Origin: Mycolicibacterium madagascariense
GTDB taxonomy: Bacteria > Actinomycetota > Actinomycetes > Mycobacteriales > Mycobacteriaceae
NCBI RefSeq assembly: GCF_010729665.1
Contig: NZ_AP022610.1
Span: 4,154,001 to 4,218,000, forward strand
DNA length: 64,000 nt
Reading direction: 5' to 3'
Below, in pieces: positions 1-64,000 of the stretch. How positions within the stretch are numbered: position 1 is the first letter of the stretch; each line of letters opens with the position of its first letter. The position numbers were made by a program, and so were the translations under genes. The notes beneath the pieces were generated by a model that searched no databases, was not told where the DNA came from, and saw nothing but the letters and a program-made list of their open reading frames with translations.

Positions 1-374
1 CCAGCTCGGTGGGTGGCCTCAAGGCCTACCCGCACACGGGCCACTACGTCGCCGCCAAGCACGGCGTCGTCGGGTTGATGCGGACGTTCGCCGTCGAGCT
101 CGGCGCGCAGAACATCCGGGTCAACTCCGTGCACCCGACGAACGTGAACACGCCGCTGTTCATGAACGAGGGCACGATGAAGCTCTTCCGCCCCGACCTG
201 GAGAACCCGGGACCCGACGACATGAAGGTCATCGGGCAGCTGATGCACACGCTCCCGATCGGCTGGGTCGAGCCGGAGGACATCGCCAACGCGGTGCTGT
301 TCCTCGCCTCCGACGAGGCGCGCTTCATCACCGGAGTGACGCTGCCCGTCGACGGCGGCAGCTGCCTGAAGTAG
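1..374 (+). CDS. Mycofactocin-type SDR oxidoreductase, 3' part
   Basis: Only the C-terminal part of a short-chain dehydrogenase is in the window; the reading frame is open at the left edge, so the true start lies upstream. Seen: the catalytic YVAAK (Y-x3-K) motif, a long insert around [20 protein letters not shown] after the NSVHP segment, and the SDR tail [15 protein letters not shown]. Known: that insert and tail are typical of mycobacterial mycofactocin-coupled SDRs (TIGR03971-like), which hold NAD(H) tightly and pass electrons to the peptide-derived cofactor mycofactocin. The substrate is unknown, probably an alcohol or hydroxy-lipid. It converges on the long minus-strand operon and ends just before a strong hairpin. 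Confidence 0.85.
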
Positions 375-388
375 CGGGAGTCGTTACC

Positions 389-416
389 CCGTGCCGGAGC
401 GCTGTCTCCGGCACGG
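389..416. terminator. Intergenic hairpin between convergent genes
   Basis: Perfect 11-bp stem CCGTGCCGGAG / CTCCGGCACGG with a 6-base loop, 14 bases after the SDR stop and upstream of the convergent CoA-transferase end. There is no T-run, as is common in mycobacteria. Placement suggests a (bidirectional) terminator. The rest of the 179-base gap holds only a weak 8-bp inverted repeat (GCACACCA at 444-451, TGGTGTGC at 491-498) and no gene that I can see. Confidence 0.6.
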
Positions 417-553
417 TGCCGAATGCGATGCTAAGGACGGGCCGCACACCACGGTCGTCCGGGCGGGCTTCTAGCTCGAATCCGCGACCCTGGTGTGCGA
501 CGCTGCGTTAGTCGCGATATTGGCACACTTTCCCGGAGGCCGACGCCTCCCGC

Positions 554-2971
554 CTAGCTCCCTCGACCGGCCTTCCTGCGGCCCCCGACGGCAGGTGCGG
601 TACCGATGACGCCGTCCTCCTCCAGAGCGGCGATCTCGGCGTCGTCGAGCCCCAGTTCGCGCAGGAGCTCGTGGTTGTGCTCGCCGAGCAGGGGTGCCGG
701 GCTGCGATGGAATCGGCGGGGACCGTGCGCCAGTCCGACGGGCAGCGTGCTGTGCGACGCCGTGGGGTTGAGCGGATGGTCGACCTGCTCGAAGAAGCCG
801 CGATGCTGCAGCTGGGGTAACTCGGCCTGCCGGTGCGGTTGCATGACCTTCGCGACCGGAACGCCTGCGCCCCAGAGGGTTTCGACGATCTCGTCACCGG
901 TGCGCGGCTGGCACCACGCGGCGAGGTGCCGGTCGAGGTGGTCGTGGGCGGCGCGGCGGCCGTCGGCATCGGCGAGCCGGGGTTCCATCGCCCAGTCGGG
1001 GCGACCGAGCGCCTGCCGCAACGCAATCCACTGGTCATCGGTGGCCACCGCGATCGCCACCCACGAATCGTCACGGCCGAACTCGTCGACGTCGCGGCAG
1101 CGGTAGAGGTTCTGCGGGGCGGCCGCGGGTCCACGATTGCCCGCGCGTTCCAGGAGCGCGCCGTAGGCCGAGTATTCGATGACCTGCTCGGCGGCGACGC
1201 TCAGCGCGGCGTCCACCATGGCCGCCTCGACGAGTACGCCCTCGCCGGTGCGGCGCCGGTGTTCCAGCGCCAGCAGCAGCGCGTTGAGCGCGTGCACGCC
1301 GGCGTTGGGGTCACCGACCGAGTACGGCTCGTAGGGATTTCGATCGGGGTACCCGGTCAGCCAGCTGAGCCCCGACGCGTCTTCGATGACGTAGGCGAAC
1401 GCCGGGTTGTCCCGCCACGGCCCGTCGAGCCCGAAACCCGGCATGCGCAGCATGATCACGTCGTCGCGCAGGGCCCGTACGGACGCGAAGTCCAGGCCGA
1501 GCTGCTCGATCACCCTCGGGGTGAAGTTCTCCACGACGACGTCGCACGTCGCAATGAGCCTGCGCAACAGGTCTCGTCCCGCGTCGGTCTGGAAGTCGAG
1601 GGTCAGCCCCTTCTTGTTGGTGTTGAGCGCCGAGAAGATCGGCGAGCGCTCCCACCACTGCGGTTCGGAGGCGGGGATGCCCGCGATCAGGCGCGTGCCA
1701 TCGGGGTGCGGTGTCGACTCCAGGTGGATCAGTTCGGCGCCGAGCATCCCGAGCGCGTGGGTGCACGACGGGCCCGCCCAGAACGTCGTCATGTCGAGCA
1801 CCCGAAGTCCGCTCAGCGGCAGTCGATCCGAGACGGCCGCGCCGCGTGGAACAGGCCGTGGCGCAGGCGCTTCCGCGAGGACCTCTGCGGTGTGCTCACC
1901 GAGCCGCGGCGCGGGCCCCGGCCCGCGCAGTGCGACACCGCTCAGCCGGTACGGGTGGCCCGGCTGCACGACGCCGTTGCACGGGTTGACGGTGAACGCC
2001 CCGCGCTCGACGAAGTGGTCCATCGTCGTCACGTTCGCGCCATCGCCGACCGGCGAATTGGGGATGCGGAAGGCCGACGCCAGATCCCGTACGTCGTCGA
2101 CGCGTTGGTCGCGCAGCCAGGCGTAGAGCTCGTCGGCATGCAGGTTGGCCTGCTGGGTGATGGTCAGATCCGTACGCTCGTCGATCCATTCGTCGTGTCC
2201 CGACATCGCGCAGAGGTCGTGCCACTGCTGCGCGGTGCCACAGCCCAGGGCGACCAAACCGTCTGCGGCCTGGGCGATTCCGGGAACGGTCGGTCTGCGC
2301 TCGGTACGCCACGGTCGTCCGAGCATCTCGAAGTAGGTCACGGGATAGTAGGTGAGACAGAGGACGTCGGTCTCCAGCATGGACAGGTCGACGAGCTCGC
2401 CCTGCCCGTTGCGCCGGACCCTGGCCAGGAATGCCATCGTCATCGCGGCGGCATAGGCGCCGGCCAGCCACTCCCCCACCTGACCGCCGACGTGCACCGG
2501 CGCCCGGTCCTGGGTACCCCTGCCGATGCCGATGGCGCCACCCGACCAGGCCTGCAGGGTGAACTCGGTGGCGGGCCGGTCGCGCCACGGGCCGTGCAGG
2601 CCGAAGGGTGTGATCGCGGTGACGACGAGGTGCGGGTGCCGGTCGTGAATCGCGTTGGGCGCCAACCACGTCGACTCGGCCACCGCCGACCCCCGCGACC
2701 ACACCACGACGTCGGCCGCGGCGAGCAGCGGCTCCACGTCGTCGGGTTCGGCCACGACGCTGCGCTTGGACCCGGCGAGGAAGCCGAACAACGCGCCGTC
2801 CTCCCCGGGTGCGATCGCCGCACCCGAGGCCGACCAGCGACGCAGCGGATCGCCCTGCGGCGCTTCGACCTTGACGACGTCGGCACCACCGTCGGTGAGG
2901 ATCTTGGTGCAGTACGCGCCGGCGATGCCCGAGGACAGGTCCACGACGCGGTAGTCCGAGAGTGGCGCCAC
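554..2971 (-). CDS. Fused two-domain CaiB/BaiF (class III) CoA transferase
   Basis: About 805 residues, twice the usual family length: one class III CoA-transferase fold at roughly 1-380 (VAPLSDYRVVDLSSGIAGAYC) and a second from about 385 (LSGLRVLDMTTFWAGPSCTH). The family moves CoA between carboxylic acids through an active-site Asp. Here the Asp position reads ATEFTLQAWSG in the N-half (Glu) and AFAYVIEDASG in the C-half (Ala), so neither half has the textbook residue. Start GTG at 2971 was chosen because the N-terminal fold begins there and the preceding gene stops at 3007; the open frame extends upstream only as a shadow of that gene. It is the last gene of the 18.7-to-0.55 kb operon. Role inferred: CoA activation of a pathway acid. 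Confidence 0.85.
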   Translation of the reverse strand: MAPLSDYRVVDLSSGIAGAYCTKILTDGGADVVKVEAPQGDPLRRWSASGAAIAPGEDGALFGFLAGSKRSVVAEPDDVEPLLAAADVVVWSRGSAVAESTWLAPNAIHDRHPHLVVTAITPFGLHGPWRDRPATEFTLQAWSGGAIGIGRGTQDRAPVHVGGQVGEWLAGAYAAAMTMAFLARVRRNGQGELVDLSMLETDVLCLTYYPVTYFEMLGRPWRTERRPTVPGIAQAADGLVALGCGTAQQWHDLCAMSGHDEWIDERTDLTITQQANLHADELYAWLRDQRVDDVRDLASAFRIPNSPVGDGANVTTMDHFVERGAFTVNPCNGVVQPGHPYRLSGVALRGPGPAPRLGEHTAEVLAEAPAPRPVPRGAAVSDRLPLSGLRVLDMTTFWAGPSCTHALGMLGAELIHLESTPHPDGTRLIAGIPASEPQWWERSPIFSALNTNKKGLTLDFQTDAGRDLLRRLIATCDVVVENFTPRVIEQLGLDFASVRALRDDVIMLRMPGFGLDGPWRDNPAFAYVIEDASGLSWLTGYPDRNPYEPYSVGDPNAGVHALNALLLALEHRRRTGEGVLVEAAMVDAALSVAAEQVIEYSAYGALLERAGNRGPAAAPQNLYRCRDVDEFGRDDSWVAIAVATDDQWIALRQALGRPDWAMEPRLADADGRRAAHDHLDRHLAAWCQPRTGDEIVETLWGAGVPVAKVMQPHRQAELPQLQHRGFFEQVDHPLNPTASHSTLPVGLAHGPRRFHRSPAPLLGEHNHELLRELGLDDAEIAALEEDGVIGTAPAVGGRRKAGRGS

Positions 2972-3006
2972 TATCCCGTCTCGGGGTTCGTCGTCGGCAC
3001 TCGCGC

Positions 3007-4140
3007 TCAGCTCGTTCCCGCCCCAGCGGGCACCGCCGGACTGGTCGTCAGCACCTCGGCGCCGTCGGCGGTCACGAGCACGGCGTCGCGTCCGTACACC
3101 GCTCCGACGCCCGCCTCCCACACGTAGGACGTCACCGCGAGCACCATGCCGGGCTCGAGCCGCTCGGTGGCAGAGGTCTGCGGAAGGTCCGGCGAGATCA
3201 CCGGCGGATCGAAGCCGAGACCGAGGCCGTGGGCCACCGGCATCGGCGGAAGTGCCTCTCCCGCAGCCTCGTACGCGGCGAGCAGGTCGCTCGCCGGTGC
3301 GCCGGCGCGGCAGGCGTCGAACAGTCGGTCCGACAGCTCGCGGGAGCGCCGGTAGAGCCCGTCGGCCCCGGGCACGTCCCCCACCGCCAGGGTGCGGCCC
3401 ACCTCGCCGACGTACCCGTCGGCCAGTGCGCCGGAGGACAGCGCGACCAGGTCGCCGGGCGCCACGCGCCGGTCCCGGCGGCCGACCCGCCACGCGTGTT
3501 CGCGCGAGGTGATCCACGCGCCGTCCTGGGTGGCCGAGGTGCTCACCCCGCCCGCGGCCATCGCCTCCAGCATGGCGCCCGTGAGCGCCTGCTCGGTGAC
3601 GCCGACCGACAGCCGCGACACTGCCGCTGCCATACCGGTTTCCGCCACCGCGAGCGCGTGGCGCAGGGCGGCGATCTCCTCGTCGGTCTTGACGCGGCGT
3701 GCCGCCCGCATCGCCGCCTCGCCGTCGACGAGCTCGGCGTGGGGAAACGCGATCGGCAACAGCTGTGCGAACGACGGTGACATCGCGTCCGTGCCGACGC
3801 GGCGCGCGGTGGCGGCGCCGTCGATGTGCTTGAGCACGTCGATGTTCGTCATTGGATTCCACGCCAGCCCGTAGAGGTGATCGTGCCCGATCTCCTCCGG
3901 GATGCCCTCGTCCCAGCTGCTGTTGAGGTGGATCTCGCCGGTGGCGCGCACCAGTACGCAGATCGGCGCGAACGGCCGCGTGCCCGCCACCCACAGCTGC
4001 GGGGCGCCGGTGACGTAGCGGACGTTGGCCTGCCTGCCCAGCACCAGGACGTCGAGGTCCTCGGCGGCCATCTGGGCCAGGGCGCGCTCGCGTCTGCCGT
4101 GGCGCAGCGCGGGGTCGTCGGCGAGGATCTCGGTGCTCAC
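3007..4140 (-). CDS. M24/creatinase-like protein with degenerate metal site
   Basis: 377 residues with creatinase-type N-domain (DVLVLGRQANVRYVTGAPQLW) and pita-bread C-domain. The five M24 metal ligands (D, D, H, E, E) are mostly lost: the first Asp region reads VALSSGALADGY, the second GEVGRTL, the His segment AHGLGLGF is kept, but the last two read LAVTSYVW and YGRDAVLV. Known: creatinase itself is a metal-free member of this fold, so this may be a metal-independent hydrolase or a non-catalytic partner of the intact paralogue next door. Start GTG at 4140 overlaps the upstream stop by 4 bases (GTGA), implying translational coupling. Substrate unknown. Confidence 0.8.
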   Translation of the reverse strand: MSTEILADDPALRHGRRERALAQMAAEDLDVLVLGRQANVRYVTGAPQLWVAGTRPFAPICVLVRATGEIHLNSSWDEGIPEEIGHDHLYGLAWNPMTNIDVLKHIDGAATARRVGTDAMSPSFAQLLPIAFPHAELVDGEAAMRAARRVKTDEEIAALRHALAVAETGMAAAVSRLSVGVTEQALTGAMLEAMAAGGVSTSATQDGAWITSREHAWRVGRRDRRVAPGDLVALSSGALADGYVGEVGRTLAVGDVPGADGLYRRSRELSDRLFDACRAGAPASDLLAAYEAAGEALPPMPVAHGLGLGFDPPVISPDLPQTSATERLEPGMVLAVTSYVWEAGVGAVYGRDAVLVTADGAEVLTTSPAVPAGAGTS

Positions 4141-5372
4141 CGGGCCGCCCCATAGGGCGCGTACGGGTAGTCGGTGATGGACGTCGTGCCGTCGTCGTCG
4201 ATGACCACGATCTCCTCGCTTCGGTAACCGCCCGTGCCGTCCTCCCAGACGACGGGCTCCAGCACCAGGACCATGCCGGCGGGGAACACGAACTCGTCGT
4301 CGAACTTCTCGCCAAGATCGGTTCCGATCATGGGCATCTCGGCGGCGTTGGTCCCGATGCTGTGGCCGAGGTAGAAGTGCGGCAGCCATGGCTTGGTCCC
4401 GCCGTTGGCGGCGATCGCCGCGCGCGCGAGATCACCGGAGGTGGCGCCCGCCTTCGTCACCGCCAGTACCGCGTCGAGGATCTCGCGCCATCTGTCGAAT
4501 TGTGCCTGCTGCCGCGCCGAGGGTTCTTCGCCGACCAGCCAGGTGCGGCCGAAGTCCGAGCAGTACCCCTGATAGGTGATGCTGACGTCGGTCCAGAGCA
4601 CGTCGCCGGACTCGAGTTCCTTCTCGGTGGTGAGGAGTGGAAGCGCGAGATCACCCGTCGTCGTCCAGACGTTGCCGCCGGCCCTGCTGGTCGGCATCAC
4701 CTGCCAGATGGCCTCGAGCATGTTGGCCGTCGCCCCGAGTTCGAACGCACGGCCGACGAACGTCGCGGACAGATCGATCTGGCGTACCCCGGGGGCCAGC
4801 GACTGCTGGACCTCGGCGGCGGCCTGCTCGGTGATGCGACACGCCTTGCGGATGCTGGCGATCTGGTCGATGGTCTTCACCAGCTTGGCCGGCCCGACCA
4901 CCAGGGCCGCGTCCGTCGGCGGCCCGGCGGGGAACAGGCGACTGCCGGCACGGCGCATCGCGCCGGTGAGCTCGTCGACCGCGATCGACGCTCCCGGCGG
5001 CACCAGACCCGCGAGCACCTTCGCGAAAGCTGCCACGCCCTCGTCGAATTCGAGGTACAGCGGCCCGTGGACGTGGTCGACGGGCACCTCGGACTCGAAG
5101 GCACTGCCCTCGCGGAACGGCATGAACAGGTGCGGGTGTTCGTCGTCGGCGAGCACGACGGCGACGGGACGCTCGACGTGTGACAGTCCGGCGTCGAGCA
5201 GCGGCCAGCTCGCGCCGGTCGCGTAGACGACGTTGCCGTTGCCGAGGAGCACCAGTGCGTCGATGCCCCTGTCCCGCATGGACTGTCGCAGCCGCGCGCC
5301 GCACTCCCGGTACATCCTCGCGGTGTCCGGGAGGTCGGGGATCGCGTCCCGCTCGACGGCGAGCGTCGTCAC
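4137..5372 (-). CDS. M24 family metallopeptidase (Xaa-Pro peptidase-like)
   Basis: 411 residues. N-terminal creatinase/prolidase domain (about 20-170) and C-terminal M24 catalytic domain. All expected metal ligands are visible: D in LWTDVSI, D in CSDFGRTW, H in YLGHSIG, E in LVLEPVVW and E in YRSEEIVV. Family members cleave Xaa-Pro bonds or related C-N bonds in a dinuclear metal site. In this catabolic operon it more likely acts on an amide-like intermediate than on peptides (inference). Start GTG at 5372 overlaps the stop of the amidohydrolase gene (GTGA). It is paired with the degenerate paralogue directly downstream. Confidence 0.85.
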   Translation of the reverse strand: MTTLAVERDAIPDLPDTARMYRECGARLRQSMRDRGIDALVLLGNGNVVYATGASWPLLDAGLSHVERPVAVVLADDEHPHLFMPFREGSAFESEVPVDHVHGPLYLEFDEGVAAFAKVLAGLVPPGASIAVDELTGAMRRAGSRLFPAGPPTDAALVVGPAKLVKTIDQIASIRKACRITEQAAAEVQQSLAPGVRQIDLSATFVGRAFELGATANMLEAIWQVMPTSRAGGNVWTTTGDLALPLLTTEKELESGDVLWTDVSITYQGYCSDFGRTWLVGEEPSARQQAQFDRWREILDAVLAVTKAGATSGDLARAAIAANGGTKPWLPHFYLGHSIGTNAAEMPMIGTDLGEKFDDEFVFPAGMVLVLEPVVWEDGTGGYRSEEIVVIDDDGTTSITDYPYAPYGAAR

Positions 5373-6553
5373 GAGACCCCCAGGAACGTCTTGACGTTGG
5401 TGCTGACGATCTTGGTGGCCGCCTCCGGTCCGACGGCCTCGACGACCGAGGCCAGGGAGCGCTCCGAGTAGCCGAACGTGCTCTCGTTGTGGGGGTAGTC
5501 GCTCGACCACATGACGTTGTCGACGCCGATGTCGTCGATGAGCCGAAGCCCGAGCGGATCGACCATGAACGACGCGCTCATGTGCCGGTCCCAGTAGTGC
5601 CGAACGTCATGGGACAGTTCGTGATTGAACATGTGCCGGTAGGACGCCAGCATGTGCTCGGCATCCTGCAGCGCCGTCGGCACCCAGGCGATCCCGCCCT
5701 CGAACCACCCGATCTTGAGCGACGGGTGGCGGTCCAGGATGCCGGAGAACACGTACTTCGCGAACTGTTCCCGGAACGAGTCGACGTTGACCATCATGCC
5801 GACCACGACGCTGTTGTGCTGGCACGGCGTCTTGGGCGGGGTCTCGCCGATGTGGTGGCTGACCGGCAGGCCCGCTGCCTCGATCTCGTCCCACACCGCG
5901 TCCATCGACGTGGCGCCGTAGTCGTAGATGTTGCCCTCGTCGTCCTTGCCGGGGTTGAGCGGCAGCAGGAACGTCTTGAGCCCCAACGCCTTCAGTTCCT
6001 CCAGCGTGCTCCTGGTGCCCTTCGGATCCCACCAGTTGATGAGACCGACGCCGTGGAAACTCCCCTGGCTCTGCTCCTGCAGTCCGGCGATGTGTTCGTT
6101 GTAGATCCGGAACACGCGCTCGCGCAACGACTTGTCCGGGTAGTGGAACAGGGCGAGGACGGCGTTCGGGAACGCCAGTTCCTTGTCGATGCCGTCTTCC
6201 TTGAGTTCGCGCTTGCGGGCCGCGATGTCGTTCGACGCGGCGCCGGCCAGATCGTCGTACTGCATCAGCACCCGCCCGAAGTCGCCGCCGGTCCAGGCCT
6301 TGCCCTTCATCCCGACCATGTACGCGCCGTCCTCGTACCAGATGCGCGGCGCCGCGCCCTTCAGCTCCTCGGGGAAGCGTTCGTAGAAGATGTCCTCGGC
6401 CACCGAGATGTGGTTGTCGGCGGAGAAGATCTCCGTGCCCTGGGGAAGTCCGGCGAGGCCCTCCTTGGAGGCGTGACCGTGCCGGTTCTTGGGGGCGCCC
6501 CACCCTTGCGGCGGGTAGAGCGTGGTGGGGGGATTCGCTGTCGGGGTGGACAT
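5369..6553 (-). CDS. Amidohydrolase family 2 (metal-dependent TIM-barrel) protein
   Basis: 394 residues, PF04909-type. Visible metal/active-site segments: SADNHIS near residue 47 (in place of the more usual D/E-x-H strand), SHHIGE in the middle, LDRHPSLKIGWFEGG and the late Asp in WSSDYPHNES. Members are decarboxylases or hydrolases of aromatic and ring-fission acids (ACMSD/gamma-resorcylate decarboxylase group) or C-C/C-N hydrolases. Start ATG at 6553 (MSTPT) is preferred over 6562 because the extra three residues are not family-like. Encoded between the P450 and the M24 genes; the exact reaction is not deducible. Confidence 0.85.
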   Translation of the reverse strand: MSTPTANPPTTLYPPQGWGAPKNRHGHASKEGLAGLPQGTEIFSADNHISVAEDIFYERFPEELKGAAPRIWYEDGAYMVGMKGKAWTGGDFGRVLMQYDDLAGAASNDIAARKRELKEDGIDKELAFPNAVLALFHYPDKSLRERVFRIYNEHIAGLQEQSQGSFHGVGLINWWDPKGTRSTLEELKALGLKTFLLPLNPGKDDEGNIYDYGATSMDAVWDEIEAAGLPVSHHIGETPPKTPCQHNSVVVGMMVNVDSFREQFAKYVFSGILDRHPSLKIGWFEGGIAWVPTALQDAEHMLASYRHMFNHELSHDVRHYWDRHMSASFMVDPLGLRLIDDIGVDNVMWSSDYPHNESTFGYSERSLASVVEAVGPEAATKIVSTNVKTFLGVS

Positions 6554-6602
6554 CGTTGGCACTCCAATCGGGCTGTTCTGCAGTGGTTTCTGGTCCGGTC
6601 GA

Positions 6603-7829
6603 CTACCAGGTCACCGGAAGTTCGTAGACGCCGTAGGCGAGGCGGTCGTGCTTGAACGGCACCTCGTCGAACGGAATGGCCAGGCGCATCGTGGGGATGC
6701 GGCGCAGCAGGGTGTGAAAGACGATCTGCAATTCGGCGCGCGCCAGCTGTTGCCCGACGCACTGGTGGCGGCCGTAACCGAAACCCAGCTGCTGTCCGGC
6801 GTCGCGGCTCAGATCGAGCCTGTCGGGCTCCGGGTAGGCGGTGGCATCCCAGTTCGCGGGGGCGAGGTCGAGGATGATGCCCTCGCCGGCCCGGATCGTC
6901 TCACCGGCGATCTCGATGTCCTCGATGGCCACTCGGCGCTGACCGTTCTGGATGATCGACAGGTACCGCATCAGCTCCTCGCAGGCGTTCGCGATGAACT
7001 TCGGGTCATCCGAATCACGAAGCAGCGCAGCCTGTTCAGGGTTCTCCAGCAGTGCCAGGATGCCGATGCCGATCATGTTGGCGGTGGTCTCGTGGCCGGC
7101 GATCAGCAGTCCGGTCCCCAGCTGCGCGGCCTCCTTGACGGTGATCTCGCCGGCGTTGACGCGCTCGGCCAGATCCGACACGGCGTCCTCGCCGGGCTCC
7201 GTCCTCTTCTTCTCGACGAGGTCGATGAGGTACTGGGCCAGGCTCATCGCGCCCTTCTGCCCGTCCTGCGCGCTGGCGTAGCGGGCCAGCCCGACGTTGG
7301 CGTGGTGCTGGAAGAATTCGTGGTCCTCGTAGGGCACACCGAGCATCTCGCTGATGACCACGGTCGGCACCGGCAGCGCGAGGGTGGCGACCAGATCGGC
7401 CGGTCGAGGTCCCGCGAGGATGCCGTCGATGCACTCGTCGGTGATCTTCTGGATCGCCGGACGCAGGCCTTCTACCCGCTTGAACGTGAACGGCTTGGAC
7501 AGCATCCTGCGAAACCTGGTGTGCTCCTCGGCATCCGAGGTGAACACCGACCGCGGCCGTTTGTCGACCGTGGACAGCATGTGTTCGTTCCAGTGCGGAA
7601 AGCCCTCGATGCGATCGTCAACGCTGACGCGCGCGTCGGAGAACAACGCGCGGGCCACCTCGTGACCGGTGACGAGCCAGGGCGTGGTGCCGTTCCAGAT
7701 CCGCACCCGCGCCAGGGGACTCATCTCGAGCATGCGCCGTGGCGGCGCGAACGGGCAGGACGCCTCGCGCTCCATGGGGTACTCGGGGACGTCCTGGGAG
7801 ACGGCCTCCTGCGTCAGCGTGTCGGTCAT
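6603..7829 (-). CDS. Cytochrome P450
   Basis: 408 residues, class I bacterial P450. I-helix oxygen-activation motif AGHETT, K-helix ExxR in EELMR and the heme ligand loop FGYGRHQCVGQQLAR with Cys at about residue 357 are all present. Soluble, with no membrane anchor. It accepts electrons from a ferredoxin, and a matching [3Fe-4S] ferredoxin gene lies immediately upstream with an ATGA overlap. Role inferred: hydroxylation of the pathway's hydrophobic substrate. CYP family cannot be assigned by eye; overall style resembles the CYP105-like clan. Confidence 0.93.
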   Translation of the reverse strand: MTDTLTQEAVSQDVPEYPMEREASCPFAPPRRMLEMSPLARVRIWNGTTPWLVTGHEVARALFSDARVSVDDRIEGFPHWNEHMLSTVDKRPRSVFTSDAEEHTRFRRMLSKPFTFKRVEGLRPAIQKITDECIDGILAGPRPADLVATLALPVPTVVISEMLGVPYEDHEFFQHHANVGLARYASAQDGQKGAMSLAQYLIDLVEKKRTEPGEDAVSDLAERVNAGEITVKEAAQLGTGLLIAGHETTANMIGIGILALLENPEQAALLRDSDDPKFIANACEELMRYLSIIQNGQRRVAIEDIEIAGETIRAGEGIILDLAPANWDATAYPEPDRLDLSRDAGQQLGFGYGRHQCVGQQLARAELQIVFHTLLRRIPTMRLAIPFDEVPFKHDRLAYGVYELPVTW

Positions 7830-8026
7830 CGCGCCTCCTCGACGTGGATGGCTAGTGCGGGGCACGCCGCGGCGGCGCGCTGCGTGCTCTCGTACTGGTC
7901 GGGCGCGAGCTCGTCGACGAGCAGTTCGACGACGCCGTCATCGTCGCGCTGGTCGAAGACGTCCGCGGCGTTCATCACGCACATGCCCGAGGACACGCAC
8001 CTGTCCTGATCGACGGTGACCCTCAC
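7826..8026 (-). CDS. [3Fe-4S]-type ferredoxin, P450 partner
   Basis: 66 residues. Cysteines C10, C16 and C55 in the pattern C-x5-C...C-P, with Met where a fourth ligand would sit, as in mycobacterial ferredoxins that serve P450s. Too short and shadowed for standard ORF cut-offs: GTG at 8026 overlaps the TetR stop (GTGA), and its own stop overlaps the P450 ATG (ATGA). It delivers single electrons to the downstream P450. No ferredoxin reductase gene is visible nearby, so reductase must come from elsewhere. Confidence 0.9.
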   Translation of the reverse strand: MRVTVDQDRCVSSGMCVMNAADVFDQRDDDGVVELLVDELAPDQYESTQRAAAACPALAIHVEEAR

Positions 8027-8697
8027 GAGCGTCCGCCGACCCGGGTCACGGGTGCGCACCACATGCCGACGATCGCGTCGATCAGACCGGACCCGGCCGC
8101 CTGCCACGACGTGCGGGCCACCGTGGCACCCGTGGCGAGGGCGCGTTCGCGGTCGGCGCAGCTGTGCATCAACAGGTTTCGAGCCATGATGTTGCGCTCG
8201 TACCGAATGTCGATGGCGAGTTCGGGGAGGCACCGGTTGATGCCGTCCACGACCTCGACGAGCGACGGTGAACTCAACGCGTCCCTGACCACGATGCCGT
8301 GATAGGCCGGGTCGGTCATGGCCTGGGCGGCGAACCGGGCGTACCAGGTGGGGTTGCCGAGGTCGGCCAGGTGGTCGGTGAGCGGACGCACCAGGCACGC
8401 CACCCAGTCCCTCAGGTCGGCGGAGTCACCCGCGGCCGCGACCATGGTCTCGCGCAGCGCCTCGATCGGGGCGCGGTGGCGCTGCTCGATGGCGCGCACC
8501 AGGTCGGTCTTGGTGCCGAAGTGGTAGCCGACGGCCGCGTTGTTACCTTGTCCCGCAGCCTCGCTCACCTGCCGGTTGGACACCGCGAACACGCCGTGCT
8601 CGGCGTAGAGCCGCTCGGCGGCGCTGAGGATGGCGTCGCGGGTGGTGCTGGCACGCTCGGTGCGCAGGGTCCGTGCTGCGGTCACCGTTCCAGTCAA
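8023..8697 (-). CDS. TetR-family transcriptional regulator
   Basis: About 224 residues. N-terminal TetR DNA-binding domain (RDAILSAAERLYAEHG, recognition helix around NNAAVGYHFGTKTDLV), then a ligand-binding domain with many aromatic and Met residues. Start TTG at 8697 is chosen because a purine-rich GAGGGAG lies 6 bases upstream; GTG at 8685 is the alternative. It is embedded inside a catabolic operon and coupled to the ferredoxin gene, so its level would follow operon expression. The near-perfect inverted repeat just upstream (8712-8733) is its likely operator. Confidence 0.88.
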   Translation of the reverse strand: MTGTVTAARTLRTERASTTRDAILSAAERLYAEHGVFAVSNRQVSEAAGQGNNAAVGYHFGTKTDLVRAIEQRHRAPIEALRETMVAAAGDSADLRDWVACLVRPLTDHLADLGNPTWYARFAAQAMTDPAYHGIVVRDALSSPSLVEVVDGINRCLPELAIDIRYERNIMARNLLMHSCADRERALATGATVARTSWQAAGSGLIDAIVGMWCAPVTRVGGRS

Positions 8698-8711
8698 CGC
8701 GCGCTCCCTCT

Positions 8712-8733
8712 TTAAGTCAAGCGATTGATTTAA
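8712..8733. promoter_or_regulatory. Probable TetR operator (inverted repeat)
   Basis: Arms TTAAGTCAA and TTGATTTAA separated by GCGA; 8 of 9 positions pair. It lies 15 bases before the TetR start codon and overlaps the stop codon of the upstream SDR gene, so binding would control an internal promoter for tetR-ferredoxin-P450 and downstream genes. Confidence 0.65.
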
Positions 8734-9539
8734 CGGGGCGTGCGGGGCGCCATGACCTTGCCCGCCACCGTGCCGCCGTCGACTGGCAGTACGGTTCCGG
8801 TGACGTAGCGCGACCGGTCGGTCGCGAAGTAGAGCGCCGCCTCCGCGACGTCGTCGGCGGTGCCCTCGCGTTTGAGCGGGCGGTCGTCGCGCATCGTCTG
8901 GCGGATGCGCGCCTCGAACCGGTCCAACTTCTCGCGGTCCTCCTCGGTCGCCGACGACCGCAGGATCGGCGTCGGGATGTTGCCTGGCGCAAGGCAATTG
9001 ACCCGCACCCCGTAGTGGGCCAACTCGATCGCGGCGGACTTGGAGAACTGGATGACGGCGGCCTTGGAGGCCCGATACGTGGCGACCCCGCCGCCGGCGA
9101 GGATGCCGCCGATGGAGGAGATGTTGATGATCGAGCCGCCCCCGTGCTGCGCCATGTGCCGGGCCGCATCGCGGGTCCCCGCCATGACGCCGAGGACGTT
9201 GGTGCGCATGACGCTGTCGAATTCCGCGAAGTCCTCGTCGAAGAGGCCCTTCTTCAGCGGACTCGACCGGCCCGCGTTGTTGACCATCACGTGCAGGCCC
9301 CCGAACCGCTCGACCGCCGCGCCGACGAGCGCGCACACCTGCGCCTGATCACCGACGTCGGTGTGGCAGAAGAGCGCGTCGTCGCCCCCGGCGTCGGCGA
9401 CGCTCGACCCGAGTTCGTCCTGAACGTCACCGATCATCACCTTCGCGCCCTCGGCGAGGAAGCGCTCGACGATTCCCCGGCCGATCCCCGACGCGCCACC
9501 GGTGACGATCGCGACCATGCCGGCCAGTTCTTCAGACAT
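8730..9539 (-). CDS. SDR family oxidoreductase
   Basis: 269 residues, classical SDR: cofactor motif TGGASGIG (about 13-20), D in IGDVQ favouring NAD, NNAG, catalytic Ser in NISSIGG and YRASK (Y-x3-K). Tail VTGTVLPVDGGTVAGK. It oxidises a pathway alcohol or reduces a ketone. Start ATG at 9539 (MSEELAGM) overlaps the hydrolase stop by 8 bases. The gene precedes the TetR operator. Confidence 0.9.
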   Translation of the reverse strand: MSEELAGMVAIVTGGASGIGRGIVERFLAEGAKVMIGDVQDELGSSVADAGGDDALFCHTDVGDQAQVCALVGAAVERFGGLHVMVNNAGRSSPLKKGLFDEDFAEFDSVMRTNVLGVMAGTRDAARHMAQHGGGSIINISSIGGILAGGGVATYRASKAAVIQFSKSAAIELAHYGVRVNCLAPGNIPTPILRSSATEEDREKLDRFEARIRQTMRDDRPLKREGTADDVAEAALYFATDRSRYVTGTVLPVDGGTVAGKVMAPRTPR

Positions 9540-10356
9540 CGACGATCCCTTCGAGGAATTCGAGCAGCAGTGGGGTGACGACGTCGGGCCGTTCGAGCTG
9601 CGGACAGTGGCCCGCCGCGTCGACCACTTCCCCACGGGCAGAGGCTATCTGGCTCGCGATCTCGGCCGCCCACCCCGTCGGCAGGAGCTTGTCGGCCGCG
9701 CCCTCGACGACCAGTGTGGGCACCGCGATGCGCTCGTAGGCGCGGGTGGTCGACGGCGTCGGCGGCGGGCTGGCGCCCGGCCTGCGAAAGCGCGCGGCGG
9801 CGATGGCCTCCCACGCACCGGGCGCCGTACTGGAGGCATGCCGGCGCCGCACGTAGTCGTCGTCCTTCGCGTAGGCGGGGTCGTGGAACAGCGCCGTCAC
9901 GATCCGGCGCATGGCCTCCAGCGTGCCGTCGTAGTCGTAGAGGGCGGCGGCGTGCTCGTTGGGCTGAATCGCCCCGCCGCCACAGATCAGGGTGAGGCTC
10001 TTCGCCGACAGGACCGGCGCCGGCGCGGTGGCGTCGGTCAGCAGATTGATTGCGCCCATCGAGTTGCCGACGAAGTGCGCCGGGCCGACGCCCATCACCT
10101 CGCAGAATCGCGCGACGTGGCGGATGCGCATCCCGCGGCCGTCGACGAAGTCGATCACCTTCGCCGAGTTGCCGTAGCCCAGCATGTCGGGTGCCAGCAC
10201 GCGATACCGCGTCGCGAGGTCGGCGATCGTGCGTTCCCACCCGAGCTCGGCGCTGGCGCCGAACTCACCGCCGTGCAGCAGGACGACAGGCTCGCCCGCC
10301 CCGGCCTCGAGATAACCCGTGACGAGCCCGTCGACCACCACCGACCGGTACGTCAC
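9532..10356 (-). CDS. Alpha/beta hydrolase, C-C hydrolase-like
   Basis: About 274 residues. HGGEFG oxyanion region, nucleophile elbow GNSMGA (Ser near residue 99), acid Asp in VVEGAADKLLP and His in AAGHCPQLERPD, a full triad arranged as in meta-cleavage product hydrolases of the MhpC/BphD group. With mhpC further upstream, this would be a second such hydrolase in the same gene set. GTG at 10356 is chosen as the first in-frame start after the hairpin; GTG at 10341 is an alternative with better spacing to GGGGGAGG. Confidence 0.85.
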   Translation of the reverse strand: MTYRSVVVDGLVTGYLEAGAGEPVVLLHGGEFGASAELGWERTIADLATRYRVLAPDMLGYGNSAKVIDFVDGRGMRIRHVARFCEVMGVGPAHFVGNSMGAINLLTDATAPAPVLSAKSLTLICGGGAIQPNEHAAALYDYDGTLEAMRRIVTALFHDPAYAKDDDYVRRRHASSTAPGAWEAIAAARFRRPGASPPPTPSTTRAYERIAVPTLVVEGAADKLLPTGWAAEIASQIASARGEVVDAAGHCPQLERPDVVTPLLLEFLEGIVDV

Positions 10357-10365
10357 CTCCCCCGC

Positions 10366-10423
10366 CGAGCAGCCGCAAACCTGCCGAGAATCCCGGCGTG
10401 TCGCGCGTATTTGCGGCTGCTCG
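10366..10423. repeat. Dispersed intergenic hairpin R1
   Basis: Perfect 14-bp stem (arms CGAGCAGCCGCAAA and TTTGCGGCTGCTCG) around a 30-base loop. The right arm ends 10 bases after the cyclase-gene stop. Arm sequence matches R2 and, more loosely, R3. Probable transcription terminator or repeated palindromic unit. Confidence 0.7.
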
Positions 10424-10433
10424 CGGGGAGACG

Positions 10434-11417
10434 TCACTTGATCGCGATCGGGTTCAGCGGAGAGCCCACGCCACCGGTCACGCGCAGCGGCGGGGCGACG
10501 AGCTGAAAGGCATAGGTGCCGTCGGCGGCGCAGTCGGCGGCCAGCGCGGTCAGGTCCCAGTACTCGCCGAACATCATGCCCATGTCGCGCAGGCACAGCA
10601 TGTGCATCGGCAGGATGGTGCCGTCCACCCCGGACACCGGGTTCTCCACCATCAGGTTGTCGGCCGCCACCGCGGCGACCCGGTGGTCGTGCAGCCACGA
10701 CGCGCACGTCCAATCGAGACCGGCACCCGGCTCGGCCCCGTCGCCGGTCTCCAGAAACCGTGCCCACCAACCGGTTCGGATCAGCACGATGTCACCGGGT
10801 GTCACGGAGACGCCCTGCGCCGCGGCTGCCGCGTCGAGCTCGGCGGGCATGATCGGTGCGTCCACGTCGGCGCAGTAGACGGCCTCACCGCGCAGCCGCA
10901 CCAGGTCGAGCAGCACGCCGCGCGAGGTGATGCCCTTGACGTCGACCTTGTCGATGCCGCAGTGCCGCGCCCCGAGACTCGTCACCGAACTGGCGGGAAA
11001 TCCGTTGTAGAGCGTGTCGTCGTAGTAGACGTGCGACAGCGCATCCCACTGCGTGGCGGCCTGCAGCGGCATGATGATGAGGTCGTCGTTGAAGCGCATG
11101 GGGCCGGCCTCGGAGTAGCCGCTCAGCTGCACCGCGGTCGGGTTCTGCAGCCACGTCGGCCCGTACTCCAACAGGGTCGTGGCGTCACCGCCGTCGACGG
11201 TCATCACGTGCATCGGGTTCTGCCGGTAGTGGAACGCCCCCTGGGGGCCCGACGAACCGAAGTCGACGCCGAGTGCGAACACCTCGCCGCGCGTCACCAG
11301 AGATGCGGCCTCGGCGACCTTCTCGGCGGTGATGAAGTTCAGCGTGCCGATCTCGTCGTGCTCGCCCCAGCGGCCCCAGTTGCGGACGTCGTCGGCGACG
11401 CGCCGGAAGTCCGTCAT
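10434..11417 (-). CDS. Cyclase-family (kynurenine formamidase-like) hydrolase
   Basis: 327 residues, PF04199-type. The metal-binding region reads TQWDALSHVYY, the mycobacterial form of the HxGTHxD signature, followed by GVLLDL and GDIVLIRTGWW. Family members hydrolyse amides, lactones or cyclic compounds with a divalent metal. Start ATG at 11417 overlaps the preceding SDR stop (ATGA); MAGM three codons upstream is less likely. The substrate is unknown; opening of a lactone or ring-derived ester would fit the neighbours. Confidence 0.85.
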   Translation of the reverse strand: MTDFRRVADDVRNWGRWGEHDEIGTLNFITAEKVAEAASLVTRGEVFALGVDFGSSGPQGAFHYRQNPMHVMTVDGGDATTLLEYGPTWLQNPTAVQLSGYSEAGPMRFNDDLIIMPLQAATQWDALSHVYYDDTLYNGFPASSVTSLGARHCGIDKVDVKGITSRGVLLDLVRLRGEAVYCADVDAPIMPAELDAAAAAQGVSVTPGDIVLIRTGWWARFLETGDGAEPGAGLDWTCASWLHDHRVAAVAADNLMVENPVSGVDGTILPMHMLCLRDMGMMFGEYWDLTALAADCAADGTYAFQLVAPPLRVTGGVGSPLNPIAIK

Positions 11418-12241
11418 GCCGGCCATAGCGCGGATCCCTCCATCGTCGCGGCGACGCGCCCGGCGAGGATGCCCCCGTCGACCCAGAGCACCTGCCCGGT
11501 CACGAAACCTGCCGCCTGGCTGTTGAGGAAGATCAGCGCGGCGGCCTGCTCGGCGGGATTCGACACTCGACCAAGGGGTTTCGGGAAGCCGTCGAGGTAG
11601 TCCTCACCGTAGCGGGACCGCAGCTGATCGAGGATGGGCGTCGCGGTCACCCCGGGCCCGGTGCAGTTGATCCGAATTCCCTTGGCGCCCAGCGGTACCG
11701 CGTTGGCCATGGCGTGCAGGATGACCGCCTCCTTGGCGATCCGGTACCCGCCGTCGGCGAGCGCATCGGGGTGATCGTGACACCACTGCACGCCGTCCTC
11801 GAACGATGCGGTGCGCAGCAGCGACGCCACCTCGCCCTGGTTCTCGGCGTATCCCGACGCCGCCAGCGACGAGACACTGACGATGGCCGAACCCGGCGGC
11901 ATGCGCGGGATCAGCGCCTCGGTGAGATGGCGCGTACCGAGGAAGTCGATCTGGACCACCAGCAGGGGGTCACCGATGCCCGAGGACACACCCGCCACGT
12001 TGAACAACGCATCGACCCGACCGTCGAGCGCGGCGACGGCGGCGTCGATCGACGTCGGGTCCGACAGGTCGACGGCGTGAAACTCGGTGAGCTCGAACGC
12101 CGGTGGGCGCACGTCGAGACCGACGACGTCGGCACCCAGTTCGACGAGCTGGCCCACCAGCGCCGCGCCGATGCCCGATGCACACCCGGTGACGACGACA
12201 CGTCGCCCGGCATAGCCGATGAGATTGCCGAACTCACCCAC
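11414..12241 (-). CDS. SDR family oxidoreductase (coniferyl-alcohol/3-alpha-HSD type)
   Basis: 275 residues. TGCASGIG cofactor motif, LDVRPP (Asp for NAD), NVAG in place of NNAG, SVSSLA, and a long stretch before the catalytic YRIAK. The insert before the catalytic Tyr is typical of the coniferyl-alcohol dehydrogenase / 3-alpha-hydroxysteroid dehydrogenase branch. It lies 15 bases after the LLM gene and is coupled to the cyclase-family gene. Confidence 0.88.
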   Translation of the reverse strand: MGEFGNLIGYAGRRVVVTGCASGIGAALVGQLVELGADVVGLDVRPPAFELTEFHAVDLSDPTSIDAAVAALDGRVDALFNVAGVSSGIGDPLLVVQIDFLGTRHLTEALIPRMPPGSAIVSVSSLAASGYAENQGEVASLLRTASFEDGVQWCHDHPDALADGGYRIAKEAVILHAMANAVPLGAKGIRINCTGPGVTATPILDQLRSRYGEDYLDGFPKPLGRVSNPAEQAAALIFLNSQAAGFVTGQVLWVDGGILAGRVAATMEGSALWPA

Positions 12242-12256
12242 GGCCCGTCCCGTCGT

Positions 12257-13567
12257 TCAGTGTGCCGCCTCGCGTGCCTGCTTCTCCAGCTGCGCCGCCT
12301 GGACCCTGCCCTCGTTGATCTCCGCCATCGCCTCGGGGATCTCACTGGAGGTGAACTTGCCACCCTGACCGGTGGGAAGTCCTCCAAATGAGTAATTCTC
12401 GTCGAAACCGGGGGCCGTGGACGCCTCGCGCCGGGCCTCGAGCTTCTCCAGGACCGGAGCGAGCCGCGCGTTCTTCTCGGCGACGTGCTTCTCGTCGCGT
12501 TCGATGAACTCGGGCAGGATCTCCTTGCCCATCAGCTCGATCGACTCCATCGTGCCCTCGTGGCTGCGCGGGTTGAGCAGCAGGATGATCTCGTCGACGC
12601 CGCTCTCCTCGTACCCACGCAGGAACTCGCGCACGGTGTCCGGCGACCCGATGGCGCCGCGGCCGGGACCGTAGGCGAGCGACGGGTCCGCCTCGACCTC
12701 CTCGAGATAGCGCTCCCACACGCCGGTCCGGCCGGGGGTGTGCATGCCGGTCATGTAGTAGTGCATGATGCCGAAGGAGAAGAACCCGCCGCCGACGCCG
12801 AGCCGCTGCACGGCCTGCTCGTCGGTCTTGGCGACCATCATCGACAGGTCACCGCCGATGGCCAGGATGTTGGGGTTCATCAGCGGCGTGACGGGTGAGC
12901 CCTTCTCCTCGAGCTCGCGGTAGTAGCCGTCGACGCGGTCCCTGAGCGGACCGGGCCCGGTGTAGGCGAAACTCAGTGCGCCGATGGCCTTTTGGGCGGC
13001 CATCTGCACCGACGCCGGCCGGGTACACGCCACCCAGACCGGCGGGTGTGGACGCTGCAGCGGCTTGGGGACCACGTTGCGGGCGGGCATCTCGATGTGC
13101 TGGCCCTTGAAACCGGTGAACGGTTCCTCGGTCATGCACCGGATGGAGACCTCGAGCGCCTCCTCCCACTGCCCGCGCTTGTCGGCGGGATCGATGTTGA
13201 AGCCGCCGAGTTCGCCGACCGACGACGATTCGCCGGTGCCGAATTCGACGCGGCCGTTGGAGATCAGGTCCAGGGTGGAGACCCGCTCGGCGACGCGGGC
13301 CGGATGGTTGACCGCGGGCGGCAGGTGCATGATGCCGAAGCCCAGGCGAATGTCCTTGGTGCGCTGGCTCGCTGCGGCGAGGAACATCTCCGGGGCGGTC
13401 GAGTGGCAGTACTCCTCGAGGAAGTGGTGCTCGGTCAGCCAGACCGTCGAGAACCCCGCCTTGTCGGCCGCTTCGACTTCGTCGAGACCGTCGATGAACA
13501 TCTGGTGCTCGTCGTCCTGCACCCAGGGCCGTGGCAGGGCGAACTCGTAGAACAGTGAGATCTTCAT
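12257..13567 (-). CDS. LLM class flavin-dependent oxidoreductase
   Basis: 436 residues, luciferase-like TIM barrel (MKISLFYEFALPRPW, TVWLTEHHFLEE, LGFGIMHLPPAVNHP). Members use FMN or F420 to oxidise or reduce small molecules. The C-terminus is extended past the usual barrel by a charged, probably helical segment of about 60 residues. Start ATG at 13567, two bases after the flavoprotein gene stop. In this set it could act as a monooxygenase component or an F420-dependent reductase; the family name alone does not decide. Confidence 0.9.
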   Translation of the reverse strand: MKISLFYEFALPRPWVQDDEHQMFIDGLDEVEAADKAGFSTVWLTEHHFLEEYCHSTAPEMFLAAASQRTKDIRLGFGIMHLPPAVNHPARVAERVSTLDLISNGRVEFGTGESSSVGELGGFNIDPADKRGQWEEALEVSIRCMTEEPFTGFKGQHIEMPARNVVPKPLQRPHPPVWVACTRPASVQMAAQKAIGALSFAYTGPGPLRDRVDGYYRELEEKGSPVTPLMNPNILAIGGDLSMMVAKTDEQAVQRLGVGGGFFSFGIMHYYMTGMHTPGRTGVWERYLEEVEADPSLAYGPGRGAIGSPDTVREFLRGYEESGVDEIILLLNPRSHEGTMESIELMGKEILPEFIERDEKHVAEKNARLAPVLEKLEARREASTAPGFDENYSFGGLPTGQGGKFTSSEIPEAMAEINEGRVQAAQLEKQAREAAH

Positions 13568-13569
13568 GG

Positions 13570-15312
13570 TTACCTCCGAGGGCTTTCGATCGTGGATTGG
13601 CTTGGTGTGCGGTCGTGCGAGGCAAGGTGTTTGGCGGCCACGTAGCCGAACGTCATCGCCGGGCCGATGGTCGCGCCGGCCCCCGCGTAACTGCGTCCCA
13701 TCACCGCGGCGGTCGCATTGCCGGTGGCGTAGAGCCCGGCGATGACGGTGTCGTCCTCGCGCAGGACGCGGGCGAACTCGTCGGTGCGCAGTCCGCCGGA
13801 GGTGCCCAGGTCGCCGAGGATGATCTGGAAGGCGTAGTACGGCCCCTTCCCCAGCGGGCGCAGGTTGGGATTGGGCAGTGTCGGATCGCCGTAGTAGTTG
13901 TCGTAGGCGCTGTCACCGCGACGGAAGTCGTCGTCGTGGCCGGTGCGGGCGAGGGCGTTGAAGCGTTCGGCGGTCTGACGCAACTGCGCCGGCGGGACGC
14001 CGATCTCGCGGGCCAGCTCCTCGAAGGTGTTGCCCGTCCTGACGACACCCGAATCCAGCCAGGCCTGCGGTACCTTGCGTCCGGTCGGTACCGGCGCGAA
14101 CGGCACCTTCGGGATGGGGAGATGGCCCGCGACGACGTAGCGGTGGAAGGAGCCGATGTCGGTGACGAGCCAGCACGGCACGTGTGCGACGCCGGTGCGC
14201 TGGCCGTCGATCATCGCGTGGGCGAAGTCCATGTACGGCGCGGCCTCGTTGACGAACCGCTTCCCGTCGCCGTTGACGACGAACTGCGACGGCATCATCC
14301 GTTCGTTGAGCATGAACTGCAGACGTCCATCCGGCCAGCAGATGGCGGGAAACCACCACGCCTCGTCGAGCAGGTCCAGTGACCCGCCGACCTTCTCCCC
14401 CGCGCGGATGCCGTCACCCATGGCGGCGGGATTGCCGAAGCTCCAGTCCTTCTCGAGTTCGGGGAGGTGTTCGCGACGCCATTCCATGTCGTGATCGAAA
14501 CCGCCGGAGGCCAGGATCACGCCGCGGCGGGTGCCGATGCGCTGCGCGACGCCGTGGCGTTCCACGACGGCTCCGACGACGTGACCGTCGAGGTCGGTGA
14601 TCAGCTCGGTCATGGGTGCGTCCAGCCACAGCGGGACGTCGTGCTCGGCCAGCGCCAGGCGCATCCGCGCCATCAGGGACTGTCCGATGGCGGCCATCCG
14701 GTCACCGAACACGTGGGCCCGGACCATCCGCCAGATGAGCTTCAGCAGCACCGCCTTGCCGCGCCAGTTCTGCCGCACCTGATAGAACAGCCGCAAGTCC
14801 TTGGGCGCGAACCAGATTCCCCTCGGTGCCAGGGCCAGCGGCGTCAACAGGTTGCGCTCCTCGTCGCCCAGCACGCGCAGGTCGATCTCGGGCACGTTGA
14901 TCGTGCTCCCGCGTTCCGAACCGCCGGGCAGTTCGGGGTAGTAGTCGGCATACCCGGGCTTCCAGACGAATTCGAACCACCGGCTCGACTTCTCCAGGAA
15001 TTCCATCATCTCCGGGGCCGCGTCGACGTACTGGCGCAGGCGCGCGTCGCTGACGAGGCCGCCGGTGATCTCCTTGAGGTAGGTGAACACGTCGTCGGGC
15101 GAGGGCTCGTAGCCGGCGCGACGCTGCGACGGGGCGCCGGGGACCCAGATGCCGCCGCCCGATAGCGCCGTGGAACCACCGAACTGCGCGGACTTCTCGA
15201 CGACGAGGGTGTCGAGACCCTCCGCCGTGGCCGCGAGTGCGGCGGTCATGCCGCCCCCACCGGAACCGACGACGAGCACGTCGACCTCGTGGTCGAAGCC
15301 GGGGGTGGTCAT
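13570..15312 (-). CDS. FAD-binding dehydrogenase, KstD-like
   Basis: 580 residues. N-terminal dinucleotide motif [31 protein letters not shown], and a C-terminal FAD domain [18 protein letters not shown]...[19 protein letters not shown]. This is the fumarate reductase/3-ketosteroid-delta1-dehydrogenase group (FAD_binding_2). ATG at 15312 overlaps the mhpB stop (ATGA). The surrounding Mhp-type genes argue for dehydrogenation of a non-steroid ring or side chain, but a steroid-like substrate is not excluded. Confidence 0.88.
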
Positions 15313-16253
15313 GCGGTCACCGCCGTCCGGATCGCGAAGCCGGCGATCAACTCGGGCGCGGCGCGGTAGTAGCGCAGCCGGGTCTCGTAGGGGCCCTGGC
15401 TCGCCATCGCCGCGAAAGCGGCCAACCACGTACGGACTTCGTGTGCGGAGTTGCCCGCCTCGGCGGCGACCCACGCGTTGGACCAGGCGTCGACCTCCGC
15501 GCCCCGGTTGGTGTCGAGCAGCTCGAGCAGCGCCCTGTCCCAGTCGGGGTTCAGCGGTCGCAGCGCGCTGCCGCCGGCGGCGAAGTCGTGCGCAGCCGTC
15601 ATCACCGCGCTCTGTCGCGCGCTGCGCTGCTCGGCGGTCATCGGCTCGCCGTGCACGATGCGGGCCAGCGCCGCCGGCGGTGCGGTCGCCAAGGTCGGCA
15701 CCGGCGGATCATGCGACAGCCCACCCGAACCCACGACGAGGACCCGCCTTCCGAGGGAGGCCGCGAAGTGGCCGATGGCCGTGCCCAGTGCCCTCGTCCG
15801 CCTGAGCGGACCGAGCGGCGTGGCGACGGAGTTGACGAAGACCGGCAGCACCGGCACGTCGGCGACGTCGCCGAAGAGGGCCTGCAGCGGTTGGACGGTG
15901 CCATGGTCGACGTCCATGCTCGCCGAGACCGCGATGTCGACGCCGGCGTCCCACAGTGCTTCGGCGCACGCGGTGGCGACGTCGGCGGGCACGTTGAGCG
16001 GACCCGCGTAGGTGCCGTAGTCACCGACGCCGACGGCCGCAGTGCCGATGCAGAACGGTGGCATGAGCCGGTAGAAGAACCCGTTGTAGTGATCCGGTGA
16101 GAACGTCACGACCAGTTCGGGATCGAAGGCCCGGACGAACTCGGCCGCCGCTGCGACCGCGGAGTCGATGTCGTCGAGCAGTTCAGGTGGCGGTCCTGGC
16201 AGATTCAGCAGCGGGCTGTGCGACATGCAGCACAGGGCGAGTGACGTGGTCAT
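15309..16253 (-). CDS. mhpB: 2,3-dihydroxyphenylpropionate 1,2-dioxygenase (class III extradiol)
   Basis: 314 residues, co-linear with E. coli Mhp[37 protein letters not shown] with catalytic His117, [18 protein letters not shown] with His181, [12 protein letters not shown] near the end. A LigB-type, Fe(II)-dependent ring-cleavage enzyme that opens 2,3-dihydroxyphenylpropionate or 2,3-dihydroxycinnamate at the meta position. It overlaps the end of mhpA by 71 bases, in a different frame, and is coupled to the flavoprotein gene. Because it is class III, it is clearly distinct from the steroid enzyme HsaC. Confidence 0.93.
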
Positions 16254-17859
16254 GAACTTCCTTGCCTCCCTTCACGAGGTGGAGGACGTCGAACAGTGCA
16301 GCACTCAGCTCGGGCGCCAGTTGGGCGATGCAGGCACCGGCGATGCACCGGTCGGGCCGTAGGAACAGCACCGACTCGGCGTGGGCGTCGAAGAAGCCCT
16401 TGAGCGCACCGGTGCGGTCCCCGACGACGGTGACCTCGGAGTCGTCGTGGCCGGTCCAGTGCAGCTGGGTCGACGGCCGCAGCGCGAGAAACGTTGCGCC
16501 GAGCGCCTTCCACTGCGCGATCGCCTCGTCACCGAGGAGCGCGCGCGGATCGTTGTTCCACGCGAGCACGGCGAACCCGGGACCGATCACGTCGTCGAGG
16601 AGGACGTTCTGCGCGTCGCGGGTGTCGACGCGCGGCTGGATGAACAGCGTGCCGGTGGGCGAGGTGTCCGACGGCGCCGCGAGATGGGCGATGGCGCCGG
16701 ACTCGTAGCGCGGCATCGGCTTGAACCGCATCTCCAGGACGTAGCGCTTGAGGGTCGGCACCGCCGACGCGGCCCGAATCAGCCCGTCGCGCAGGCTCGC
16801 AACGCGCGCGTTGGTCGGCGAGATGACCCGGCCGACCATGGTCGACAGGTCGATCATCGCGCGCGCATGCTTGCGTCTCTCGGCGTCGTAGGTGTCCAGC
16901 AGCCCGTCCCCGGCCTCGCCCTTGACGACGGCCGCCAACTTCCAGCCCAGGTTGGCCGCGTCACGGATGCCGCTGTTGTAGCCCTGCCCCTGCCACACGG
17001 GCATGAGGTGGGCGGCGTCACCGGCGATCAGCATCCGACCCTTGCGGAAGGCGTCGGCGATGCGCGAGTGGTGCGTGTACACGCGGTGCCGGATCACCTC
17101 GACGCGGTCGGGATGGGGCACGAACGGGGCGAGCATGCGCGTGATGAACTCCGGGCGCTCGACCTGCTCGTCGGTCTCGTCGGCGTGAATCATGAACTCG
17201 AAGCGGCGAATTCCGTGTGCGATCGAGATCGAGGCGTAGGGCCGCACCGGGTCGGCGCCGACCTCGCTGTTGGGGTGTCCGAGCGGATCGCTGGCCAGAT
17301 CGACGACGAGCCAGCGCGTCGCCGAGGTGGTGCCCTCGAACGTCACGCCCATCAGCCGGCGCGTCGCACTGCGGCCGCCATCGCACCCGACGACGTAGCG
17401 CGCGGTGACGGGATCGGCCTCACCGGCGATGGCGACCCGCACGCCGTCGCGCGTCTCCTCGCACGACTCCATGGCACGACCCCAGCCCACCTCGACGCAG
17501 TCGAAGCGGTCGATACCCCTAAGCAGTTCCGCGTCGACCATCGGCTGGACGAAGCCATTGCGCTTGGGCCAGCCGAATCTCGCGTCGGGCGGCGCCATCT
17601 CGGCCAGCAGGCGGCGGCGACCGTCGTAGAACCGCAGGATCTGGTTGGGCACCGTGTGCGGCAGGACGTGCTCGACGACGCCGATCGACTGGAACGTCCG
17701 CAGCGCCTCGTCGTCGAGTCCGACACCGCGCGGGTAGTCGATGAGGGTGGCACGCTCGTCGACGACGAGGGTCCGGACCCCCTGCTGTCCAAGGATGTTG
17801 GCCAGGGTGAGGCCGACGGGCCCCGCCCCGACGATCAGGACGTCGGCGTCGTCTGCCAT
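16183..17859 (-). CDS. mhpA: 3-(3-hydroxyphenyl)propionate hydroxylase
   Basis: 558 residues, near the 554 of E. coli MhpA. FAD monooxygenase: [14 protein letters not shown] (about 11-24), DG motif [11 protein letters not shown], and [30 protein letters not shown] thioredoxin-like C-domain ends in [16 protein letters not shown]. It adds a hydroxyl ortho to the phenolic OH using NAD(P)H and O2, giving the catechol used by MhpB. ATG at 17859 shares one base with the mhpC stop. The C-terminus runs 71 bases into mhpB. Confidence 0.93.
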
Positions 17860-18722
17860 CAACGCCCCAGCAGGAAGTCGATGTGCAAGGCGTTGAACGT
17901 CTTGGCGTCCTCGTACTGCGGCCAGTGGCCACAGCCGGCCATCACGTCGAACCGTGCGCCGGGGATCATCGAGGCGATGCGGCTGCCCTCGCTGACGTCG
18001 GCGGTCGGGTCGTCGCTGGTCCACAGCACCATCGTGGGTGCGGTGATGGCGCCGTACTCCTTGGGGCCCAGCAGGTTTCGCGCCCTGATCTCCGGGTCCT
18101 GCAGCGCCATGATGTCGCTCATCGCGGCGACGAATCCGGGCTGACGGTAGATGCGCTGCCGGCTGGCGACGATGTCGTCGTAGTCCTTGGACTTGTCGGC
18201 CATCAACCACTTGATCCTGGCCTGCACCGTCTCCCAGGAGGGGTTCTCGGCCGCGGCCATGGACAGCGTGATGATGCGCTTCATGACCTCGGGGTCGGCC
18301 TGCGATCCGCCCGCGGTGTTGAGGACCAGTCGGTCGAAGCGGTCGGGATGATCGGAGGCGGCGCGCGCGGCGACCCAACCGCCGAGGGACTCCCCCGAGA
18401 GGTGGACGCGCTCGACGTCGATGGCGTCGAGCACCGCCAACAGGTGCTCGACGTAGTGCGAGATCTCCAGTGGGTGACCCGGTTTGTCGGTGTAGCCGTG
18501 GCCGAGCATGTCGATCGACCACGTCGAGAAGTGTTCGGCGTGGGCCTCGAGGTTGCGCACGTAGGCCTCGGCGTGGCCACCGGAGCCGTGCAGCAGCACC
18601 AGCGTTCGCTGATTCGTGTCGCCGGCATGGAGGTAGCGCGTGCGCACCCCGCCCGCGTCGAGATAGCCCTGGGAGAACGGGACACCCTGGAGGTCACTCC
18701 AGATGCTCTCGAACTCGCTCAC
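17859..18722 (-). CDS. mhpC: Meta-cleavage product C-C hydrolase
   Basis: 287 residues. Alpha/beta hydrolase with [12 protein letters not shown], nucleophile GESLGG (Ser112), acid region LWTSDDPT and [10 protein letters not shown] (His266). It would cleave 2-hydroxy-6-oxonona-2,4-diene-1,9-dioate into 2-hydroxypentadienoate and succinate. GTG at 18722 is preceded by GGGGAGAGA at good spacing, which fixes the start; the open frame extends 30 codons upstream without family similarity. First gene of the long minus-strand operon, divergent from iclR. Confidence 0.88.
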
Positions 18723-18744
18723 GTGATCTCTCCCCACGTTCGGA

Positions 18745-18760
18745 TGGAAATGCCGTTCTC
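18745..18760 (-). promoter_or_regulatory. Weak GAGAA-type motif upstream of mhpC
   Basis: Reads GAGAACGGCATTTCCA on the minus strand, 12 of 16 positions like the site at 23865-23880. It lies 22 bases before the mhpC start. May be a divergent member of the island operator set or chance. Confidence 0.3.
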
Positions 18761-18777
18761 TTTTATTGCAATCATTC

Positions 18778-18794
18778 TGTGCTAATATCGCACA
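18778..18794. promoter_or_regulatory. Probable IclR operator, divergent mhp/iclR promoter
   Basis: Inverted repeat TGTGC-TAATATC-GCACA, arms fully complementary, midway between the divergent mhpC and iclR start codons. The 107-base gap also carries AT-rich promoter-like sequence (TTTTATTGCAATC). Placement and symmetry fit control of both directions by the adjacent IclR protein. Confidence 0.6.
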
Positions 18795-18829
18795 GTGACG
18801 TGCACTATCCATAGAGCATCACTCTCGCG

Positions 18830-19537
18830 ATGACGTCTGTCAAGCAACCGGGCCTGGCCGCCGATCGACTCGCCGCCGGCTCGCAAACGCTGGCCAGGGG
18901 CCTCACCGCGCTGCAGGCGGTCGCGAACTCACCCGCCGGGATGACCGCCCAGCAAGTGGCCGACCACGTGGGCGTGCACCGGACGATCGCCTATCGACTG
19001 CTGTCCACGCTGTCGCAGAACCGCTACCTGGTGAAGGGTGAGGACGGCCGCTACCGTCCGGCGGCGATGCTGGCCGCGCTCGGCGCGTCGTTCGACAACA
19101 ACCTCCGGCAGCTGAGCGTGCCGACCCTGCGCACGCTCGCCGACGACCTCGGCACGACGGTGTCGTTGCTCGTCGCCGAGGGCGATCAGCAGGTGGCCGT
19201 GGCGGTCATCGTGCCGACCCTGGTCTTCTACCAACTGTCGTTCCACGAGGGCAGCCGTCACCCGCTGGACCGCGGCGCCGCGGGCATCGCGCTGCTGTCG
19301 AGCATGCCGCCGCGGCCCGGCGAGCGGGATCTGGTGCCGCTGACCCGCGAGCGGGGTTGGGTCATGACCCACGGCGAGGTCGAGCCCGACACCTACGGAC
19401 TCGCCGTGCCGGTCAGGCGTCGACCGCCGTCACCGCCCACGTGCATCAATCTGATCTCCCACCGCGAGGATGCGCTGATCGGCGGGCGCGACGCGGTCAT
19501 CGAAGCCGCCCAACGGCTTTCGGAAATCCTGGGCTGA
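18830..19537 (+). CDS. IclR-family transcriptional regulator
   Basis: 235 residues. N-terminal winged HTH (ALQAVANSPAGMTAQQVADHVGVHRTIAYRLLSTL, about 28-62), then the IclR effector domain (LRTLADDLGTTVSLLVAEGDQQV; HPLDRGAAGIALL). IclR proteins commonly control aromatic and phenylpropionate catabolism (MhpR is one), and this gene is divergent from mhpCAB. It is followed after 14 bases by a flavoprotein gene on the same strand. The effector is likely an aromatic acid (inference). Confidence 0.88.
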   Translation: MTSVKQPGLAADRLAAGSQTLARGLTALQAVANSPAGMTAQQVADHVGVHRTIAYRLLSTLSQNRYLVKGEDGRYRPAAMLAALGASFDNNLRQLSVPTLRTLADDLGTTVSLLVAEGDQQVAVAVIVPTLVFYQLSFHEGSRHPLDRGAAGIALLSSMPPRPGERDLVPLTRERGWVMTHGEVEPDTYGLAVPVRRRPPSPPTCINLISHREDALIGGRDAVIEAAQRLSEILG

Positions 19538-19551
19538 CGAAGGAGTGAGTG

Positions 19552-21165
19552 GTGAGTAGCGGAGCGGACCTGGAATTCGACGTCGAGACCGACGTCGTCG
19601 TGCTCGGCACCGGCGGTGCCGGCCTGACGGCGGCGCTGACCGCAGCGGCCGGCGGCGCCTCGGTTGCGGTGTACGAGAAGGCCGACACCGTCGGGGGCAC
19701 CACCGCGGTCTCCGGCGGCATCGTCTGGATCCCCGCCCACGATCGCTCCCCCGACGGCGAACTCACGGTGGACGACGCCATGCGGTATCTGGAGGCGCAG
19801 TCCCTCGGCGCGATGGACACCGCGCTCGTCGAGACGTTCGTGCGCACCGGACCCGAGATGCTCGACTTCGTCGAGGCCCACAGTGAGCTCCAATTCGAGG
19901 TCGCCGCAGGCTTTCCCGACTACAAGCCCGAACTGCCCGGCGGCAGGCCCTCGGGCGGCAGGTCGCTCAACGCCAAGCCGTTCGACCTCGCCCGGCTCGG
20001 GGAGTGGAGCGATCGCATCACGTCGTTTCCCGCCGACTGGAGCAACGTGGGCATCGACGCCGAGACGCGGGCCAGGATCCACGCCTCGGTCGACGACGTC
20101 GACGGCGACTTCTGCGTCGCGGGCACCGCACTGGTCGCCGGCTTGCTGAAGGGACTGCTCGACCTCGGCGTCGTGCCGACCACCGGGGCCCGCGCACGCG
20201 AGCTGGTCGCCCGTGACGGCAGGATCGTCGGAGTGCGAATCAGCATGGACGGCATGGACGTTCGCGTCGGCGCCCGCCGTGGCGTGGTGCTCGGCACCGG
20301 GGGCTTCGAATGGGACCCCACGCTCGTCGACGCCTATCTGCGCGGCCCCATGCACGGTCCCGTCTCGCCACCGAACAACACGGGCGACGGCCTGCGCATG
20401 GCGATGGCCCACGGCGCCGATCTGGCCAACATGGGCGAGGCGTGGTGGGTGCCCATCGTCCAGATCCCCGGCGACACCATCGACGGGCATCAGCGCAGCC
20501 GCAGCGTGCGCCTGGAGCGCACGCGTCCCCGCAGCATCATCGTCAACCGGGCGGGCAAGCGGTTCCTCAACGAGGCGGGTGAGTACAACTCGATGGCGGG
20601 TCCATTCCACCACCTGGATCCGCGGTTCGGTTACCTCAACGATCCGGCGTGGATCGTGTTCGACTCGCTGCACCTGAAGAAGTACGGCTTCCTCGGCATC
20701 GATCCCGACGGCGTCGTGCCCGAATGGTTCTGCCAGTCCGCCGATCTCGCCGAGCTCGGCGAGAAGACGGGCATCGACCCCGACGGGCTGGCCCGCACCG
20801 TCGACGCGTGGAATGCCAACGTGGAGAACGAGACCGATCCCGACTTCGGCCGCGGCTCGAGCGCGTACGACGGGTACTGGGGTGACGACTCGGCCGCGAC
20901 GCCCGCATCGAAGACGCTGGGTCCGGTCGACACCGCGCCGTTCTTCGCCGTCCCCGTCACCGTCGGTGCCATGGGCACCAAGGGTGGCCCGCGCACCGAT
21001 GCCGACGCTCGGGTGTTGCACGTCGACGGCGACACGATCCCGGGTCTCTACGCCGTGGGCAATGCGATGGCGGGCGTGACGGGCAAGGCCTACGGCGGCG
21101 CGGGCGGAACCATCGGCCCCGCCATGGTGTTCGGCTACCGCGCGGGGCTGGCGCTCAGCCGGTGA
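19552..21165 (+). CDS. FAD-dependent oxidoreductase, KstD-like
   Basis: 537 residues. VLGTGGAGLTAALTAAAGG, VGGTTAVSGGIVWIPAH and C-terminal VGAMGTKGGPRTDADARVL...GAGGTIGPAMVFGYRAG place it in the FAD_binding_2 3-ketosteroid-delta1-dehydrogenase/fumarate reductase group, a distant paralogue of the 13570-15312 protein. Two GTG codons are adjacent; 19552 is preferred because GAAGGAG is then 6 bases upstream. Co-transcribed with iclR. Substrate unknown. Confidence 0.87.
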   Translation: MSSGADLEFDVETDVVVLGTGGAGLTAALTAAAGGASVAVYEKADTVGGTTAVSGGIVWIPAHDRSPDGELTVDDAMRYLEAQSLGAMDTALVETFVRTGPEMLDFVEAHSELQFEVAAGFPDYKPELPGGRPSGGRSLNAKPFDLARLGEWSDRITSFPADWSNVGIDAETRARIHASVDDVDGDFCVAGTALVAGLLKGLLDLGVVPTTGARARELVARDGRIVGVRISMDGMDVRVGARRGVVLGTGGFEWDPTLVDAYLRGPMHGPVSPPNNTGDGLRMAMAHGADLANMGEAWWVPIVQIPGDTIDGHQRSRSVRLERTRPRSIIVNRAGKRFLNEAGEYNSMAGPFHHLDPRFGYLNDPAWIVFDSLHLKKYGFLGIDPDGVVPEWFCQSADLAELGEKTGIDPDGLARTVDAWNANVENETDPDFGRGSSAYDGYWGDDSAATPASKTLGPVDTAPFFAVPVTVGAMGTKGGPRTDADARVLHVDGDTIPGLYAVGNAMAGVTGKAYGGAGGTIGPAMVFGYRAGLALSR

Positions 21166-21169
21166 CCGT

Positions 21170-21212
21170 GCGCCGACACGGCGGCGATGAGGGATTCGCG
21201 CCGTCTTGCGCC
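21170..21212. terminator. Imperfect hairpin between convergent genes
   Basis: Arms around GCGCCGACACGGCG and CGCCGTCTTGCGC pair with a few mismatches across a 15-base loop. It fills the gap between the convergent flavoprotein and crotonase stop codons; likely a bidirectional terminator. Confidence 0.5.
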
Positions 21213-22108
21213 TACGGTTCGGTCTTGGCCGTCGGCTGAACCGGCGGGGCCTCTCGCCAGTTGGGTAGGCCGTCGGTTTCGTTGGCGACGGGGAAGCCCC
21301 CGTTGTGCACCTGGACCCAGTGGCCGTGGTTGAGCTGGTGCATGGTGAAGCACGCGTTGAGGGAGTTGTAGAAGCCCTGGTTGTCCTGCGTCTGGTTGAC
21401 CGACTCCTTGATCAGCAGCGCGGCCATCGTCGGCACCTTGGCGATGCGCCTGGCGAACTCCAGCGTCTTGTCTGCGAGTTCATCGGCCGGGAACACCTTG
21501 GACACCATGCCGAGCGCGTAGGCCTCCTCCACCGACAGCGAATCGCCAGTGAGCATGAGCTCCTTGGTCTTTCGCGCGCCGAACTCCCACGGGTGGGCGA
21601 AGTACTCGACACCGCACATGCCCAACCGCGTCCCGACGACGTCGGCGAAGGTGGTGTCGTCGGCGGCGACGATCAGGTCACACGCCCACATCAGCATCAG
21701 CGCGGCCGCATAGACGTCACCGTGCACCTGGGCGACGGTGATCTTGCGGAGATTGCGCCAGCGGCGGGTGTTCTCGAAGAAGTAGTGCCACTCCTGCAGC
21801 ATGAGTTTCTCGGCGCCCGCGCGCGTCGCGCCGTTGACGCTGAAGCTCGGATGCTGGTCGGGCCCAGGCTGATACTCCGACATCATGGTCTTGGACCCGA
21901 GGTCGTGGCCGGAGGAGAACATCGGCCCGTTGCCACCGAGGATGACGACGCGGACCCTGTCGTCGGCCTCCGCCTCGAGGAAGGCCTCGTTCAATTCGAC
22001 GAGCAGACCGCGCTGTTGGGCGTTGCGCTGGTCGGGGCGATTGAGCATGATCCTGGCGATCGTGCCCTCGTCGAGGGTCTCGTACGTGACGTAGCGGTAG
22101 TCGGCCAT
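21212..22108 (-). CDS. Enoyl-CoA hydratase/isomerase (crotonase) family
   Basis: 298 residues. Oxyanion-hole segment MFSSGHDLGSK (in place of FxAGxD) and a VHGDVYAAALML second loop. The Glu144-equivalent of rat hydratase is replaced (TFADVVGTRLGM) while the Glu164-equivalent is kept (TKELMLTGD). A large insert follows the first loop. The chemistry may therefore not be simple hydration. A GAGAA-type motif lies 20 bases upstream, linking it to the CoA island. Confidence 0.82.
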   Translation of the reverse strand: MADYRYVTYETLDEGTIARIMLNRPDQRNAQQRGLLVELNEAFLEAEADDRVRVVILGGNGPMFSSGHDLGSKTMMSEYQPGPDQHPSFSVNGATRAGAEKLMLQEWHYFFENTRRWRNLRKITVAQVHGDVYAAALMLMWACDLIVAADDTTFADVVGTRLGMCGVEYFAHPWEFGARKTKELMLTGDSLSVEEAYALGMVSKVFPADELADKTLEFARRIAKVPTMAALLIKESVNQTQDNQGFYNSLNACFTMHQLNHGHWVQVHNGGFPVANETDGLPNWREAPPVQPTAKTEP

Positions 22109-22127
22109 GTTCGGACTCTATTCCTCT

Positions 22128-22143
22128 GAGAAGGGCGTTACCG
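22128..22143 (+). promoter_or_regulatory. GAGAA-type island operator motif
   Basis: GAGAAGGGCGTTACCG, 20 bases upstream of the crotonase start on the opposite strand. 13 of 16 positions match the motif at 23865-23880. Confidence 0.5.
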
Positions 22144-22162
22144 CCGGGGGTCGCGTCGCCCT

Positions 22163-22224
22163 CGCGAGCAGCCGCACACGTGCCGCGACACGCCGTATCA
22201 GGGGCATGTTCACGGCTGCTCGCG
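22163..22224. repeat. Dispersed intergenic hairpin R2
   Basis: Perfect 12-bp stem (CGCGAGCAGCCG / CGGCTGCTCGCG) with a 38-base interior. The right arm ends 5 bases after the thiolase-like gene stop. Same arm sequence as R1. Probable terminator. Confidence 0.7.
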
Positions 22225-22229
22225 GGGTG

Positions 22230-23375
22230 TCAGAGCGACAGGAGGGTGGCCGACGCCGTGCCCGGCGCGCCGTAGACCTGGGCCAGGCCGACCCGGGGCG
22301 CACCCGGCACCTGGCGTTCACCGGCTTCGCCGCGCAGCTGGCGCACCAGCTCGTGCATCTGTCGCAGTCCCGATGCGCCGATGGGTTCGCCGTTGGCGAT
22401 CAGGCCGCCGTCGGTGTTGACCGGTATCGAGCCGCCGATCTCGGTGGCGCCGTCGGCGATCAGCTTCTCCTGGTCGCCGTGGGCGCACAGTCCCGTCTCG
22501 GCCATGTGGATGACCTCGGCGCCGGCGTCGGTGTCCTGCAGCTGCGCGACGTCGACGTCCTCGGGTCCGATGCCGGCGATCTCGTAGGCGGCGCGCGCGG
22601 CGTACACCGTCGGCGAGAGATCCTCGTCGAGCGGCGCCGACGTGGCGTGGACCTCGTACGCGCCGAAGCGACGGGTGCGAATCTCGCTGGCGCGCACGAA
22701 CACCGGCTTGTCGGTGTAGCGGTGCGCGATGTCGGCGCGGCACATGATCACCGCCGCCGCACCCTCGTCGGGCGCGCAGAACATGTACTGGCGCAACGGG
22801 TAGTTGAGCACCGGGGACGCCATGATCTCCTCGACCGAGATCTCCTTGCGGCGAAAGGCGTTGGGATTCTTCACGCCGTTGCGGAAGTTCTTGTTGGCCA
22901 CCCGCGCCAGGGTCTCCTCGGAGATACCGTGCTGGTGCAGGTAGTGATTGGCCTTCATGCCGAAGAACTTGGTGGTGACGAACTGCCCGTTCTGCGCATA
23001 CCACTGCGGCAGGGCGAGTTTGGCCGGGTCGTCGGTGAACGCACCGCGGGGGTGCTTGTCCAGGCCGACCGCGACGCCGATGTCGTACTTGCCCAGCCGG
23101 ATGGTGTCGGCGGTCTGCTGGATGGCGCTGGCCGAGGTCGCGCAGGCGTTGAAGACGTTGGTGAAGGTGATGCCGGTGAGGCCGACGAGCCGCGTCACGG
23201 AGTCGGGGTTGGACACCTCGTAACTCCCGCCGAAGCCGAACTGCACGTCTTCCCAGGCGATTCCGGCATCGCCGAGCGCGGCGCGGATGGCCTGCGCGCC
23301 CATCTCCACGGCCGACGTGTCGAAGCGGCCGAACGGGTGGATGCCGACGCCGATGATGGCTACGTCATTGCTCAT
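22230..23375 (-). CDS. Thiolase-fold (lipid-transfer type) protein, non-canonical site
   Basis: 381 residues. Nucleophile Cys78 is present in NACATSASA. The usual GHP histidine motif reads NGEPIGASG (Glu near 330), and the C-terminal CxG cysteine loop reads YGAPGTASA. So of the thiolase triad only the first Cys remains. Known: mycobacterial Ltp-type proteins with altered triads partner with DUF35 proteins, and Ltp2 is a retro-aldolase in sterol side-chain breakdown. The adjacent, ATGA-overlapping DUF35 gene supports such a complex. Start ATG at 23375. Confidence 0.87.
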   Translation of the reverse strand: MSNDVAIIGVGIHPFGRFDTSAVEMGAQAIRAALGDAGIAWEDVQFGFGGSYEVSNPDSVTRLVGLTGITFTNVFNACATSASAIQQTADTIRLGKYDIGVAVGLDKHPRGAFTDDPAKLALPQWYAQNGQFVTTKFFGMKANHYLHQHGISEETLARVANKNFRNGVKNPNAFRRKEISVEEIMASPVLNYPLRQYMFCAPDEGAAAVIMCRADIAHRYTDKPVFVRASEIRTRRFGAYEVHATSAPLDEDLSPTVYAARAAYEIAGIGPEDVDVAQLQDTDAGAEVIHMAETGLCAHGDQEKLIADGATEIGGSIPVNTDGGLIANGEPIGASGLRQMHELVRQLRGEAGERQVPGAPRVGLAQVYGAPGTASATLLSL

Positions 23376-23803
23376 TGCGGGCTCCCTGTCTGAACCGGCT
23401 GGAACGCAAAGGTGACGATCTCGTTGCCCTCGGCGTCGGTGGCGAACGGGATGAACGTCAGCTCGACCTCCATTCCGAACGACAGCTTGGCCGGGTCGTT
23501 CTCCGTCAGCCGACCCTCGACGCGCACGACGTCGTCGAGTTGCACCAGGCCGACGCCGAACGGCACGAAGTCCTTGCCGGTGGGGCCGATGTAGGGTGCC
23601 CCGGGCGCGAAGCCCTGCGTCGTCCACGCGATCACGGTGCCCCGCCGCGGCAGCAGCACATCGCTCATCTGCGCCCTACTGCACTTGGGGCAGTGCGACT
23701 GCCGGGGGAACACCGTTGCCCCGCACGCGCCGCATCCGCTGCCGACGAGCCGAGCGTCCTCCTCCGGCCACGTCGAGATGCTGGCATCCATCGCCTTCTG
23801 CAC
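23372..23803 (-). CDS. DUF35 Zn-ribbon/OB-fold protein, partner of thiolase-like enzyme
   Basis: 143 residues. N-terminal zinc ribbon CGACGATVFPRQSHCPKC (two CxxC pairs) followed by an OB-fold (GTVIAWTTQGFAPGAPYIGPTGKDFVPFGVGLVQL). DUF35 proteins bind CoA thioesters and join thiolase-like or MaoC-like subunits into hydratase or aldolase complexes. GTG at 23803 has GAGGAGG just upstream. First gene of the two-gene operon. Confidence 0.88.
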   Translation of the reverse strand: MQKAMDASISTWPEEDARLVGSGCGACGATVFPRQSHCPKCSRAQMSDVLLPRRGTVIAWTTQGFAPGAPYIGPTGKDFVPFGVGLVQLDDVVRVEGRLTENDPAKLSFGMEVELTFIPFATDAEGNEIVTFAFQPVQTGSPQ

Positions 23804-23864
23804 ACGGCCTCCTCAACGCGGGAAGAATACGTTGGCGAGATCGTACAACACGCTTTCCGCAAAG

Positions 23865-23880
23865 CGGTAAGCCCGTTCTC
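23865..23880 (-). promoter_or_regulatory. GAGAA-type island operator motif
   Basis: Minus strand reads GAGAACGGGCTTACCG, between the meaB-like stop (which it overlaps) and the DUF35 start, where a promoter for the DUF35-thiolase pair would be expected. Confidence 0.5.
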
Positions 23881-24751
23881 ATCCGGGGTCGGGCCCGCCC
23901 AGCAGCGCCCTCGTCGCGGAGTAGACGTCGAGTTCGCCGTCGGCCACCCGCTTCGCCAGCCCGTCGAGACCGGGATGGACGCGCAGCGCGCTCTGCGCCA
24001 GTGAGAGCACCTGCGCGCGGGCCCGCGCGGCCCGTCGTTCGGGGTCGTCGGCACGCAGGTGGGCGTCGATGGCCTCGACGAGTTCGGCGATGCCCTCGTT
24101 GCGCGTGGCCACGATCTTGAGGATCGGCGCGCTGGTCTCGGCGTGCAGATCGCGCGCGGTTTGGTCGGCGCCGTCGCGGTCGGCCTTGTTGATCGCGACG
24201 ATGTCGGCGACCTCCAGAAGCCCGGCCTTGGCCGCCTGGATGGCATCGCCGGCACCGGGATTGAGCACGACGACGGCAGGATCCGCGACGGCCGCGATCT
24301 CGATCTCGGACTGTCCGACCCCGACGGTCTCGATGAGGACGACGTCGTAGGACAGCGCGCCGAGCACCCGGATCGCGGCGGGCACGCCCTCGGCCAGGCC
24401 ACCGAGATGGCCGCGGGTCGCGACCGACCGGATCAGCACGTCGGGGTCGTCGACGTGCGCGGCCATCCGGATGCGATCACCGAGGAGCGCGCCGCCGCTG
24501 TACGGCGACGAAGGATCCACCGCCAGCACGGCCACCCGTTTGCCCTGTCCGCGGTAGGCCGCCACCAGCACGGCGATCGTCGTCGACTTGCCCGCCCCCG
24601 GCGGACCCGTGATGCCGATCGTGCGCACCGGGTGGTGGCCGACGACCGCGAGAACCTCGCTGCGCCGGTCACTCTCGATCAGGCTCAGCAGCCGACCCAC
24701 CGCGCGAGTCGATCCGTTGCGCGCCGCGGCGACGAGCTCCTCGATGGTCAT
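23879..24751 (-). CDS. meaB: MeaB/ArgK-type GTPase, B12-mutase chaperone
   Basis: About 290 residues. Walker A GPPGAGKS near residue 52, LAVDPSSPYSGGALLGDRIRM, DVVLIETVGVGQSE (switch/Walker B) and NKAD. G3E-family GTPases of this type load and protect adenosylcobalamin in acyl-CoA mutases. The partner here is probably the split mutase about 9 kb away, although most mycobacteria also carry a meaB near mutAB. Start ATG at 24751. Divergent from an SDR operon across a 17-bp GAGAAT palindrome. Confidence 0.88.
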   Translation of the reverse strand: MTIEELVAAARNGSTRAVGRLLSLIESDRRSEVLAVVGHHPVRTIGITGPPGAGKSTTIAVLVAAYRGQGKRVAVLAVDPSSPYSGGALLGDRIRMAAHVDDPDVLIRSVATRGHLGGLAEGVPAAIRVLGALSYDVVLIETVGVGQSEIEIAAVADPAVVVLNPGAGDAIQAAKAGLLEVADIVAINKADRDGADQTARDLHAETSAPILKIVATRNEGIAELVEAIDAHLRADDPERRAARARAQVLSLAQSALRVHPGLDGLAKRVADGELDVYSATRALLGGPDPG

Positions 24752-24828
24752 CGACTGATCAGCTCCTCGCGTCGCGGCGACTGTATCCCCGCATCGGGAC
24801 CACGGCTGGACCTTCCGACGACCGCTGC

Positions 24829-24845
24829 GGAGAATGTTATTCTCC
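24829..24845. promoter_or_regulatory. GAGAAT palindromic operator (strong)
   Basis: GGAGAAT-GTT-ATTCTCC, arms perfectly complementary, in the divergent meaB/SDR promoter region. The best symmetric copy of the motif found at the other operon heads. Confidence 0.65.
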
Positions 24846-24881
24846 AGATCCGAGAGGAATAGTCGCACGAAGGGGAGCTAC

Positions 24882-25646
24882 GTGGATATCGAGGGCAATT
24901 CCGCCATCGTCGTCGGCGGTGCCGGCGGATTGGGCGAGGCGACCGTGCGCCGCCTGCACGCCGCGGGCGCCAAGGTCGTCGTCGCCGACATGGCCGACGA
25001 CAAGGGCAAGGCCCTCGAGAGCGAGCTGGGCGTCCGCTACGTCCAAACCGACGCCACGTCCGAGGAATCGGTGCAGGCGGCCATCGCCGAGGCGGTAGCC
25101 CTTGGGCCACTGCGCATCTCGGTGGACACGCACGGTGGGCCTGCCAGCGGTGGCCGCCTCGTCGGCAAGGACGGCTCCGCGCTGGCGCTCGACGGGTTCA
25201 AGACCACGATCGAGTTCTACCTGACGGCCGTCTTCAACGTCATGCGGCTGTCCGCGGCGGCGATCGCACAGTCCGACCCCCTGGAGGAGGGCGGTCGCGG
25301 CGTCATCGTCAACACCGCGTCGATCGCCGGCTACGAGGGCCAGGTCGGCCAGCTTCCCTACGCGGCCGCCAAGGGTGGCGTGTTGGGCATGACGCTGGTC
25401 GCCGCGCGCGACCTGTCGCCGCTCGGCATCCGCGTGGTGACCATCGCCCCCGGCACCATCAACACGCCCGCCTACGGCAAGGCCGCCGACCAGCTCGAGC
25501 AGTATTGGGGCCCGCAGGTGCCGTTCCCCAAGCGCATGGGCCGCTCCACCGAGTACGCCCAGCTGGCGCAGAGCATCATCGAGAACGACTACCTCAACGG
25601 CGAGATCATCCGCCTGGACGGTGCCCTGCGCTTCCCACCCAGATGA
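24882..25646 (+). CDS. SDR, 3-hydroxyacyl-CoA dehydrogenase type II-like
   Basis: 254 residues. GGAGGLGEA cofactor motif, VADMADD, NTASIAGYEGQ and YAAAK, with the NTPAYGKA and IRLDGALRFPPR tail of the HSD17B10-like NAD-dependent 3-hydroxyacyl-CoA dehydrogenases. It would oxidise the 3-hydroxyacyl-CoA formed by a hydratase. GTG at 24882 lies 6 bases after GGGGAG; upstream in-frame codons overlap the operator. The stop overlaps the next SDR start (ATGA). Confidence 0.88.
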   Translation: MDIEGNSAIVVGGAGGLGEATVRRLHAAGAKVVVADMADDKGKALESELGVRYVQTDATSEESVQAAIAEAVALGPLRISVDTHGGPASGGRLVGKDGSALALDGFKTTIEFYLTAVFNVMRLSAAAIAQSDPLEEGGRGVIVNTASIAGYEGQVGQLPYAAAKGGVLGMTLVAARDLSPLGIRVVTIAPGTINTPAYGKAADQLEQYWGPQVPFPKRMGRSTEYAQLAQSIIENDYLNGEIIRLDGALRFPPR

Positions 25647-26401
25647 CGGCGCTCGACGGCAAGGTCGCGTTCGTCGCCGGGGCCAGCCGCGGCATCGGCG
25701 CGACGGTCGCCGAGGCGCTTGCCGCCGCGGGGGCCGCCGTCGTCGTCGCGGCGCGCTCCGAACGGCAGGGCAGGCTGCCCGGCACCATCGGCGCGGTGGC
25801 CGACCGGATCGTCGCCGCGGGCGGCCGGGCGCTGCCCGTCGCGTGCGACGTCACCAGCGAAGCGTCGGTGAACCACGCGGTCGACGCCGCGGTCACCGAA
25901 TTCGGCGGCATCGACGTGCTCGTCGCCAATGCGGGCGTATTGTGGCTCGGCGCAATCGAATCCACGCCGCTGAAGCGATGGCAGCTGTGTCTCGACGTCA
26001 ACCTCACGGGCGTCTTCCTCGTCACCAGGGCCGTCATCCCGCACGTGCGCGCCCGCGGCGGCGGCTCGCTGATCGCCGTGACGACCACCGGCGTGACGAT
26101 GGTCGACCACGGAGCCAACGCCTACTGGGTGTCCAAGGCCGCCGCCGAACGGCTCTACCTCGGACTGGCGGCCGACCTGCGACCGGACAACGTCGCCGTC
26201 AACTGCCTGAGCCCGTCGCGGGTGGTGCTGACCGAGGGCTGGCAGGCCAGTGGCGGTGGCGTCGAGATCCCCCCCGACATGGTCGAGCCGCCCGAGGCGA
26301 TGGCGAACGCGGCGGTGTGGTTGGCCCGGCAGGACGCGACGGGCGTCACGGGCACCGTTCAGCGCTCCGAATCCCTCGATCTCTCCGGCGAGCAGACGTA
26401 A
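25643..26401 (+). CDS. SDR family oxidoreductase
   Basis: 252 residues. AGASRGIGA, the extended AARSERQGRLPGTIGAVADRI segment, NAGVLWLG, VTTTGVT in place of the Ser strand, and YWVSKAAAE. The LPGT segment resembles citronellol-dehydrogenase/HSDL2-like SDRs, as does the 35174 protein. It is coupled to the preceding SDR. Its last five codons (SGEQT, stop) lie within the left arm of hairpin R3. Confidence 0.87.
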   Translation: MTALDGKVAFVAGASRGIGATVAEALAAAGAAVVVAARSERQGRLPGTIGAVADRIVAAGGRALPVACDVTSEASVNHAVDAAVTEFGGIDVLVANAGVLWLGAIESTPLKRWQLCLDVNLTGVFLVTRAVIPHVRARGGGSLIAVTTTGVTMVDHGANAYWVSKAAAERLYLGLAADLRPDNVAVNCLSPSRVVLTEGWQASGGGVEIPPDMVEPPEAMANAAVWLARQDATGVTGTVQRSESLDLSGEQT

Positions 26402-26445
26402 AGGGCCCTGAATTGCCGTCATTGAGGGCCATTTGCGTCTGTTCG
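26388..26445. repeat. Dispersed intergenic hairpin R3
   Basis: 22-base arms beginning GCGAGCAGACG and ending CGTCTGTTCGC pair at 19 of 22 positions around a 15-base loop. The left arm contains the SDR stop codon; the right arm ends 11 bases after the convergent crotonase stop. Likely bidirectional terminator, related to R1 and R2. Confidence 0.7.
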
Positions 26446-26456
26446 CGGGGAAGAAG

Positions 26457-27221
26457 TCAGCGCTTGGCCACCAGGCCGTCGACGATCCGGTTGAAGTCCG
26501 GCGTGCCGAACGACACGTACTCCGCGAGATTGGCGTAGTCCAGCGACGCCATGACGTTCTTCTCCAGCTGAATGTTCATCAGCCGCTTGGTGGCCTCGAC
26601 GGCCTGCTGCGGCAGGGCCATCATCTTCTTCGCGCACGCGATGGCCTCGGCGAGCGGATCGGCGACGACGTGGTTGGCCAACCCCAGCTCGACGGCCCGA
26701 TGCGCCTTGATCCGAACGCCGGTCAGCGCGAACTCCTTGGCCTGCAACAGGCTGATCTGCGACGGCCACACCAGCGGGCCGCCGTCGGCGGCGACCAGAC
26801 CGATCTGCACGTGCGGGTCGGCGAAGTGCGCGGTCTCGGCGATGTAGACCACGTCTGAGAGCGCAGCGAGGCTGCAGCCCAACCCGACCGCGGGACCATT
26901 GACCGCGGCGATCACCGGGATGCGGCAGCGCACCATCCCGATGACGAGTTCCCTGCCGTGCTTGATCGTCTTCTGCCGCAACGCCTCGTCGTGCCGCAGC
27001 TCGTCGAGGTAGGTGAAGTCCCCGCCCGCCGAGAACGCCCGGCCCGCACCGGTGATCACGGCGGCGCGCGCATCGGCGTCCTCGTCGAGCGCGGCCCAGA
27101 TCGTGGCCAGCCCGACGTGCAGGGCATCGTTGACGGCATTCAGCGCATCGGGTCGGTTGAGGGTGATGATCCGCAGACCGCCCTCGGCCCTGACGTCGAT
27201 TTCGGCTGGCATGTCATACAT
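26457..27221 (-). CDS. Enoyl-CoA hydratase/isomerase (crotonase) family
   Basis: 254 residues. RAFSAGGDFTYL oxyanion loop and VNGPAVGLGCSLAAL. The catalytic-Glu loop reads FADPHVQIGLVAADGG (His where Glu144 is expected), while AKEFALTG keeps the Glu164-equivalent. This is a common mycobacterial crotonase subtype of unsettled chemistry. Start ATG at 27221 lies one base after the acyl-CoA dehydrogenase stop; ATG at 27212 is the alternative. Last gene of the fadD-fadE-fadE-ech operon. Confidence 0.85.
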   Translation of the reverse strand: MYDMPAEIDVRAEGGLRIITLNRPDALNAVNDALHVGLATIWAALDEDADARAAVITGAGRAFSAGGDFTYLDELRHDEALRQKTIKHGRELVIGMVRCRIPVIAAVNGPAVGLGCSLAALSDVVYIAETAHFADPHVQIGLVAADGGPLVWPSQISLLQAKEFALTGVRIKAHRAVELGLANHVVADPLAEAIACAKKMMALPQQAVEATKRLMNIQLEKNVMASLDYANLAEYVSFGTPDFNRIVDGLVAKR

Positions 27222-27222
27222 T

Positions 27223-28311
27223 TCAGGCCCCCAGTCCCAGGATCCGCTGCGCGATGATGTTCTTCTGAATTTGGCTGGTGCCGCCCATGACGCTCTGGGC
27301 GCGGCTGTACATGTAGGCCTCGAACAGGTCTTTGTCACCGGTGCCCGCGGTGGCGAGCGCGGCGTGCCCGACGGACTGCTCGACCCACGTCATCAACAAC
27401 TTGTCCAACGACCCCTGCGGTCCGTGCACGAGTCCGTCGAGTTGTTCGGACAGTCGCCGCCGCACGTGCAACCGCAGCATCTCGGTCTGCACCCACGCCC
27501 ATGACAACTCCTCCGGTGGGGGTCCGTCGACGCGAGCCGCCAACTGCCGCACCAGCTTTCCGTACCGGGCCGAGAAGCCCAGCGTCGACGGCTCGCGTTC
27601 GTGGCTGACCACCGTCATCGCCAGCTTCCAGCCGTCGCCGGGCGCCCCGACCATGTGATCGGCCGGCACCCGCGCCCCGTCGAACTCGACCTGGCCGAAT
27701 TCCTTGGTGACCCCGCTGATCATCTTCAGCGGCCGCTGCACGACGCCGTCCTGATGCATGGGCACGATGAACGCCGAGATCCCCCTGTGCTTGGGCACGT
27801 CCCTGTCGGTGCGCGCCAACAGCAGACACCAGTCGGCGACGTCGGAGTAACTCGTCCAGATCTTGTGGCCGTGGATCACGTACGCGTCCCCGTCGCGGAC
27901 GGCCGTCGTCGTCAGCGACGCCAGATCGGACCCGGCGCCGGGCTCGCTGAACCCCTGACACCAGCGTTCGGTCCCGTTGATCATGCCGGGCAGGAACTTC
28001 TGTGCGAGGGCCGCGTCACCGTGGTGGCTGAGGCCGACGACGAGATACCCGAGGCTGGGCCGAGCGGGGGCGCCCGCCTTGGCGATCTCCTCGTCGACGA
28101 TGACGTCGTACACCGGTGGAAGATCCTGTCCCCCATAGGCCTTGGGCCACGACGTGCCGAAGAAGCCGGCGGCGTAGAGCGCCTGGTGCCACTCCCCCGC
28201 CTTCGCCCAGTACTCGTCACCGGAGGTGGGGAACCGGCCCTTCTGTTCGAGCAGCCAGCCGCGCAGTCTGCTGCGGAAGTCGGCTTCCTCTGGAGAATCA
28301 CGAAAGTCCAA
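27223..28311 (-). CDS. Acyl-CoA dehydrogenase, large subunit type
   Basis: 362 residues. N-terminal helical domain, flavin-contact motif CQGFSEPGAGSDLASL, KIWTSYSDVADWCLLLART, and C-terminal GGTSQIQKNIIAQRILGL. With the shorter dehydrogenase encoded just upstream (14-base overlap) it should form an alpha2beta2 heterotetramer of the mycobacterial FadE type used for ring or polycyclic acyl-CoAs. It introduces a C2-C3 double bond and passes electrons to ETF. Confidence 0.9.
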   Translation of the reverse strand: MDFRDSPEEADFRSRLRGWLLEQKGRFPTSGDEYWAKAGEWHQALYAAGFFGTSWPKAYGGQDLPPVYDVIVDEEIAKAGAPARPSLGYLVVGLSHHGDAALAQKFLPGMINGTERWCQGFSEPGAGSDLASLTTTAVRDGDAYVIHGHKIWTSYSDVADWCLLLARTDRDVPKHRGISAFIVPMHQDGVVQRPLKMISGVTKEFGQVEFDGARVPADHMVGAPGDGWKLAMTVVSHEREPSTLGFSARYGKLVRQLAARVDGPPPEELSWAWVQTEMLRLHVRRRLSEQLDGLVHGPQGSLDKLLMTWVEQSVGHAALATAGTGDKDLFEAYMYSRAQSVMGGTSQIQKNIIAQRILGLGA

Positions 28312-29113
28312 TGGTCAACTCCTCCAACGTGACCGGCCACGCCTCGGTGGCCGCGAGCACCCGGCGCAGGTACACGTGCGCGAGGCATTCCCAGGTATTG
28401 CCGATGCCACCGTGCACCTGAATCGACGTCTCGCACACCGTCCGGGCCGACCTGGCGCAGTAGATCTTCGCGATGCGGGCGGCCTCGACGGCCTCGGCGG
28501 GCGGCAGCTCGTCGACGGCCCACGCGGCGTGCCGCAGCACGCTGACGCACCCTTCGACGAGCGCGAGACCTTCGGCCAGCAGGTGTCGCACCGCCTGATA
28601 GGAGCCGATCGAGGCGCCGTACTGCTCGCGTATCTTGGCGTACTCGGTGGCCAGGGTCAGCGTGCCGCGAGCGGCGCCGACGACGTCTGCCGTCGTCGCG
28701 GTCAGCGCGAGCGCATACCAGCGCGCGGCGTCGTCGTGGGACAGCTCCGTCAGCTCGGCGGGTGACTCGACCACTCCGGCAAGGCTTCTGGTCAGGTCGA
28801 CCGACTGCGGCTCCACGTCGGGCGCGGCCACCGCGCGACCGAGGCGACGGGTCAGGTCGTCGTGCAGGACGGGCCCGAGGAAGGGCACGTCGACGAGCCC
28901 GCGGGCGAATTCCTCGGCGACGAGGGCGACGTCGACGCCCGACGCGTCGTCGGAGCGCAGCGACCGCCAGCCCGTCGAGTCGACGGTCTTCTCCAGACGC
29001 GCCAAGCGCCCGTCGTCGTCGAGATCGGCGACCGATCCCGGCCCGAGGTCGTCGGCCAGTTTGGCCGCGGCCTCGCGCAGTTGTCGTTGTTCGGAGGTCA
29101 GACGGACGTCCAC
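28298..29113 (-). CDS. Acyl-CoA dehydrogenase, short partner subunit
   Basis: 271 residues, well below the usual 380. The N-terminal domain is reduced and the flavin/substrate motif SEPGAGSD is absent; the C-terminal domain is intact with IREQYGASIGSYQAVRH and QVHGGIGNTWECLAHVYLRR. Such short subunits are stable only with a full-length partner, here the coupled downstream gene. GTG at 29113 overlaps the AMP-ligase end by 16 bases. Confidence 0.87.
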   Translation of the reverse strand: MDVRLTSEQRQLREAAAKLADDLGPGSVADLDDDGRLARLEKTVDSTGWRSLRSDDASGVDVALVAEEFARGLVDVPFLGPVLHDDLTRRLGRAVAAPDVEPQSVDLTRSLAGVVESPAELTELSHDDAARWYALALTATTADVVGAARGTLTLATEYAKIREQYGASIGSYQAVRHLLAEGLALVEGCVSVLRHAAWAVDELPPAEAVEAARIAKIYCARSARTVCETSIQVHGGIGNTWECLAHVYLRRVLAATEAWPVTLEELTIGLS

Positions 29114-30495
29114 AGTCGCTCCTTGAGCACTCGGCGCAACACCTTTCCGGAAGGCAGACGGGGGATTTCGGGGACGAACACCACGTGGCTCGGCCTCTTG
29201 TAGGTGGCCAGCCGGTCGGCGACGAGGCCGATGAGTTCCTCGGCCGCCACCCCGCTGCGGCAAGCGACCGCCGCGACGATGGCCTCGCCGTCGGCATGGT
29301 CCGGCACCCCGAACACCGCGCAGTCGGCGACCGCCGGGTGCCCGTGCAGCACCGCCTCGATCTCGGCAGGCGCCACCTGGAACCCGCGGACCTTGATCAT
29401 CTCCTTCGCGCGGTCGGTGATGCGGAGCCAGCCCTCGTCGTCGAGGTGGCCGACGTCGCCCGTGCGGTACCACCCGTCGTCGAACGCGTCCCCCGTCGCC
29501 TCTTCGGGCAGATATCCCGCCATCGCCGACGCGGACCGGACCTGAACTTCACCGGAAGCGTTGGCGGCCAACGGTCGTCCGTCGTCGAGGGACACGACGC
29601 GGATCTCGACACCGGGCACGGCGCGGCCCACGGTGTCCAGATGGCTGCCGTCCAGCGCGGTGCACGCGATCACCGGCAGCTCACTGGCGCCGTACGCACT
29701 CGCCCACCTCACCCCCGACCGCCGCGTCACCTCGGCGGCGACGCTCTGGGTCACCGGCGTGGCGCACCACATGACGTACCGCAGCGAGGACAGGTCGTAG
29801 GACTCCAGGGACGGGTGCGCGGCCAGCGCCAGTGCGATCGGCGCGACGGCCATCTCGATGGTGATGCGATCGGATTCCACGTGGCGCAGCATCTTCTCGA
29901 CGTCGAAGCGGGGGTGCAGCCGCACCCAGGCACCGGCGTCGAGCGCGGTGGCGATGTTGAGCAGGCCGAGGATGTGCGACGGCGGGGTCATGATTTGCAA
30001 GCGGTCACTCGACGAGAGTGCCAGCGCCGCACGCCAATGCGTGATCGCCGTCGCGAATGCGCCGTGGGTGTGCCTGACCGCCTTCGGCATTCCCGTCGTA
30101 CCGGAGCTGAACACGAACACCGCGTCGGCGGCCGGATCGACGGGCGCGAACTCCCGACGGCCGGGGGTGACGGGCTCGTCGAGGTGCAGCATCGGCATCG
30201 ACTCGGCGAGGACCGGGCTGTCCCCGACCGCGTGCGTCGGTGCCGTCAACGCCAGCGCGTGCTCGACCTCGGCGCGCTTCCACGCCGTACTCACCAGGAC
30301 GACCGCGGCCCCGAGCGCCCAGATGGCGTGTACCGCAACGACGAACTCCGGCCGGTTCGACGAGCCGAGGGCGACGCGGCCACCCGCACGCACACCGCGG
30401 TGTTCGAGCGCGGTCGCCATGCCGCTGATCAGTGCGTCGAGTTCGGCCCGCGTGTACTGCCGGTCGTCGAAGGCGAGGACGGGTACGTCAGTCAT
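29098..30495 (-). CDS. AMP-dependent acyl-CoA synthetase (FadD-like)
   Basis: 465 residues. P-loop FSSGTTGMPKAVRHTH, YGASELP, WYRTGDVGHLDDEG, and the C-terminal Lys segment PSGKVLRRVLKE. It forms an acyl-adenylate and then the CoA thioester. First gene of the operon leading into the heteromeric acyl-CoA dehydrogenase, so it should activate the pathway acid. Divergent from the ferredoxin gene across a GAGAAT palindrome. Confidence 0.9.
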   Translation of the reverse strand: MTDVPVLAFDDRQYTRAELDALISGMATALEHRGVRAGGRVALGSSNRPEFVVAVHAIWALGAAVVLVSTAWKRAEVEHALALTAPTHAVGDSPVLAESMPMLHLDEPVTPGRREFAPVDPAADAVFVFSSGTTGMPKAVRHTHGAFATAITHWRAALALSSSDRLQIMTPPSHILGLLNIATALDAGAWVRLHPRFDVEKMLRHVESDRITIEMAVAPIALALAAHPSLESYDLSSLRYVMWCATPVTQSVAAEVTRRSGVRWASAYGASELPVIACTALDGSHLDTVGRAVPGVEIRVVSLDDGRPLAANASGEVQVRSASAMAGYLPEEATGDAFDDGWYRTGDVGHLDDEGWLRITDRAKEMIKVRGFQVAPAEIEAVLHGHPAVADCAVFGVPDHADGEAIVAAVACRSGVAAEELIGLVADRLATYKRPSHVVFVPEIPRLPSGKVLRRVLKERLWTSV

Positions 30496-30548
30496 GACAC
30501 CGAACCCCCGCCTTCCCTCGACCGGTTGAGAATATCCTATCGCTTATG

Positions 30549-30563
30549 GAGAATAGTATTCTC
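30549..30563. promoter_or_regulatory. GAGAAT palindromic operator (strong)
   Basis: GAGAAT-AGT-ATTCTC, perfectly symmetric over 15 bases, in the 100-base divergent gap between the ligase and ferredoxin genes. Same architecture as 24829-24845. A partial half-site GAGAATATCC lies at about 30528. Confidence 0.65.
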
Positions 30564-30595
30564 TTCAAGACAGAATGCCTATGCCAGGAGATTCG

Positions 30596-30904
30596 ATGAC
30601 CGCCGCACCCCGTCCGACCACCGAGGCCGGCGCCGACGTGACGATTCTCCTCGACCGCGCGACGACGACCGTCCCGCGCCGCGCCGGGGAGACCATCCTG
30701 GAGACCGCGCGTCGGGCCGGTCTGACGCCGCCGTTCTCCTGCGAGGCGGGCAACTGCGGCACGTGCATGGCCAAGCTCACCGAGGGTACCGCGACGATGC
30801 GCGTCAACGACGCCCTGATGGACGATGAGGTCGACGAGGGTTACGTGCTGACCTGCCAAGCGGTTCCGGATGCGGGGAACGTGGTCGTCGACTACGAGGA
30901 CTGA
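30596..30904 (+). CDS. Plant-type [2Fe-2S] ferredoxin
   Basis: 102 residues. C49, C54, C57 and C87 in CEAGNCGTC...LTCQ, the C-x4-C-x2-C...C cluster site. Similar domains serve Rieske or flavin oxygenases and steroid hydroxylases (KshB/HmpX tail). ATG at 30596 is chosen over 30575 because CAGGAG is 6 bases upstream. Standalone gene without a reductase domain. Its 3' end overlaps the convergent CoA transferase by 13 bases. Shares its operator with the fadD operon. Confidence 0.9.
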   Translation: MTAAPRPTTEAGADVTILLDRATTTVPRRAGETILETARRAGLTPPFSCEAGNCGTCMAKLTEGTATMRVNDALMDDEVDEGYVLTCQAVPDAGNVVVDYED

Positions 30905-31983
30905 ACCTCCGCGGCGAGGGAGTGCTCGCCGAGCGACGGCGGCGCCCCGTAGGCGGGCCGGGCGCCGACGACGCGGATCGAGCTGCGCACCAGCCGGTAG
31001 TCCCCTGCCGACACCACGACCTCCGGGGTGTCGGCCAGCGCCTCGGGCAGCGTCCGCACCGCGGCCGCCGGGATGCCGAGCGGACGCAACCGCGCCTCCC
31101 ACCCCAGCGCGGTGTCCCCGGCCAGCACCGCCGACACCGTCGCGAGCACGTCGTCGCGGTGGGCGGCCCGCTCGGCCATCGTCGGCCAGCCGGTGACGCC
31201 CGCCTCGGCGCAGAACGACCGCCAGAACCCGTCGTGGGTGATGAACAGCGCCAGATACCCGTCTCCGGTCGAAAACAGTTGCGCAGGAACGTAATACGAG
31301 TGCGCGCCGTTCGGGTAGCGCCGCGGCTCGACGCCGTCGTTGAGGTAGGCCGACGCCCGGTAGTTCAACTGCGAGAGCATGACGTCGCGCAGCGAGACGT
31401 CGACTTGACCACCGCGGCCGGAGACGATCATCGCCAACAGCCCGATGGCCGCGGTCAATCCGGTCGAGTTGTCGGCCGACGAGTACCCCGGAAGCGTCGG
31501 CGCCGCGTCGGGATCGCCCGTCAGCGCGGCGATTCCGGTGGCCGCCTGGATGACGTAGTCGAACGCGGGGTCATCGCCGGCCTCCAGGCCGTATCCCGTC
31601 AGCGCCACGCAGACGATCTTCTCGTTGTGCTTCCGCAGCGCCTGATAGGTCAGGCCGAGCCGGTGGATGCCCGACGGCTTCAGGTTCACCAGCAGCGCGT
31701 GTGACTGCGCCACCAGCTCGCCGAGCCGACGCTGACCCTCCGGCGTCGCGAGTTCCATTACCACACTGCGCTTTCCGCGGTTCAGGCTCGCGAAGTAGCT
31801 GGCGCTGACCTGTCGGGAGATGTCGCCGCCGGGTGGCTCGATCTTCGTCACCTCGGCGCCGAGATCGGCCAACATCATGGTGGCGTACGGCCCCGCCAGC
31901 ATGTGCCCGACCTCGAGGACGCGGATCCCCGCCAGCGGACCGGCGGGCAGCAGCGGAGCGACCGGGGGCTCCGGCCGGGTCAC
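30892..31983 (-). CDS. CaiB/BaiF (class III) CoA transferase
   Basis: 363 residues, single domain. AGIRVLEVGHMLAGPYATMMLADLGAEVTKIE at the N-terminus and PAFDYVIQAATG with the catalytic Asp retained, in contrast to the fused protein at 554-2971. It transfers CoA between acids, probably recycling CoA from a product to incoming substrate. Last gene of the mutase operon; GTG at 31983 overlaps the LLM stop (GTGA). Confidence 0.9.
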   Translation of the reverse strand: MTRPEPPVAPLLPAGPLAGIRVLEVGHMLAGPYATMMLADLGAEVTKIEPPGGDISRQVSASYFASLNRGKRSVVMELATPEGQRRLGELVAQSHALLVNLKPSGIHRLGLTYQALRKHNEKIVCVALTGYGLEAGDDPAFDYVIQAATGIAALTGDPDAAPTLPGYSSADNSTGLTAAIGLLAMIVSGRGGQVDVSLRDVMLSQLNYRASAYLNDGVEPRRYPNGAHSYYVPAQLFSTGDGYLALFITHDGFWRSFCAEAGVTGWPTMAERAAHRDDVLATVSAVLAGDTALGWEARLRPLGIPAAAVRTLPEALADTPEVVVSAGDYRLVRSSIRVVGARPAYGAPPSLGEHSLAAEVQSS

Positions 31984-32972
31984 CGCACCGCCTTGGCGAG
32001 CTCCCCGATGATCTCCCGCGTCCGGTACTTCGAGGCGATGAGCTCGTCGCGGGTGTCGCCGATCGGCAGCAGCCGCACCGACAGATCCGTCACCCCCGCA
32101 TCGGCGAAACCCCGGAAACGCCGCAGGATCGATTCGACGTCACCCGCGGCCAGGAGGTCCCCGACGTTGCGGGCATCGCCGCGGTCGAGCAGCTTCTGGT
32201 AGTTCGGCGACGTCTCCGCTTCGGCGAGAATGCGATTGGCGCGCTCCTTGGCAGCGTCGATCTCGGAGTTGGCGCACAGGCAGACCGGGATGCCCGCCAC
32301 GATGCGCGGCGCCGGCCGTCCCGCGTCGGCGGCGGCCTTGGTGATGCGCGGTGCGATGTGCTCGCCGATGGCGCGCTCGTCGGCCATCCACAGCACGGTG
32401 CCGTCGGCGTGCTCGCCGGCCAGCTTGAGCATGACCGGACCGAGCGCGGCCACCAGGATCGGCAGCGGCGCCACCGGCGGCAGGTCCAGCGGATTGTGCA
32501 CGGTGAAGCTGTCGTTCTCCACGTCGATCATGATTTCCCGGGTCGCTCCGCTCCTGCCCTCCGAGGGTCCCGGGTTCCCCAGCGCAACGTGCAGCACCTC
32601 CAGGTAATCGCGCGTGTAGGCCGCCGGCTTCTCATAGGGCAGGCCCAGCATGTCCTCGATGATCCAGTGGTGCGACGGTCCGACCCCGAGCGCCAATCGG
32701 CCGTTCGCGACGGCGTGCACCGACAACGCCTGACGGGCCAGCGCGATGGGATGCTGTGCCTGCAGGGGCACCACGGCCGTGCCGAGTTCGATCCGCGACG
32801 TGTGCGCGGCCATCAGCGCGACCATCGTCAGGCAGTCGAAGTCGTTGGGCACCTGCGGCATCCACGCGGTGTCCAGCCCGGCCGACTCGGCCCACTCGAC
32901 GTCCTTGACCAGCTTGGCGACCTTCTTGGCCGAGTCCCCGCGCTCGGCCCCGATCATCACGCCGAGTCTCAT
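31980..32972 (-). CDS. LLM class F420-dependent oxidoreductase
   Basis: 330 residues, luciferase-like TIM barrel (TAWMPQVPNDFDCLT, LGTAVVPLQAQHPIALARQAL, LALGVGPSHHWIIEDMLG). The GPSHH segment and overall length are typical of the F420-dependent TIGR03564-type group. Its tight coupling to a B12 mutase (ATGA overlap with the small subunit) is unusual and suggests it prepares or consumes the rearranged acyl-CoA, for example by reducing a conjugated double bond or ketone (inference). Confidence 0.88.
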   Translation of the reverse strand: MRLGVMIGAERGDSAKKVAKLVKDVEWAESAGLDTAWMPQVPNDFDCLTMVALMAAHTSRIELGTAVVPLQAQHPIALARQALSVHAVANGRLALGVGPSHHWIIEDMLGLPYEKPAAYTRDYLEVLHVALGNPGPSEGRSGATREIMIDVENDSFTVHNPLDLPPVAPLPILVAALGPVMLKLAGEHADGTVLWMADERAIGEHIAPRITKAAADAGRPAPRIVAGIPVCLCANSEIDAAKERANRILAEAETSPNYQKLLDRGDARNVGDLLAAGDVESILRRFRGFADAGVTDLSVRLLPIGDTRDELIASKYRTREIIGELAKAVR

Positions 32973-33367
32973 GCGTCCACCTCGTCCGTCAGCGCCCGTA
33001 CCCCGGTCACCAGGTCCTCCAGCGGCGTGCCCGTCGGAAAGACCGCGGCCGCACCGACGTTCAGCAGTTTCGCCACGTCGGCCTGCGGGATGGTGCCCCC
33101 CACCACCACGGCGATGTCACCCGCGTCGGCGGCGCGCAGGGCGTCCACCACGCGAGCCGTCAGGGCGACGTGGGCGCCGGACAGAATCGAAAGACCCACG
33201 AGACTGACGTCTTCCTGCAGGGCGATCGAGACGATGTCCTCGATGCGCTGGCGGATGCCGGTGTAGACGACCTCGAAGCCCGCGTCGCGCAGGGTGCGGG
33301 CGACGATCTTGGCGCCGCGGTCGTGACCGTCGAGGCCGGGCTTGGCCACCAGCACGCGCGTGCCCAT
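32969..33367 (-). CDS. B12-binding small subunit of split acyl-CoA mutase
   Basis: 132 residues: a lone cobalamin-binding domain with the DxHxxG motif as LDGHDRG (base-off/His-on), GLSILSGAH and VVGGTIPQADV. Equivalent to the C-terminal domain of methylmalonyl-CoA mutase or the small subunits of isobutyryl-CoA and 2-hydroxyisobutyryl-CoA mutases. ATG at 33367 shares one base with the large-subunit stop (TGATG); codons upstream in the same frame lie inside that gene. Confidence 0.93.
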   Translation of the reverse strand: MGTRVLVAKPGLDGHDRGAKIVARTLRDAGFEVVYTGIRQRIEDIVSIALQEDVSLVGLSILSGAHVALTARVVDALRAADAGDIAVVVGGTIPQADVAKLLNVGAAAVFPTGTPLEDLVTGVRALTDEVDA

Positions 33368-34956
33368 CAGAACACCACCGGCTGCTGGAATTCGCCCCAC
33401 ACGGCCTTCAGGGCACTGACCATCTCCCCCACGGTGCAGTAGGCGTTGGCGCAGTCGATCAGTCGGTGCATCAGGTTCTCGTCCCCCTCCGCCGCCGAGG
33501 ACAGCGCCGCCAGACTCTCCTCGACCGCCAGGTCGTTGCGGTCGGCCTTCACCCTGGCCAGGCGTTTCAGTTGGACGTCACGGCCCTCGGCGTTCAGCTC
33601 GTAGGTGTCGATGTCGGGTGCCGGTTCGTCGGTGACGAACCTGTTGACGCCGACGACGGGGCGCTCGCCGGACTCCACCTCGTGGTGGATCTTGAAGGCC
33701 TCGTCGGCGATCAGGCCCTGCAGGTAGCCGTCCTCGATCGCGGCGACCATGCCGCCGTGCGCGTCGAGGTCGTCCATGATCTCGACGATCCTGGCCTCGG
33801 TCGCGTCGGTGAGCGCCTCGACGAAGTACGAGCCGCCGAGCGGGTCGGCCACCTTGGTCACGCCGGTCTCGTAGGCGAGGATCTGCTGGGTGCGCAGCGC
33901 GAGCGTGGCGGACTCCTCGCTCGGCAGCGCGAAGGGCTCGTCCCACGCCGCGGTGAACATCGACTGCACGCCCCCGAGGACGGCGGCCATGGATTCATAC
34001 GCCACGCGCACCAGGTTGTTCTGGGCCTGTGGCGCATACAGGGACGCACCGCCGGCGACGCAGCCGAAGCGGAACATCGACGCCTTGTCGGTCGCGGCGC
34101 CGTAGCGCTCGCGCACGATCGTCGCCCAGCGGCGTCGGCCCGCCCGGTACTTGGCGATCTCCTCGAAGAAGTCGCCGTGGGTGTAGAAGAAGAACGAGAT
34201 CTGCGGTGCGAACTCGTCGATGGTCATCCTGCCGCGCTCGACGACGGTGTCGCAGTAGGTCACTCCGTCGGCGAGGGTGAAGGCCATCTCCTGCACCGCA
34301 TTGGCGCCGGCATCGCGAAAGTGCGCGCCCGCCACGGAGATTGCGTTGAACCGCGGCACCTCGGCCGCACAGAACTCGATGGTGTCGGCGATCAGCCGCA
34401 GCGACGGCTCGGGCGGCCAGATCCACGTGCCGCGCGACGCGTACTCCTTGAGGATGTCGTTCTGAATGGTGCCCCTGAGCTTCTCCCGCGGTACGCCCTT
34501 CTTCTCGGCGGCCGCGACGTAAAAGGCCAGCAGGATCGCCGCGGTGCCGTTGATGGTGAAGCTGGTGCTGATCTGGTCCAGCGCGATGCCGTCGAAGAGG
34601 ATCTCGGCGTCGGCGAGCGTGTCGACGGCCACGCCGACGCGACCGACCTCGTCGCCGTACTCGGCGTCGTCGGAGTCATACCCGCACTGGGTCGGCAGAT
34701 CGAGTGCGACCGACAGGCCGGTGCCGCCCTGGCCCAGCAGGTAGCGGTAGCGCTGGTTGGATTCCTCAGCGGTGCCGAAGCCAGAGTACTGCCGGAACGT
34801 CCAGGTCTTGCCGCGGTAACCGGAGGCGAAGTTGCCGCGCGTGAACGGGTAGTGGCCGGGCGGCGGCGGTTCGGTCGCGCGGTCGCCCGGTCCGTACACC
34901 GGCTCCAACGGTATGCCCGAGGGGGTCTGCACCCGCGTTGTGACGTCGTCGCTCAT
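33367..34956 (-). CDS. Acyl-CoA mutase large (catalytic) subunit, divergent pocket
   Basis: 529 residues: the TIM-barrel subunit of an adenosylcobalamin-dependent mutase (TPSGIPLEPVYGPGD, HYPFTRGNF, RQYSGFGTAEESN, TIQNDILKEY, ADPLGGSYFVE). By alignment from memory to P. shermanii methylmalonyl-CoA mutase, Tyr89 and Arg207 equivalents are kept (Tyr57 in RQY, Arg175 in SRGT), suggesting a carboxylated acyl group. Tyr243 is Ala211 beside conserved His212, the CQT segment with Gln330 is CVA, and LHTNS is MFTAA. Those changes imply a different, perhaps bulkier substrate. Start ATG 34956 (MSDDVTT) fits family N-termini. Head of the mutase-LLM-CoA transferase operon; no cobalamin riboswitch seen upstream. 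Confidence 0.92.
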   Translation of the reverse strand: MSDDVTTRVQTPSGIPLEPVYGPGDRATEPPPPGHYPFTRGNFASGYRGKTWTFRQYSGFGTAEESNQRYRYLLGQGGTGLSVALDLPTQCGYDSDDAEYGDEVGRVGVAVDTLADAEILFDGIALDQISTSFTINGTAAILLAFYVAAAEKKGVPREKLRGTIQNDILKEYASRGTWIWPPEPSLRLIADTIEFCAAEVPRFNAISVAGAHFRDAGANAVQEMAFTLADGVTYCDTVVERGRMTIDEFAPQISFFFYTHGDFFEEIAKYRAGRRRWATIVRERYGAATDKASMFRFGCVAGGASLYAPQAQNNLVRVAYESMAAVLGGVQSMFTAAWDEPFALPSEESATLALRTQQILAYETGVTKVADPLGGSYFVEALTDATEARIVEIMDDLDAHGGMVAAIEDGYLQGLIADEAFKIHHEVESGERPVVGVNRFVTDEPAPDIDTYELNAEGRDVQLKRLARVKADRNDLAVEESLAALSSAAEGDENLMHRLIDCANAYCTVGEMVSALKAVWGEFQQPVVF

Positions 34957-34981
34957 CGAGGATAACGTACTTGCTGAAAAT

Positions 34982-34997
34982 GAGAATGCCAATACCG
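34982..34997 (+). promoter_or_regulatory. GAGAA-type island operator motif
   Basis: GAGAATGCCAATACCG, 26 bases upstream of the mutase start, in the 217-base divergent region shared with the SDR-ligase operon. Apart from this and the 35120 motif I see only a possible 34-codon open frame here. Confidence 0.5.
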
Positions 34998-35119
34998 CTT
35001 AATGGAAATCGACAACGGGTTCCACGTCCCGCAGCATGTCACCCGCGGTGCCTCCGGCCGCGCCGTCGACGCTCGCCAGGCCGGTTCGGCGATGTGCGAG
35101 CATGACACTTGCATAAAAG

Positions 35120-35135
35120 GAGAATGGCCCTATCG
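35120..35135 (+). promoter_or_regulatory. GAGAA-type island operator motif
   Basis: GAGAATGGCCCTATCG, 38 bases upstream of the SDR start, following TTGCATAAAAG, which could be part of the promoter. Same conserved GAGAAT half as the other copies. Confidence 0.5.
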
Positions 35136-35173
35136 TTCGACTACCATCGGGGCAGCAATCACGAGGAGAGACC

Positions 35174-36025
35174 ATGGCAGGCCAGCAGCACCCGCTCGCC
35201 GACCGCACGCTGGTGGTGTCGGGCGGTAGCCGCGGCATCGGGCTCGCGATCGCCGTCGGGGCGGCCAGGCTCGGCGCCAATGCCGTCCTCCTGGCCAAGA
35301 CGAGCGAGCCACACCCGAAGCTGCCCGGCACGGTGCACACCGCGGTCGCCGAGGTCGAGGCCGCCGGCGGCAAGGGCCTGGCGGTCGTGGGCGACGTCCG
35401 CAACGAAGAGGACGTGCAACGCGCGGTGGACGCGGCCGTCGAGCGCTTCGGTGGCATCGACGTCGTCGTCAACAACGCCAGCGCCATCGCCACGGACCCG
35501 ACCGAACGGCTGTCGGCCAAGAAGTTCGGCCTGATGATGGACGTCAACGTCCGGGGCACGTTCCTGCTGACCAAGGCCGCGCTGCCGCACCTGCGAAACT
35601 CGCCCAACGCCCACGTCGTGACCCTGGCGCCGCCGCTCAACCTGACCCCGCGGTGGCTGGGCGCGCACCCGTCGTACACCCTGTCCAAGTACGGCATGAC
35701 GCTGCTGTCACTGGGCTGGGCGGCCGAATATGCCGACGCCGGAATCGGATTCAGCTGCCTGTGGCCCCAGACTTACATCGCGACGTCGGCGGTGACGAAC
35801 CTCGCCGACGGCGCCGCCCTCCTCTCGACGTCGCGCAGTCCGCAGATCATGGCCGACGCCGCGGTCGCCATCCTCACCAGATCGGCGGCCGAGGTCAACG
35901 GGAAGTGCCTCATCGACGCCGACGTCCTCGCCGAGTCCGGTGTCACCGACCTGGCGTCGCGCTACGGCGGCGGGGACCACCCCACGTGGGACATCTTCGT
36001 CGACGCTCCGGTGGTCGCATCGTGA
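35174..36025 (+). CDS. SDR, HSDL2/citronellol dehydrogenase-like
   Basis: 283 residues. SGGSRGIGLAIAVGAARLGANAVLLAKTSEPHPKLPGT at the N-terminus, VNNASAIA, LAPPLNLTPRW, YTLSKYGM (Y-x3-K) and WPQTYIATSAV. The KTSEPHPKLPGT and PxTxIATAAV blocks mark the HSDL2 branch, which includes citronellol/citronellal dehydrogenase AtuB/AtuG-like enzymes. This hints at branched, terpenoid-like substrates but does not prove it. Stop overlaps the ligase start (GTGA). Confidence 0.88.
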   Translation: MAGQQHPLADRTLVVSGGSRGIGLAIAVGAARLGANAVLLAKTSEPHPKLPGTVHTAVAEVEAAGGKGLAVVGDVRNEEDVQRAVDAAVERFGGIDVVVNNASAIATDPTERLSAKKFGLMMDVNVRGTFLLTKAALPHLRNSPNAHVVTLAPPLNLTPRWLGAHPSYTLSKYGMTLLSLGWAAEYADAGIGFSCLWPQTYIATSAVTNLADGAALLSTSRSPQIMADAAVAILTRSAAEVNGKCLIDADVLAESGVTDLASRYGGGDHPTWDIFVDAPVVAS

Positions 36026-37521
36026 GCATCTCGCTGCTGCTGGAGATGGCGGTGTCGGGCGAACCCGACAGGACGGCGGTGGTCTCCGGCGAGATGCGAC
36101 TCACCGCAACGGAATTGAGCGCGCTCGCCGACGGCGGGGCCGGCGTGATCGCGGCCTCCGGCGCCCAGCACGTCGCCTACGTCGGCACGGGCGGGGCACT
36201 GCTGCCGCTGCTGCTGTTCTCCGCCGCGCGCGCCGCGGTGCCCCTGACGCCGCTGAACTACCGGCTCTCCGCCGACGGACTGCGCGCCCTGCTCGACCGG
36301 TTGCCCGATCCGCTCGTCGTCGTCGACGACGAGTACCGCGACGCCGTCGGAACCGGCTACCGCGTCATGGAGTCGGGCGAGTTCGTCGCCGCCGCGCGCA
36401 CGGCCGATCCGGTCGCCGAGTTCGCCGACCCGGACGCGGTGGCGGTCGTGCTGTTCACCTCGGGCACCACGTCGAAGCCCAAGGCCGTCGAGCTGACGCA
36501 CAACAACCTGACGAGCTACATCACCGGCACCGTGGAGTACGCGTCCGCCGAACCCGGTGACGCCGCGTTGATCTGCGTTCCGCCCTATCACATCGCCGGG
36601 GTGTCGGCCGCGCTGTCCAACCTCTATGCGGGCCGAAAGATGGTGTACCTGACCAATTTCGACGCCGGTGAGTGGGTCAGGCTGGTCGGCACCGAGAACG
36701 TCACCTCGGCCACGGTCGTGCCGACGATGCTCGACCGCATCGTCGGCGTGCTCGACGACACCAAGGCCACGCTGCCGTCGCTTCGGACACTGGCCTACGG
36801 CGGGTCGAAGGTGGCCCTGCCGCTGGTGCGGCGGGCGCTGTCCCTGCTGCCGGACGTCGGCTTCGTCAACGCCTACGGCCTCACCGAGACCAGCTCGACG
36901 ATCGCCGTCCTCACCCCCGACGACCACCGCGCCGCGCTGGCCGCCACCGACGCCGCGGGCCTGCGCCGACTCGGGTCGGTCGGCCAACCCGTCCCGGGCA
37001 TCGAGGTGCAGATCCGCGCGGAGGACGGCACCGTCCTCTCCCCCGGCGAGATCGGCGAGCTGTTCGTCCGGGGCGAACAGGTGTCGGGCCGCTACACCGA
37101 CATCGGCTCGGTGCTCGACGACCAGGGCTGGTTTCCCACCCGCGACGTCGCCATGCTCGACGAGGACGGCTACCTCTTCCTCGGCGGACGCTCCGACGAC
37201 ACCATCATCCGCGGTGGCGAGAACATCGCCCCCGCCGAGATCGAGGACGTCCTCGTCGAACATCCGCACGTGCGCGACTGCGCCGTCGTCGGACCGGAGG
37301 ACCCCGAATGGGGGCAGATCATCGTGGCCGTCGTGGTCCCCACCCCCGGCACCGAACCCGACGCCGAAGACCTGCGCGCCTACGTGCGCGCGCAGCTTCG
37401 CGGATCGCGCACGCCCGACCGCGTAGTGTTCCGCGACGAACTCCCCAGCAACGCCACCGGCAAGGTCCTGCGCCGGGAACTCGTCGCCGAGCTGAACGAA
37501 TCGAGCAAGGAGTCAGCATGA
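36022..37521 (+). CDS. AMP-dependent acyl-CoA synthetase (FadD-like)
   Basis: 499 residues. VVLFTSGTTSKPKAVELTHNN P-loop, NAYGLTETSS, GWFPTRDVAMLDEDGYL (hinge) and ATGKVLRREL with the adenylation Lys. GTG at 36022 overlaps the SDR stop. A second ligase in the island, divergent from the mutase operon. It may activate a different intermediate than the 29098 enzyme, for example after partial side-chain removal. Confidence 0.9.
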   Translation: MSISLLLEMAVSGEPDRTAVVSGEMRLTATELSALADGGAGVIAASGAQHVAYVGTGGALLPLLLFSAARAAVPLTPLNYRLSADGLRALLDRLPDPLVVVDDEYRDAVGTGYRVMESGEFVAAARTADPVAEFADPDAVAVVLFTSGTTSKPKAVELTHNNLTSYITGTVEYASAEPGDAALICVPPYHIAGVSAALSNLYAGRKMVYLTNFDAGEWVRLVGTENVTSATVVPTMLDRIVGVLDDTKATLPSLRTLAYGGSKVALPLVRRALSLLPDVGFVNAYGLTETSSTIAVLTPDDHRAALAATDAAGLRRLGSVGQPVPGIEVQIRAEDGTVLSPGEIGELFVRGEQVSGRYTDIGSVLDDQGWFPTRDVAMLDEDGYLFLGGRSDDTIIRGGENIAPAEIEDVLVEHPHVRDCAVVGPEDPEWGQIIVAVVVPTPGTEPDAEDLRAYVRAQLRGSRTPDRVVFRDELPSNATGKVLRRELVAELNESSKESA

Positions 37522-37820
37522 TCAAGAACGGCACCCGCCTGCAGAGCCAGGTCTGCGACACCCAGGTCATCGTCGTGCGCAGTGCCGACAGCCTCGACGA
37601 CCTGCGCGCGGGCGGGGCTCCCATGGTGCCGGTCGGCTCCGACGCCGCCGCCGATCTGACGCTCGACCCCGCGCTCGCCGACGGCACCCTGATGGGCAAA
37701 CGCTACGTCGACGACGCCGGCGCCGAGGTGCTCGTCACCAAGGCCGGCCAGGGCACGCTCAGCATCGGTGCCACCCCGCTGTCGATCAAGGAGGCCAAGC
37801 CGCTGCCCGCCAGCGACTAG
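37518..37820 (+). CDS. Small conserved protein linked to acyl-CoA synthetase
   Basis: 100 residues. MIKNGTRLQSQVCDTQVIVVRSAD, GGAPMVPVGS, GKRYVDDAGAEVLVTKAGQGTLSIG, KEAKPLPASD. I recognise this as a small actinobacterial family next to ligase genes; members as I recall them carry a second Cys at the LxCGGxPM position, here Ala (RAGGAPM), so a possible metal pair is incomplete. No domain of known function. ATG overlaps the ligase stop (ATGA). Function unknown. Confidence 0.75.
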   Translation: MIKNGTRLQSQVCDTQVIVVRSADSLDDLRAGGAPMVPVGSDAAADLTLDPALADGTLMGKRYVDDAGAEVLVTKAGQGTLSIGATPLSIKEAKPLPASD

Positions 37821-37833
37821 CCCACGCCCCCGC

Positions 37834-37889
37834 CGAGACTGCGGGGAGATCGCGATCTTCCGCCGACGAGCGATCTGGCAGCAGTCTCG
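37834..37889. repeat. Dispersed intergenic hairpin R4
   Basis: Outer stem CGAGACTGC / GCAGTCTCG (9 bp) and inner stem AGATCGC / GCGATCT (7 bp), starting 13 bases after the small-protein stop. Same placement as R1-R3 but different arm sequence. Likely terminator for the SDR-ligase operon. Confidence 0.6.
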
Positions 37890-37934
37890 CCAGGGTTGGG
37901 CGCGCGGGCGAACCGCATCAGGCATCCTTGGCGC

Positions 37935-38588
37935 GTGAACGTCGACGCGCTGCTGCAGACCATCCCGCCCTTCGCGGTGTACGTGGTCGTCGGTCTGGTG
38001 ATCGGGCTGGAGAGCCTCGGGGTCCCGCTGCCGGGTGAGATCGCGCTCGTCAGCGCGGCCCTGCTGGCGTCGCACCACACCCTCGCCATCGACCCGATCG
38101 GCGTCGGCGCCGCAGCAACCATCGGCGCCGTCGTCGGCGATTCGATTGGCTACACCATCGGCCGTCGCTACGGCATGACCCTCTTCGAACGTCTCGGCCG
38201 CCGCTTCCCCAACCACTTCGGGCCGGGGCACGTCGCGCTGGCCAAGCGCTTCTTCACGCGCTGGGGCATGTGGGCGGTGTTCTTCGGACGCTTCATCGCG
38301 CTGCTGCGGATCTTCGCGGGTCCGCTCGCGGGCGCACTCAAGATGCCGTACTCACACTTCCTGGCCGCCAACGCATCCGGTGGCCTGATCTGGGCGGGCG
38401 GCACCACCGCGATCGTCTACTACCTCGGCCTGGCCGCGGAGAAGTGGCTGTCGCGCTTCTCCTGGATCGGCCTGGTCCTCGCGGTCGTCGTCGGCGTGAT
38501 CGTCACGCTGGTCATGCGCGACCGCACGTCCAAGGCCATCGCCGAGCTCTCCGACGAACACGACTGGGACTCGCTCAAGGAGTCCTGA
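37935..38588 (+). CDS. DedA-family membrane protein
   Basis: 217 residues, about five hydrophobic segments. Family signatures ESLGVPLPGEIAL, GAVVGDSIGYTIGRRYG, FFGRFIALLRIFAGPLAGALKMPYSHFLAANASGG (with the conserved FxRxxPxxRxxxxxxaG-type block). DedA proteins are membrane-embedded lipid transporters/scramblases with a role in undecaprenyl phosphate or phospholipid recycling. GTG at 37935 fits the start of the first helix. The 3' end overlaps the convergent gntR by 14 bases. Not obviously linked to catabolism. Confidence 0.9.
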   Translation: MNVDALLQTIPPFAVYVVVGLVIGLESLGVPLPGEIALVSAALLASHHTLAIDPIGVGAAATIGAVVGDSIGYTIGRRYGMTLFERLGRRFPNHFGPGHVALAKRFFTRWGMWAVFFGRFIALLRIFAGPLAGALKMPYSHFLAANASGGLIWAGGTTAIVYYLGLAAEKWLSRFSWIGLVLAVVVGVIVTLVMRDRTSKAIAELSDEHDWDSLKES

Positions 38589-39357
38589 CGACGCGGCCCG
38601 TGCGTGCGGGCGTCGCGTTGACGACGTCGTCGGTGAAGCGCTGCAGCACCAGCGCCTGCGTGGCCTTGAGGTGTCGCCGGGTGATGTCGGCGGCCTCCTC
38701 GGCCCGGCCCGCGGCGATCACCTCGACGAGTCTGCGGTGCGTGCGCACCGCGGCCCGCGCGCCACTCGGCGACGGGTACTCCCCGCGCGTCGTGCGGATC
38801 GCCGCCCACTGCTGCTCCTGCGCCGACCACAGCGCAACGAGGCTGCGCACGACGTAGCGAATGGTGTCGTTCGGGGTGAACGCGACGACGAGGTCGTGGA
38901 ACTCCCTGGCGATCCTGGTGAACGCGACACCGTCGGACACCGCGTCCGCCGAGGCGTCGACGTTGGCGGTCAGCGCGGGCACGACGGTGCGCTCGCGGTC
39001 CGCTCGCCGGGCCACCTCGGCCGCGCACATCGGCTCCAGCAGCAGCAATCCCCCGGCCAGATCGCCGAGCGTGACGCCCGAACCCTGGAGCAGCAACCCC
39101 AGGTGGTAGGCGCCGGTGGCCTGATCGGGCCGATGCACCTCGGCACCCCCGACACTGCCCCGCCGCACCGTCACCAGTCCCTCGGTCTCCAGGATGCGCA
39201 ACGCCTCCCGCACCGAGGGGTAGCTGACGCCGAAGTCGTTCACCAGTTGGTCCTGCGTGGGCAGTCGGTCCGCGGCGCGGCCGGACAGGATGCGCTCGCG
39301 CAGCTCGGCCGCGACGGTCTCGGCGATGCGGCGCTGCGGGGTCCGTCCGGTAGGCAC
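38575..39357 (-). CDS. GntR/FadR-family transcriptional regulator
   Basis: 260 residues. N-terminal winged HTH (IAETVAAELRERILSG, LPTQDQLVNDFGVSYPSVREALRILETEGLV) and a FadR/FCD all-helical C-domain (FTRIAREFHDLVV, TIRYVVRSL, THRRLVEVIAAG, RRHLKAT) with Asp/His residues expected to bind a metal plus a carboxylate or acyl-CoA effector. GTG at 39357 has TAGTAT 7 bases upstream, consistent with a leaderless mRNA. Divergent from four acyl-CoA dehydrogenase genes across a perfect palindrome. Confidence 0.9.
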   Translation of the reverse strand: MPTGRTPQRRIAETVAAELRERILSGRAADRLPTQDQLVNDFGVSYPSVREALRILETEGLVTVRRGSVGGAEVHRPDQATGAYHLGLLLQGSGVTLGDLAGGLLLLEPMCAAEVARRADRERTVVPALTANVDASADAVSDGVAFTRIAREFHDLVVAFTPNDTIRYVVRSLVALWSAQEQQWAAIRTTRGEYPSPSGARAAVRTHRRLVEVIAAGRAEEAADITRRHLKATQALVLQRFTDDVVNATPARTGRVVRTP

Positions 39358-39364
39358 GAAATGA

Positions 39365-39398
39365 ATACTAGCAATCCTTATAAGGATTGCTCTACGAT
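39365..39398. promoter_or_regulatory. Divergent promoters overlapping a 22-bp palindromic operator
   Basis: 39370-39391 is a perfect palindrome: AGCAATCCTTA followed directly by TAAGGATTGCT. It is flanked by TAGTAT (minus, 39370-39365) 7 bases before the gntR GTG and TACGAT (39393-39398) 6 bases before the dehydrogenase GTG. A repressor bound here would block both leaderless promoters, so autoregulation plus control of the fadE operon is expected. Confidence 0.75.
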
Positions 39399-39404
39399 CG
39401 TGGC

Positions 39405-40547
39405 GTGGACTTCGAGATGGGTCATGCGGCGACGGAGCTGCGCCACGAGCTGCGCGACCTGGTGAAATCGCATGTGCCAGAGGACTTCCTGGGTGCCTTC
39501 ACGTCCGACCCCGCCGATCTCGAGGTCGCCCAGGGCTTCTGCCGCCTGCTGGCCGAGCGTGGCCTGCTGTGCATGTCGTGGCCCGAGGAGTTCGGCGGGC
39601 GCGGCTCGTCGGTCTGGGAGCAGACCGTGGTGCGCGAGGAGATGTGGGCCCACCACGAACCGCGCGGCGCGCAGTACATGGGCGTCAATTGGGTCGGGCC
39701 GACGCTGATGCGCCACGGCACGCCCGCCCAGCAGCGCACGCACCTGCCCCCGATCGCGCGCGGCGAGGTCATCTGGTGTCAGGGGTTCAGCGAGCCCGAG
39801 GCGGGTTCGGACCTGGCGTCGCTGCGCACGACCGCGACGCGCGACGGCGACGGCTGGCGCATCAGCGGCCAGAAGATTTGGACGTCCTACGCGACGATGG
39901 CGCAGTGGTGCTTCCTGCTGGCCAGAACGACGCGCGGCGGCAAGAAGCAGGCCGGCCTGACGATCTTCCTGGTGCCGATGGACGATCCCGCCATCACCGT
40001 GCGACCGATCGGCACGATGCTGGGCCCACACCATCTCAACGAGGTGTTCCTCGACGACCTGCGCGTCACCGAGGCCGACGTGCTCGGCACGGTCGACGAC
40101 GGGTGGTCGATCGTCGCGGACGTGCTGTCCTTCGAGCGGCTCGGCATCGCGCGCTACGCCCGCTGCGAGCGGCTGCTGCAGCTGGCGCCCGATCAACTCG
40201 GCGAGCGGTGGGCCGAACTGCCCGCCGAACTGCGCGGCCGCTGGGCCCGCATGCTGACCCACTGCCGGCGCGCCCGGCTGCTCGCGTATCGGCTGGTGTC
40301 GCTGCAGAGCGAGGGGCGCGTCCGGCCCACCGACGTCGCCGCCTACCGCATCGCCGTCACCAAGCTCGACCAGGACAGCGCGGAGGTGTTGATGGAGATC
40401 GCGGCCGAGGCGCCCGAGGACGGCACGGAGCTCTTTCGCCGCGAGGTCGACGACCACTGGCGGTACTCGCAGGCCGCGACCGTCTCCTCGGGCAGCATCG
40501 AGATGCAGCGCATCCTGCTGTCGCGCGCCCTGCTGGCGGCGACGTGA
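39405..40547 (+). CDS. Acyl-CoA dehydrogenase, large subunit type (pair 1)
   Basis: 380 residues. CMSWPEEFGGRGSSVWEQ, CQGFSEPEAGSDLASLRTTA, KIWTSYATMAQWCFLLART, LNEVFLDDLRV, and C-terminal SSGSIEMQRILLSRALL. GTG at 39405 follows a TACGAT box at leaderless spacing. Coupled (GTGA) to a shorter dehydrogenase gene, so probably one half of a FadE heterotetramer. First gene of the GntR-controlled operon. Confidence 0.9.
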   Translation: MDFEMGHAATELRHELRDLVKSHVPEDFLGAFTSDPADLEVAQGFCRLLAERGLLCMSWPEEFGGRGSSVWEQTVVREEMWAHHEPRGAQYMGVNWVGPTLMRHGTPAQQRTHLPPIARGEVIWCQGFSEPEAGSDLASLRTTATRDGDGWRISGQKIWTSYATMAQWCFLLARTTRGGKKQAGLTIFLVPMDDPAITVRPIGTMLGPHHLNEVFLDDLRVTEADVLGTVDDGWSIVADVLSFERLGIARYARCERLLQLAPDQLGERWAELPAELRGRWARMLTHCRRARLLAYRLVSLQSEGRVRPTDVAAYRIAVTKLDQDSAEVLMEIAAEAPEDGTELFRREVDDHWRYSQAATVSSGSIEMQRILLSRALLAAT

Positions 40548-41476
40548 TCACCGATCTGGGCGCCGAGGCGACGGAGTTCGGGCGCCAGGCACGTCGGGCG
40601 TTCGAGGCCGCCGGGGGTGATGCGCTGGTGCAGCAGGCGCAAGCCGATCCGGCCGCCCGCGAGGCGCTCGTCGGCCCGGTCCTCGCCGGCCTCGGGGCAT
40701 GGGAGCTCGAACCCCGCGGGGACGCCGACCAACTCGAGGCGGCGGCCGCGCTGTGCCGCAGCGCGGGCTACTGGGCCCTGCCCTACCCCGTCGCCGAACG
40801 CCTGTCCCGCACGGCTTCCGACGACGGGTTGCTCGTCGTCGCCGACACACGCCCGTCGGCCGCCGTCGCGGGAATCGAGATCGCCTGGGGCGCAGTGTCA
40901 TTGGCGGGTCGTCGCAGCACCGCGGTCGCGAGCGGGGCGCCGGGCGCCGCCTTCGTCACGCGGCTCGACCTGACGCCTGCCGCCGGCGACGGCACCGCAG
41001 ACCTTCCACTCGCGCTCCTACTGCCGTGCTGGACGCTGCTCGGAATGCTGGACCGGGCCATGGAACTCACCATCGCCCACGTGCGGATGCGCCAGCAGTT
41101 CGGTCAACCGCTGTCGGCCTTCCAGAGCGTCCAGTTCCAGCTGACCGACGGCGAAGTCGAGCGGGCGGGACTGGAGATGCTGGCCAAGTACACGACGTGG
41201 AGCGTGGCGCAGGGCAGCGACGACGCACTGAACGACGCGCTGGCACTGCGGATGGCCGCGCTGGAGGCAGCGGAGCTCGTCTTCAGGGTGACCCACCAGC
41301 TGCACGGGGCGATCGGCTTCTGCGACGAGACCACGCTGTCGTGGCTGTCGCGCTACAGCCAGCCGCTGCGACGGCTGCCGCTCGGGCTCTCGGCGACCCG
41401 GGCCCTGCTCACCGAAGGCGTTGGCGCCCAGGGGTTGACGGGCCTCTTCGGCGCGGCGCGCGAGGCCGTGTCGTGA
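40544..41476 (+). CDS. Acyl-CoA dehydrogenase, short partner subunit (pair 1)
   Basis: 310 residues. The flavin/substrate motif of the middle domain is missing; the C-domain has MRQQFGQPLSAFQSVQFQLTD and THQLHGAIGFCDETTLSWLSR, a diverged form of the HGGIGxTWE segment. Depends on the preceding large subunit for a complete active site (family knowledge). The last Arg-rich loop of typical short subunits is also altered, suggesting a distinct substrate. Coupled at both ends by GTGA overlaps. Confidence 0.85.
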   Translation: MITDLGAEATEFGRQARRAFEAAGGDALVQQAQADPAAREALVGPVLAGLGAWELEPRGDADQLEAAAALCRSAGYWALPYPVAERLSRTASDDGLLVVADTRPSAAVAGIEIAWGAVSLAGRRSTAVASGAPGAAFVTRLDLTPAAGDGTADLPLALLLPCWTLLGMLDRAMELTIAHVRMRQQFGQPLSAFQSVQFQLTDGEVERAGLEMLAKYTTWSVAQGSDDALNDALALRMAALEAAELVFRVTHQLHGAIGFCDETTLSWLSRYSQPLRRLPLGLSATRALLTEGVGAQGLTGLFGAAREAVS

Positions 41477-42663
41477 CGGACCTCGCCGCCTTTCGCGACC
41501 GCGTGCGCGCCTGGTGCGGGGAGCACGTCCCGGCCGACTGGCGCGACCAGCAGACCGGGGTGACCGACGACGAGTTCGTCGCCTTCCAGAAGGCGTGGTT
41601 CGCCGAACTGCACTCCGCGGGCTTCGCGGTGCCGCACTGGCCGCGCGAGTGGGGCGGCGGCCTGTCGGTGGCCGAGCAGATCGTCCTCTACCAGGAGCTC
41701 GCCGCCCACGATGCGCCACGACTGGTGCTGGCGTTCGTGGGCATCCACCACGCGGCGTCGACCCTGCTGGCCGCGGGCACCGAGGCGCAGCGCCGACGAC
41801 ACCTGCCGGCGATCCTCGACGGGGAGATCTGGGTGCAGGGCTTCTCCGAACCCGAGGCGGGCTCCGATCTCGCCTCGCTGCGCACGACCGCCCGCAGGAT
41901 CGACGACGGATACCTCGTCAACGGCCAAAAGCTCTGGGCCAGTGGCGGACTCTACGCCGACTGGTGTCTGCTGCTGGCCCGCACCGACCCCACCGCGCCG
42001 AAGCGCAAGGGCATCTCCTACTTCCTGCTGGACATGACCTCGCCGGGCATCGACGTGCGCCCCATCCGCAACGCCGTCGGCGAATCCCACTTCTGCGAGG
42101 TGTTCCTCAACGACGTCGTCATTCCTCCCGATCACCTCATCGGCGCCGAGAACGCGGGGTGGCAGGTGGCCCAGTCGACCCTCGGCGCCGAGCGCGGCAT
42201 GACGATGCTCGAACTGGCCGAGCGACTGCGCAACGTCGGCTTCCGCCGGCTGGTGGGCGAGTGCGCCCGCCCGCGGCCGGACGGGTCCCGCCCGCTCGAC
42301 GACTCCGCGGTCACCGATCGGCTGGCCCAGTTCGAGATCGAGATCGAGGGCCTGCGGGCGCTGTGCCGCAACGTGGTCGAGGGTCATGACTCGGGTGCGG
42401 TGGGGCCCGCGGACCCGTCGATCGTCAAGCTCTTCTACAGCGAACTGCTGCAACGACTTACGGACTTCGCGACCGACGTCTCCGGCCCGCGGGCCCACAC
42501 CGTGCTCGCCAAGCCGATGTCCAGCGGCTGGGAGTCCGGCGCGTGGGCGCTGGACTTCGTCGGGTCGTGGGAGTGGACGATTCCCGGTGGGAGCAGCGAG
42601 ATCCAGCGCACCATCATCGGCGAGCGGGGCCTGGGGCTGCCGCGGGAACCGGTGGGCGCGTGA
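41473..42663 (+). CDS. Acyl-CoA dehydrogenase, large subunit type (pair 2)
   Basis: 396 residues. VPHWPREWGGGLSVAEQIVLYQE, VQGFSEPEAGSDLASLRTTA, KLWASGGLYADWCLLLART, FCEVFLNDVVIP, and PGGSSEIQRTIIGERGLGLP. This C-terminal block is more typical than that of pair 1. GTG at 41473 overlaps the previous stop. Probably forms a heterotetramer with the next gene and catalyses another dehydrogenation in the same pathway. Confidence 0.9.
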   Translation: MTDLAAFRDRVRAWCGEHVPADWRDQQTGVTDDEFVAFQKAWFAELHSAGFAVPHWPREWGGGLSVAEQIVLYQELAAHDAPRLVLAFVGIHHAASTLLAAGTEAQRRRHLPAILDGEIWVQGFSEPEAGSDLASLRTTARRIDDGYLVNGQKLWASGGLYADWCLLLARTDPTAPKRKGISYFLLDMTSPGIDVRPIRNAVGESHFCEVFLNDVVIPPDHLIGAENAGWQVAQSTLGAERGMTMLELAERLRNVGFRRLVGECARPRPDGSRPLDDSAVTDRLAQFEIEIEGLRALCRNVVEGHDSGAVGPADPSIVKLFYSELLQRLTDFATDVSGPRAHTVLAKPMSSGWESGAWALDFVGSWEWTIPGGSSEIQRTIIGERGLGLPREPVGA

Positions 42664-43649
42664 GCGATCTGCGGGAGTTCCACGACGACATGCGCGGGGT
42701 GGCCCGCGACGTGTTGGCCAAGGGCGCCCACTGGCAGCAGGTGGTCGACGCCGGTTGGTCGGCGCTGGAGGTGCCCGACGCACTCGGCGGCGCGGGGGCC
42801 TCCTTCGTCGAGACGGCCATCGTGCTCGAGGAGCTCGGCCGGGCCGCGGCGGCCACCCCCTACCTCGGCACGACGCTGGCCGTCGGGGCCCTGACGGCGT
42901 TGGCGCCCAACGATTCCCGCGACGCGCTGCTGCAGCGCATCGGTGCGGGTGCGACGGCGGCGGTGGCCACCGGCTTCACCGTCTCGGCCGGTCGGGTGTC
43001 GGGGTGCGCCGAGTTCGTGCCCGACGCCGGCGGGGCCGACGTCGTCCTGCTCCTCGCCGAGGCCGCCGGCACGCCCGTCGTCGCCGTGGCACCGGGGCTC
43101 CTCGTCGCCGCGCAACCGGTGCTCGACGAGACGCGATCGCTCGCCACCGTGATGGCCGACGGTCTCGACGTCGCCCAATCCTGGCCGCTGCCAAGCGGTG
43201 TGGCGGCACTTACGCACCGCGCCGCCGTCTCGATCGCCTGCGACAGTCTCGGCGCCGCGGAGGCGATGCTCGCCGCGACCGTCGACTACGCCTCGGTGCG
43301 CAGGCAGTTCGACCGGCCGATCGGATCGTTCCAGGCCGTCAAGCACGCGTGCGCGGACATGCTGGTGCAGCTGTCGGTGTCCCGGCAGCTGGTCGTCGCG
43401 GCCGTCGAGGCGATCGCCGCCGGCGAGGACGCCGGGGTCGTGGCCGCGATGGCCAAGTCCCATGCCACGGCCGCGGCGGTCGACGTCGTCGGCAAGGCCA
43501 TGCAGTTGCACGGCGGCATCGGCTACACGTGGGAGAGCGGCGTGCACGTGTACCTCAAGCGCGCGATGCTGAACCGTGCGCTGTACGGCTCACCGGCGCA
43601 GCACCGTCGGTCGCTGGCCGCCCGCTACCGCCGAGACCACGGTATGTGA
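42660..43649 (+). CDS. Acyl-CoA dehydrogenase, short partner subunit (pair 2)
   Basis: 329 residues. Short N-domain (WSALEVPDALGGAGASFVE), no SEPGAGSD motif, VRRQFDRPIGSFQAVKHACAD and MQLHGGIGYTWESGVHVYLKRA, the standard short-subunit C-domain. Coupled to the large subunit by GTGA. Last gene of the operon; 70 bases follow before the next promoter with no obvious strong hairpin. Confidence 0.88.
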   Translation: MSDLREFHDDMRGVARDVLAKGAHWQQVVDAGWSALEVPDALGGAGASFVETAIVLEELGRAAAATPYLGTTLAVGALTALAPNDSRDALLQRIGAGATAAVATGFTVSAGRVSGCAEFVPDAGGADVVLLLAEAAGTPVVAVAPGLLVAAQPVLDETRSLATVMADGLDVAQSWPLPSGVAALTHRAAVSIACDSLGAAEAMLAATVDYASVRRQFDRPIGSFQAVKHACADMLVQLSVSRQLVVAAVEAIAAGEDAGVVAAMAKSHATAAAVDVVGKAMQLHGGIGYTWESGVHVYLKRAMLNRALYGSPAQHRRSLAARYRRDHGM

Positions 43650-43706
43650 CGTCAGAGGCCACGAATCCGTCAGAAACCGTAGTCTCGGCGCGTCGGTACC
43701 CCGGCG

Positions 43707-43712
43707 TAGGGT
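43707..43712 (+). promoter_or_regulatory. Leaderless -10 box
   Basis: TAGGGT followed by 7 bases and then the GTG start of the MpaB-like gene. Matches the mycobacterial TANNNT leaderless arrangement and supports that start codon. Confidence 0.55.
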
Positions 43713-43719
43713 CGAAAAC

Positions 43720-44574
43720 GTGGCACTACCAGGATTGACCACCGTTCGCGACGGCATCGGCGATCGCCTGTTCGGCATGGTCGCGGGGCCCGAGGGTCCG
43801 GCCAACCGTTCGCGCATCCATGACACCCCCGGCCCCCGCTGGTTTGCCGAGGACCGCCCCATCCGGCGCGTGCACGGCGACGCGTCGATGTTCGTCGGCG
43901 GTCTGCGCGCCCTGCTGCTGCAGTCGCTGCATCCGCTGGCGATGGCCGGCGTCGCGGGGCACTCGGACTACCGCGGCGATCCGTGGGGGCGGCTGCAGCG
44001 CACCAGTACCTTCCTCGCCGTGACGACGTTCGGCCCCGCCGACGACGCGCAGCGCGCGGTCGATCAGGTCCGCGGCATCCATCGTCGGGTGAAGGGCATC
44101 GCGCCCGACGGTCGGCCCTACGCCGCGTCCGACCCGCATCTGCTGGAGTGGGTGCACATCGCCGAGGTCGACAGTTTCCTTCTGGCACACCAGCGTTACG
44201 GCGCCCGGCCGCTGGATCAGCAGGGCCGCGACGGCTACGTCGCCGACACCGCCCGCGTGGCCGGCGCCCTCGGCGTCGTCGACCCGCCGCGCACCGAAGC
44301 CGAACTCAAGCAGCGTCTCGCCGACTACCGGCCCGAGCTGATGGGCACCGCCGCCGCGCGCGAGGCCGCCAGGTTCCTGTTGCTGACTCCCCCGCTGCCG
44401 CTGCTGGCCAGACCGCCCTACGCGGTGCTCTCGTCGGCGTCGGTCGCCATGCTGCCGGCGTGGGCTCGGCTGCCGCTGCGGTTGCCCTACCTCCCGCCGC
44501 TGGAGGCCACCGCGGTCCGCCTCGCCGGCGGGACGCTGGTCAGCGGCATCCGCTGGGTGATGGACCGGGCCTGA
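43720..44574 (+). CDS. Oxygenase MpaB/DUF2236 family protein
   Basis: 284 residues. GGLRALLLQSLHPLAMAGVAGHSDYRGDPWGRLQRTSTF and EWVHIAEVDSFLLAHQRYG are the family hallmarks with conserved His residues that may bind heme or metal (the group includes latex-clearing protein and fungal MpaB oxygenase). Common as several paralogues in mycobacteria with unknown substrates. GTG at 43720 is fixed by the leaderless promoter. Ends 3 bases before the convergent SDR stop. Confidence 0.87.
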   Translation: MALPGLTTVRDGIGDRLFGMVAGPEGPANRSRIHDTPGPRWFAEDRPIRRVHGDASMFVGGLRALLLQSLHPLAMAGVAGHSDYRGDPWGRLQRTSTFLAVTTFGPADDAQRAVDQVRGIHRRVKGIAPDGRPYAASDPHLLEWVHIAEVDSFLLAHQRYGARPLDQQGRDGYVADTARVAGALGVVDPPRTEAELKQRLADYRPELMGTAAAREAARFLLLTPPLPLLARPPYAVLSSASVAMLPAWARLPLRLPYLPPLEATAVRLAGGTLVSGIRWVMDRA

Positions 44575-44577
44575 CGG

Positions 44578-45468
44578 TCAGACCGGGATCGTCGTGCCCG
44601 TCTCCTTCTCCGCGAAGGCCATCAGCCGCGCGGCGATGCCGTAGTCGCTGGCCTCGGCGGACCGACCGCTCAGCGTCGGCGCACCCTTGAGCCCGAGCCT
44701 GCTGTCGATGCCCACGTAGCTGCCCGGGGGAATCGGTTCGCTCAGGCAGTACAGCGTCGGCGCGGCGCCCGCGTCGGTGTCGTTGGCGAGCACGCCGGCC
44801 GCCGCCTTCACCACGGTGTGGAACGCCGACATCACGCGGGTGTCGGACACGTTCGACAGATTCGACGCGACCCAGCCGGGATGGGTCAGGTAGGTCGTCA
44901 CGGGCGAATTCGCGGCCCGTAGCCGGCGATCGAGTTCCAGACCCCACAGCATGACCGCGAGCTTGGACCTCCCGTAGGCGGGGAACGACCGCCACGCGCG
45001 GGAGCGCAGGTGGGGATCGTCGAGCGGGAACGTGGCCGCCTTGTGCGCATCGGAGCCGACGTTGACGATCTTCGACCGCACCCGGTCGAACAGCAGATTG
45101 GTCAGCGCGAACGGGCCGAGGAAGTTCGTGCCCAGCGTCGACTCGAACCCGTCGACGGTCTCGGTCCGGTGCTGCGCGACGACGCCCGCGTTGTTGATCA
45201 GGACGTCCACGTCGCCGTCGAAGAGGTCGGGGAACGCGCGCACCGACGACTGGTCGGCGAGGTCGAGCTTCACGACCGAGGTGTCACCGCCGATCTCGGC
45301 GGCCCGCTGCGCACCCAGCTCGAGGTTGCGCACCGCGAGGATCACGTGCGCGCCGGCGCGGGCCAGGGCACCGGCGGTCGCCAGCCCGACGCCGTTGGTC
45401 GCTCCGGTCACGATGATGCGCTGGCCGGTGAGATTGCCGAGTCGGGTCGGCGACCAGTGTGTCGTCAC
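44578..45468 (-). CDS. SDR, retinol-dehydrogenase/oxidoreductase-like
   Basis: 296 residues. TGATNGVGLATAGALARAGAHVILAVRN (NADP-type Arg after the second strand), NNAGV, NVGSDAHK and YGRSKLAVML (Y-x3-K), LTHPGWVASNLS. This is the WW-oxidoreductase/retinol dehydrogenase-like branch that acts on lipophilic alcohols. GTG at 45468 is preferred; upstream codons lie in the short divergent gap. Not linked to a pathway by neighbours. Confidence 0.87.
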   Translation of the reverse strand: MTTHWSPTRLGNLTGQRIIVTGATNGVGLATAGALARAGAHVILAVRNLELGAQRAAEIGGDTSVVKLDLADQSSVRAFPDLFDGDVDVLINNAGVVAQHRTETVDGFESTLGTNFLGPFALTNLLFDRVRSKIVNVGSDAHKAATFPLDDPHLRSRAWRSFPAYGRSKLAVMLWGLELDRRLRAANSPVTTYLTHPGWVASNLSNVSDTRVMSAFHTVVKAAAGVLANDTDAGAAPTLYCLSEPIPPGSYVGIDSRLGLKGAPTLSGRSAEASDYGIAARLMAFAEKETGTTIPV

Positions 45469-45541
45469 GGTCTGACATTTACCACGTCGACACCCGGTCG
45501 GAACCATCGACTTCGGCGCGCCGAGAAGCCAAGCTGCTGCC

Positions 45542-45985
45542 ATGGTCGACAGCACCCGCGAGATCGAGAACCTCATCTACACCTACGCCGAACGCATCGA
45601 CGCCGGCGACCTGGACGGGGTGGCTGCGCTCTTCGCCCACGGCCGGATCCGCGGCATGGAGGACGGCCCGCCCGAGACGGTGTTCACCGGTGCCGCCGGC
45701 GTCCGCGCGATGTACGACATGGCGATCCACCTCTACGCCGACGGCACCCCCAAGACCAAGCACCTCACCACCAATGTCCGCGTCGACGTCGACGATGCGG
45801 CGGGCACCGCGTCGAGCACCGCGAACTACCTGGTCACGCAGGCTACGCCCGACCTGCCGCTGCAGGTCGTGGTCACGGGCCGCTACCGCGACACCTTCCA
45901 CCGCGTCGACGGGTCGTGGTGGTTCGACACCAGGATCATGTACGTCGACCAGACCGGGGACACCAGCCACCACCTGAAGTTCTGA
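45542..45985 (+). CDS. SnoaL/NTF2-like protein
   Basis: 147 residues, SnoaL_4-type fold: EIENLIYTYAERIDAGDLDGVAALFAHG, a cone-shaped cavity sheet (TTNVRVDVDD, GRYRDTFHRVDGSWWFDTRIMYVD). Family members are isomerases, dehydratases, ring-hydroxylating dioxygenase small subunits or ligand-binding proteins. No catalytic residue pattern allows a choice. Monocistronic, divergent from the SDR. Confidence 0.8.
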   Translation: MVDSTREIENLIYTYAERIDAGDLDGVAALFAHGRIRGMEDGPPETVFTGAAGVRAMYDMAIHLYADGTPKTKHLTTNVRVDVDDAAGTASSTANYLVTQATPDLPLQVVVTGRYRDTFHRVDGSWWFDTRIMYVDQTGDTSHHLKF

Positions 45986-46048
45986 CGAGCCGCCCGACGA
46001 CGCGGGTTCACCGAACGAAACACGGAGGCGCACACGGGCTTTGGGCCC

Positions 46049-47125
46049 TCAGCCGTGGGGCAGCAGATCGGGGGTGATGATCTGCAGGCTGCTGGCGGCC
46101 CCGGGATCGCTTCCGGTGACGAGGACCGCGCCCGAACGCGGATCCACCGCCAGGGAATTGGGCTGCTGCACGGTCGGCAGGTCACCCAGGGTGCGGGGCT
46201 TGCTCGGATCGGAGACGTCGACGACGCGCAACGTGTTCGATGCGGTCAGGGTGACGTAGAGCCGGTGGCGGGGACCGTCGTAGGCCAGGCCGATCGGGTT
46301 GCCGGGCGCGTCGATCCTCGCGACCTGGGTCACCTGCGGATCGATGCGATCGAGGAACACCGCGCCCCCGTCGGTGTCGGCGAACGCGGCCAGGTCTCCG
46401 GACAGGGCGACCGCGTGCGTCAGCTTCCGTCCCACCGGGGCCTGAGCCACCAATTGCAGGGTGCTGGCGTCATACACCCACACCCCGTTGCCCTGGACGT
46501 CGGCGACCGCGGCGTACGTGCCGACCGCGGCCACGCCGCCGGGTTGCGGCGGTGGCGCGGGCAGCGCACCGGCGATCGCGCCGTCCCGGACGAACACCAC
46601 CCCGCCGCCCTGTTCGTTGGTGACCGCGATCGTCCCGTCGGCCGTCGCGGCCGCGTCGTGCGGGCCGCGCCCGACCCCGGTGACGGTCGATGACACGGTG
46701 CCGTCGGCCAGATTCATCTGCAGCAACTCACTGGACTGCTCCAGCGGGACGAGCACCGGACCGTCGGGACCGGCCAGATCGAGATGACGGGCAGCTCCCG
46801 TAGTGGCGACGGTCTGGCGTACCGCACCGGTGGTGGCGTCGAACAGCACCACGCCATCGGGGCTGCGCACCGCGGCCGCCCCGATCCCCGAGGTGCCGAC
46901 GACGACGCCCTCGGGTGCGTTGCCCAGGGGCACCACCCGCCCCGCCGGGGGCACGGCAGGCACGCCGGCCACCCCCGGCTCCGCGGCCGGGGCGTGGGTG
47001 ATCGGCGCCGTCGACACCGTCGAGGGCGCCGACGAGCCGGCCGGCGACGGTGTCGACGCACTGGAACAACCGGCGACCAGCACCATCGACGCCAGTGCCA
47101 ACGCCGGCATCTTCGGTGAACTCAT
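46049..47125 (-). CDS. Lipoprotein with beta-propeller (YncE-like) domain
   Basis: 358 residues. Signal peptide ending in the lipobox LVAGC (Cys20), then a Ser/Thr/Pro/Ala-rich linker (about 21-60) and a repeated blade pattern (AAAVRSPDGVVLFDATTG, HDAAATADGTIAVTNEQGG, HAVALSGDLAAFADTDGG, NSLAVDPRSGAVLVTGSD) typical of seven-bladed YVTN/YncE propellers. Membrane-anchored, exposed outside the cytoplasmic membrane; function unknown. ATG at 47125 gives a good signal peptide. Confidence 0.87.
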   Translation of the reverse strand: MSSPKMPALALASMVLVAGCSSASTPSPAGSSAPSTVSTAPITHAPAAEPGVAGVPAVPPAGRVVPLGNAPEGVVVGTSGIGAAAVRSPDGVVLFDATTGAVRQTVATTGAARHLDLAGPDGPVLVPLEQSSELLQMNLADGTVSSTVTGVGRGPHDAAATADGTIAVTNEQGGGVVFVRDGAIAGALPAPPPQPGGVAAVGTYAAVADVQGNGVWVYDASTLQLVAQAPVGRKLTHAVALSGDLAAFADTDGGAVFLDRIDPQVTQVARIDAPGNPIGLAYDGPRHRLYVTLTASNTLRVVDVSDPSKPRTLGDLPTVQQPNSLAVDPRSGAVLVTGSDPGAASSLQIITPDLLPHG

Positions 47126-47366
47126 CTCCCAGCTGTGCCCGCCGAGGCGTCTCGCGAACCAGCGGACGTGCGCTGTCCGGACCCGCTGAACGGCGTGAAC
47201 GCGCAGGTCAGCGGTGCCCTTGCGCCGTCGGCCGGCGCGCGGCTCCGTCACCGTTCGGTCAGATCGAACCCCCGCAGCCGGGCCGGGCGGCGGCGCTAGG
47301 GTCGGACCGTGGAGCAGCGGTGTGAAAGACGTTGAATGACAGCCCCTTCGACGCACCGGCTCAGGG

Positions 47367-48785
47367 GTGACCGTGCTCCCGACTGACGTCGACCGCCACG
47401 ACCCGGCGCGCCCGGCCGGGCCGGTACGGCGCCGCTGGCTCGGTCCGCTCGCCGATGCCCGACGCGACGCGGTCGGCGCTCTGCTGGGTGCCGTCCTGGT
47501 GGCCGCGGCGTTCCTGGTGCCGCACCTGCACGACGACACCGTGACGCCGGTGGTCGATCCCGACCGGTGGGGGTACTACGACTTCGCCGACGCCGCACCG
47601 CTATTCGGGTGGCGGCTACCGCATCTCGGGTGGGGCACCCCGTGCGCGGTGGTGATCGCCATCGCCGCGGTGACGTGGGGCCCCGCCCTCGCGCGGCGGC
47701 TCCCGTGGCGCGCCCTGCTCGCGAGCACCTGGCTGACCGCGCTCGGGTGGGCGTTCGCGCTGGCCATGGTCGACGGGTGGGATCGCGGTTTCGCCTCCAA
47801 GTTCCGCAGCCCCGACGAGATCCCCCACGAGGTCCCCGCCTTCGCCGACGTCTCCCGTGCGCTGCACGAATTCGCCCGACGCGTCCCCGACCACCAACCC
47901 GACTCGTGGAACGTCCAGGTCGCGGGTCATCCGCCCGGCGCGGCACTGGTGTTCGTAGCGCTCGACCGCATCGGTCTCGGGGGGCCGACGTGGGCCGCGA
48001 TCGTCAGCACCCTGGTCGGGACGAGCACCGTCGTCGCCGTCCTGGTCACCCTGCGGGCCCTGCGCGCTGCCGACCTGGCCCGCCGAGCCGCCCCCTTCCT
48101 GGCGCTGGCTCCGGCCGCGATCTGGATCGCGGTCTCCGCCGACGCGATCATCACCGGCGTGGTCGGCTGGGGCGTGGCGCTGCTGGCGGTGGCGAGCAAC
48201 GCCGCCACCCGGTGGCCGACGGCCGTCGCCGCCGGGGCCCTGCTGGGGTTCGGCACGTACCTCAGCTACGGCATGATCCTGATGGTCGTGCCCGCCGTCG
48301 GCGTGCTGCTGATCGCCCGCACCGCCACACCGCTCTATGGTGTCGTCGCCGGCGCGCTCGCGGTGGCGGTGGCGTTCACGCTGGGGGGCTTCTGGTGGCT
48401 GGACGGCTACGCCGCGGTCAAGGTGCGCTACGGCCAGGGAGTCGCCGCCGACCGGCCCTACGCGTACTGGGTCTGGGCCAACTACGGCTCGCTGCTGTGC
48501 GCCGTCGGGCTGGCCTCCTCGGCGGCCCTGGCGCGGGTGTTCTCCTGGCCGAAACTGCGCGCCCTGGCCCCGCTGCACGTCATCGTGGTGGCGTTCCTAC
48601 TCACCGTGCTGATCGCCGACCTGTCCGGGTTGAGCAAGGCGGAGACCGAACGGATCTGGCTGCCCTTCGCGACGTGGATCGTTGCGGCCCCCGCCCTGCT
48701 GCCGCCCGCCCACCACCGGTTCTGGCTGGCCGTGCAAGCCGTCGGAGCGCTGGCCATCAACCACCTGATCCTCACCAACTGGTGA
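47367..48785 (+). CDS. Polytopic membrane protein, possible GT-C-like
   Basis: 472 residues with about 11-12 hydrophobic segments. An extended region after the first segment (residues about 50-70) contains YYDFADAAPLFGWRLPH, and a loop after the third holds AGHPPGAALVF. Arrangement and the acidic first loop resemble mycobacterial GT-C-type arabinosyl/mannosyl-transferase-like proteins, but I see no definite catalytic motif. GTG at 47367. The 241-base gap upstream separates it from the divergent lipoprotein; no other gene is visible there. Confidence 0.75.
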   Translation: MTVLPTDVDRHDPARPAGPVRRRWLGPLADARRDAVGALLGAVLVAAAFLVPHLHDDTVTPVVDPDRWGYYDFADAAPLFGWRLPHLGWGTPCAVVIAIAAVTWGPALARRLPWRALLASTWLTALGWAFALAMVDGWDRGFASKFRSPDEIPHEVPAFADVSRALHEFARRVPDHQPDSWNVQVAGHPPGAALVFVALDRIGLGGPTWAAIVSTLVGTSTVVAVLVTLRALRAADLARRAAPFLALAPAAIWIAVSADAIITGVVGWGVALLAVASNAATRWPTAVAAGALLGFGTYLSYGMILMVVPAVGVLLIARTATPLYGVVAGALAVAVAFTLGGFWWLDGYAAVKVRYGQGVAADRPYAYWVWANYGSLLCAVGLASSAALARVFSWPKLRALAPLHVIVVAFLLTVLIADLSGLSKAETERIWLPFATWIVAAPALLPPAHHRFWLAVQAVGALAINHLILTNW

Positions 48786-48861
48786 GCCGCGACGTCCTTC
48801 GCGCGCCGGTTCCTGACCCGATCGCCGGACACGGCCGCACCCGAGGGGCATCATTCGCGCC

Positions 48862-49668
48862 ATGTCGTCGACACTTGCGCGCTACACCGACCGTCGCGTC
48901 CTGATCACCGGCGGTGGTTCCGGCATCGGGCAGGCCACGGTCCTGCGCATCCTCGCCGAGGGCGGCCGGGTCGTCGCCGCCGACATCAGCGACGCAGGGC
49001 TGCGGGACACCGTGGCCAAGGCCGGCGGCCACCAGCACCTGTCGACGGTGCGCATGGACGTCGGCGACGAGGCGTCGGTCCGCGACGGCGTCGCCGAGGC
49101 GGTCGCGGCCGCGGGCGGGCTCGACACACTGGTCAACGCCGCGGGCATCCTGCGTTCGGCGCACTTCGTCGACACCACGCTCGCCGACTTCGAGACCATC
49201 GTCCGCATCAACCTGATCGGCACGTTCCTCGTCACGCGCGAGTCGATACCCGCTCTGCGCCAGGGCAATTCGGCCGCCGTCGTCAACTTCAGCTCGACGT
49301 CGGCGTCGTTCGCCCACCCCTACATGTCGGCCTACGCCGCCTCCAAGGGTGGCATCCAGGCGATGACCCACGCCCTCGCGCTGGAGTTCAGCAAGGAGCG
49401 CATCCGGTTCAACAGCGTCCAGCCGGGCTCGATCTCCTCCGGCATGACCGACGGCGTCGGGGCGTCGCGCCAGAGCATCGGTCCCGGCCTGCCCGCCGAC
49501 ATGGACTTCTCCCTGCTCGGCAAGATCACCTCGATGCTCCCCCTCGACGGCGGCGCCATGTTTGCCCAACCCGACGCGGTGGCCAGCGTGGTCGCGCTGC
49601 TCGGCTCCCCCGACGCGTACTGGATCACCGGCACCGAGGTGCGCGTCGACGGCGGCACCCACATGTAG
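48862..49668 (+). CDS. SDR family oxidoreductase
   Basis: 268 residues. ITGGGSGIGQATVLRILAEGG, AADIS (Asp, NAD), NAAGIL, NFSSTSASFAHPYMSAYAASKGG (Ser...Y-x3-K) and ITGTEVRVDGGTHM. Classical SDR of unknown substrate. ATG at 48862 begins 76 bases after the membrane protein gene, so co-transcription is possible. Confidence 0.88.
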   Translation: MSSTLARYTDRRVLITGGGSGIGQATVLRILAEGGRVVAADISDAGLRDTVAKAGGHQHLSTVRMDVGDEASVRDGVAEAVAAAGGLDTLVNAAGILRSAHFVDTTLADFETIVRINLIGTFLVTRESIPALRQGNSAAVVNFSSTSASFAHPYMSAYAASKGGIQAMTHALALEFSKERIRFNSVQPGSISSGMTDGVGASRQSIGPGLPADMDFSLLGKITSMLPLDGGAMFAQPDAVASVVALLGSPDAYWITGTEVRVDGGTHM

Positions 49669-49710
49669 TCGCGGGCGGCGACAATCCCAGGTGGTCGCGG
49701 CGGGCTGGGA

Positions 49711-49716
49711 TAGGTT
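49711..49716 (+). promoter_or_regulatory. Putative -10 box for flippase-like gene
   Basis: TAGGTT in GGGATAGGTTGACC, 51 bases upstream of the ATG at 49768. TANNNT-type, with a short leader. Confidence 0.35.
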
Positions 49717-49767
49717 GACCCCGGGCCGTCGACCGCGCGGCACTGGGCCAATCGAGAGATCTGGGGC

Positions 49768-52188
49768 ATGCGAGTAGACGGGCGGGAGATCACCGTCTCC
49801 GGCAACTTGCTGCAACCGCTCGTCCGCCGCACCAACGACATCTTCCGGCTCTCGATGGCGACCGTGTTCCTGGCCGCCGTCGTCACCAGCTCGCTGGTCA
49901 CGCGACGGGACTGGGTGGCGCTGGAGCGGTCGATCTCCGGGGTCGTCGCCCTGCTCACCCCGACCCAGTCCAACCTGGTCTACCTGGCCTACGGCGTGGC
50001 CATCCTGGCGCTGCCGTTCGCGATCCTGATCGGGTTGATCACCGCGCGCCAGTGGCGACTGCTGGCCGCCTACGCCGCGGCGGGCGTGATCGCCGTGCTG
50101 GCGCTGTCGATCAACTCCAGCGGCTTCTCCGCACCGCGCTGGCACTTCGACCTCGACGACCGTCTGCGCACCCTGCTGTCGCAGTTCCTCGACGACCCGC
50201 GGTGGATCGCCATGCTGGCGGCGGTGCTCACGGTGTCGGGGCCGTGGCTGGAGGCGCGGTGGCGGCGCTGGTGGTGGGCCCTGCTGCTGGCGTTCGTGCC
50301 GATTCACCTCGTGGTCAGCGCCGTCGTGCCGGCGCGATCGCTGCTCGGGTTGTCCGTCGGCTGGTTCGTCGGCGCGCTGACGGTGCTCGTCGTCGGGACG
50401 CCCGCGCTGGAGGTGCCGCTGGACGGCGCCGTGCGGGCGCTGATCCGACGCGGTTTCGCGGTGACGGCGCTGACGGTGGTGCGGCCCGCCGGCGCCGGTC
50501 CGCTGGTGCTGTGGGCGGCCTGCGAGGTGGCCGACGACCCGGACGTCTCCCACGTCCCCAGGGTTGTCACCGAACCACCCCAGGCGATCGTCGAGATGTA
50601 CGGGCCCAATCAGCGCAGCGGCGGCATCGTGAGCCAGGTCTGGCGACGAGTCCGGTTGCGCAACAGCGAGACCGCGCCGCTGCACGCGTCGATGCGCCGC
50701 GCGGTGGAGCATCGCGGGCTGATGGCGATCGCCATCGGCGAGCTGGGCGTCGCCAACAGCACGACGATCGCGCTCGCCGCGCTCGAACGGGGGTGGACGC
50801 TCTACGCGCACACCCAACCCCGCGGCGTGACGCTCGACGCGACGTCGGCCGACGTCTCCCTGGTGGGCCCCGTCTGGCAGGCGCTCGGCGTGCTGCACCG
50901 CCATCAGATCTCCCATGGCGACCTGCGCGCCAAGGAGATCACGATCGACGACGGGGCCGCCCTCTTCGGCGGGTTCGGCAGTGCCGAGTACGGCGCCACC
51001 GACGTCCTTTTGCAGGCCGACATCGCGGCTCTGCTGGTGTCGACGACGGCGATCTTCGGCGCGGAGGCCTCCGTCGGTGCGGCCATCGCGGAGTTCGACG
51101 AGACGACGGTGCTCAACGCCTCCCGCCGTCTCACGAAGGCGGCCCTGCCCAAGCACATTCGCGACTCGGTCCCCGATGCGAGCGTCGTCATGACGGCGGC
51201 CAGGGACGAGGTCATGCACCAGACGGGCACCGACCGCATCAAGGCCGAGACCATCACCCGGTTCACCAGGACGCAGGTCATCCAGCTCGTCCTGCTGGTG
51301 GCGCTGGTGTACGTCGCCTACCCGTTCATCAGCACCGTGCCCGCGTTCTTCTCCGAGCTGCGCACCGCGAACTGGTGGTGGGCCCTGCTCGGCCTGACGG
51401 TGTCGGCGTTGACGTACGTCGGTGCGGCAGCGGCACTCTGGGCGTGCGCGTCGGGTCTGGTCTCGTTCTCGCACCTGGCGATCATGCAGGTGGCCAACAC
51501 CTTCGCCGCCACCACGACGCCGGCCGGCGTCGGCGGTCTCGCGCTGAGCACGCGGTTCCTGCAGAAGGGTGGCCTCGGCTCGCTGCGCGCCACCGCCGCG
51601 GTGGCACTGCAGCAGTCGGTTCAGGTCATCACGCACGTCGCACTGCTGATCTTCTTCAGCGTCATCGCGGGCACCTCCACCAACCTGTCGCACTTCGTCC
51701 CGAAGACCACCGTGCTGTATCTCATCGGCGGCATCGCCCTCGGCAGCATCGGCATCGTGACCTTCGTGCCCGCGCTGCGCCACTGGCTCGGCACCGCGGT
51801 GCGGCCGCGGCTGAAGGAACTCGGCGGTGAACTCGTCGAGCTGATGCGCGAGCCCAAGCGCCTGGCGATCATCGTCGCCGGTTGTGCCGCAACGACTCTC
51901 GGAGCCGCCCTGGCGCTGTGGGCCAGCGTCGAGGCCTTCGGCGGGGGCACCACGTTCGTCACGGTCACGGTCGTCACGATGATCGGCGGCACGCTGGCGT
52001 CGGCCGCGCCGACCCCCGGCGGCGTCGGCGCGGTGGAGGCCGCCCTCATCGGTGGACTCGCGGCGTTCGGGGTGCCCGCCGCGGTCGCCGTCCCCTCGGT
52101 GCTGCTCTACCGCGTGCTGACCTGCTGGCTGCCGGTGTTCGTCGGATGGCCCGTGATGCGCTGGCTGACCAAGAACGACATGATCTGA
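49768..52188 (+). CDS. LPG-synthase-TM (YbhN-type flippase-like) protein with kinase-like insert
   Basis: 806 residues. An N-terminal block of about six hydrophobic segments (30-215), a soluble middle region (about 220-490), and a C-terminal PF03706-type transmembrane domain (about 505-800; ATTTPAGVGGLALSTRFLQKGGL, SAAPTPGGVGAVEAAL). The middle carries GVLHRHQISHGDLRAKEIT at about 373-391, similar to the HGDLxxxN catalytic loop of APH/ABC1-like kinases, but the DFG position reads LFGGFGSAE. A pseudokinase or degenerate phosphotransferase domain within a lipid flippase-like protein is inferred. Possible role in envelope lipid or polyprenyl-glycan transport. Confidence 0.82.
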   Translation: MRVDGREITVSGNLLQPLVRRTNDIFRLSMATVFLAAVVTSSLVTRRDWVALERSISGVVALLTPTQSNLVYLAYGVAILALPFAILIGLITARQWRLLAAYAAAGVIAVLALSINSSGFSAPRWHFDLDDRLRTLLSQFLDDPRWIAMLAAVLTVSGPWLEARWRRWWWALLLAFVPIHLVVSAVVPARSLLGLSVGWFVGALTVLVVGTPALEVPLDGAVRALIRRGFAVTALTVVRPAGAGPLVLWAACEVADDPDVSHVPRVVTEPPQAIVEMYGPNQRSGGIVSQVWRRVRLRNSETAPLHASMRRAVEHRGLMAIAIGELGVANSTTIALAALERGWTLYAHTQPRGVTLDATSADVSLVGPVWQALGVLHRHQISHGDLRAKEITIDDGAALFGGFGSAEYGATDVLLQADIAALLVSTTAIFGAEASVGAAIAEFDETTVLNASRRLTKAALPKHIRDSVPDASVVMTAARDEVMHQTGTDRIKAETITRFTRTQVIQLVLLVALVYVAYPFISTVPAFFSELRTANWWWALLGLTVSALTYVGAAAALWACASGLVSFSHLAIMQVANTFAATTTPAGVGGLALSTRFLQKGGLGSLRATAAVALQQSVQVITHVALLIFFSVIAGTSTNLSHFVPKTTVLYLIGGIALGSIGIVTFVPALRHWLGTAVRPRLKELGGELVELMREPKRLAIIVAGCAATTLGAALALWASVEAFGGGTTFVTVTVVTMIGGTLASAAPTPGGVGAVEAALIGGLAAFGVPAAVAVPSVLLYRVLTCWLPVFVGWPVMRWLTKNDMI

Positions 52189-52217
52189 CGGAGTGAACCG
52201 ATAGCCATGGGGGGCCA

Positions 52218-53054
52218 GTGACGTCAGAATCGACCGTCGCCGACGCGCGGGTCCGGCGAGCGCGCGCCGCGGTCGCGAGCGCCTTCGCACCGCCGCCGCC
52301 GTCGCCCCGGCTGATGCGCTTCGAGAAGCGCACCGAGTGGCCGCTGGCCATCGCCGCCCTCGTCTTCCTCGCCGGCTACTCCGTCGAGGTGCTGGCTCAC
52401 CCGCGCTTCGACACCGCGATGGACGTCGTCATGAACGTCACGTGGGCGGTGTTCGTCGTCGACTACGTCGTGCGTCTGATGCTCGCCGAGGATCGCGCCC
52501 GCTGGTTCCTCCGACACCTCGTCGACCTGGCCGTCGTCGCGCTTCCGCTGCTGCGGCCGCTGCGTCTGCTGCGGTTGATCGTGCTGATCATCGCGTTCCA
52601 GAAGGCGATCGGCGGCGCCATCCGCGGCCGCATCATCGTCTACACCGCCTCCGGTGCCATCCTCCTCATCTACGCGGCGTCGCTCGCGCTGCTGGAAGCC
52701 GAACGCCACCAACCGAATTCGCACATCAACAGCTTCGGTGACGCGGTGTGGTCGTCGATCGAGACCGTCACCACCGTCGGCTACGGAGACGCCGCGCCGG
52801 TGACCGGTCGGGGCCGGCTGATCGCCGTCGCGCTGATGATCGGCGGGATCAGCCTGGTGGGTGTCGTCACCGCGACGCTGGCGTCGTGGATCGTTCAGCG
52901 GGTCAGCGAGGAGGACGACGCACAGCAGGCCGCGACGGCGGCGCAGATCGATGCCCTGCGCGTCGACCTCGAGCAGCGGCTGGCCGCACTGCAGGAGCAA
53001 CTGGCCACGCTCACCGAGACACCCCACGCCACCGACCGTCATGGTGTTGGATGA
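52218..53054 (+). CDS. Voltage-gated-like potassium channel
   Basis: 278 residues. Six-segment layout: S1 about 41-60, S2 68-90, S3 near 100-112, an S4-like helix with Arg every third residue (RPLRLLRLIV), S5 138-160, the selectivity filter TVGYGD at 186-191, and S6 after 195. The C-terminal 50 residues (EEDDAQQAATAAQIDALRVDLEQ) form a predicted coiled coil for tetramer assembly. GTG at 52218. K+ channel in the cytoplasmic membrane; gating mode cannot be read beyond the weak S4. Confidence 0.9.
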   Translation: MTSESTVADARVRRARAAVASAFAPPPPSPRLMRFEKRTEWPLAIAALVFLAGYSVEVLAHPRFDTAMDVVMNVTWAVFVVDYVVRLMLAEDRARWFLRHLVDLAVVALPLLRPLRLLRLIVLIIAFQKAIGGAIRGRIIVYTASGAILLIYAASLALLEAERHQPNSHINSFGDAVWSSIETVTTVGYGDAAPVTGRGRLIAVALMIGGISLVGVVTATLASWIVQRVSEEDDAQQAATAAQIDALRVDLEQRLAALQEQLATLTETPHATDRHGVG

Positions 53055-53058
53055 GGCC

Positions 53059-53508
53059 GTGGCAGAGATCAGCCGCAGCCGCACGATCATGGCCCAGCCG
53101 CAGGCGATCTGGGACGTCCTCGCCGACTTCGGCACCTTGAGTTCGTGGGCCGACGGCGTCGATCACTCCTGCCTGCTCCACCACGGACCCGACGGTGCCG
53201 CGGTCGGCACCACACGTCGAGTCCAACTGGGCCGCCGCGCGCTGGTGGAGCGCATCACCGAATGCACTCCGCCCGTGACGCTCGGCTACGACGTCGAGGG
53301 GCTTCCCCCGCGGCTGCGCACCGTCGCCAACAGGTGGACGCTGCGACCGCGCGGAGAGACCACCGCGGTCACCCTGACGAGCACGGTCGACATCGGCGGC
53401 GGTCCGGTCGCCCTGGCGGCGGAGTGGGTCGTGTGCCGCCGCATGGCCGCGGCGTCGGACTCGATGCTCGACGGGCTGGCCCGAGCGACGGAGGACACCC
53501 ATGACTGA
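53059..53508 (+). CDS. SRPBCC (polyketide cyclase/START-like) protein
   Basis: About 149 residues. AEISRSRTIMAQPQAIWDVLADFGTLSSWADGVDHS is the standard N-terminus of this lipid-binding family, followed by GTTRRVQLGRRALVERITE and a long C-terminal helix (MAAASDSMLDGLARAT). Start GTG at 53059 is preferred because family proteins begin here and the channel gene stops at 53054; ATG 53041 and GTG 53044 are upstream alternatives. Binds a hydrophobic ligand; function otherwise unknown. Confidence 0.8.
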   Translation: MAEISRSRTIMAQPQAIWDVLADFGTLSSWADGVDHSCLLHHGPDGAAVGTTRRVQLGRRALVERITECTPPVTLGYDVEGLPPRLRTVANRWTLRPRGETTAVTLTSTVDIGGGPVALAAEWVVCRRMAAASDSMLDGLARATEDTHD

Positions 53509-55276
53509 ACGACCCGACATCGTCATCCTCGTGACCGACGAGGAGCGTGCCATACCGCCCTACGAATCCGCCGACGTGCTGGCCTGGCGCCGACGCGCCC
53601 TGGACGGTCGCCGCTGGTTCGACGACCACGGCACGAGCTTCACGCGCCACTACACCGGGTCGCTGGCGTGCGTGCCGAGCCGACCGACGCTCTTCACCGG
53701 GCACTACCCGGATCTGCACGGCGTCACCCAGACCGACGGCATCGGCAAGCGCTACGACGACTCCCGGCTGCGGTGGCTGCGCGCCGGCGAGGTACCGACG
53801 CTGGGCAACTGGTTCCGCGCCGCGGGGTACGACACGCACTACGACGGCAAGTGGCACATCTCCCACGCCGACCTCGAAGACCCCGCCACCGGCGAGCCGC
53901 TGGCCACCAACGACGACGACGGCGTCGTGAATCCGGTTGCGGTGCAACGCTATCTGGATGCCAACCCCCTGGACCCGTACGGCTTCTCCGGCTGGGTGGG
54001 ACCCGAGCCGCACGGTGCGGCCATGTCCAACAGCGGCTTTCGCCGCGATCCGCTGGTCGCCGACCGGGTCGTCTCGTGGCTGCTGGACCGGTACGCCCGT
54101 CGCCGCGCGGGCGACGAGGCCGCGCTGCGCCCGTTCCTGCTGGTAGCCAGCTTCGTCAACCCGCACGACATCGTGCTCTTCCCGGCCTGGCAGCGCCGCA
54201 GTCCGCTGCGGCCCTCGCCGTCCCTCGACCCGCCGCACGTGCCCGCCGCGCCCACCGCGCGGGAGGATCTGCGCTCGAAACCCGCCGCGCAGATCGCCTT
54301 TCGCGAGGCGTACTACTCCGGCTACGGCCCGGCTCCGGTGATCGGCCGCAGCTACACCCGCAATGCCCAGCAGTACCGTGACCTGTACTACCGCCTGCAC
54401 GCCGAGGTCGATGGACCGCTGGACCGGGTGCGGCGCGCCGTCACCGAGGGCGGGTCCGACAACGCCGTCCTGGTGCGCACGTCCGATCACGGCGACCTGC
54501 TCGGCGCCCACGGCGGGCTGCACCAGAAGTGGTTCAACCTGTACGACGAGGCCACCCGCGTGCCGTTCGTGATCGCCCGCATCGGACCCGATGCCACCGC
54601 GGCGCGCGTCGTCACGGCCCCGACGTCGCACGTGGATCTGGTGCCGACGCTGCTCGGCGCCGCGGGTGTCGACGTGGACGTCGTCGCGGACGCGCTGACG
54701 GACGCGTTCTCCGAGGTGCACCCGCTGCCCGGTCGCGACCTCATGCCCGTCGTCGACGGAGCGGCCGCCGACGAGGACCGCGCCGTCTATCTGATGACCC
54801 GCGACAACGTCCTCGAAGGCGACACCGGAGCGTCGGCGGCAGCCAGACGCCTCGGCTTCGCAGCCAATCCGCCCGTCCCCCTTCGGATCACGGTGCCCGC
54901 CCACGTCGCCTCCAACTTCGAGGGGCTCGTCGTGCGCGTCGACGAGCACCTGTGGAAGCTCGTCCGCACGTTCGACGACCCGTCGACGTGGACCGAGCCC
55001 GGCATACGCCAGCTGGCGAGCAACGGCCTCGGCGGTGAGACCTACCGCACCGATCCGCTGGACGACCAGTGGGAGCTCTACGACCTGACGGCCGATCCCG
55101 TCGAGGCCGACAACCGCTGGGACGACCCCGATCTGCACGACCTGCGGGCCCACCTGCGGATTCGACTCAAGCAGGCCCGCGCGGCCGCGGTGCCCGAGCG
55201 CAACCGCCCCTGGCCGTATGCCGACCGCCAGCCGCCGGCCGGTGCGCGGCGACCGTTCGGCCGCGGGCGGTCGTGA
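53501..55276 (+). CDS. Sulfatase (type I, Cys-type)
   Basis: 591 residues. Formylglycine motif CVPSRPTLFTG with Cys57, metal-binding TDEER near residue 12, HYDGKWHIS, FVNPHDIV and RTSDHGDLLGAHGG. It hydrolyses sulfate esters after the Cys is converted to formylglycine by FGE. No signal peptide, so probably cytoplasmic. Arylsulfatase/choline-sulfatase-like; exact substrate not assignable. ATG at 53501 overlaps the SRPBCC stop by 8 bases. Confidence 0.9.
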   Translation: MTERPDIVILVTDEERAIPPYESADVLAWRRRALDGRRWFDDHGTSFTRHYTGSLACVPSRPTLFTGHYPDLHGVTQTDGIGKRYDDSRLRWLRAGEVPTLGNWFRAAGYDTHYDGKWHISHADLEDPATGEPLATNDDDGVVNPVAVQRYLDANPLDPYGFSGWVGPEPHGAAMSNSGFRRDPLVADRVVSWLLDRYARRRAGDEAALRPFLLVASFVNPHDIVLFPAWQRRSPLRPSPSLDPPHVPAAPTAREDLRSKPAAQIAFREAYYSGYGPAPVIGRSYTRNAQQYRDLYYRLHAEVDGPLDRVRRAVTEGGSDNAVLVRTSDHGDLLGAHGGLHQKWFNLYDEATRVPFVIARIGPDATAARVVTAPTSHVDLVPTLLGAAGVDVDVVADALTDAFSEVHPLPGRDLMPVVDGAAADEDRAVYLMTRDNVLEGDTGASAAARRLGFAANPPVPLRITVPAHVASNFEGLVVRVDEHLWKLVRTFDDPSTWTEPGIRQLASNGLGGETYRTDPLDDQWELYDLTADPVEADNRWDDPDLHDLRAHLRIRLKQARAAAVPERNRPWPYADRQPPAGARRPFGRGRS

Positions 55277-55297
55277 CCGGCCATGCGCCGCGGGCCG

Positions 55298-55936
55298 TCA
55301 TTCCGGCCACGCCGAATTCTTGATCACGTCGACGAAGTCGGTGCGCCGGAAGCCCGGGCTGAAGTGCTGCAGCACATCGGCATTGACCGTCCCGAAGGTG
55401 GTGTCCGGGCGGTCCTTGAAACCGTGGGTGAAGGCCTGCAGGATCTCGGTCTTGAAGTTCGGTCGCGGATGCGCGGTGACCACGGCGTCGAGGTCGGCCT
55501 GCGCGATCGCGTCCAGCCGCAGGCCCAGCACGTCGGTCTCCACGCCGGCCGTGGTCGCCGCGATGACGGCATCCATCCCGTAGGGAACTTCGGGGGTGGT
55601 GTGCAGCGCGATCGCCGTCCACACGACGTCGGTCTCGGCGCGCGAAAAGCCCTGCGCGACAAGGAAGTTACGCGCCGCGTCGGCACCGTCCATCTCGAAC
55701 CGCTGCGCCGTCCCCCGGTAGGGCGGCACCAGGCCGGTGTCGTGGAACAGTGCGGCGACGTAGAGCAATTCGGCGTCCGGCACGAGATCGAGCTGTCGCG
55801 ACTGCAGACTGCCGAAGAGGAACACCCGCCGCGAGTGGTGAAAGATCAACTCGTTGGTGGTGTCGCGGATCAGCTCCGTCGCGGCCGTCGCCAGCGCGCT
55901 GTCGGGGATGCTCACTCCTGCAATGTTCTCGGCCAT
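55298..55936 (-). CDS. HD-domain metal-dependent phosphohydrolase-like protein
   Basis: 212 residues. HD motif split as HHSRRVFLFG...VAALFHDTGL, then AIALHTTPEVPYG with a further His. Arrangement resembles the cyanamide hydratase/HD-family hydrolases. ATG at 55936 (MAENIAG) chosen; upstream in-frame codons reach into the divergent regulator region. Substrate unknown. Likely controlled by the divergent GlxA-type regulator. Confidence 0.85.
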   Translation of the reverse strand: MAENIAGVSIPDSALATAATELIRDTTNELIFHHSRRVFLFGSLQSRQLDLVPDAELLYVAALFHDTGLVPPYRGTAQRFEMDGADAARNFLVAQGFSRAETDVVWTAIALHTTPEVPYGMDAVIAATTAGVETDVLGLRLDAIAQADLDAVVTAHPRPNFKTEILQAFTHGFKDRPDTTFGTVNADVLQHFSPGFRRTDFVDVIKNSAWPE

Positions 55937-56013
55937 GTCCGTGGTCCTCTCGTCGTGGGTGGCTCCTTCGACTATCGACCGACGGGCCTGTGCGTCGCGC
56001 TGCGGTCGCGGAC

Positions 56014-57006
56014 GTGAAACCCTCAGATGTGGACATCGCACCGCATACCGTCGTCGTGCTGCTCTACGACGGCGTTCAGATGCTCGACGTCACCGGTCCG
56101 ATCGACGCGTTCGCCTCCGCGAACGCCTCCGGTGCGGACTACCGCATCACCCATGCGTCGCTGACCGGCGCCGACGTGGTGGCCAGCTCGGGTGCCCGCC
56201 ACGGAGCCGACGCCGCCGTCGCCGATCTGCCCGAGCACGTCGGCACGCTGCTGGTGCCCGGGTCCCCGAACTGGCAGGCCGCCATCGGCGACGCCGACCT
56301 CGTCGACGCGATCCGCACGCTCGCCCAGCGCAGCAGCCGCACGGTGTCGATCTGCGCGGGCGCCTTCCCGCTGGCGGCGACGGGGCTGCTCGACGGCCGC
56401 CGGGTGGCCACGCACTGGAAGCTGGCGCGCCAGCTCGCCGCACGCTTCCCCGACGTCGTGGTCGACTCGGCGTCGCTGTTCGTCACCGACGGCCCCTTCA
56501 CGACGTCGGCGGGGGTGACCGCGGGCATCGACCTGACGCTGTCGCTCATCGAGCACGACCACGGGTCGGCGCTGGCACTCGACGTCGCGCGCGACCTCGT
56601 CGTCTTCATGGCGCGGCCGGGCGATCAGTCACAGTTCAGCGTGCGACTCGACGCGCTGCCGACCACCCACTCGGTCGTACGCGGCGTCATGGACGCCATC
56701 ACCGCCGACCCCGGTCGCCACCTCACCCTGACCGGCCTGGCCGCCGAGGCCGGTGTCAGCGCGCGGCACCTGTCGCGGCTGTTCCTCACCGAAACCGGCC
56801 ATACGCCACAACATTTCATCGACCGCACCCGCCTGGAAGCCGCCTGCGCCAGGCTGACCGGAGGCTCCGCGACGCTCGATCAGATCGCCGAGCAGACGGG
56901 CCTCGGCTCGAGTGAATCCCTGCGGCGGCTGTTCCAACGCGAACTCGGCATCACGCCCGGCGCCTACCGACACCGGTTCAAGACGGTCACGCCTGCAACG
57001 GGGTGA
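56014..57006 (+). CDS. GlxA-type regulator (DJ-1/PfpI domain + AraC HTH)
   Basis: About 330 residues. N-terminal class I glutamine-amidotransferase-like domain (VVVLLYDGVQMLDVTGPIDAF, VSICAGAFPLAATGLLDGRRVATHW) and two AraC HTH motifs at the C-terminus (LTGLAAEAGVSARHLSRLFLTETG; LDQIAEQTGLGSSESLRRLFQRELG). The CAGAF Cys could be a sensor or ligand site. GTG 56014 or 56029 are the likely starts; I chose 56014. Divergent from the HD gene, which is its probable target. Its 3' end overlaps the convergent NmrA-like gene by 20 bases. Confidence 0.87.
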   Translation: MKPSDVDIAPHTVVVLLYDGVQMLDVTGPIDAFASANASGADYRITHASLTGADVVASSGARHGADAAVADLPEHVGTLLVPGSPNWQAAIGDADLVDAIRTLAQRSSRTVSICAGAFPLAATGLLDGRRVATHWKLARQLAARFPDVVVDSASLFVTDGPFTTSAGVTAGIDLTLSLIEHDHGSALALDVARDLVVFMARPGDQSQFSVRLDALPTTHSVVRGVMDAITADPGRHLTLTGLAAEAGVSARHLSRLFLTETGHTPQHFIDRTRLEAACARLTGGSATLDQIAEQTGLGSSESLRRLFQRELGITPGAYRHRFKTVTPATG

Positions 57007-57925
57007 ACTCCTCGCGGTGCTCGCGGACGAAGTCGGCGAACGACACCGGTGGGTGGCCGATGATTCCCTCCAGCCATTGGGGATTCGGCATGATCGCCGC
57101 ACCGGCACGCGAGGCGGCCATGGCGCCGACGGCCGAGATATGTTGCGCCATGGCAGTATTGACCACTCCGGGTGAGTCGTTTGCCGTGGCTTCGAGTCGA
57201 GCCTGCCAATCCCGTTGCGAGACGGGTTCGAACTCGACCGCCCGGCCCGTCTCGGCGCTGATCACCTCGGCGACCTCCACGTGGCTCAGCAGCGTCGAGC
57301 CCGGCGGATAGCTGACCTTGGCGTCGGCGAAACGATCGGGGTCCACCAGTGCCGCGACCGCGAGGTCGGCGGCATCGCGGCCACTGATCCATGGCGCCGG
57401 GCCCGTGCCGAAGCTGTTGGCGAAGCGTCCCGTCTGCCGGATCTCGTGCCCATGCAGGACGAGGACGTTCTCATAGAACAGCGCCGCCACCCGCAGGATG
57501 GTGGGTTCGAAACCGGCCCAGGTGAATATCTCTTCGGCGACCCACTGGGCGCGTCCCAGTGCGCTGGGGCTCCCGGCGGCGCTGGGGCCCATCGACATCA
57601 CCACGAGGTGCGGCGAGACCCCCTCGGAGCGCAACGCAGACGCCAAGTTCGCCGCCGCCGGGACCGCTCCCGCGGCGATCGGATAGGCGAAGTACACGGC
57701 GTCGACGCCACGGACCGCCTCGACCAGCGTCCGGCGGTCCATCAGATCGCCGATCACCACCTGCACGCCCTGCTCGACGAGCCGGTCGACGTGGGCGCCG
57801 CGGGACCTGAGGAACAGGCGGACGTCGCGGTCGTGCGCCAAGAGCTGCTCGACGACGCGGGCACCGGTCCCGCCGTGGCCTCCCGCGCCGATCACCAGAA
57901 CGGTGGGCTTCGAGCCGTCGGACAT
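56987..57925 (-). CDS. NmrA-like NAD(P)-binding protein
   Basis: 312 residues. Rossmann motif VIGAGGHGGTGARVVEQLLAHD, LRSRGAHVDRLVEQGVQVVIGDLMD and FAYPIAAG match the atypical SDR/NmrA group (redox-sensing or quinone-reductase-like). No Y-x3-K pair, in keeping with NmrA. ATG at 57925 has GGAGGT three bases upstream, a strong start. A symmetric TTGGTATACC element near 57948-57957 lies in its promoter region. Confidence 0.85.
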   Translation of the reverse strand: MSDGSKPTVLVIGAGGHGGTGARVVEQLLAHDRDVRLFLRSRGAHVDRLVEQGVQVVIGDLMDRRTLVEAVRGVDAVYFAYPIAAGAVPAAANLASALRSEGVSPHLVVMSMGPSAAGSPSALGRAQWVAEEIFTWAGFEPTILRVAALFYENVLVLHGHEIRQTGRFANSFGTGPAPWISGRDAADLAVAALVDPDRFADAKVSYPPGSTLLSHVEVAEVISAETGRAVEFEPVSQRDWQARLEATANDSPGVVNTAMAQHISAVGAMAASRAGAAIMPNPQWLEGIIGHPPVSFADFVREHREEFTPLQA

Positions 57926-58059
57926 GCGACCTCCACGCCTGAGTAGTCATTGGTATACCTAGGTGGACAAGCTAACACGTCCGCGACGACTGGCCACTTA
58001 CCGCGCGCCTGAACCCTCGAGGGGTAGAACAACTGGCCACTCGCCGGGATCACATTGAG

Positions 58060-58143
58060 TGCGGGCGATGGGATTCGAACCCACACGTTCTTTCGAACAA
58101 TGGCACCTAAAGCCATCGCGTCAGCCAGTTGCGCCACGCCCGC
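58060..58143 (-). tRNA. tRNA-Leu (anticodon TAG)
   Basis: 84 bases without CCA. Acceptor stem GCGGGCG / CGCCCGC plus discriminator A, anticodon arm ATGGC-TTTAGGT-GCCAT with anticodon TAG, a long class II variable arm, and T-arm GTGGGTTCGAATCCCAT. Reads codon CUA. It sits upstream of a LAGLIDADG-type gene on the opposite strand. Confidence 0.95.
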
Positions 58144-58202
58144 AGCGCGTTCGATGATACCGCCCGACAACTTGGCGAGATAAACCTGTCGTCCGGCCGT
58201 TC

Positions 58203-58208
58203 TACGTT
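58203..58208 (+). promoter_or_regulatory. Leaderless -10 box
   Basis: TACGTT followed by 7 bases and the GTG start at 58216; supports that start for the LAGLIDADG gene. Confidence 0.5.
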
Positions 58209-58215
58209 GTCAATC

Positions 58216-58992
58216 GTGCGCTCACAGGAGGACTTCGACGAGGTTCAGCGACTGATCGCTGCCGGCATGAATGACTGCCAAATTGCGCGCGTGACCGGCA
58301 TACCCAGACCCACCGTGCGTGAGTGGCGCAGCAGACCACCCAGTCGCCGTCCCCGCCCGAGCCGATCGTCTAGGTGCGGATTCGTTCACGATTTTGCGGC
58401 CCTGGGGGCGGCGGAATACTCCTACCTTCTCGGTCTCTATCTCGGCGATGGATGTCTCTCGCGCGATCGTCGCGTCTGGCGCCTACGAATCGTGCTGGAC
58501 GCCAAATACCCGGCAATCATCGATCGCTGCCGCCAAGCGATCGACGCTGTCATGCCCGGCCAGCGTGCATCCGCCACGAAACAGTCCTCCAACTGCTTCG
58601 AGGTCGGTCTCTATTCGAAGCACTGGCCCTGCCTCCTCCCCCAGCACGGCCCCGGCCGAAAACACCACAGACGCATCGTCCTAGAGCCCTGGCAGCAGAA
58701 GCTCGTCGACCAGGCTACGGAGGAGTTCGTCTGCGGCCTGATCCACAGCGACGGCTGCCGCGTCATCGCTAACGACCGCGGCGTGGAGAGCATCCGCTAC
58801 CACTTCTCCAACCGGTCGGAGGACATCATCGGGCTGTTCACCACCGCTCTCGACAGCCTGGGCATCCCGTGGACCCGGTCGACGAAGTACATCGTCTCCG
58901 TCTATCGAAAGGCCGCCACCGCGCGCCTGGACAAGTTCATCGGACCCAAGTCCGTCGCGGTACCGTGGACGAATGTCCACTACACGGCGTAG
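58216..58992 (+). CDS. LAGLIDADG homing endonuclease-like protein with HTH
   Basis: 258 residues. An N-terminal resolvase-like HTH (EVQRLIAAGMNDCQIARVTG, about 9-38), a short basic linker, then two LAGLIDADG motifs, YLLGLYLGDG at 70-79 and FVCGLIHSDG at 171-180, both with the catalytic acidic residue. Two motifs in one chain indicate a monomeric enzyme. It is free-standing, not inside an intron or intein, and lies next to tRNA-Leu. It may be a mobile endonuclease or a domesticated DNA-binding protein. It overlaps lprD by 20 bases. Confidence 0.87.
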   Translation: MRSQEDFDEVQRLIAAGMNDCQIARVTGIPRPTVREWRSRPPSRRPRPSRSSRCGFVHDFAALGAAEYSYLLGLYLGDGCLSRDRRVWRLRIVLDAKYPAIIDRCRQAIDAVMPGQRASATKQSSNCFEVGLYSKHWPCLLPQHGPGRKHHRRIVLEPWQQKLVDQATEEFVCGLIHSDGCRVIANDRGVESIRYHFSNRSEDIIGLFTTALDSLGIPWTRSTKYIVSVYRKAATARLDKFIGPKSVAVPWTNVHYTA

Positions 58993-59356
58993 GAGGCCGG
59001 CGCTGATCGCGCTGGTGTCCGTCGCTGCGGTGGGTTGCCTCGGCCTGGCGTGGTGGCAGTGGAACCGGTTCGAGTCCGCGACGGGCTCGTTCCAGAACCT
59101 CGGCTACGCCCTGCAGTGGCCGATGTTCGCCGGCTTCTGCTTCTACGCGTACTACAAGTTCGTCCGCTACGAGGATGCGCCGCCGCCCACGCCGAACCAG
59201 AACGCTCTCACCGAGATCCCCGAGGGCCTGCTGCCCGAGCGACCGAAGCCCGCCGCCCCCGACGCCGATCCGACCCTGCGCGAGTACAACGCCTACCTGG
59301 CCGAACTCGCCAAGGCCGACGGTCGCCCCGACACCGACGACAGGACCACGACATGA
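58973..59356 (+). CDS. lprD: LprD-like conserved membrane protein/lipoprotein
   Basis: 127 residues. N-terminal hydrophobic segment with a lipobox-like AAVGC (Cys22), second hydrophobic segment about 44-62 (LQWPMFAGFCFYAYY), then a Pro-rich hydrophilic tail. Position beside a DUF3817 gene and divergent from rdgB-rph matches M. tuberculosis Rv1343c (lprD). Two hydrophobic segments make a true lipoprotein uncertain. Function unknown. Confidence 0.85.
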   Translation: MSTTRRRRPALIALVSVAAVGCLGLAWWQWNRFESATGSFQNLGYALQWPMFAGFCFYAYYKFVRYEDAPPPTPNQNALTEIPEGLLPERPKPAAPDADPTLREYNAYLAELAKADGRPDTDDRTTT

Positions 59357-59715
59357 GCAGTCCCGACCACGAGGCACCCGCCGCCGCGCCACGGGCCACC
59401 CCCGTGGAGTCGATTCGCAAGGCTCTCTTCGCCTATCGGCTGCTGGCGTGGACGACGGGCATCTGGCTGATCGCGCTCTGCTACGAGGTGGTGCTGAAGT
59501 ACGTCGTGCAGGTCGAGAATCCGCCGAGCTGGATCGGCGTCGTCCACGGCTGGGTGTACTTCGTCTACCTGCTGTCGGCGGCGAACCTGGCGACCAAGGT
59601 GCGCTGGCCGATCGCCAAGACCATCGGCGTCTTGCTGGCGGGCACCATTCCATTGCTGGGCGTCATCGTCGAGCACTTCCAGACCAAGCAGATCAAGGCC
59701 GCCTACGGCATTTAG
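59353..59715 (+). CDS. DUF3817 membrane protein (Rv1342c-like)
   Basis: 120 residues. Three hydrophobic segments: IRKALFAYRLLAWTTGIWLIAL, VHGWVYFVYLLSAANLATKVRW and TIGVLLAGTIPLLGVIVEHF. The HGW and FVEH-type motifs define DUF3817. ATG overlaps the lprD stop (ATGA), the same pairing as Rv1343c-Rv1342c. Function unknown. Ends 13 bases from the convergent rdgB stop. Confidence 0.88.
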   Translation: MSSPDHEAPAAAPRATPVESIRKALFAYRLLAWTTGIWLIALCYEVVLKYVVQVENPPSWIGVVHGWVYFVYLLSAANLATKVRWPIAKTIGVLLAGTIPLLGVIVEHFQTKQIKAAYGI

Positions 59716-59728
59716 ACCAACGCGCCAT

Positions 59729-60328
59729 CTAGACCAGCGCGCGCAGCGCAGGTACGAGCAGTGCCAGCGCTCGCCCGCGATGCGACGCGGCGTCCTTCTC
59801 GGCCGGGCTGAGTTCGGCGGCCGACCGGTCCGACCCCTCGGGCACGAAGATCGGGTCGTAGCCGAACCCGCCGTCGCCCCGCGGCGCGCGAATGACGCGG
59901 CCCGCCCACTCCCCGCGCACCACGGTCTCCCCCGCCCCCGACACCAGCGCGCACGCCGACACGAACGCCGCCCCGCGCCGCTCGTCGGGCACGTCGCCCA
60001 GCTGACCCAGCAGCAGCCGGAGGTTGGCGTCGTCGTCGCCGTGCGCCCCCGCCCAGCGCGCGGACAGCACGCCCGGCATGCCGTTCAGCGCGTCGACCGC
60101 GAGGCCGGAGTCGTCGGCGACCGCGGGCAGACCCGTCGCGGTGAACGCGTCGCGCGCCTTGGCCAGCGCGTTCTGCTCGAACGTCGCGCCCGTCTCGGGT
60201 GCCTCGTCGAACGGGGCGACGTCGTCGAGTGACAGCAGCCGCAGCCCGGACACCCCCGCCCCGTCGAGCACGCGGCGCAGTTCGGCCAGCTTCTTGGGGT
60301 TGCGGCTGGCGACCAGGATCGACGTCAG
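59729..60328 (-). CDS. rdgB: RdgB/HAM1 family XTP/dITP diphosphatase
   Basis: About 199 residues. [16 protein letters not shown] (substrate loop), [39 protein letters not shown] and [11 protein letters not shown] are the family signatures. It removes non-canonical purine triphosphates. No ATG, GTG or TTG occurs in frame at the right place: the rph stop gives CTGA, so CTG at 60328 is the best start, in the same overlap geometry as the ATGA junctions elsewhere. An upstream start inside rph is the alternative. Confidence 0.9.
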
Positions 60329-61107
60329 CTTCCGAACGCCTTCTTGGGCGGCGTGGTCGGCTCCGGCAGCACACCGGGGTAGGGCAGTTCGAGCGCCTCG
60401 CGCTGCAGGACGAACAGTTGCTCGCACGCGGCCAGCGCGGCATCGAGCATCTTGTCCAACGTCGACCGCGGGAACGTCGCCCCCTCACCGGTGCCCTGAA
60501 TCTCGACCAGCGTCCCGGTGTCGGTGGCGACGACGTTCATGTCGACCTCGGCGCGGGAGTCCTCCTCGTAGGGCAGGTCGGTGCGGACCCGTCCGTCGAC
60601 GACGCCGACCGACACCGCCGCGATGGCACACGAGAGCGGCCTGGGGTCCGAAAGCCGTTGTGCCGCAGACAAATACGTCACGGCGTCGGCCAACGCCACG
60701 TACGCCCCGGTGATCGCCGCGGTGCGGGTGCCGCCGTCGGCCTGCAGGACGTCGCAGTCAATGGCGATGGTGTTCTCGCCGAGCGCGCCGAGGTCGATGC
60801 AGGCGCGCAGCGACCGCCCGACGAGCCGACTGATCTCCTGCGTGCGGCCACCGACGCGCCCCTTGACCGACTCGCGGTCCGAGCGGGTGTGGGTGGCCGA
60901 CGGCAGCATGGCGTACTCGGCGGTCAGCCACCCCAGCCCCGAACCCTTCCGCCAGCGCGGCACGCCCTCGGTGACGCTGGCCGTGCAGAGCACGCGGGTC
61001 TGGCCGAACTCGACCAATACGGACCCCGCCGGATGCCGAGTGAAACCGCGGGTGATGGCTACCGGTCGCAGCTCGTCGTCGAGCCGTCCGTCTTCTCGTC
61101 TGGACAC
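60325..61107 (-). CDS. rph: Ribonuclease PH
   Basis: 260 residues. [84 protein letters not shown] and [21 protein letters not shown] are all conserved RNase PH blocks. A phosphorolytic 3'-5' exonuclease that trims tRNA 3' ends. Upstream of and coupled to rdgB, as in M. tuberculosis rphA-Rv1341. Confidence 0.95.
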
Positions 61108-61138
61108 CCGCCAACCCTAACCGGTGGGGTCGACCGGG

Positions 61139-61912
61139 CTAGTGGGCCGTGACCTCGAAGGTCTCGTTGCACACCACCGCGTGCACCGGTCCGTCGAACT
61201 CGGTCTTGGCCTCGCTGATGACGTCCTCGCGCGACGTCCACGGCGGGATGTGGGTCAGCAGCAGCTCGTGCACGCCCGCCTTGGCGGCGACGCGGCCCGC
61301 CTCGGCACCCGACATGTGCAGGTTGGGCGGACGGTCCGGCGCGTCCGTCCACGACGCCTCGCACAGGAAGGCGTCGGCCCCGCTGGCGAGTTCGACCAGT
61401 TCCTCGCAGTAGCCCGTGTCCCCGCTGTACACCAGCGTCGCCCCGGACGGATCGGTGAAGCGCATGCCGTAGGACTCGGTCGGATGGCACACCAGCCGTG
61501 GCAGCACGGTGAGCGCACCGATCTGCACGGCCTCGCGGTCGACCCACCGGTGGATGTCGAAGATGTCGGAGAAGTCGTCGATCTCGCCGCCCTCGGGCGA
61601 GGACGCCGCACCGAGTCGAGCCCAGGTGTCGGTGGGACCGAACATCAGCGCGCGCCCCTTGGGTGGCGACGGATGGTAGCGGCGCCACACGAACAGCCCC
61701 GGAAGGTCGAGGCAGTGGTCGGCGTGCAGGTGCGACAGCAGGACGCTCACCGTGCCGGGATCGGCGTGGCGCTGCAGTGCGCCGAGCACCCCGCCTCCGA
61801 AGTCGACCGCCAGCGGTGGCGTGTCGGGAGCGGTCACCAGGTACCCCGACGCAGGCGAATCCGGACCGGTGACGCTACCGGAACAGCCCAGTACGGTGAT
61901 TCGCACGCTCAC
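61139..61912 (-). CDS. Rv1339-like metallo-beta-lactamase-fold phosphodiesterase
   Basis: 257 residues. HLHADH at 61-66 (HxHxDH), YSGDTGYCEELVELA with the bridging Asp, and THIPPW with a later His: a complete dinuclear metal site of the RNase Z/CpdA-like MBL group. M. tuberculosis Rv1339 has been described as an atypical cAMP phosphodiesterase, and this gene holds the same position next to rph. GTG at 61912; GTG at 61906 is a possible alternative. The 159 bases upstream contain no gene. Confidence 0.9.
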   Translation of the reverse strand: MSVRITVLGCSGSVTGPDSPASGYLVTAPDTPPLAVDFGGGVLGALQRHADPGTVSVLLSHLHADHCLDLPGLFVWRRYHPSPPKGRALMFGPTDTWARLGAASSPEGGEIDDFSDIFDIHRWVDREAVQIGALTVLPRLVCHPTESYGMRFTDPSGATLVYSGDTGYCEELVELASGADAFLCEASWTDAPDRPPNLHMSGAEAGRVAAKAGVHELLLTHIPPWTSREDVISEAKTEFDGPVHAVVCNETFEVTAH

Positions 61913-62071
61913 CAGCTTGCCATGCCCGATACCGGTGTGACGAAAACATCACCGCTTTTGCGCGGCGTTTCCCGATCGGGCCGCGACAGTTCCCCGCACT
62001 GGTGCCCCATCACCCCACGCCACCGCGCCAAACCGTCGCGCGGGAGCAGGGCTAGCAAATCAGGCCGACGC

Positions 62072-62722
62072 TTAGCTCGAGAGCCGCGGAGCGGTGCCGA
62101 CGGGACGCTTGGCGCGAGCCTTGCGTTCGGGTCCGGAGACGACGTACGCCGCGAGGACGCCGGCGATCCCGCCGCAGAGGTGCCCCTGCCAGGACACCCC
62201 GAACGTGCCGGGCAGCGCGCCCCACAGCACCCCGCCGTACAGGAACAGGACCACCACGCCGACGACGATCTGCCACGCGTGGCGGGTGAAGAAGCCGAAC
62301 ACGACGAGGAACGTCAGCCACCCGAAGATCAGGCCGGACGCCCCGATGTGGGTGGTCTCGTACGACGAGCCGACGTTGCCGATGAGCCACGTGCCGAATC
62401 CGCCGAGCACCCACACGATGGCGGTCGCGTAGACGAAGCGCCCCATCCCGATCAACGTCATCAGGAAGCCCAGCACGAGCGCGAAGCCCGCGTTCCCGTT
62501 GAGGTGCTCCCAGTTCGCGTGCAGCAGCGGGGCCCACAGGATTCCCCACAGCCCGTCGACCGTCCACGGCCGGATGCCGTCGGCGTCGAGCTCCTGATGG
62601 TGCAGCGCGTCCCACGCCTCGACGACGTAGAGCAGCACGACGAAGCAGATGATCGTGGCACCGCCGACGACCCACGTCGGCCGCTTCTTGCCGGCGGGGG
62701 TGGGCGCGAGGCCGTTGCTCAT
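62072..62722 (-). CDS. Rhomboid-family intramembrane serine protease
   Basis: 216 residues, about six membrane segments. Catalytic Ser129 in HIGASG and His181 in WQGHLCGG, plus HANWEHLNGN with conserved His/Asn in the second segment. Both dyad residues are present, so it should be active. Corresponds by position to M. tuberculosis Rv1337. Cleaves within membrane-spanning segments; substrates unknown. Confidence 0.92.
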   Translation of the reverse strand: MSNGLAPTPAGKKRPTWVVGGATIICFVVLLYVVEAWDALHHQELDADGIRPWTVDGLWGILWAPLLHANWEHLNGNAGFALVLGFLMTLIGMGRFVYATAIVWVLGGFGTWLIGNVGSSYETTHIGASGLIFGWLTFLVVFGFFTRHAWQIVVGVVVLFLYGGVLWGALPGTFGVSWQGHLCGGIAGVLAAYVVSGPERKARAKRPVGTAPRLSS

Positions 62723-62800
62723 CGCTGCTGCGCTTCCAACACGACTGCCACCCCGTCGAGGCTACCGGCGGGCGGCGCGTCCCCGCGGGGCCCGATGCGC

Positions 62801-63850
62801 CTACGGCACTGCCGCGAAGGCCCCCGGCAGCAGCTCGCGGTAGGTGGGTATCGCCGCGATGGGCTGCGCCGCGAGGACCGCGACCAGCACCGCGCGCGCC
62901 AGACAGTCCGCCGCGGCCTCTCCGACGACGGTCGCGAGCTTGGTCTCCGGCGACATTCCCGCCGGGGTGGCCTTGTTCCACGTGGCGGGCGAGATCTCGA
63001 TCGCGCCGGTCGACAGGGCGAACACGGCGTCGCCGTCGACCGGGGTGTGCGACGGCCGGATGGTGCGGGCGAGACCGTCCTGCGCGGCCACGGCGACTCG
63101 CCGGCAGGCCGCCTTGCTCAGCGCGGCGTCGGTGGCGACGACGGCGATCGTCGTGTTCAGCGGTGACAGGTCGGCATCGCGTTCGGCCAGCGCGGCGATC
63201 TGCTCGCCGGGCGGCGCGGTCAGCCCGTGCTCGGCGATCGCGTCGGCCATCCACGGCAGCCCGGTGGCGGGGTCGACGACGTTGCCCGCCGCGTTGACCG
63301 CCACGACGGCGCCGACCGTCACCCCGATGTCGGGCAGCGACACCGACGCCGTGCCGAGTCCGCCCTTGAGCGCGCCCGCCCTGGCGCCGACCCCCGCGCC
63401 GACGGTGCCGACGGCCACGTCGAGACCCGCCGCCTCGGCCGCGGCGAATCCGAACTCGGCGGTGGGCCGCAGGTGCCAGCCGCCGACGGGCAGGTCGAAG
63501 ATCACCGCGGCGGGCACGATCGGCACCAGGCCGCCGTCCATCGCGAGGCCGCGGTCGTGCTGCTCGAGCCACTGCATCACGCCGTCCGCCGCGGCCAGGC
63601 CGTAGGCGCTGCCTCCGGTCAGCACGACGGCGTCGACGAAGCGCACGCTGTTCGCCGGGTCCAGCAGATCGGTCTCCCGCGTGCCGGGGGCGCCGCCGCG
63701 GACGTCGACGGCGCCGGTGGTGCCCGGGGGCAGCAGCACGACGGTGGTGCCGCAGGCCCATCCGGTGCCCAGCGTCGCGTCGGGATCGAGCCGGTGGTGG
63801 TTGCCCACGAGGATGCCCGACACGTCGGTGATCGACCCGCGCGTCGACAC
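62801..63850 (-). CDS. P1 family (S58, DmpA-like) peptidase
   Basis: 349 residues. ITDVSGILVGNHH start typical of the family, VVLTGGSAYGLAAADGVMQWLEQ, and the autocleavage region PLNTTIAVVATDAALSK, where a Thr (rather than the Ser of DmpA) would become the N-terminal nucleophile. Self-processing N-terminal nucleophile aminopeptidase/amidase fold. GTG at 63850 lies 5 bases after the DUF2017 stop, matching the Rv1332-Rv1333 order. Cellular role unknown. Confidence 0.88.
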   Translation of the reverse strand: MSTRGSITDVSGILVGNHHRLDPDATLGTGWACGTTVVLLPPGTTGAVDVRGGAPGTRETDLLDPANSVRFVDAVVLTGGSAYGLAAADGVMQWLEQHDRGLAMDGGLVPIVPAAVIFDLPVGGWHLRPTAEFGFAAAEAAGLDVAVGTVGAGVGARAGALKGGLGTASVSLPDIGVTVGAVVAVNAAGNVVDPATGLPWMADAIAEHGLTAPPGEQIAALAERDADLSPLNTTIAVVATDAALSKAACRRVAVAAQDGLARTIRPSHTPVDGDAVFALSTGAIEISPATWNKATPAGMSPETKLATVVGEAAADCLARAVLVAVLAAQPIAAIPTYRELLPGAFAAVP

Positions 63851-63855
63851 CGCTG

Positions 63856-64000
63856 CTACCGCTTGCCCATCAACCCGAGCACCAGGTACTCCTGCAGCAC
63901 GGTCAGCCACTGGTACACGTCGAGGTGTCCGGCCATCGGGTGCTCGGCGGGCAGGTGGTCGGGCCCGTCGGGGCCGATCTCGAGCATCGTGCCCAGCGCC
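63856..64000 (-). CDS. DUF2017 protein (Rv1332-like), 3' end only
   Basis: The last 48 codons of a minus-strand gene that continues beyond the window: LGTMLEIGPDGPDH...HLDVYQWLTVLQEYLVLGLMGKR. The DVYxWLxxLQExLV pattern and the position before the P1 peptidase match DUF2017 proteins such as Rv1332, usually next to clpS. Too short for ORF cut-offs but the frame and stop (TAG) are clear. Confidence 0.75.
   Translation of the reverse strand, partial: ALGTMLEIGPDGPDHLPAEHPMAGHLDVYQWLTVLQEYLVLGLMGKR

What the first reader, a model, noticed from the sequence alone, without database searches (positions are those of the whole stretch)
30892..34956. Split B12 acyl-CoA mutase with remodelled pocket in an LLM/CoA-transferase operon
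Four genes (mutase large, B12 small, LLM oxidoreductase, CaiB transferase) overlap by 1-4 bases. In the mutase, the Tyr and Arg that hold the carboxylate in methylmalonyl-CoA mutase are kept (Tyr57, Arg175), but Tyr243-, Gln330- and HTNS-equivalents become Ala211, Val300 and FTAA. That argues against plain methylmalonyl-, isobutyryl- or 2-hydroxyisobutyryl-CoA mutase and for a carboxylated but different, perhaps bulky, substrate. I know of no described pathway with this operon make-up. Residue correspondences are from memory, not a computed alignment.
Basis: partly seen in the sequence, partly recalled or inferred. Interest (0 to 1): 0.85.

Follow-up and report, generated by a model that had tools for sequence, protein, structure and literature searches.

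The report
Uncharacterised B12 mutase with own CoA-transferase
These bacteria carry a vitamin B12 enzyme with an unusually opened active site, made next to its own CoA-loading enzyme and own B12 chaperone; it probably reshuffles the carbon skeleton of a bulky substituted succinic acid so that it can be degraded, but the exact substrate is still unknown.

Summary
Mutase large subunit, B12 subunit, LLM oxidoreductase and CaiB CoA-transferase overlap by 1, 4 and 4 bases. Tyr57 and Arg175 match MCM Tyr89 and Arg207; Tyr243, His328, Gln330 and HTNS become Ala211, Gly298, Val300 and FTAA. Ten pocket residues are fixed in 240 of 240 listed homologues. The mutase forms one clade with Proteobacterial homologues (56-58% identity, same pocket; support 100/94), outside the sampled MCM, ECM-like, IcmF, HCM and ICM-like rows.

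Of 37 genomes in the genus, CaiB and this MeaB are in all 25 with the mutase and one other (70% complete). LLM and acyl-CoA dehydrogenase persist in two genomes lacking the unit. Four of four opened Proteobacterial operons add a crotonase, resembling E. coli scpA-argK-scpB-scpC; carboxylate-importer genes adjoin three and lie about 5 kb from the fourth. A palindromic operator links MeaB and the neighbouring FadD/ACAD operon to a 92-kb catabolic island; the mutase promoter itself has only half-sites.

Best reading: a substituted-succinyl-CoA mutase module. Substrate unproven; IaaGH could not be compared.

The parts
33367..34956 (-). Mutase large (substrate-binding) subunit, 529 aa, PF01642 type
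   Evidence: pocket; tree
32969..33367 (-). Cobalamin-binding small subunit with LDGHDRG (DxHxxG) motif
   Evidence: (TIGR00640 above cut-off); start ATG in the TGATG junction
31980..32972 (-). LLM-class, predicted F420-dependent oxidoreductase (TIGR03564, F420_MSMEG_4879, above cut-off); actinobacterial addition to the unit
30892..31983 (-). CaiB-type (class III) CoA-transferase, catalytic Asp position conserved; co-inherited with the mutase
23879..24751 (-). Dedicated MeaB-type GTPase (PF03308 above cut-off; TIGR00750 236.7 bits, just under its cut-off of 240.75). A second MeaB lies beside mutB elsewhere in the genome
30549..30563 (.). Palindromic operator-like site GAGAATAGTATTCTC between FadD and ferredoxin
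24830..24844 (.). Palindromic operator-like site GAGAATGTTATTCTC between MeaB and the SDR at 24834-25646 (that listed SDR start overlaps the site, so the true start is probably downstream)
29098..30495 (-). Acyl-CoA ligase (FadD type)
   Evidence: (no listed NCBIfam model above cut-off)
28298..29113 (-). Acyl-CoA dehydrogenase-like second subunit (start approximate; assigned by its place and its relatives, no domain scan of this frame)
27223..28311 (-). Acyl-CoA dehydrogenase, first subunit
26457..27221 (-). Crotonase-family protein lacking both usual catalytic Glu positions; candidate decarboxylase (inferred)
30596..30904 (+). [2Fe-2S] ferredoxin (PF00111)
35174..36025 (+). SDR, divergent to the mutase
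36022..37521 (+). Acyl-CoA ligase (FadD type) downstream of the SDR
22230..23375 (-). Lipid-transfer protein / thiolase-like (possible retro-aldolase partner, inferred)
23372..23803 (-). ChsH2-C OB-fold (DUF35) protein

Best explanation
The genes encode a distinct, apparently uncharacterised subfamily of AdoCbl-dependent acyl-CoA mutase working as a unit with its own CoA-transferase and its own MeaB chaperone. Proposed mechanism: (1) CaiB moves CoA from succinyl-CoA (or within the molecule) onto a 2-substituted succinate; (2) the mutase, with Tyr57/Arg175 holding the free carboxylate, His212 at the thioester and the opened, hydrophobic side Ala211/Gly298/Val300/Phe334 holding the substituent, shifts the CO-S-CoA group to give the (substituted-methyl)malonyl-CoA; (3) a crotonase-type or acyl-CoA-dehydrogenase-type enzyme decarboxylates it to an ordinary acyl-CoA for beta-oxidation; (4) MeaB loads and repairs cobalamin. 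Shown here: gene set, fixed pocket, clade, co-inheritance. Inferred: every chemical step, the direction, and the substrate. In Actinobacteria the unit sits in a larger catabolic island with ring-oxidation and beta-oxidation genes, part of which shares one operator.
For: Pocket: Y57, C91, R175, A211, H212, Y258, G298, V300, F334, T335 in 240 of 240 proteins listed by two searches (only the best 120 of each search are shown). Clade Actino (11) + Proteo (10): 100/94, 100/99.8 without 17 pocket columns and without five long rows. ECM-like rows, whose known substrate is a 2-substituted succinyl-CoA (recalled), share Gly298. CaiB orthology across phyla 48-57%, against 24-33% for two other CaiBs of the island; B12 subunit 53-58%, MeaB 43-51%. 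Among 37 same-genus genomes CaiB and the dedicated MeaB are in 25 of 25 with the mutase and in 1 of 12 without (G008, 70% complete). In G023 and G030 mutase, CaiB and this MeaB are not found, although LLM, FadD and ACAD genes remain. Proteobacterial order ECH-Mut-B12-CaiB-MeaB-like GTPase in 4 of 4 opened loci; in two of them the GTPase is annotated hypothetical and was recognised. E. coli parallel. Catalytic Asp conserved in 5 of 5 CaiBs.
Against: No substrate or product is known. In Actinobacteria the unit sits among FadD ligases, so CoA activation may not need CaiB. The promoter side of the mutase operon has only GAGAAT half-sites (34982, 35120) and no site within one mismatch, so the mutase itself is not shown to be in the operator regulon. 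The mycobacterial ECH is only 27-33% identical to the Proteobacterial ones, so the decarboxylation step is not conserved as one gene. The four Proteobacterial ECH keep one of the two usual Glu positions, and their best NCBIfam hits are hydratases below cut-off, so they are not clearly decarboxylases. In the Marinobacter locus the importer gene is about 5 kb away, beyond two transposase genes. Three genomes carry 5-8 operator sites without a detected mutase. MeaB relatives of 53-59% also occur in same-order genomes without this mutase. The AlphaFold model was poor (pLDDT 53.7), so pocket opening was read from alignment only.
Confidence: 0.57

Rival explanations
1. The clade is the aryl/alkyl-succinyl-CoA mutase family already known from anaerobic pathways (IaaGH for (2-aminophenyl)succinyl-CoA; alkylsuccinyl-CoA mutases), here in other hosts.
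For: IaaL is a family III CoA-transferase acting on phenylsuccinate and IaaGH the next step (PMC8360864, sections read; PMC11659651 passages). Same pairing of CoA-transferase and mutase with a bulky succinyl-CoA; pocket opened on one side.
Against: In the four opened Proteobacterial operons the extra gene is a crotonase, not an IaaF-type dehydrogenase; an IaaF relative was not searched for. No IaaG or alkylsuccinyl mutase sequence was held, so membership was not tested.
Confidence: 0.2
2. An ordinary methylmalonyl-CoA mutase isoform for propionate or succinate metabolism.
For: Tyr57, Arg175 and His212 kept; operon roles resemble E. coli scpA-argK-scpB-scpC.
Against: The same genome has canonical mutA/mutB-like genes with a MeaB next to them; Tyr243, His328 and Gln330 positions are all changed and fixed in the changed state; separate clade.
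Confidence: 0.07
3. A mutase for a cyclic or steroid/terpenoid-derived dicarboxylyl-CoA inside the island's own pathway (for example vicinal ring dicarboxylate to geminal dicarboxylate, then decarboxylation).
For: The island holds KstD-like, HsaD-like, P450, Rieske oxygenase, Mce, LTP/DUF35 and paired ACAD genes, and seven operator sites.
Against: The Proteobacterial versions have carboxylate-importer genes and no such island in the fetched 23-26 kb, which suggests a small soluble acid. The HsaD-like and steroid-dehydrogenase models were below their cut-offs, and the KstD-like genes are not next to an operator site.
Confidence: 0.15

Closest known systems
E. coli Sbm cycle (scpA-argK-scpB-scpC)
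   Same: Mutase, MeaB-type GTPase, methylmalonyl-CoA decarboxylase and CoA-transferase side by side (annotation); the four Proteobacterial operons opened have the same roles, if their crotonase is a decarboxylase.
   Different: ScpA falls with MCM in the tree and is one long gene (2145 bases); ScpC is another CoA-transferase type (class I, recalled); here the pocket is rebuilt and the transferase is CaiB type; in Actinobacteria an LLM protein is added.
IaaL + IaaGH of anaerobic indoleacetate degradation
   Same: Family III CoA-transferase followed by a B12 mutase on a bulky succinyl-CoA (PMC8360864; PMC11659651).
   Different: The next enzyme there is the decarboxylating dehydrogenase IaaF; sequences were not compared here.
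Ethylmalonyl-CoA mutase (MeaA-like rows L177-L180)
   Same: Acts on a 2-substituted succinyl-CoA (recalled); Tyr57, Arg175, His212 and Gly298 positions agree.
   Different: Rows assigned here by length and 38-42% identity only; Tyr at 211 and Gln at 300; separate clade.
2-Hydroxyisobutyryl-CoA mutase (HCM, 4r3u; Methylibium row L198, named HCM by recall)
   Same: Split large and small subunits; best PDB match of the large subunit.
   Different: HCM has Ile and Gln at positions 57 and 175; here Tyr and Arg.

Membership tests
AdoCbl-dependent acyl-CoA mutase superfamily | PF01642 large subunit plus B12-binding domain with DxHxxG | tested here: met
AdoCbl-dependent acyl-CoA mutase superfamily | Catalytic His (MCM His244) kept | tested here: met
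   His212, alignment; 240 of 240
Methylmalonyl-CoA mutase | Tyr89/Arg207 carboxylate clamp | tested here: met
   Tyr57/Arg175
Methylmalonyl-CoA mutase | Tyr243, His328, Gln330 | tested here: not met
   Ala211, Gly298, Val300
Methylmalonyl-CoA mutase | Falls in the MCM clade | tested here: not met
   (5 MCM rows, one of them E. coli ScpA)
ICM / IcmF / HCM | Phe or Ile at the Tyr89 position and Gln at the Arg207 position | tested here: not met
   Tyr/Arg here
Ethylmalonyl-CoA mutase | Clade of MeaA-like proteins | tested here: not met
   (ECM rows assigned by length and identity, not by name); Gly298 shared
Pivalyl-CoA mutase | Clade of characterised PCM | not tested
   no reference sequence held
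IaaGH / alkylsuccinyl-CoA mutase | Sequence clade of IaaG | not testable with these tools
CaiB-type CoA-transferase | Catalytic Asp aligned with YfdE/SUGCT type chains | tested here: met
   (role of the Asp recalled)
Substituted-succinyl-CoA mutase activity | Turnover of a 2-substituted succinyl-CoA | not testable with these tools
   needs enzyme assay

The most novel reading that the evidence does not exclude
A widespread, undescribed route in which a CoA-transferase, a rebuilt-pocket B12 mutase and a dedicated chaperone form a portable cassette that turns bulky, otherwise beta-oxidation-resistant substituted succinates (or ring dicarboxylates) into malonyl-CoA derivatives that can be decarboxylated; a new substrate class for B12 acyl-CoA mutases, in Actinobacteria placed inside a large ring-degradation island.
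Probability: 0.4. Interest if true: 0.8.

Novelty: new variant of a known kind. Interest (0 to 1): 0.6.

Why it matters
Where the 240 listed homologues carry a name, it is methylmalonyl-CoA mutase (family) or acyl-CoA mutase large subunit, yet residues typical of methylmalonyl-CoA mutase are replaced and fixed in the replaced state. If the reading is right, a B12 mutase with a new substrate range, with its matching CoA-transferase and chaperone, sits in mycobacteria, nocardiae, rhodococci and Proteobacteria, and part of the annotated propionate metabolism of these genomes is wrong. It also offers an enzyme set for carbon-skeleton rearrangement of substituted dicarboxylic acids.

Tried and rejected
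Rejected: LLM as part of the core; plain MCM; steroid degradation as the proven role (steroid models below cut-off; KstD-like genes not next to an operator site). Considered: cobalamin riboswitch; the Rfam scan of the window at gathering thresholds shows only Ms_AS-5 and a tRNA. Led nowhere: AlphaFold from a closed 25-row alignment gave pLDDT 53.7; a second job with a wider alignment (A2) could not be placed; no fold search was run. Literature: eight searches listed no paper whose title or abstract start names this operon; the library lacks most subscription journals. Seen of papers: PMC8360864, passages, section 3 whole and section 15 part 1 of 2; PMC11659651 passages; PMC10066036 one passage; PMC11599936 and PMC10481361 passages; all others search listings only.
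Full report
OBSERVATION. Searches give four intact minus-strand frames: mutase 529 aa, B12 subunit, LLM 330 aa, CaiB 363 aa. Junctions are TGATG, ATGA and GTGA. NCBIfam and PDB comparisons agree with these classes. The mutase matches HCM 4r3u at 498.8 bits and mitochondrial MCM 2xij at 461.6 bits. Pocket reading from the printed alignments: Tyr57, Arg175 and His212 kept; Ala211, Gly298, Val300 and FTAA changed. The genome (5.94 Mb) has separate mutA/mutB-like genes with another MeaB beside them (46% identity to the one in the window).

POCKET CONSERVATION. In 158 loci all 128 rows above 75% identity share A211/H212/G298/V300/FTA; these are at most 107 distinct genes, because 20 genes and the own gene were held twice. 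The 30 others (28 at 48-53%, two at 41-47% that both read the own mutB) keep Tyr, His, His and Gln at 211, 212, 298 and 300, and HTN. In the two homologue searches (8000 scored in each, the best 120 shown) 240 of 240 have Y57, C91, R175, A211, H212, Y258, G298, V300, F334, T335 (one row has a gap at 131 and 133; positions 85, 133, 301, 333 and 336 vary). Gly298 is also seen in the four ECM-like rows; Ala211 and Val300 are not.

DISTRIBUTION. Listed names include Mycobacterium, Nocardia, Rhodococcus, Gordonia, Aldersonia, Blastococcus, Actinomadura and Parafrankia. In 296 genomes drawn evenly from the phylum (160 with a match at E 1e-150 or better) 7 have a match of 82% or more; no other listed match exceeds 54%. 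On plasmid records (427 with a match, all under 60%) seven records score 55-58%; four were opened, one per genus: Paraburkholderia, Sulfitobacter, Marinobacter, Diaphorobacter. All four share the pocket, with Cys at 336. Two lower-scoring plasmid hits opened for comparison, Streptomyces (L197) and Methylibium (L198), do not.

PHYLOGENY. 54 rows: the Actino (11) and Proteo (10) rows are one side of a branch, 100/94; sampled MCM (5), ECM-like (4), IcmF (3), ICM-like (8), MCM-like (11) and HCM (1) lie outside. A long odd row (L188) attaches next to it. Without L188, HCM and IcmF (five rows) and without 17 pocket columns, support is 100/99.8. The program warns of long branches meeting between the Actino and Proteo groups; the shared partner genes argue that the union is real. 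Group names other than E. coli ScpA are my assignments by length, identity and pocket.

THE FUNCTIONAL UNIT. CaiB, B12 subunit and MeaB are related across phyla at 48-57, 53-58 and 43-51%. Same-genus content (37 genomes): mutase 25, CaiB 26, dedicated MeaB, 71% identity or more, 26, LLM 27, ACAD 28. The extra CaiB and MeaB genome is G008 (70% complete), which also has the ACAD. G023 and G030, both listed as 100% complete, have LLM, FadD, two ACAD genes, crotonase and the operator but no mutase, CaiB or dedicated MeaB; their B12 subunit was not searched for genome-wide, none is in the fetched stretches. So mutase, CaiB and MeaB travel together and the LLM does not need them. In the wider set of 101 loci (window, 20 unnamed and 80 named, partly the same species and partly cut short) my gene caller finds LLM in 95, CaiB in 91 and B12 subunit in 76, which are lower bounds. 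Four of four Proteobacterial operons have a crotonase before the mutase. TRAP, TAXI or TTT transporter genes follow directly in three; in Marinobacter a TRAP binding-protein gene lies about 5 kb upstream, beyond two transposase genes. E. coli scpA-argK-scpB-scpC has the same four roles.

REGULON. A palindrome GAGAATNNNATTCTC lies at 24830 (MeaB/SDR) and 30549 (FadD/ferredoxin). In the whole genome it occurs 7 times exactly, all inside 92 kb (genome 4092481-4184563); the reversed pattern occurs 0 times exactly. The mutase promoter side has only half-sites at 34982 and 35120 and no match with one mismatch; in related loci none of the 25 commonest flanking pairs printed includes the mutase gene. 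So the dedicated MeaB and the FadD/ACAD operon are linked to the regulon; the mutase operon is linked by neighbourhood and co-inheritance only. In 100 related loci the palindrome is in 85, 145 sites, reversed control 0 (species repeat). Across 37 same-genus genomes all 25 with the mutase have 3 or more sites; of 12 without, 8 have 0, G026 has 1, G008 5, G023 7, G030 8 (Fisher p 1.8e-6, relatedness ignored). Of 24 same-order genomes one has one site. Island genes include Mce proteins and a FadD3-like ligase (above cut-off), P450s, a Rieske oxygenase, amidohydrolases, ACAD genes, LTP and DUF35, and KstD-like and HsaD-like proteins (the HsaD and steroid-dehydrogenase models are below cut-off, while the general FAD-binding model NF009473 is above). 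A TetR-family protein lies next to one site; it is a candidate regulator, untested.

MECHANISM. From MCM chemistry (established knowledge), a 2-substituted succinyl-CoA would be converted to the substituted-methyl malonyl-CoA. The kept Tyr/Arg pair implies a carboxylate; loss of the Tyr243, His328 and Gln330 side chains implies room and less polarity on one side. This is inference from alignment; no coordinates were available. The crotonase of the four Proteobacterial operons lacks the second usual Glu but keeps the first; the mycobacterial one lacks both (roles of the Glu recalled). That fits a non-hydratase role such as decarboxylation but does not prove it; the best NCBIfam matches of the four are hydratases below cut-off.

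VERDICT. Real, conserved, and outside the sampled characterised clades; best filed as a new variant of the B12 acyl-CoA mutases with a probable substituted-succinyl-CoA substrate. The main open question is whether IaaGH-type mutases belong to it. After checking, confidence was lowered by 0.01 because the mutase promoter lacks the palindrome.

Noticed in passing
genome G000:C1 4092481-4184563; window 24830-24844 and 30549-30563: Seven exact copies of the palindrome GAGAATNNNATTCTC, all within 92 kb of a 5.94-Mb genome, mark a catabolic regulon; candidate TetR at 4152634-4153353, just outside the window.
   Followed up: partly
L188 and L201 (G056:C110:32949-34502): A mutase-like protein (44% identity) next to a B12 subunit (61% identity) and ACAD-like genes has Cys-Leu where Tyr243-His244 of MCM stand, so the catalytic His seems lost; it attaches beside the new clade on a very long branch.
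   Followed up: partly
window 13570-15474 (-), 19549-21165 (+), 17859-18812 (-): KstD-like and HsaD-like genes (steroid models below cut-off), near a gene at 18830-19537 that looks IclR-like by eye only, suggest a cyclic-ketone or steroid-like module between operator sites.
   Followed up: no
window 53669-53713 (-): Match to Rfam sRNA family Ms_AS-5 above gathering score.
   Followed up: no
genomes G023 and G030 (L203, L204): LLM, FadD, ACAD and crotonase genes and the operator remain although mutase, CaiB and the dedicated MeaB are not found.
   Followed up: yes
window 26457-27221 (-): The crotonase lacks both usual catalytic Glu positions; its close relative 3rrv (395 bits) is solved and named only enoyl-CoA hydratase/isomerase.
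   Followed up: partly
L177-L180 (ECM-like rows): Gly at the His328 position is shared by ECM-like rows and the new clade, on separate branches of the tree, which would fit room for a substituent.
   Followed up: no
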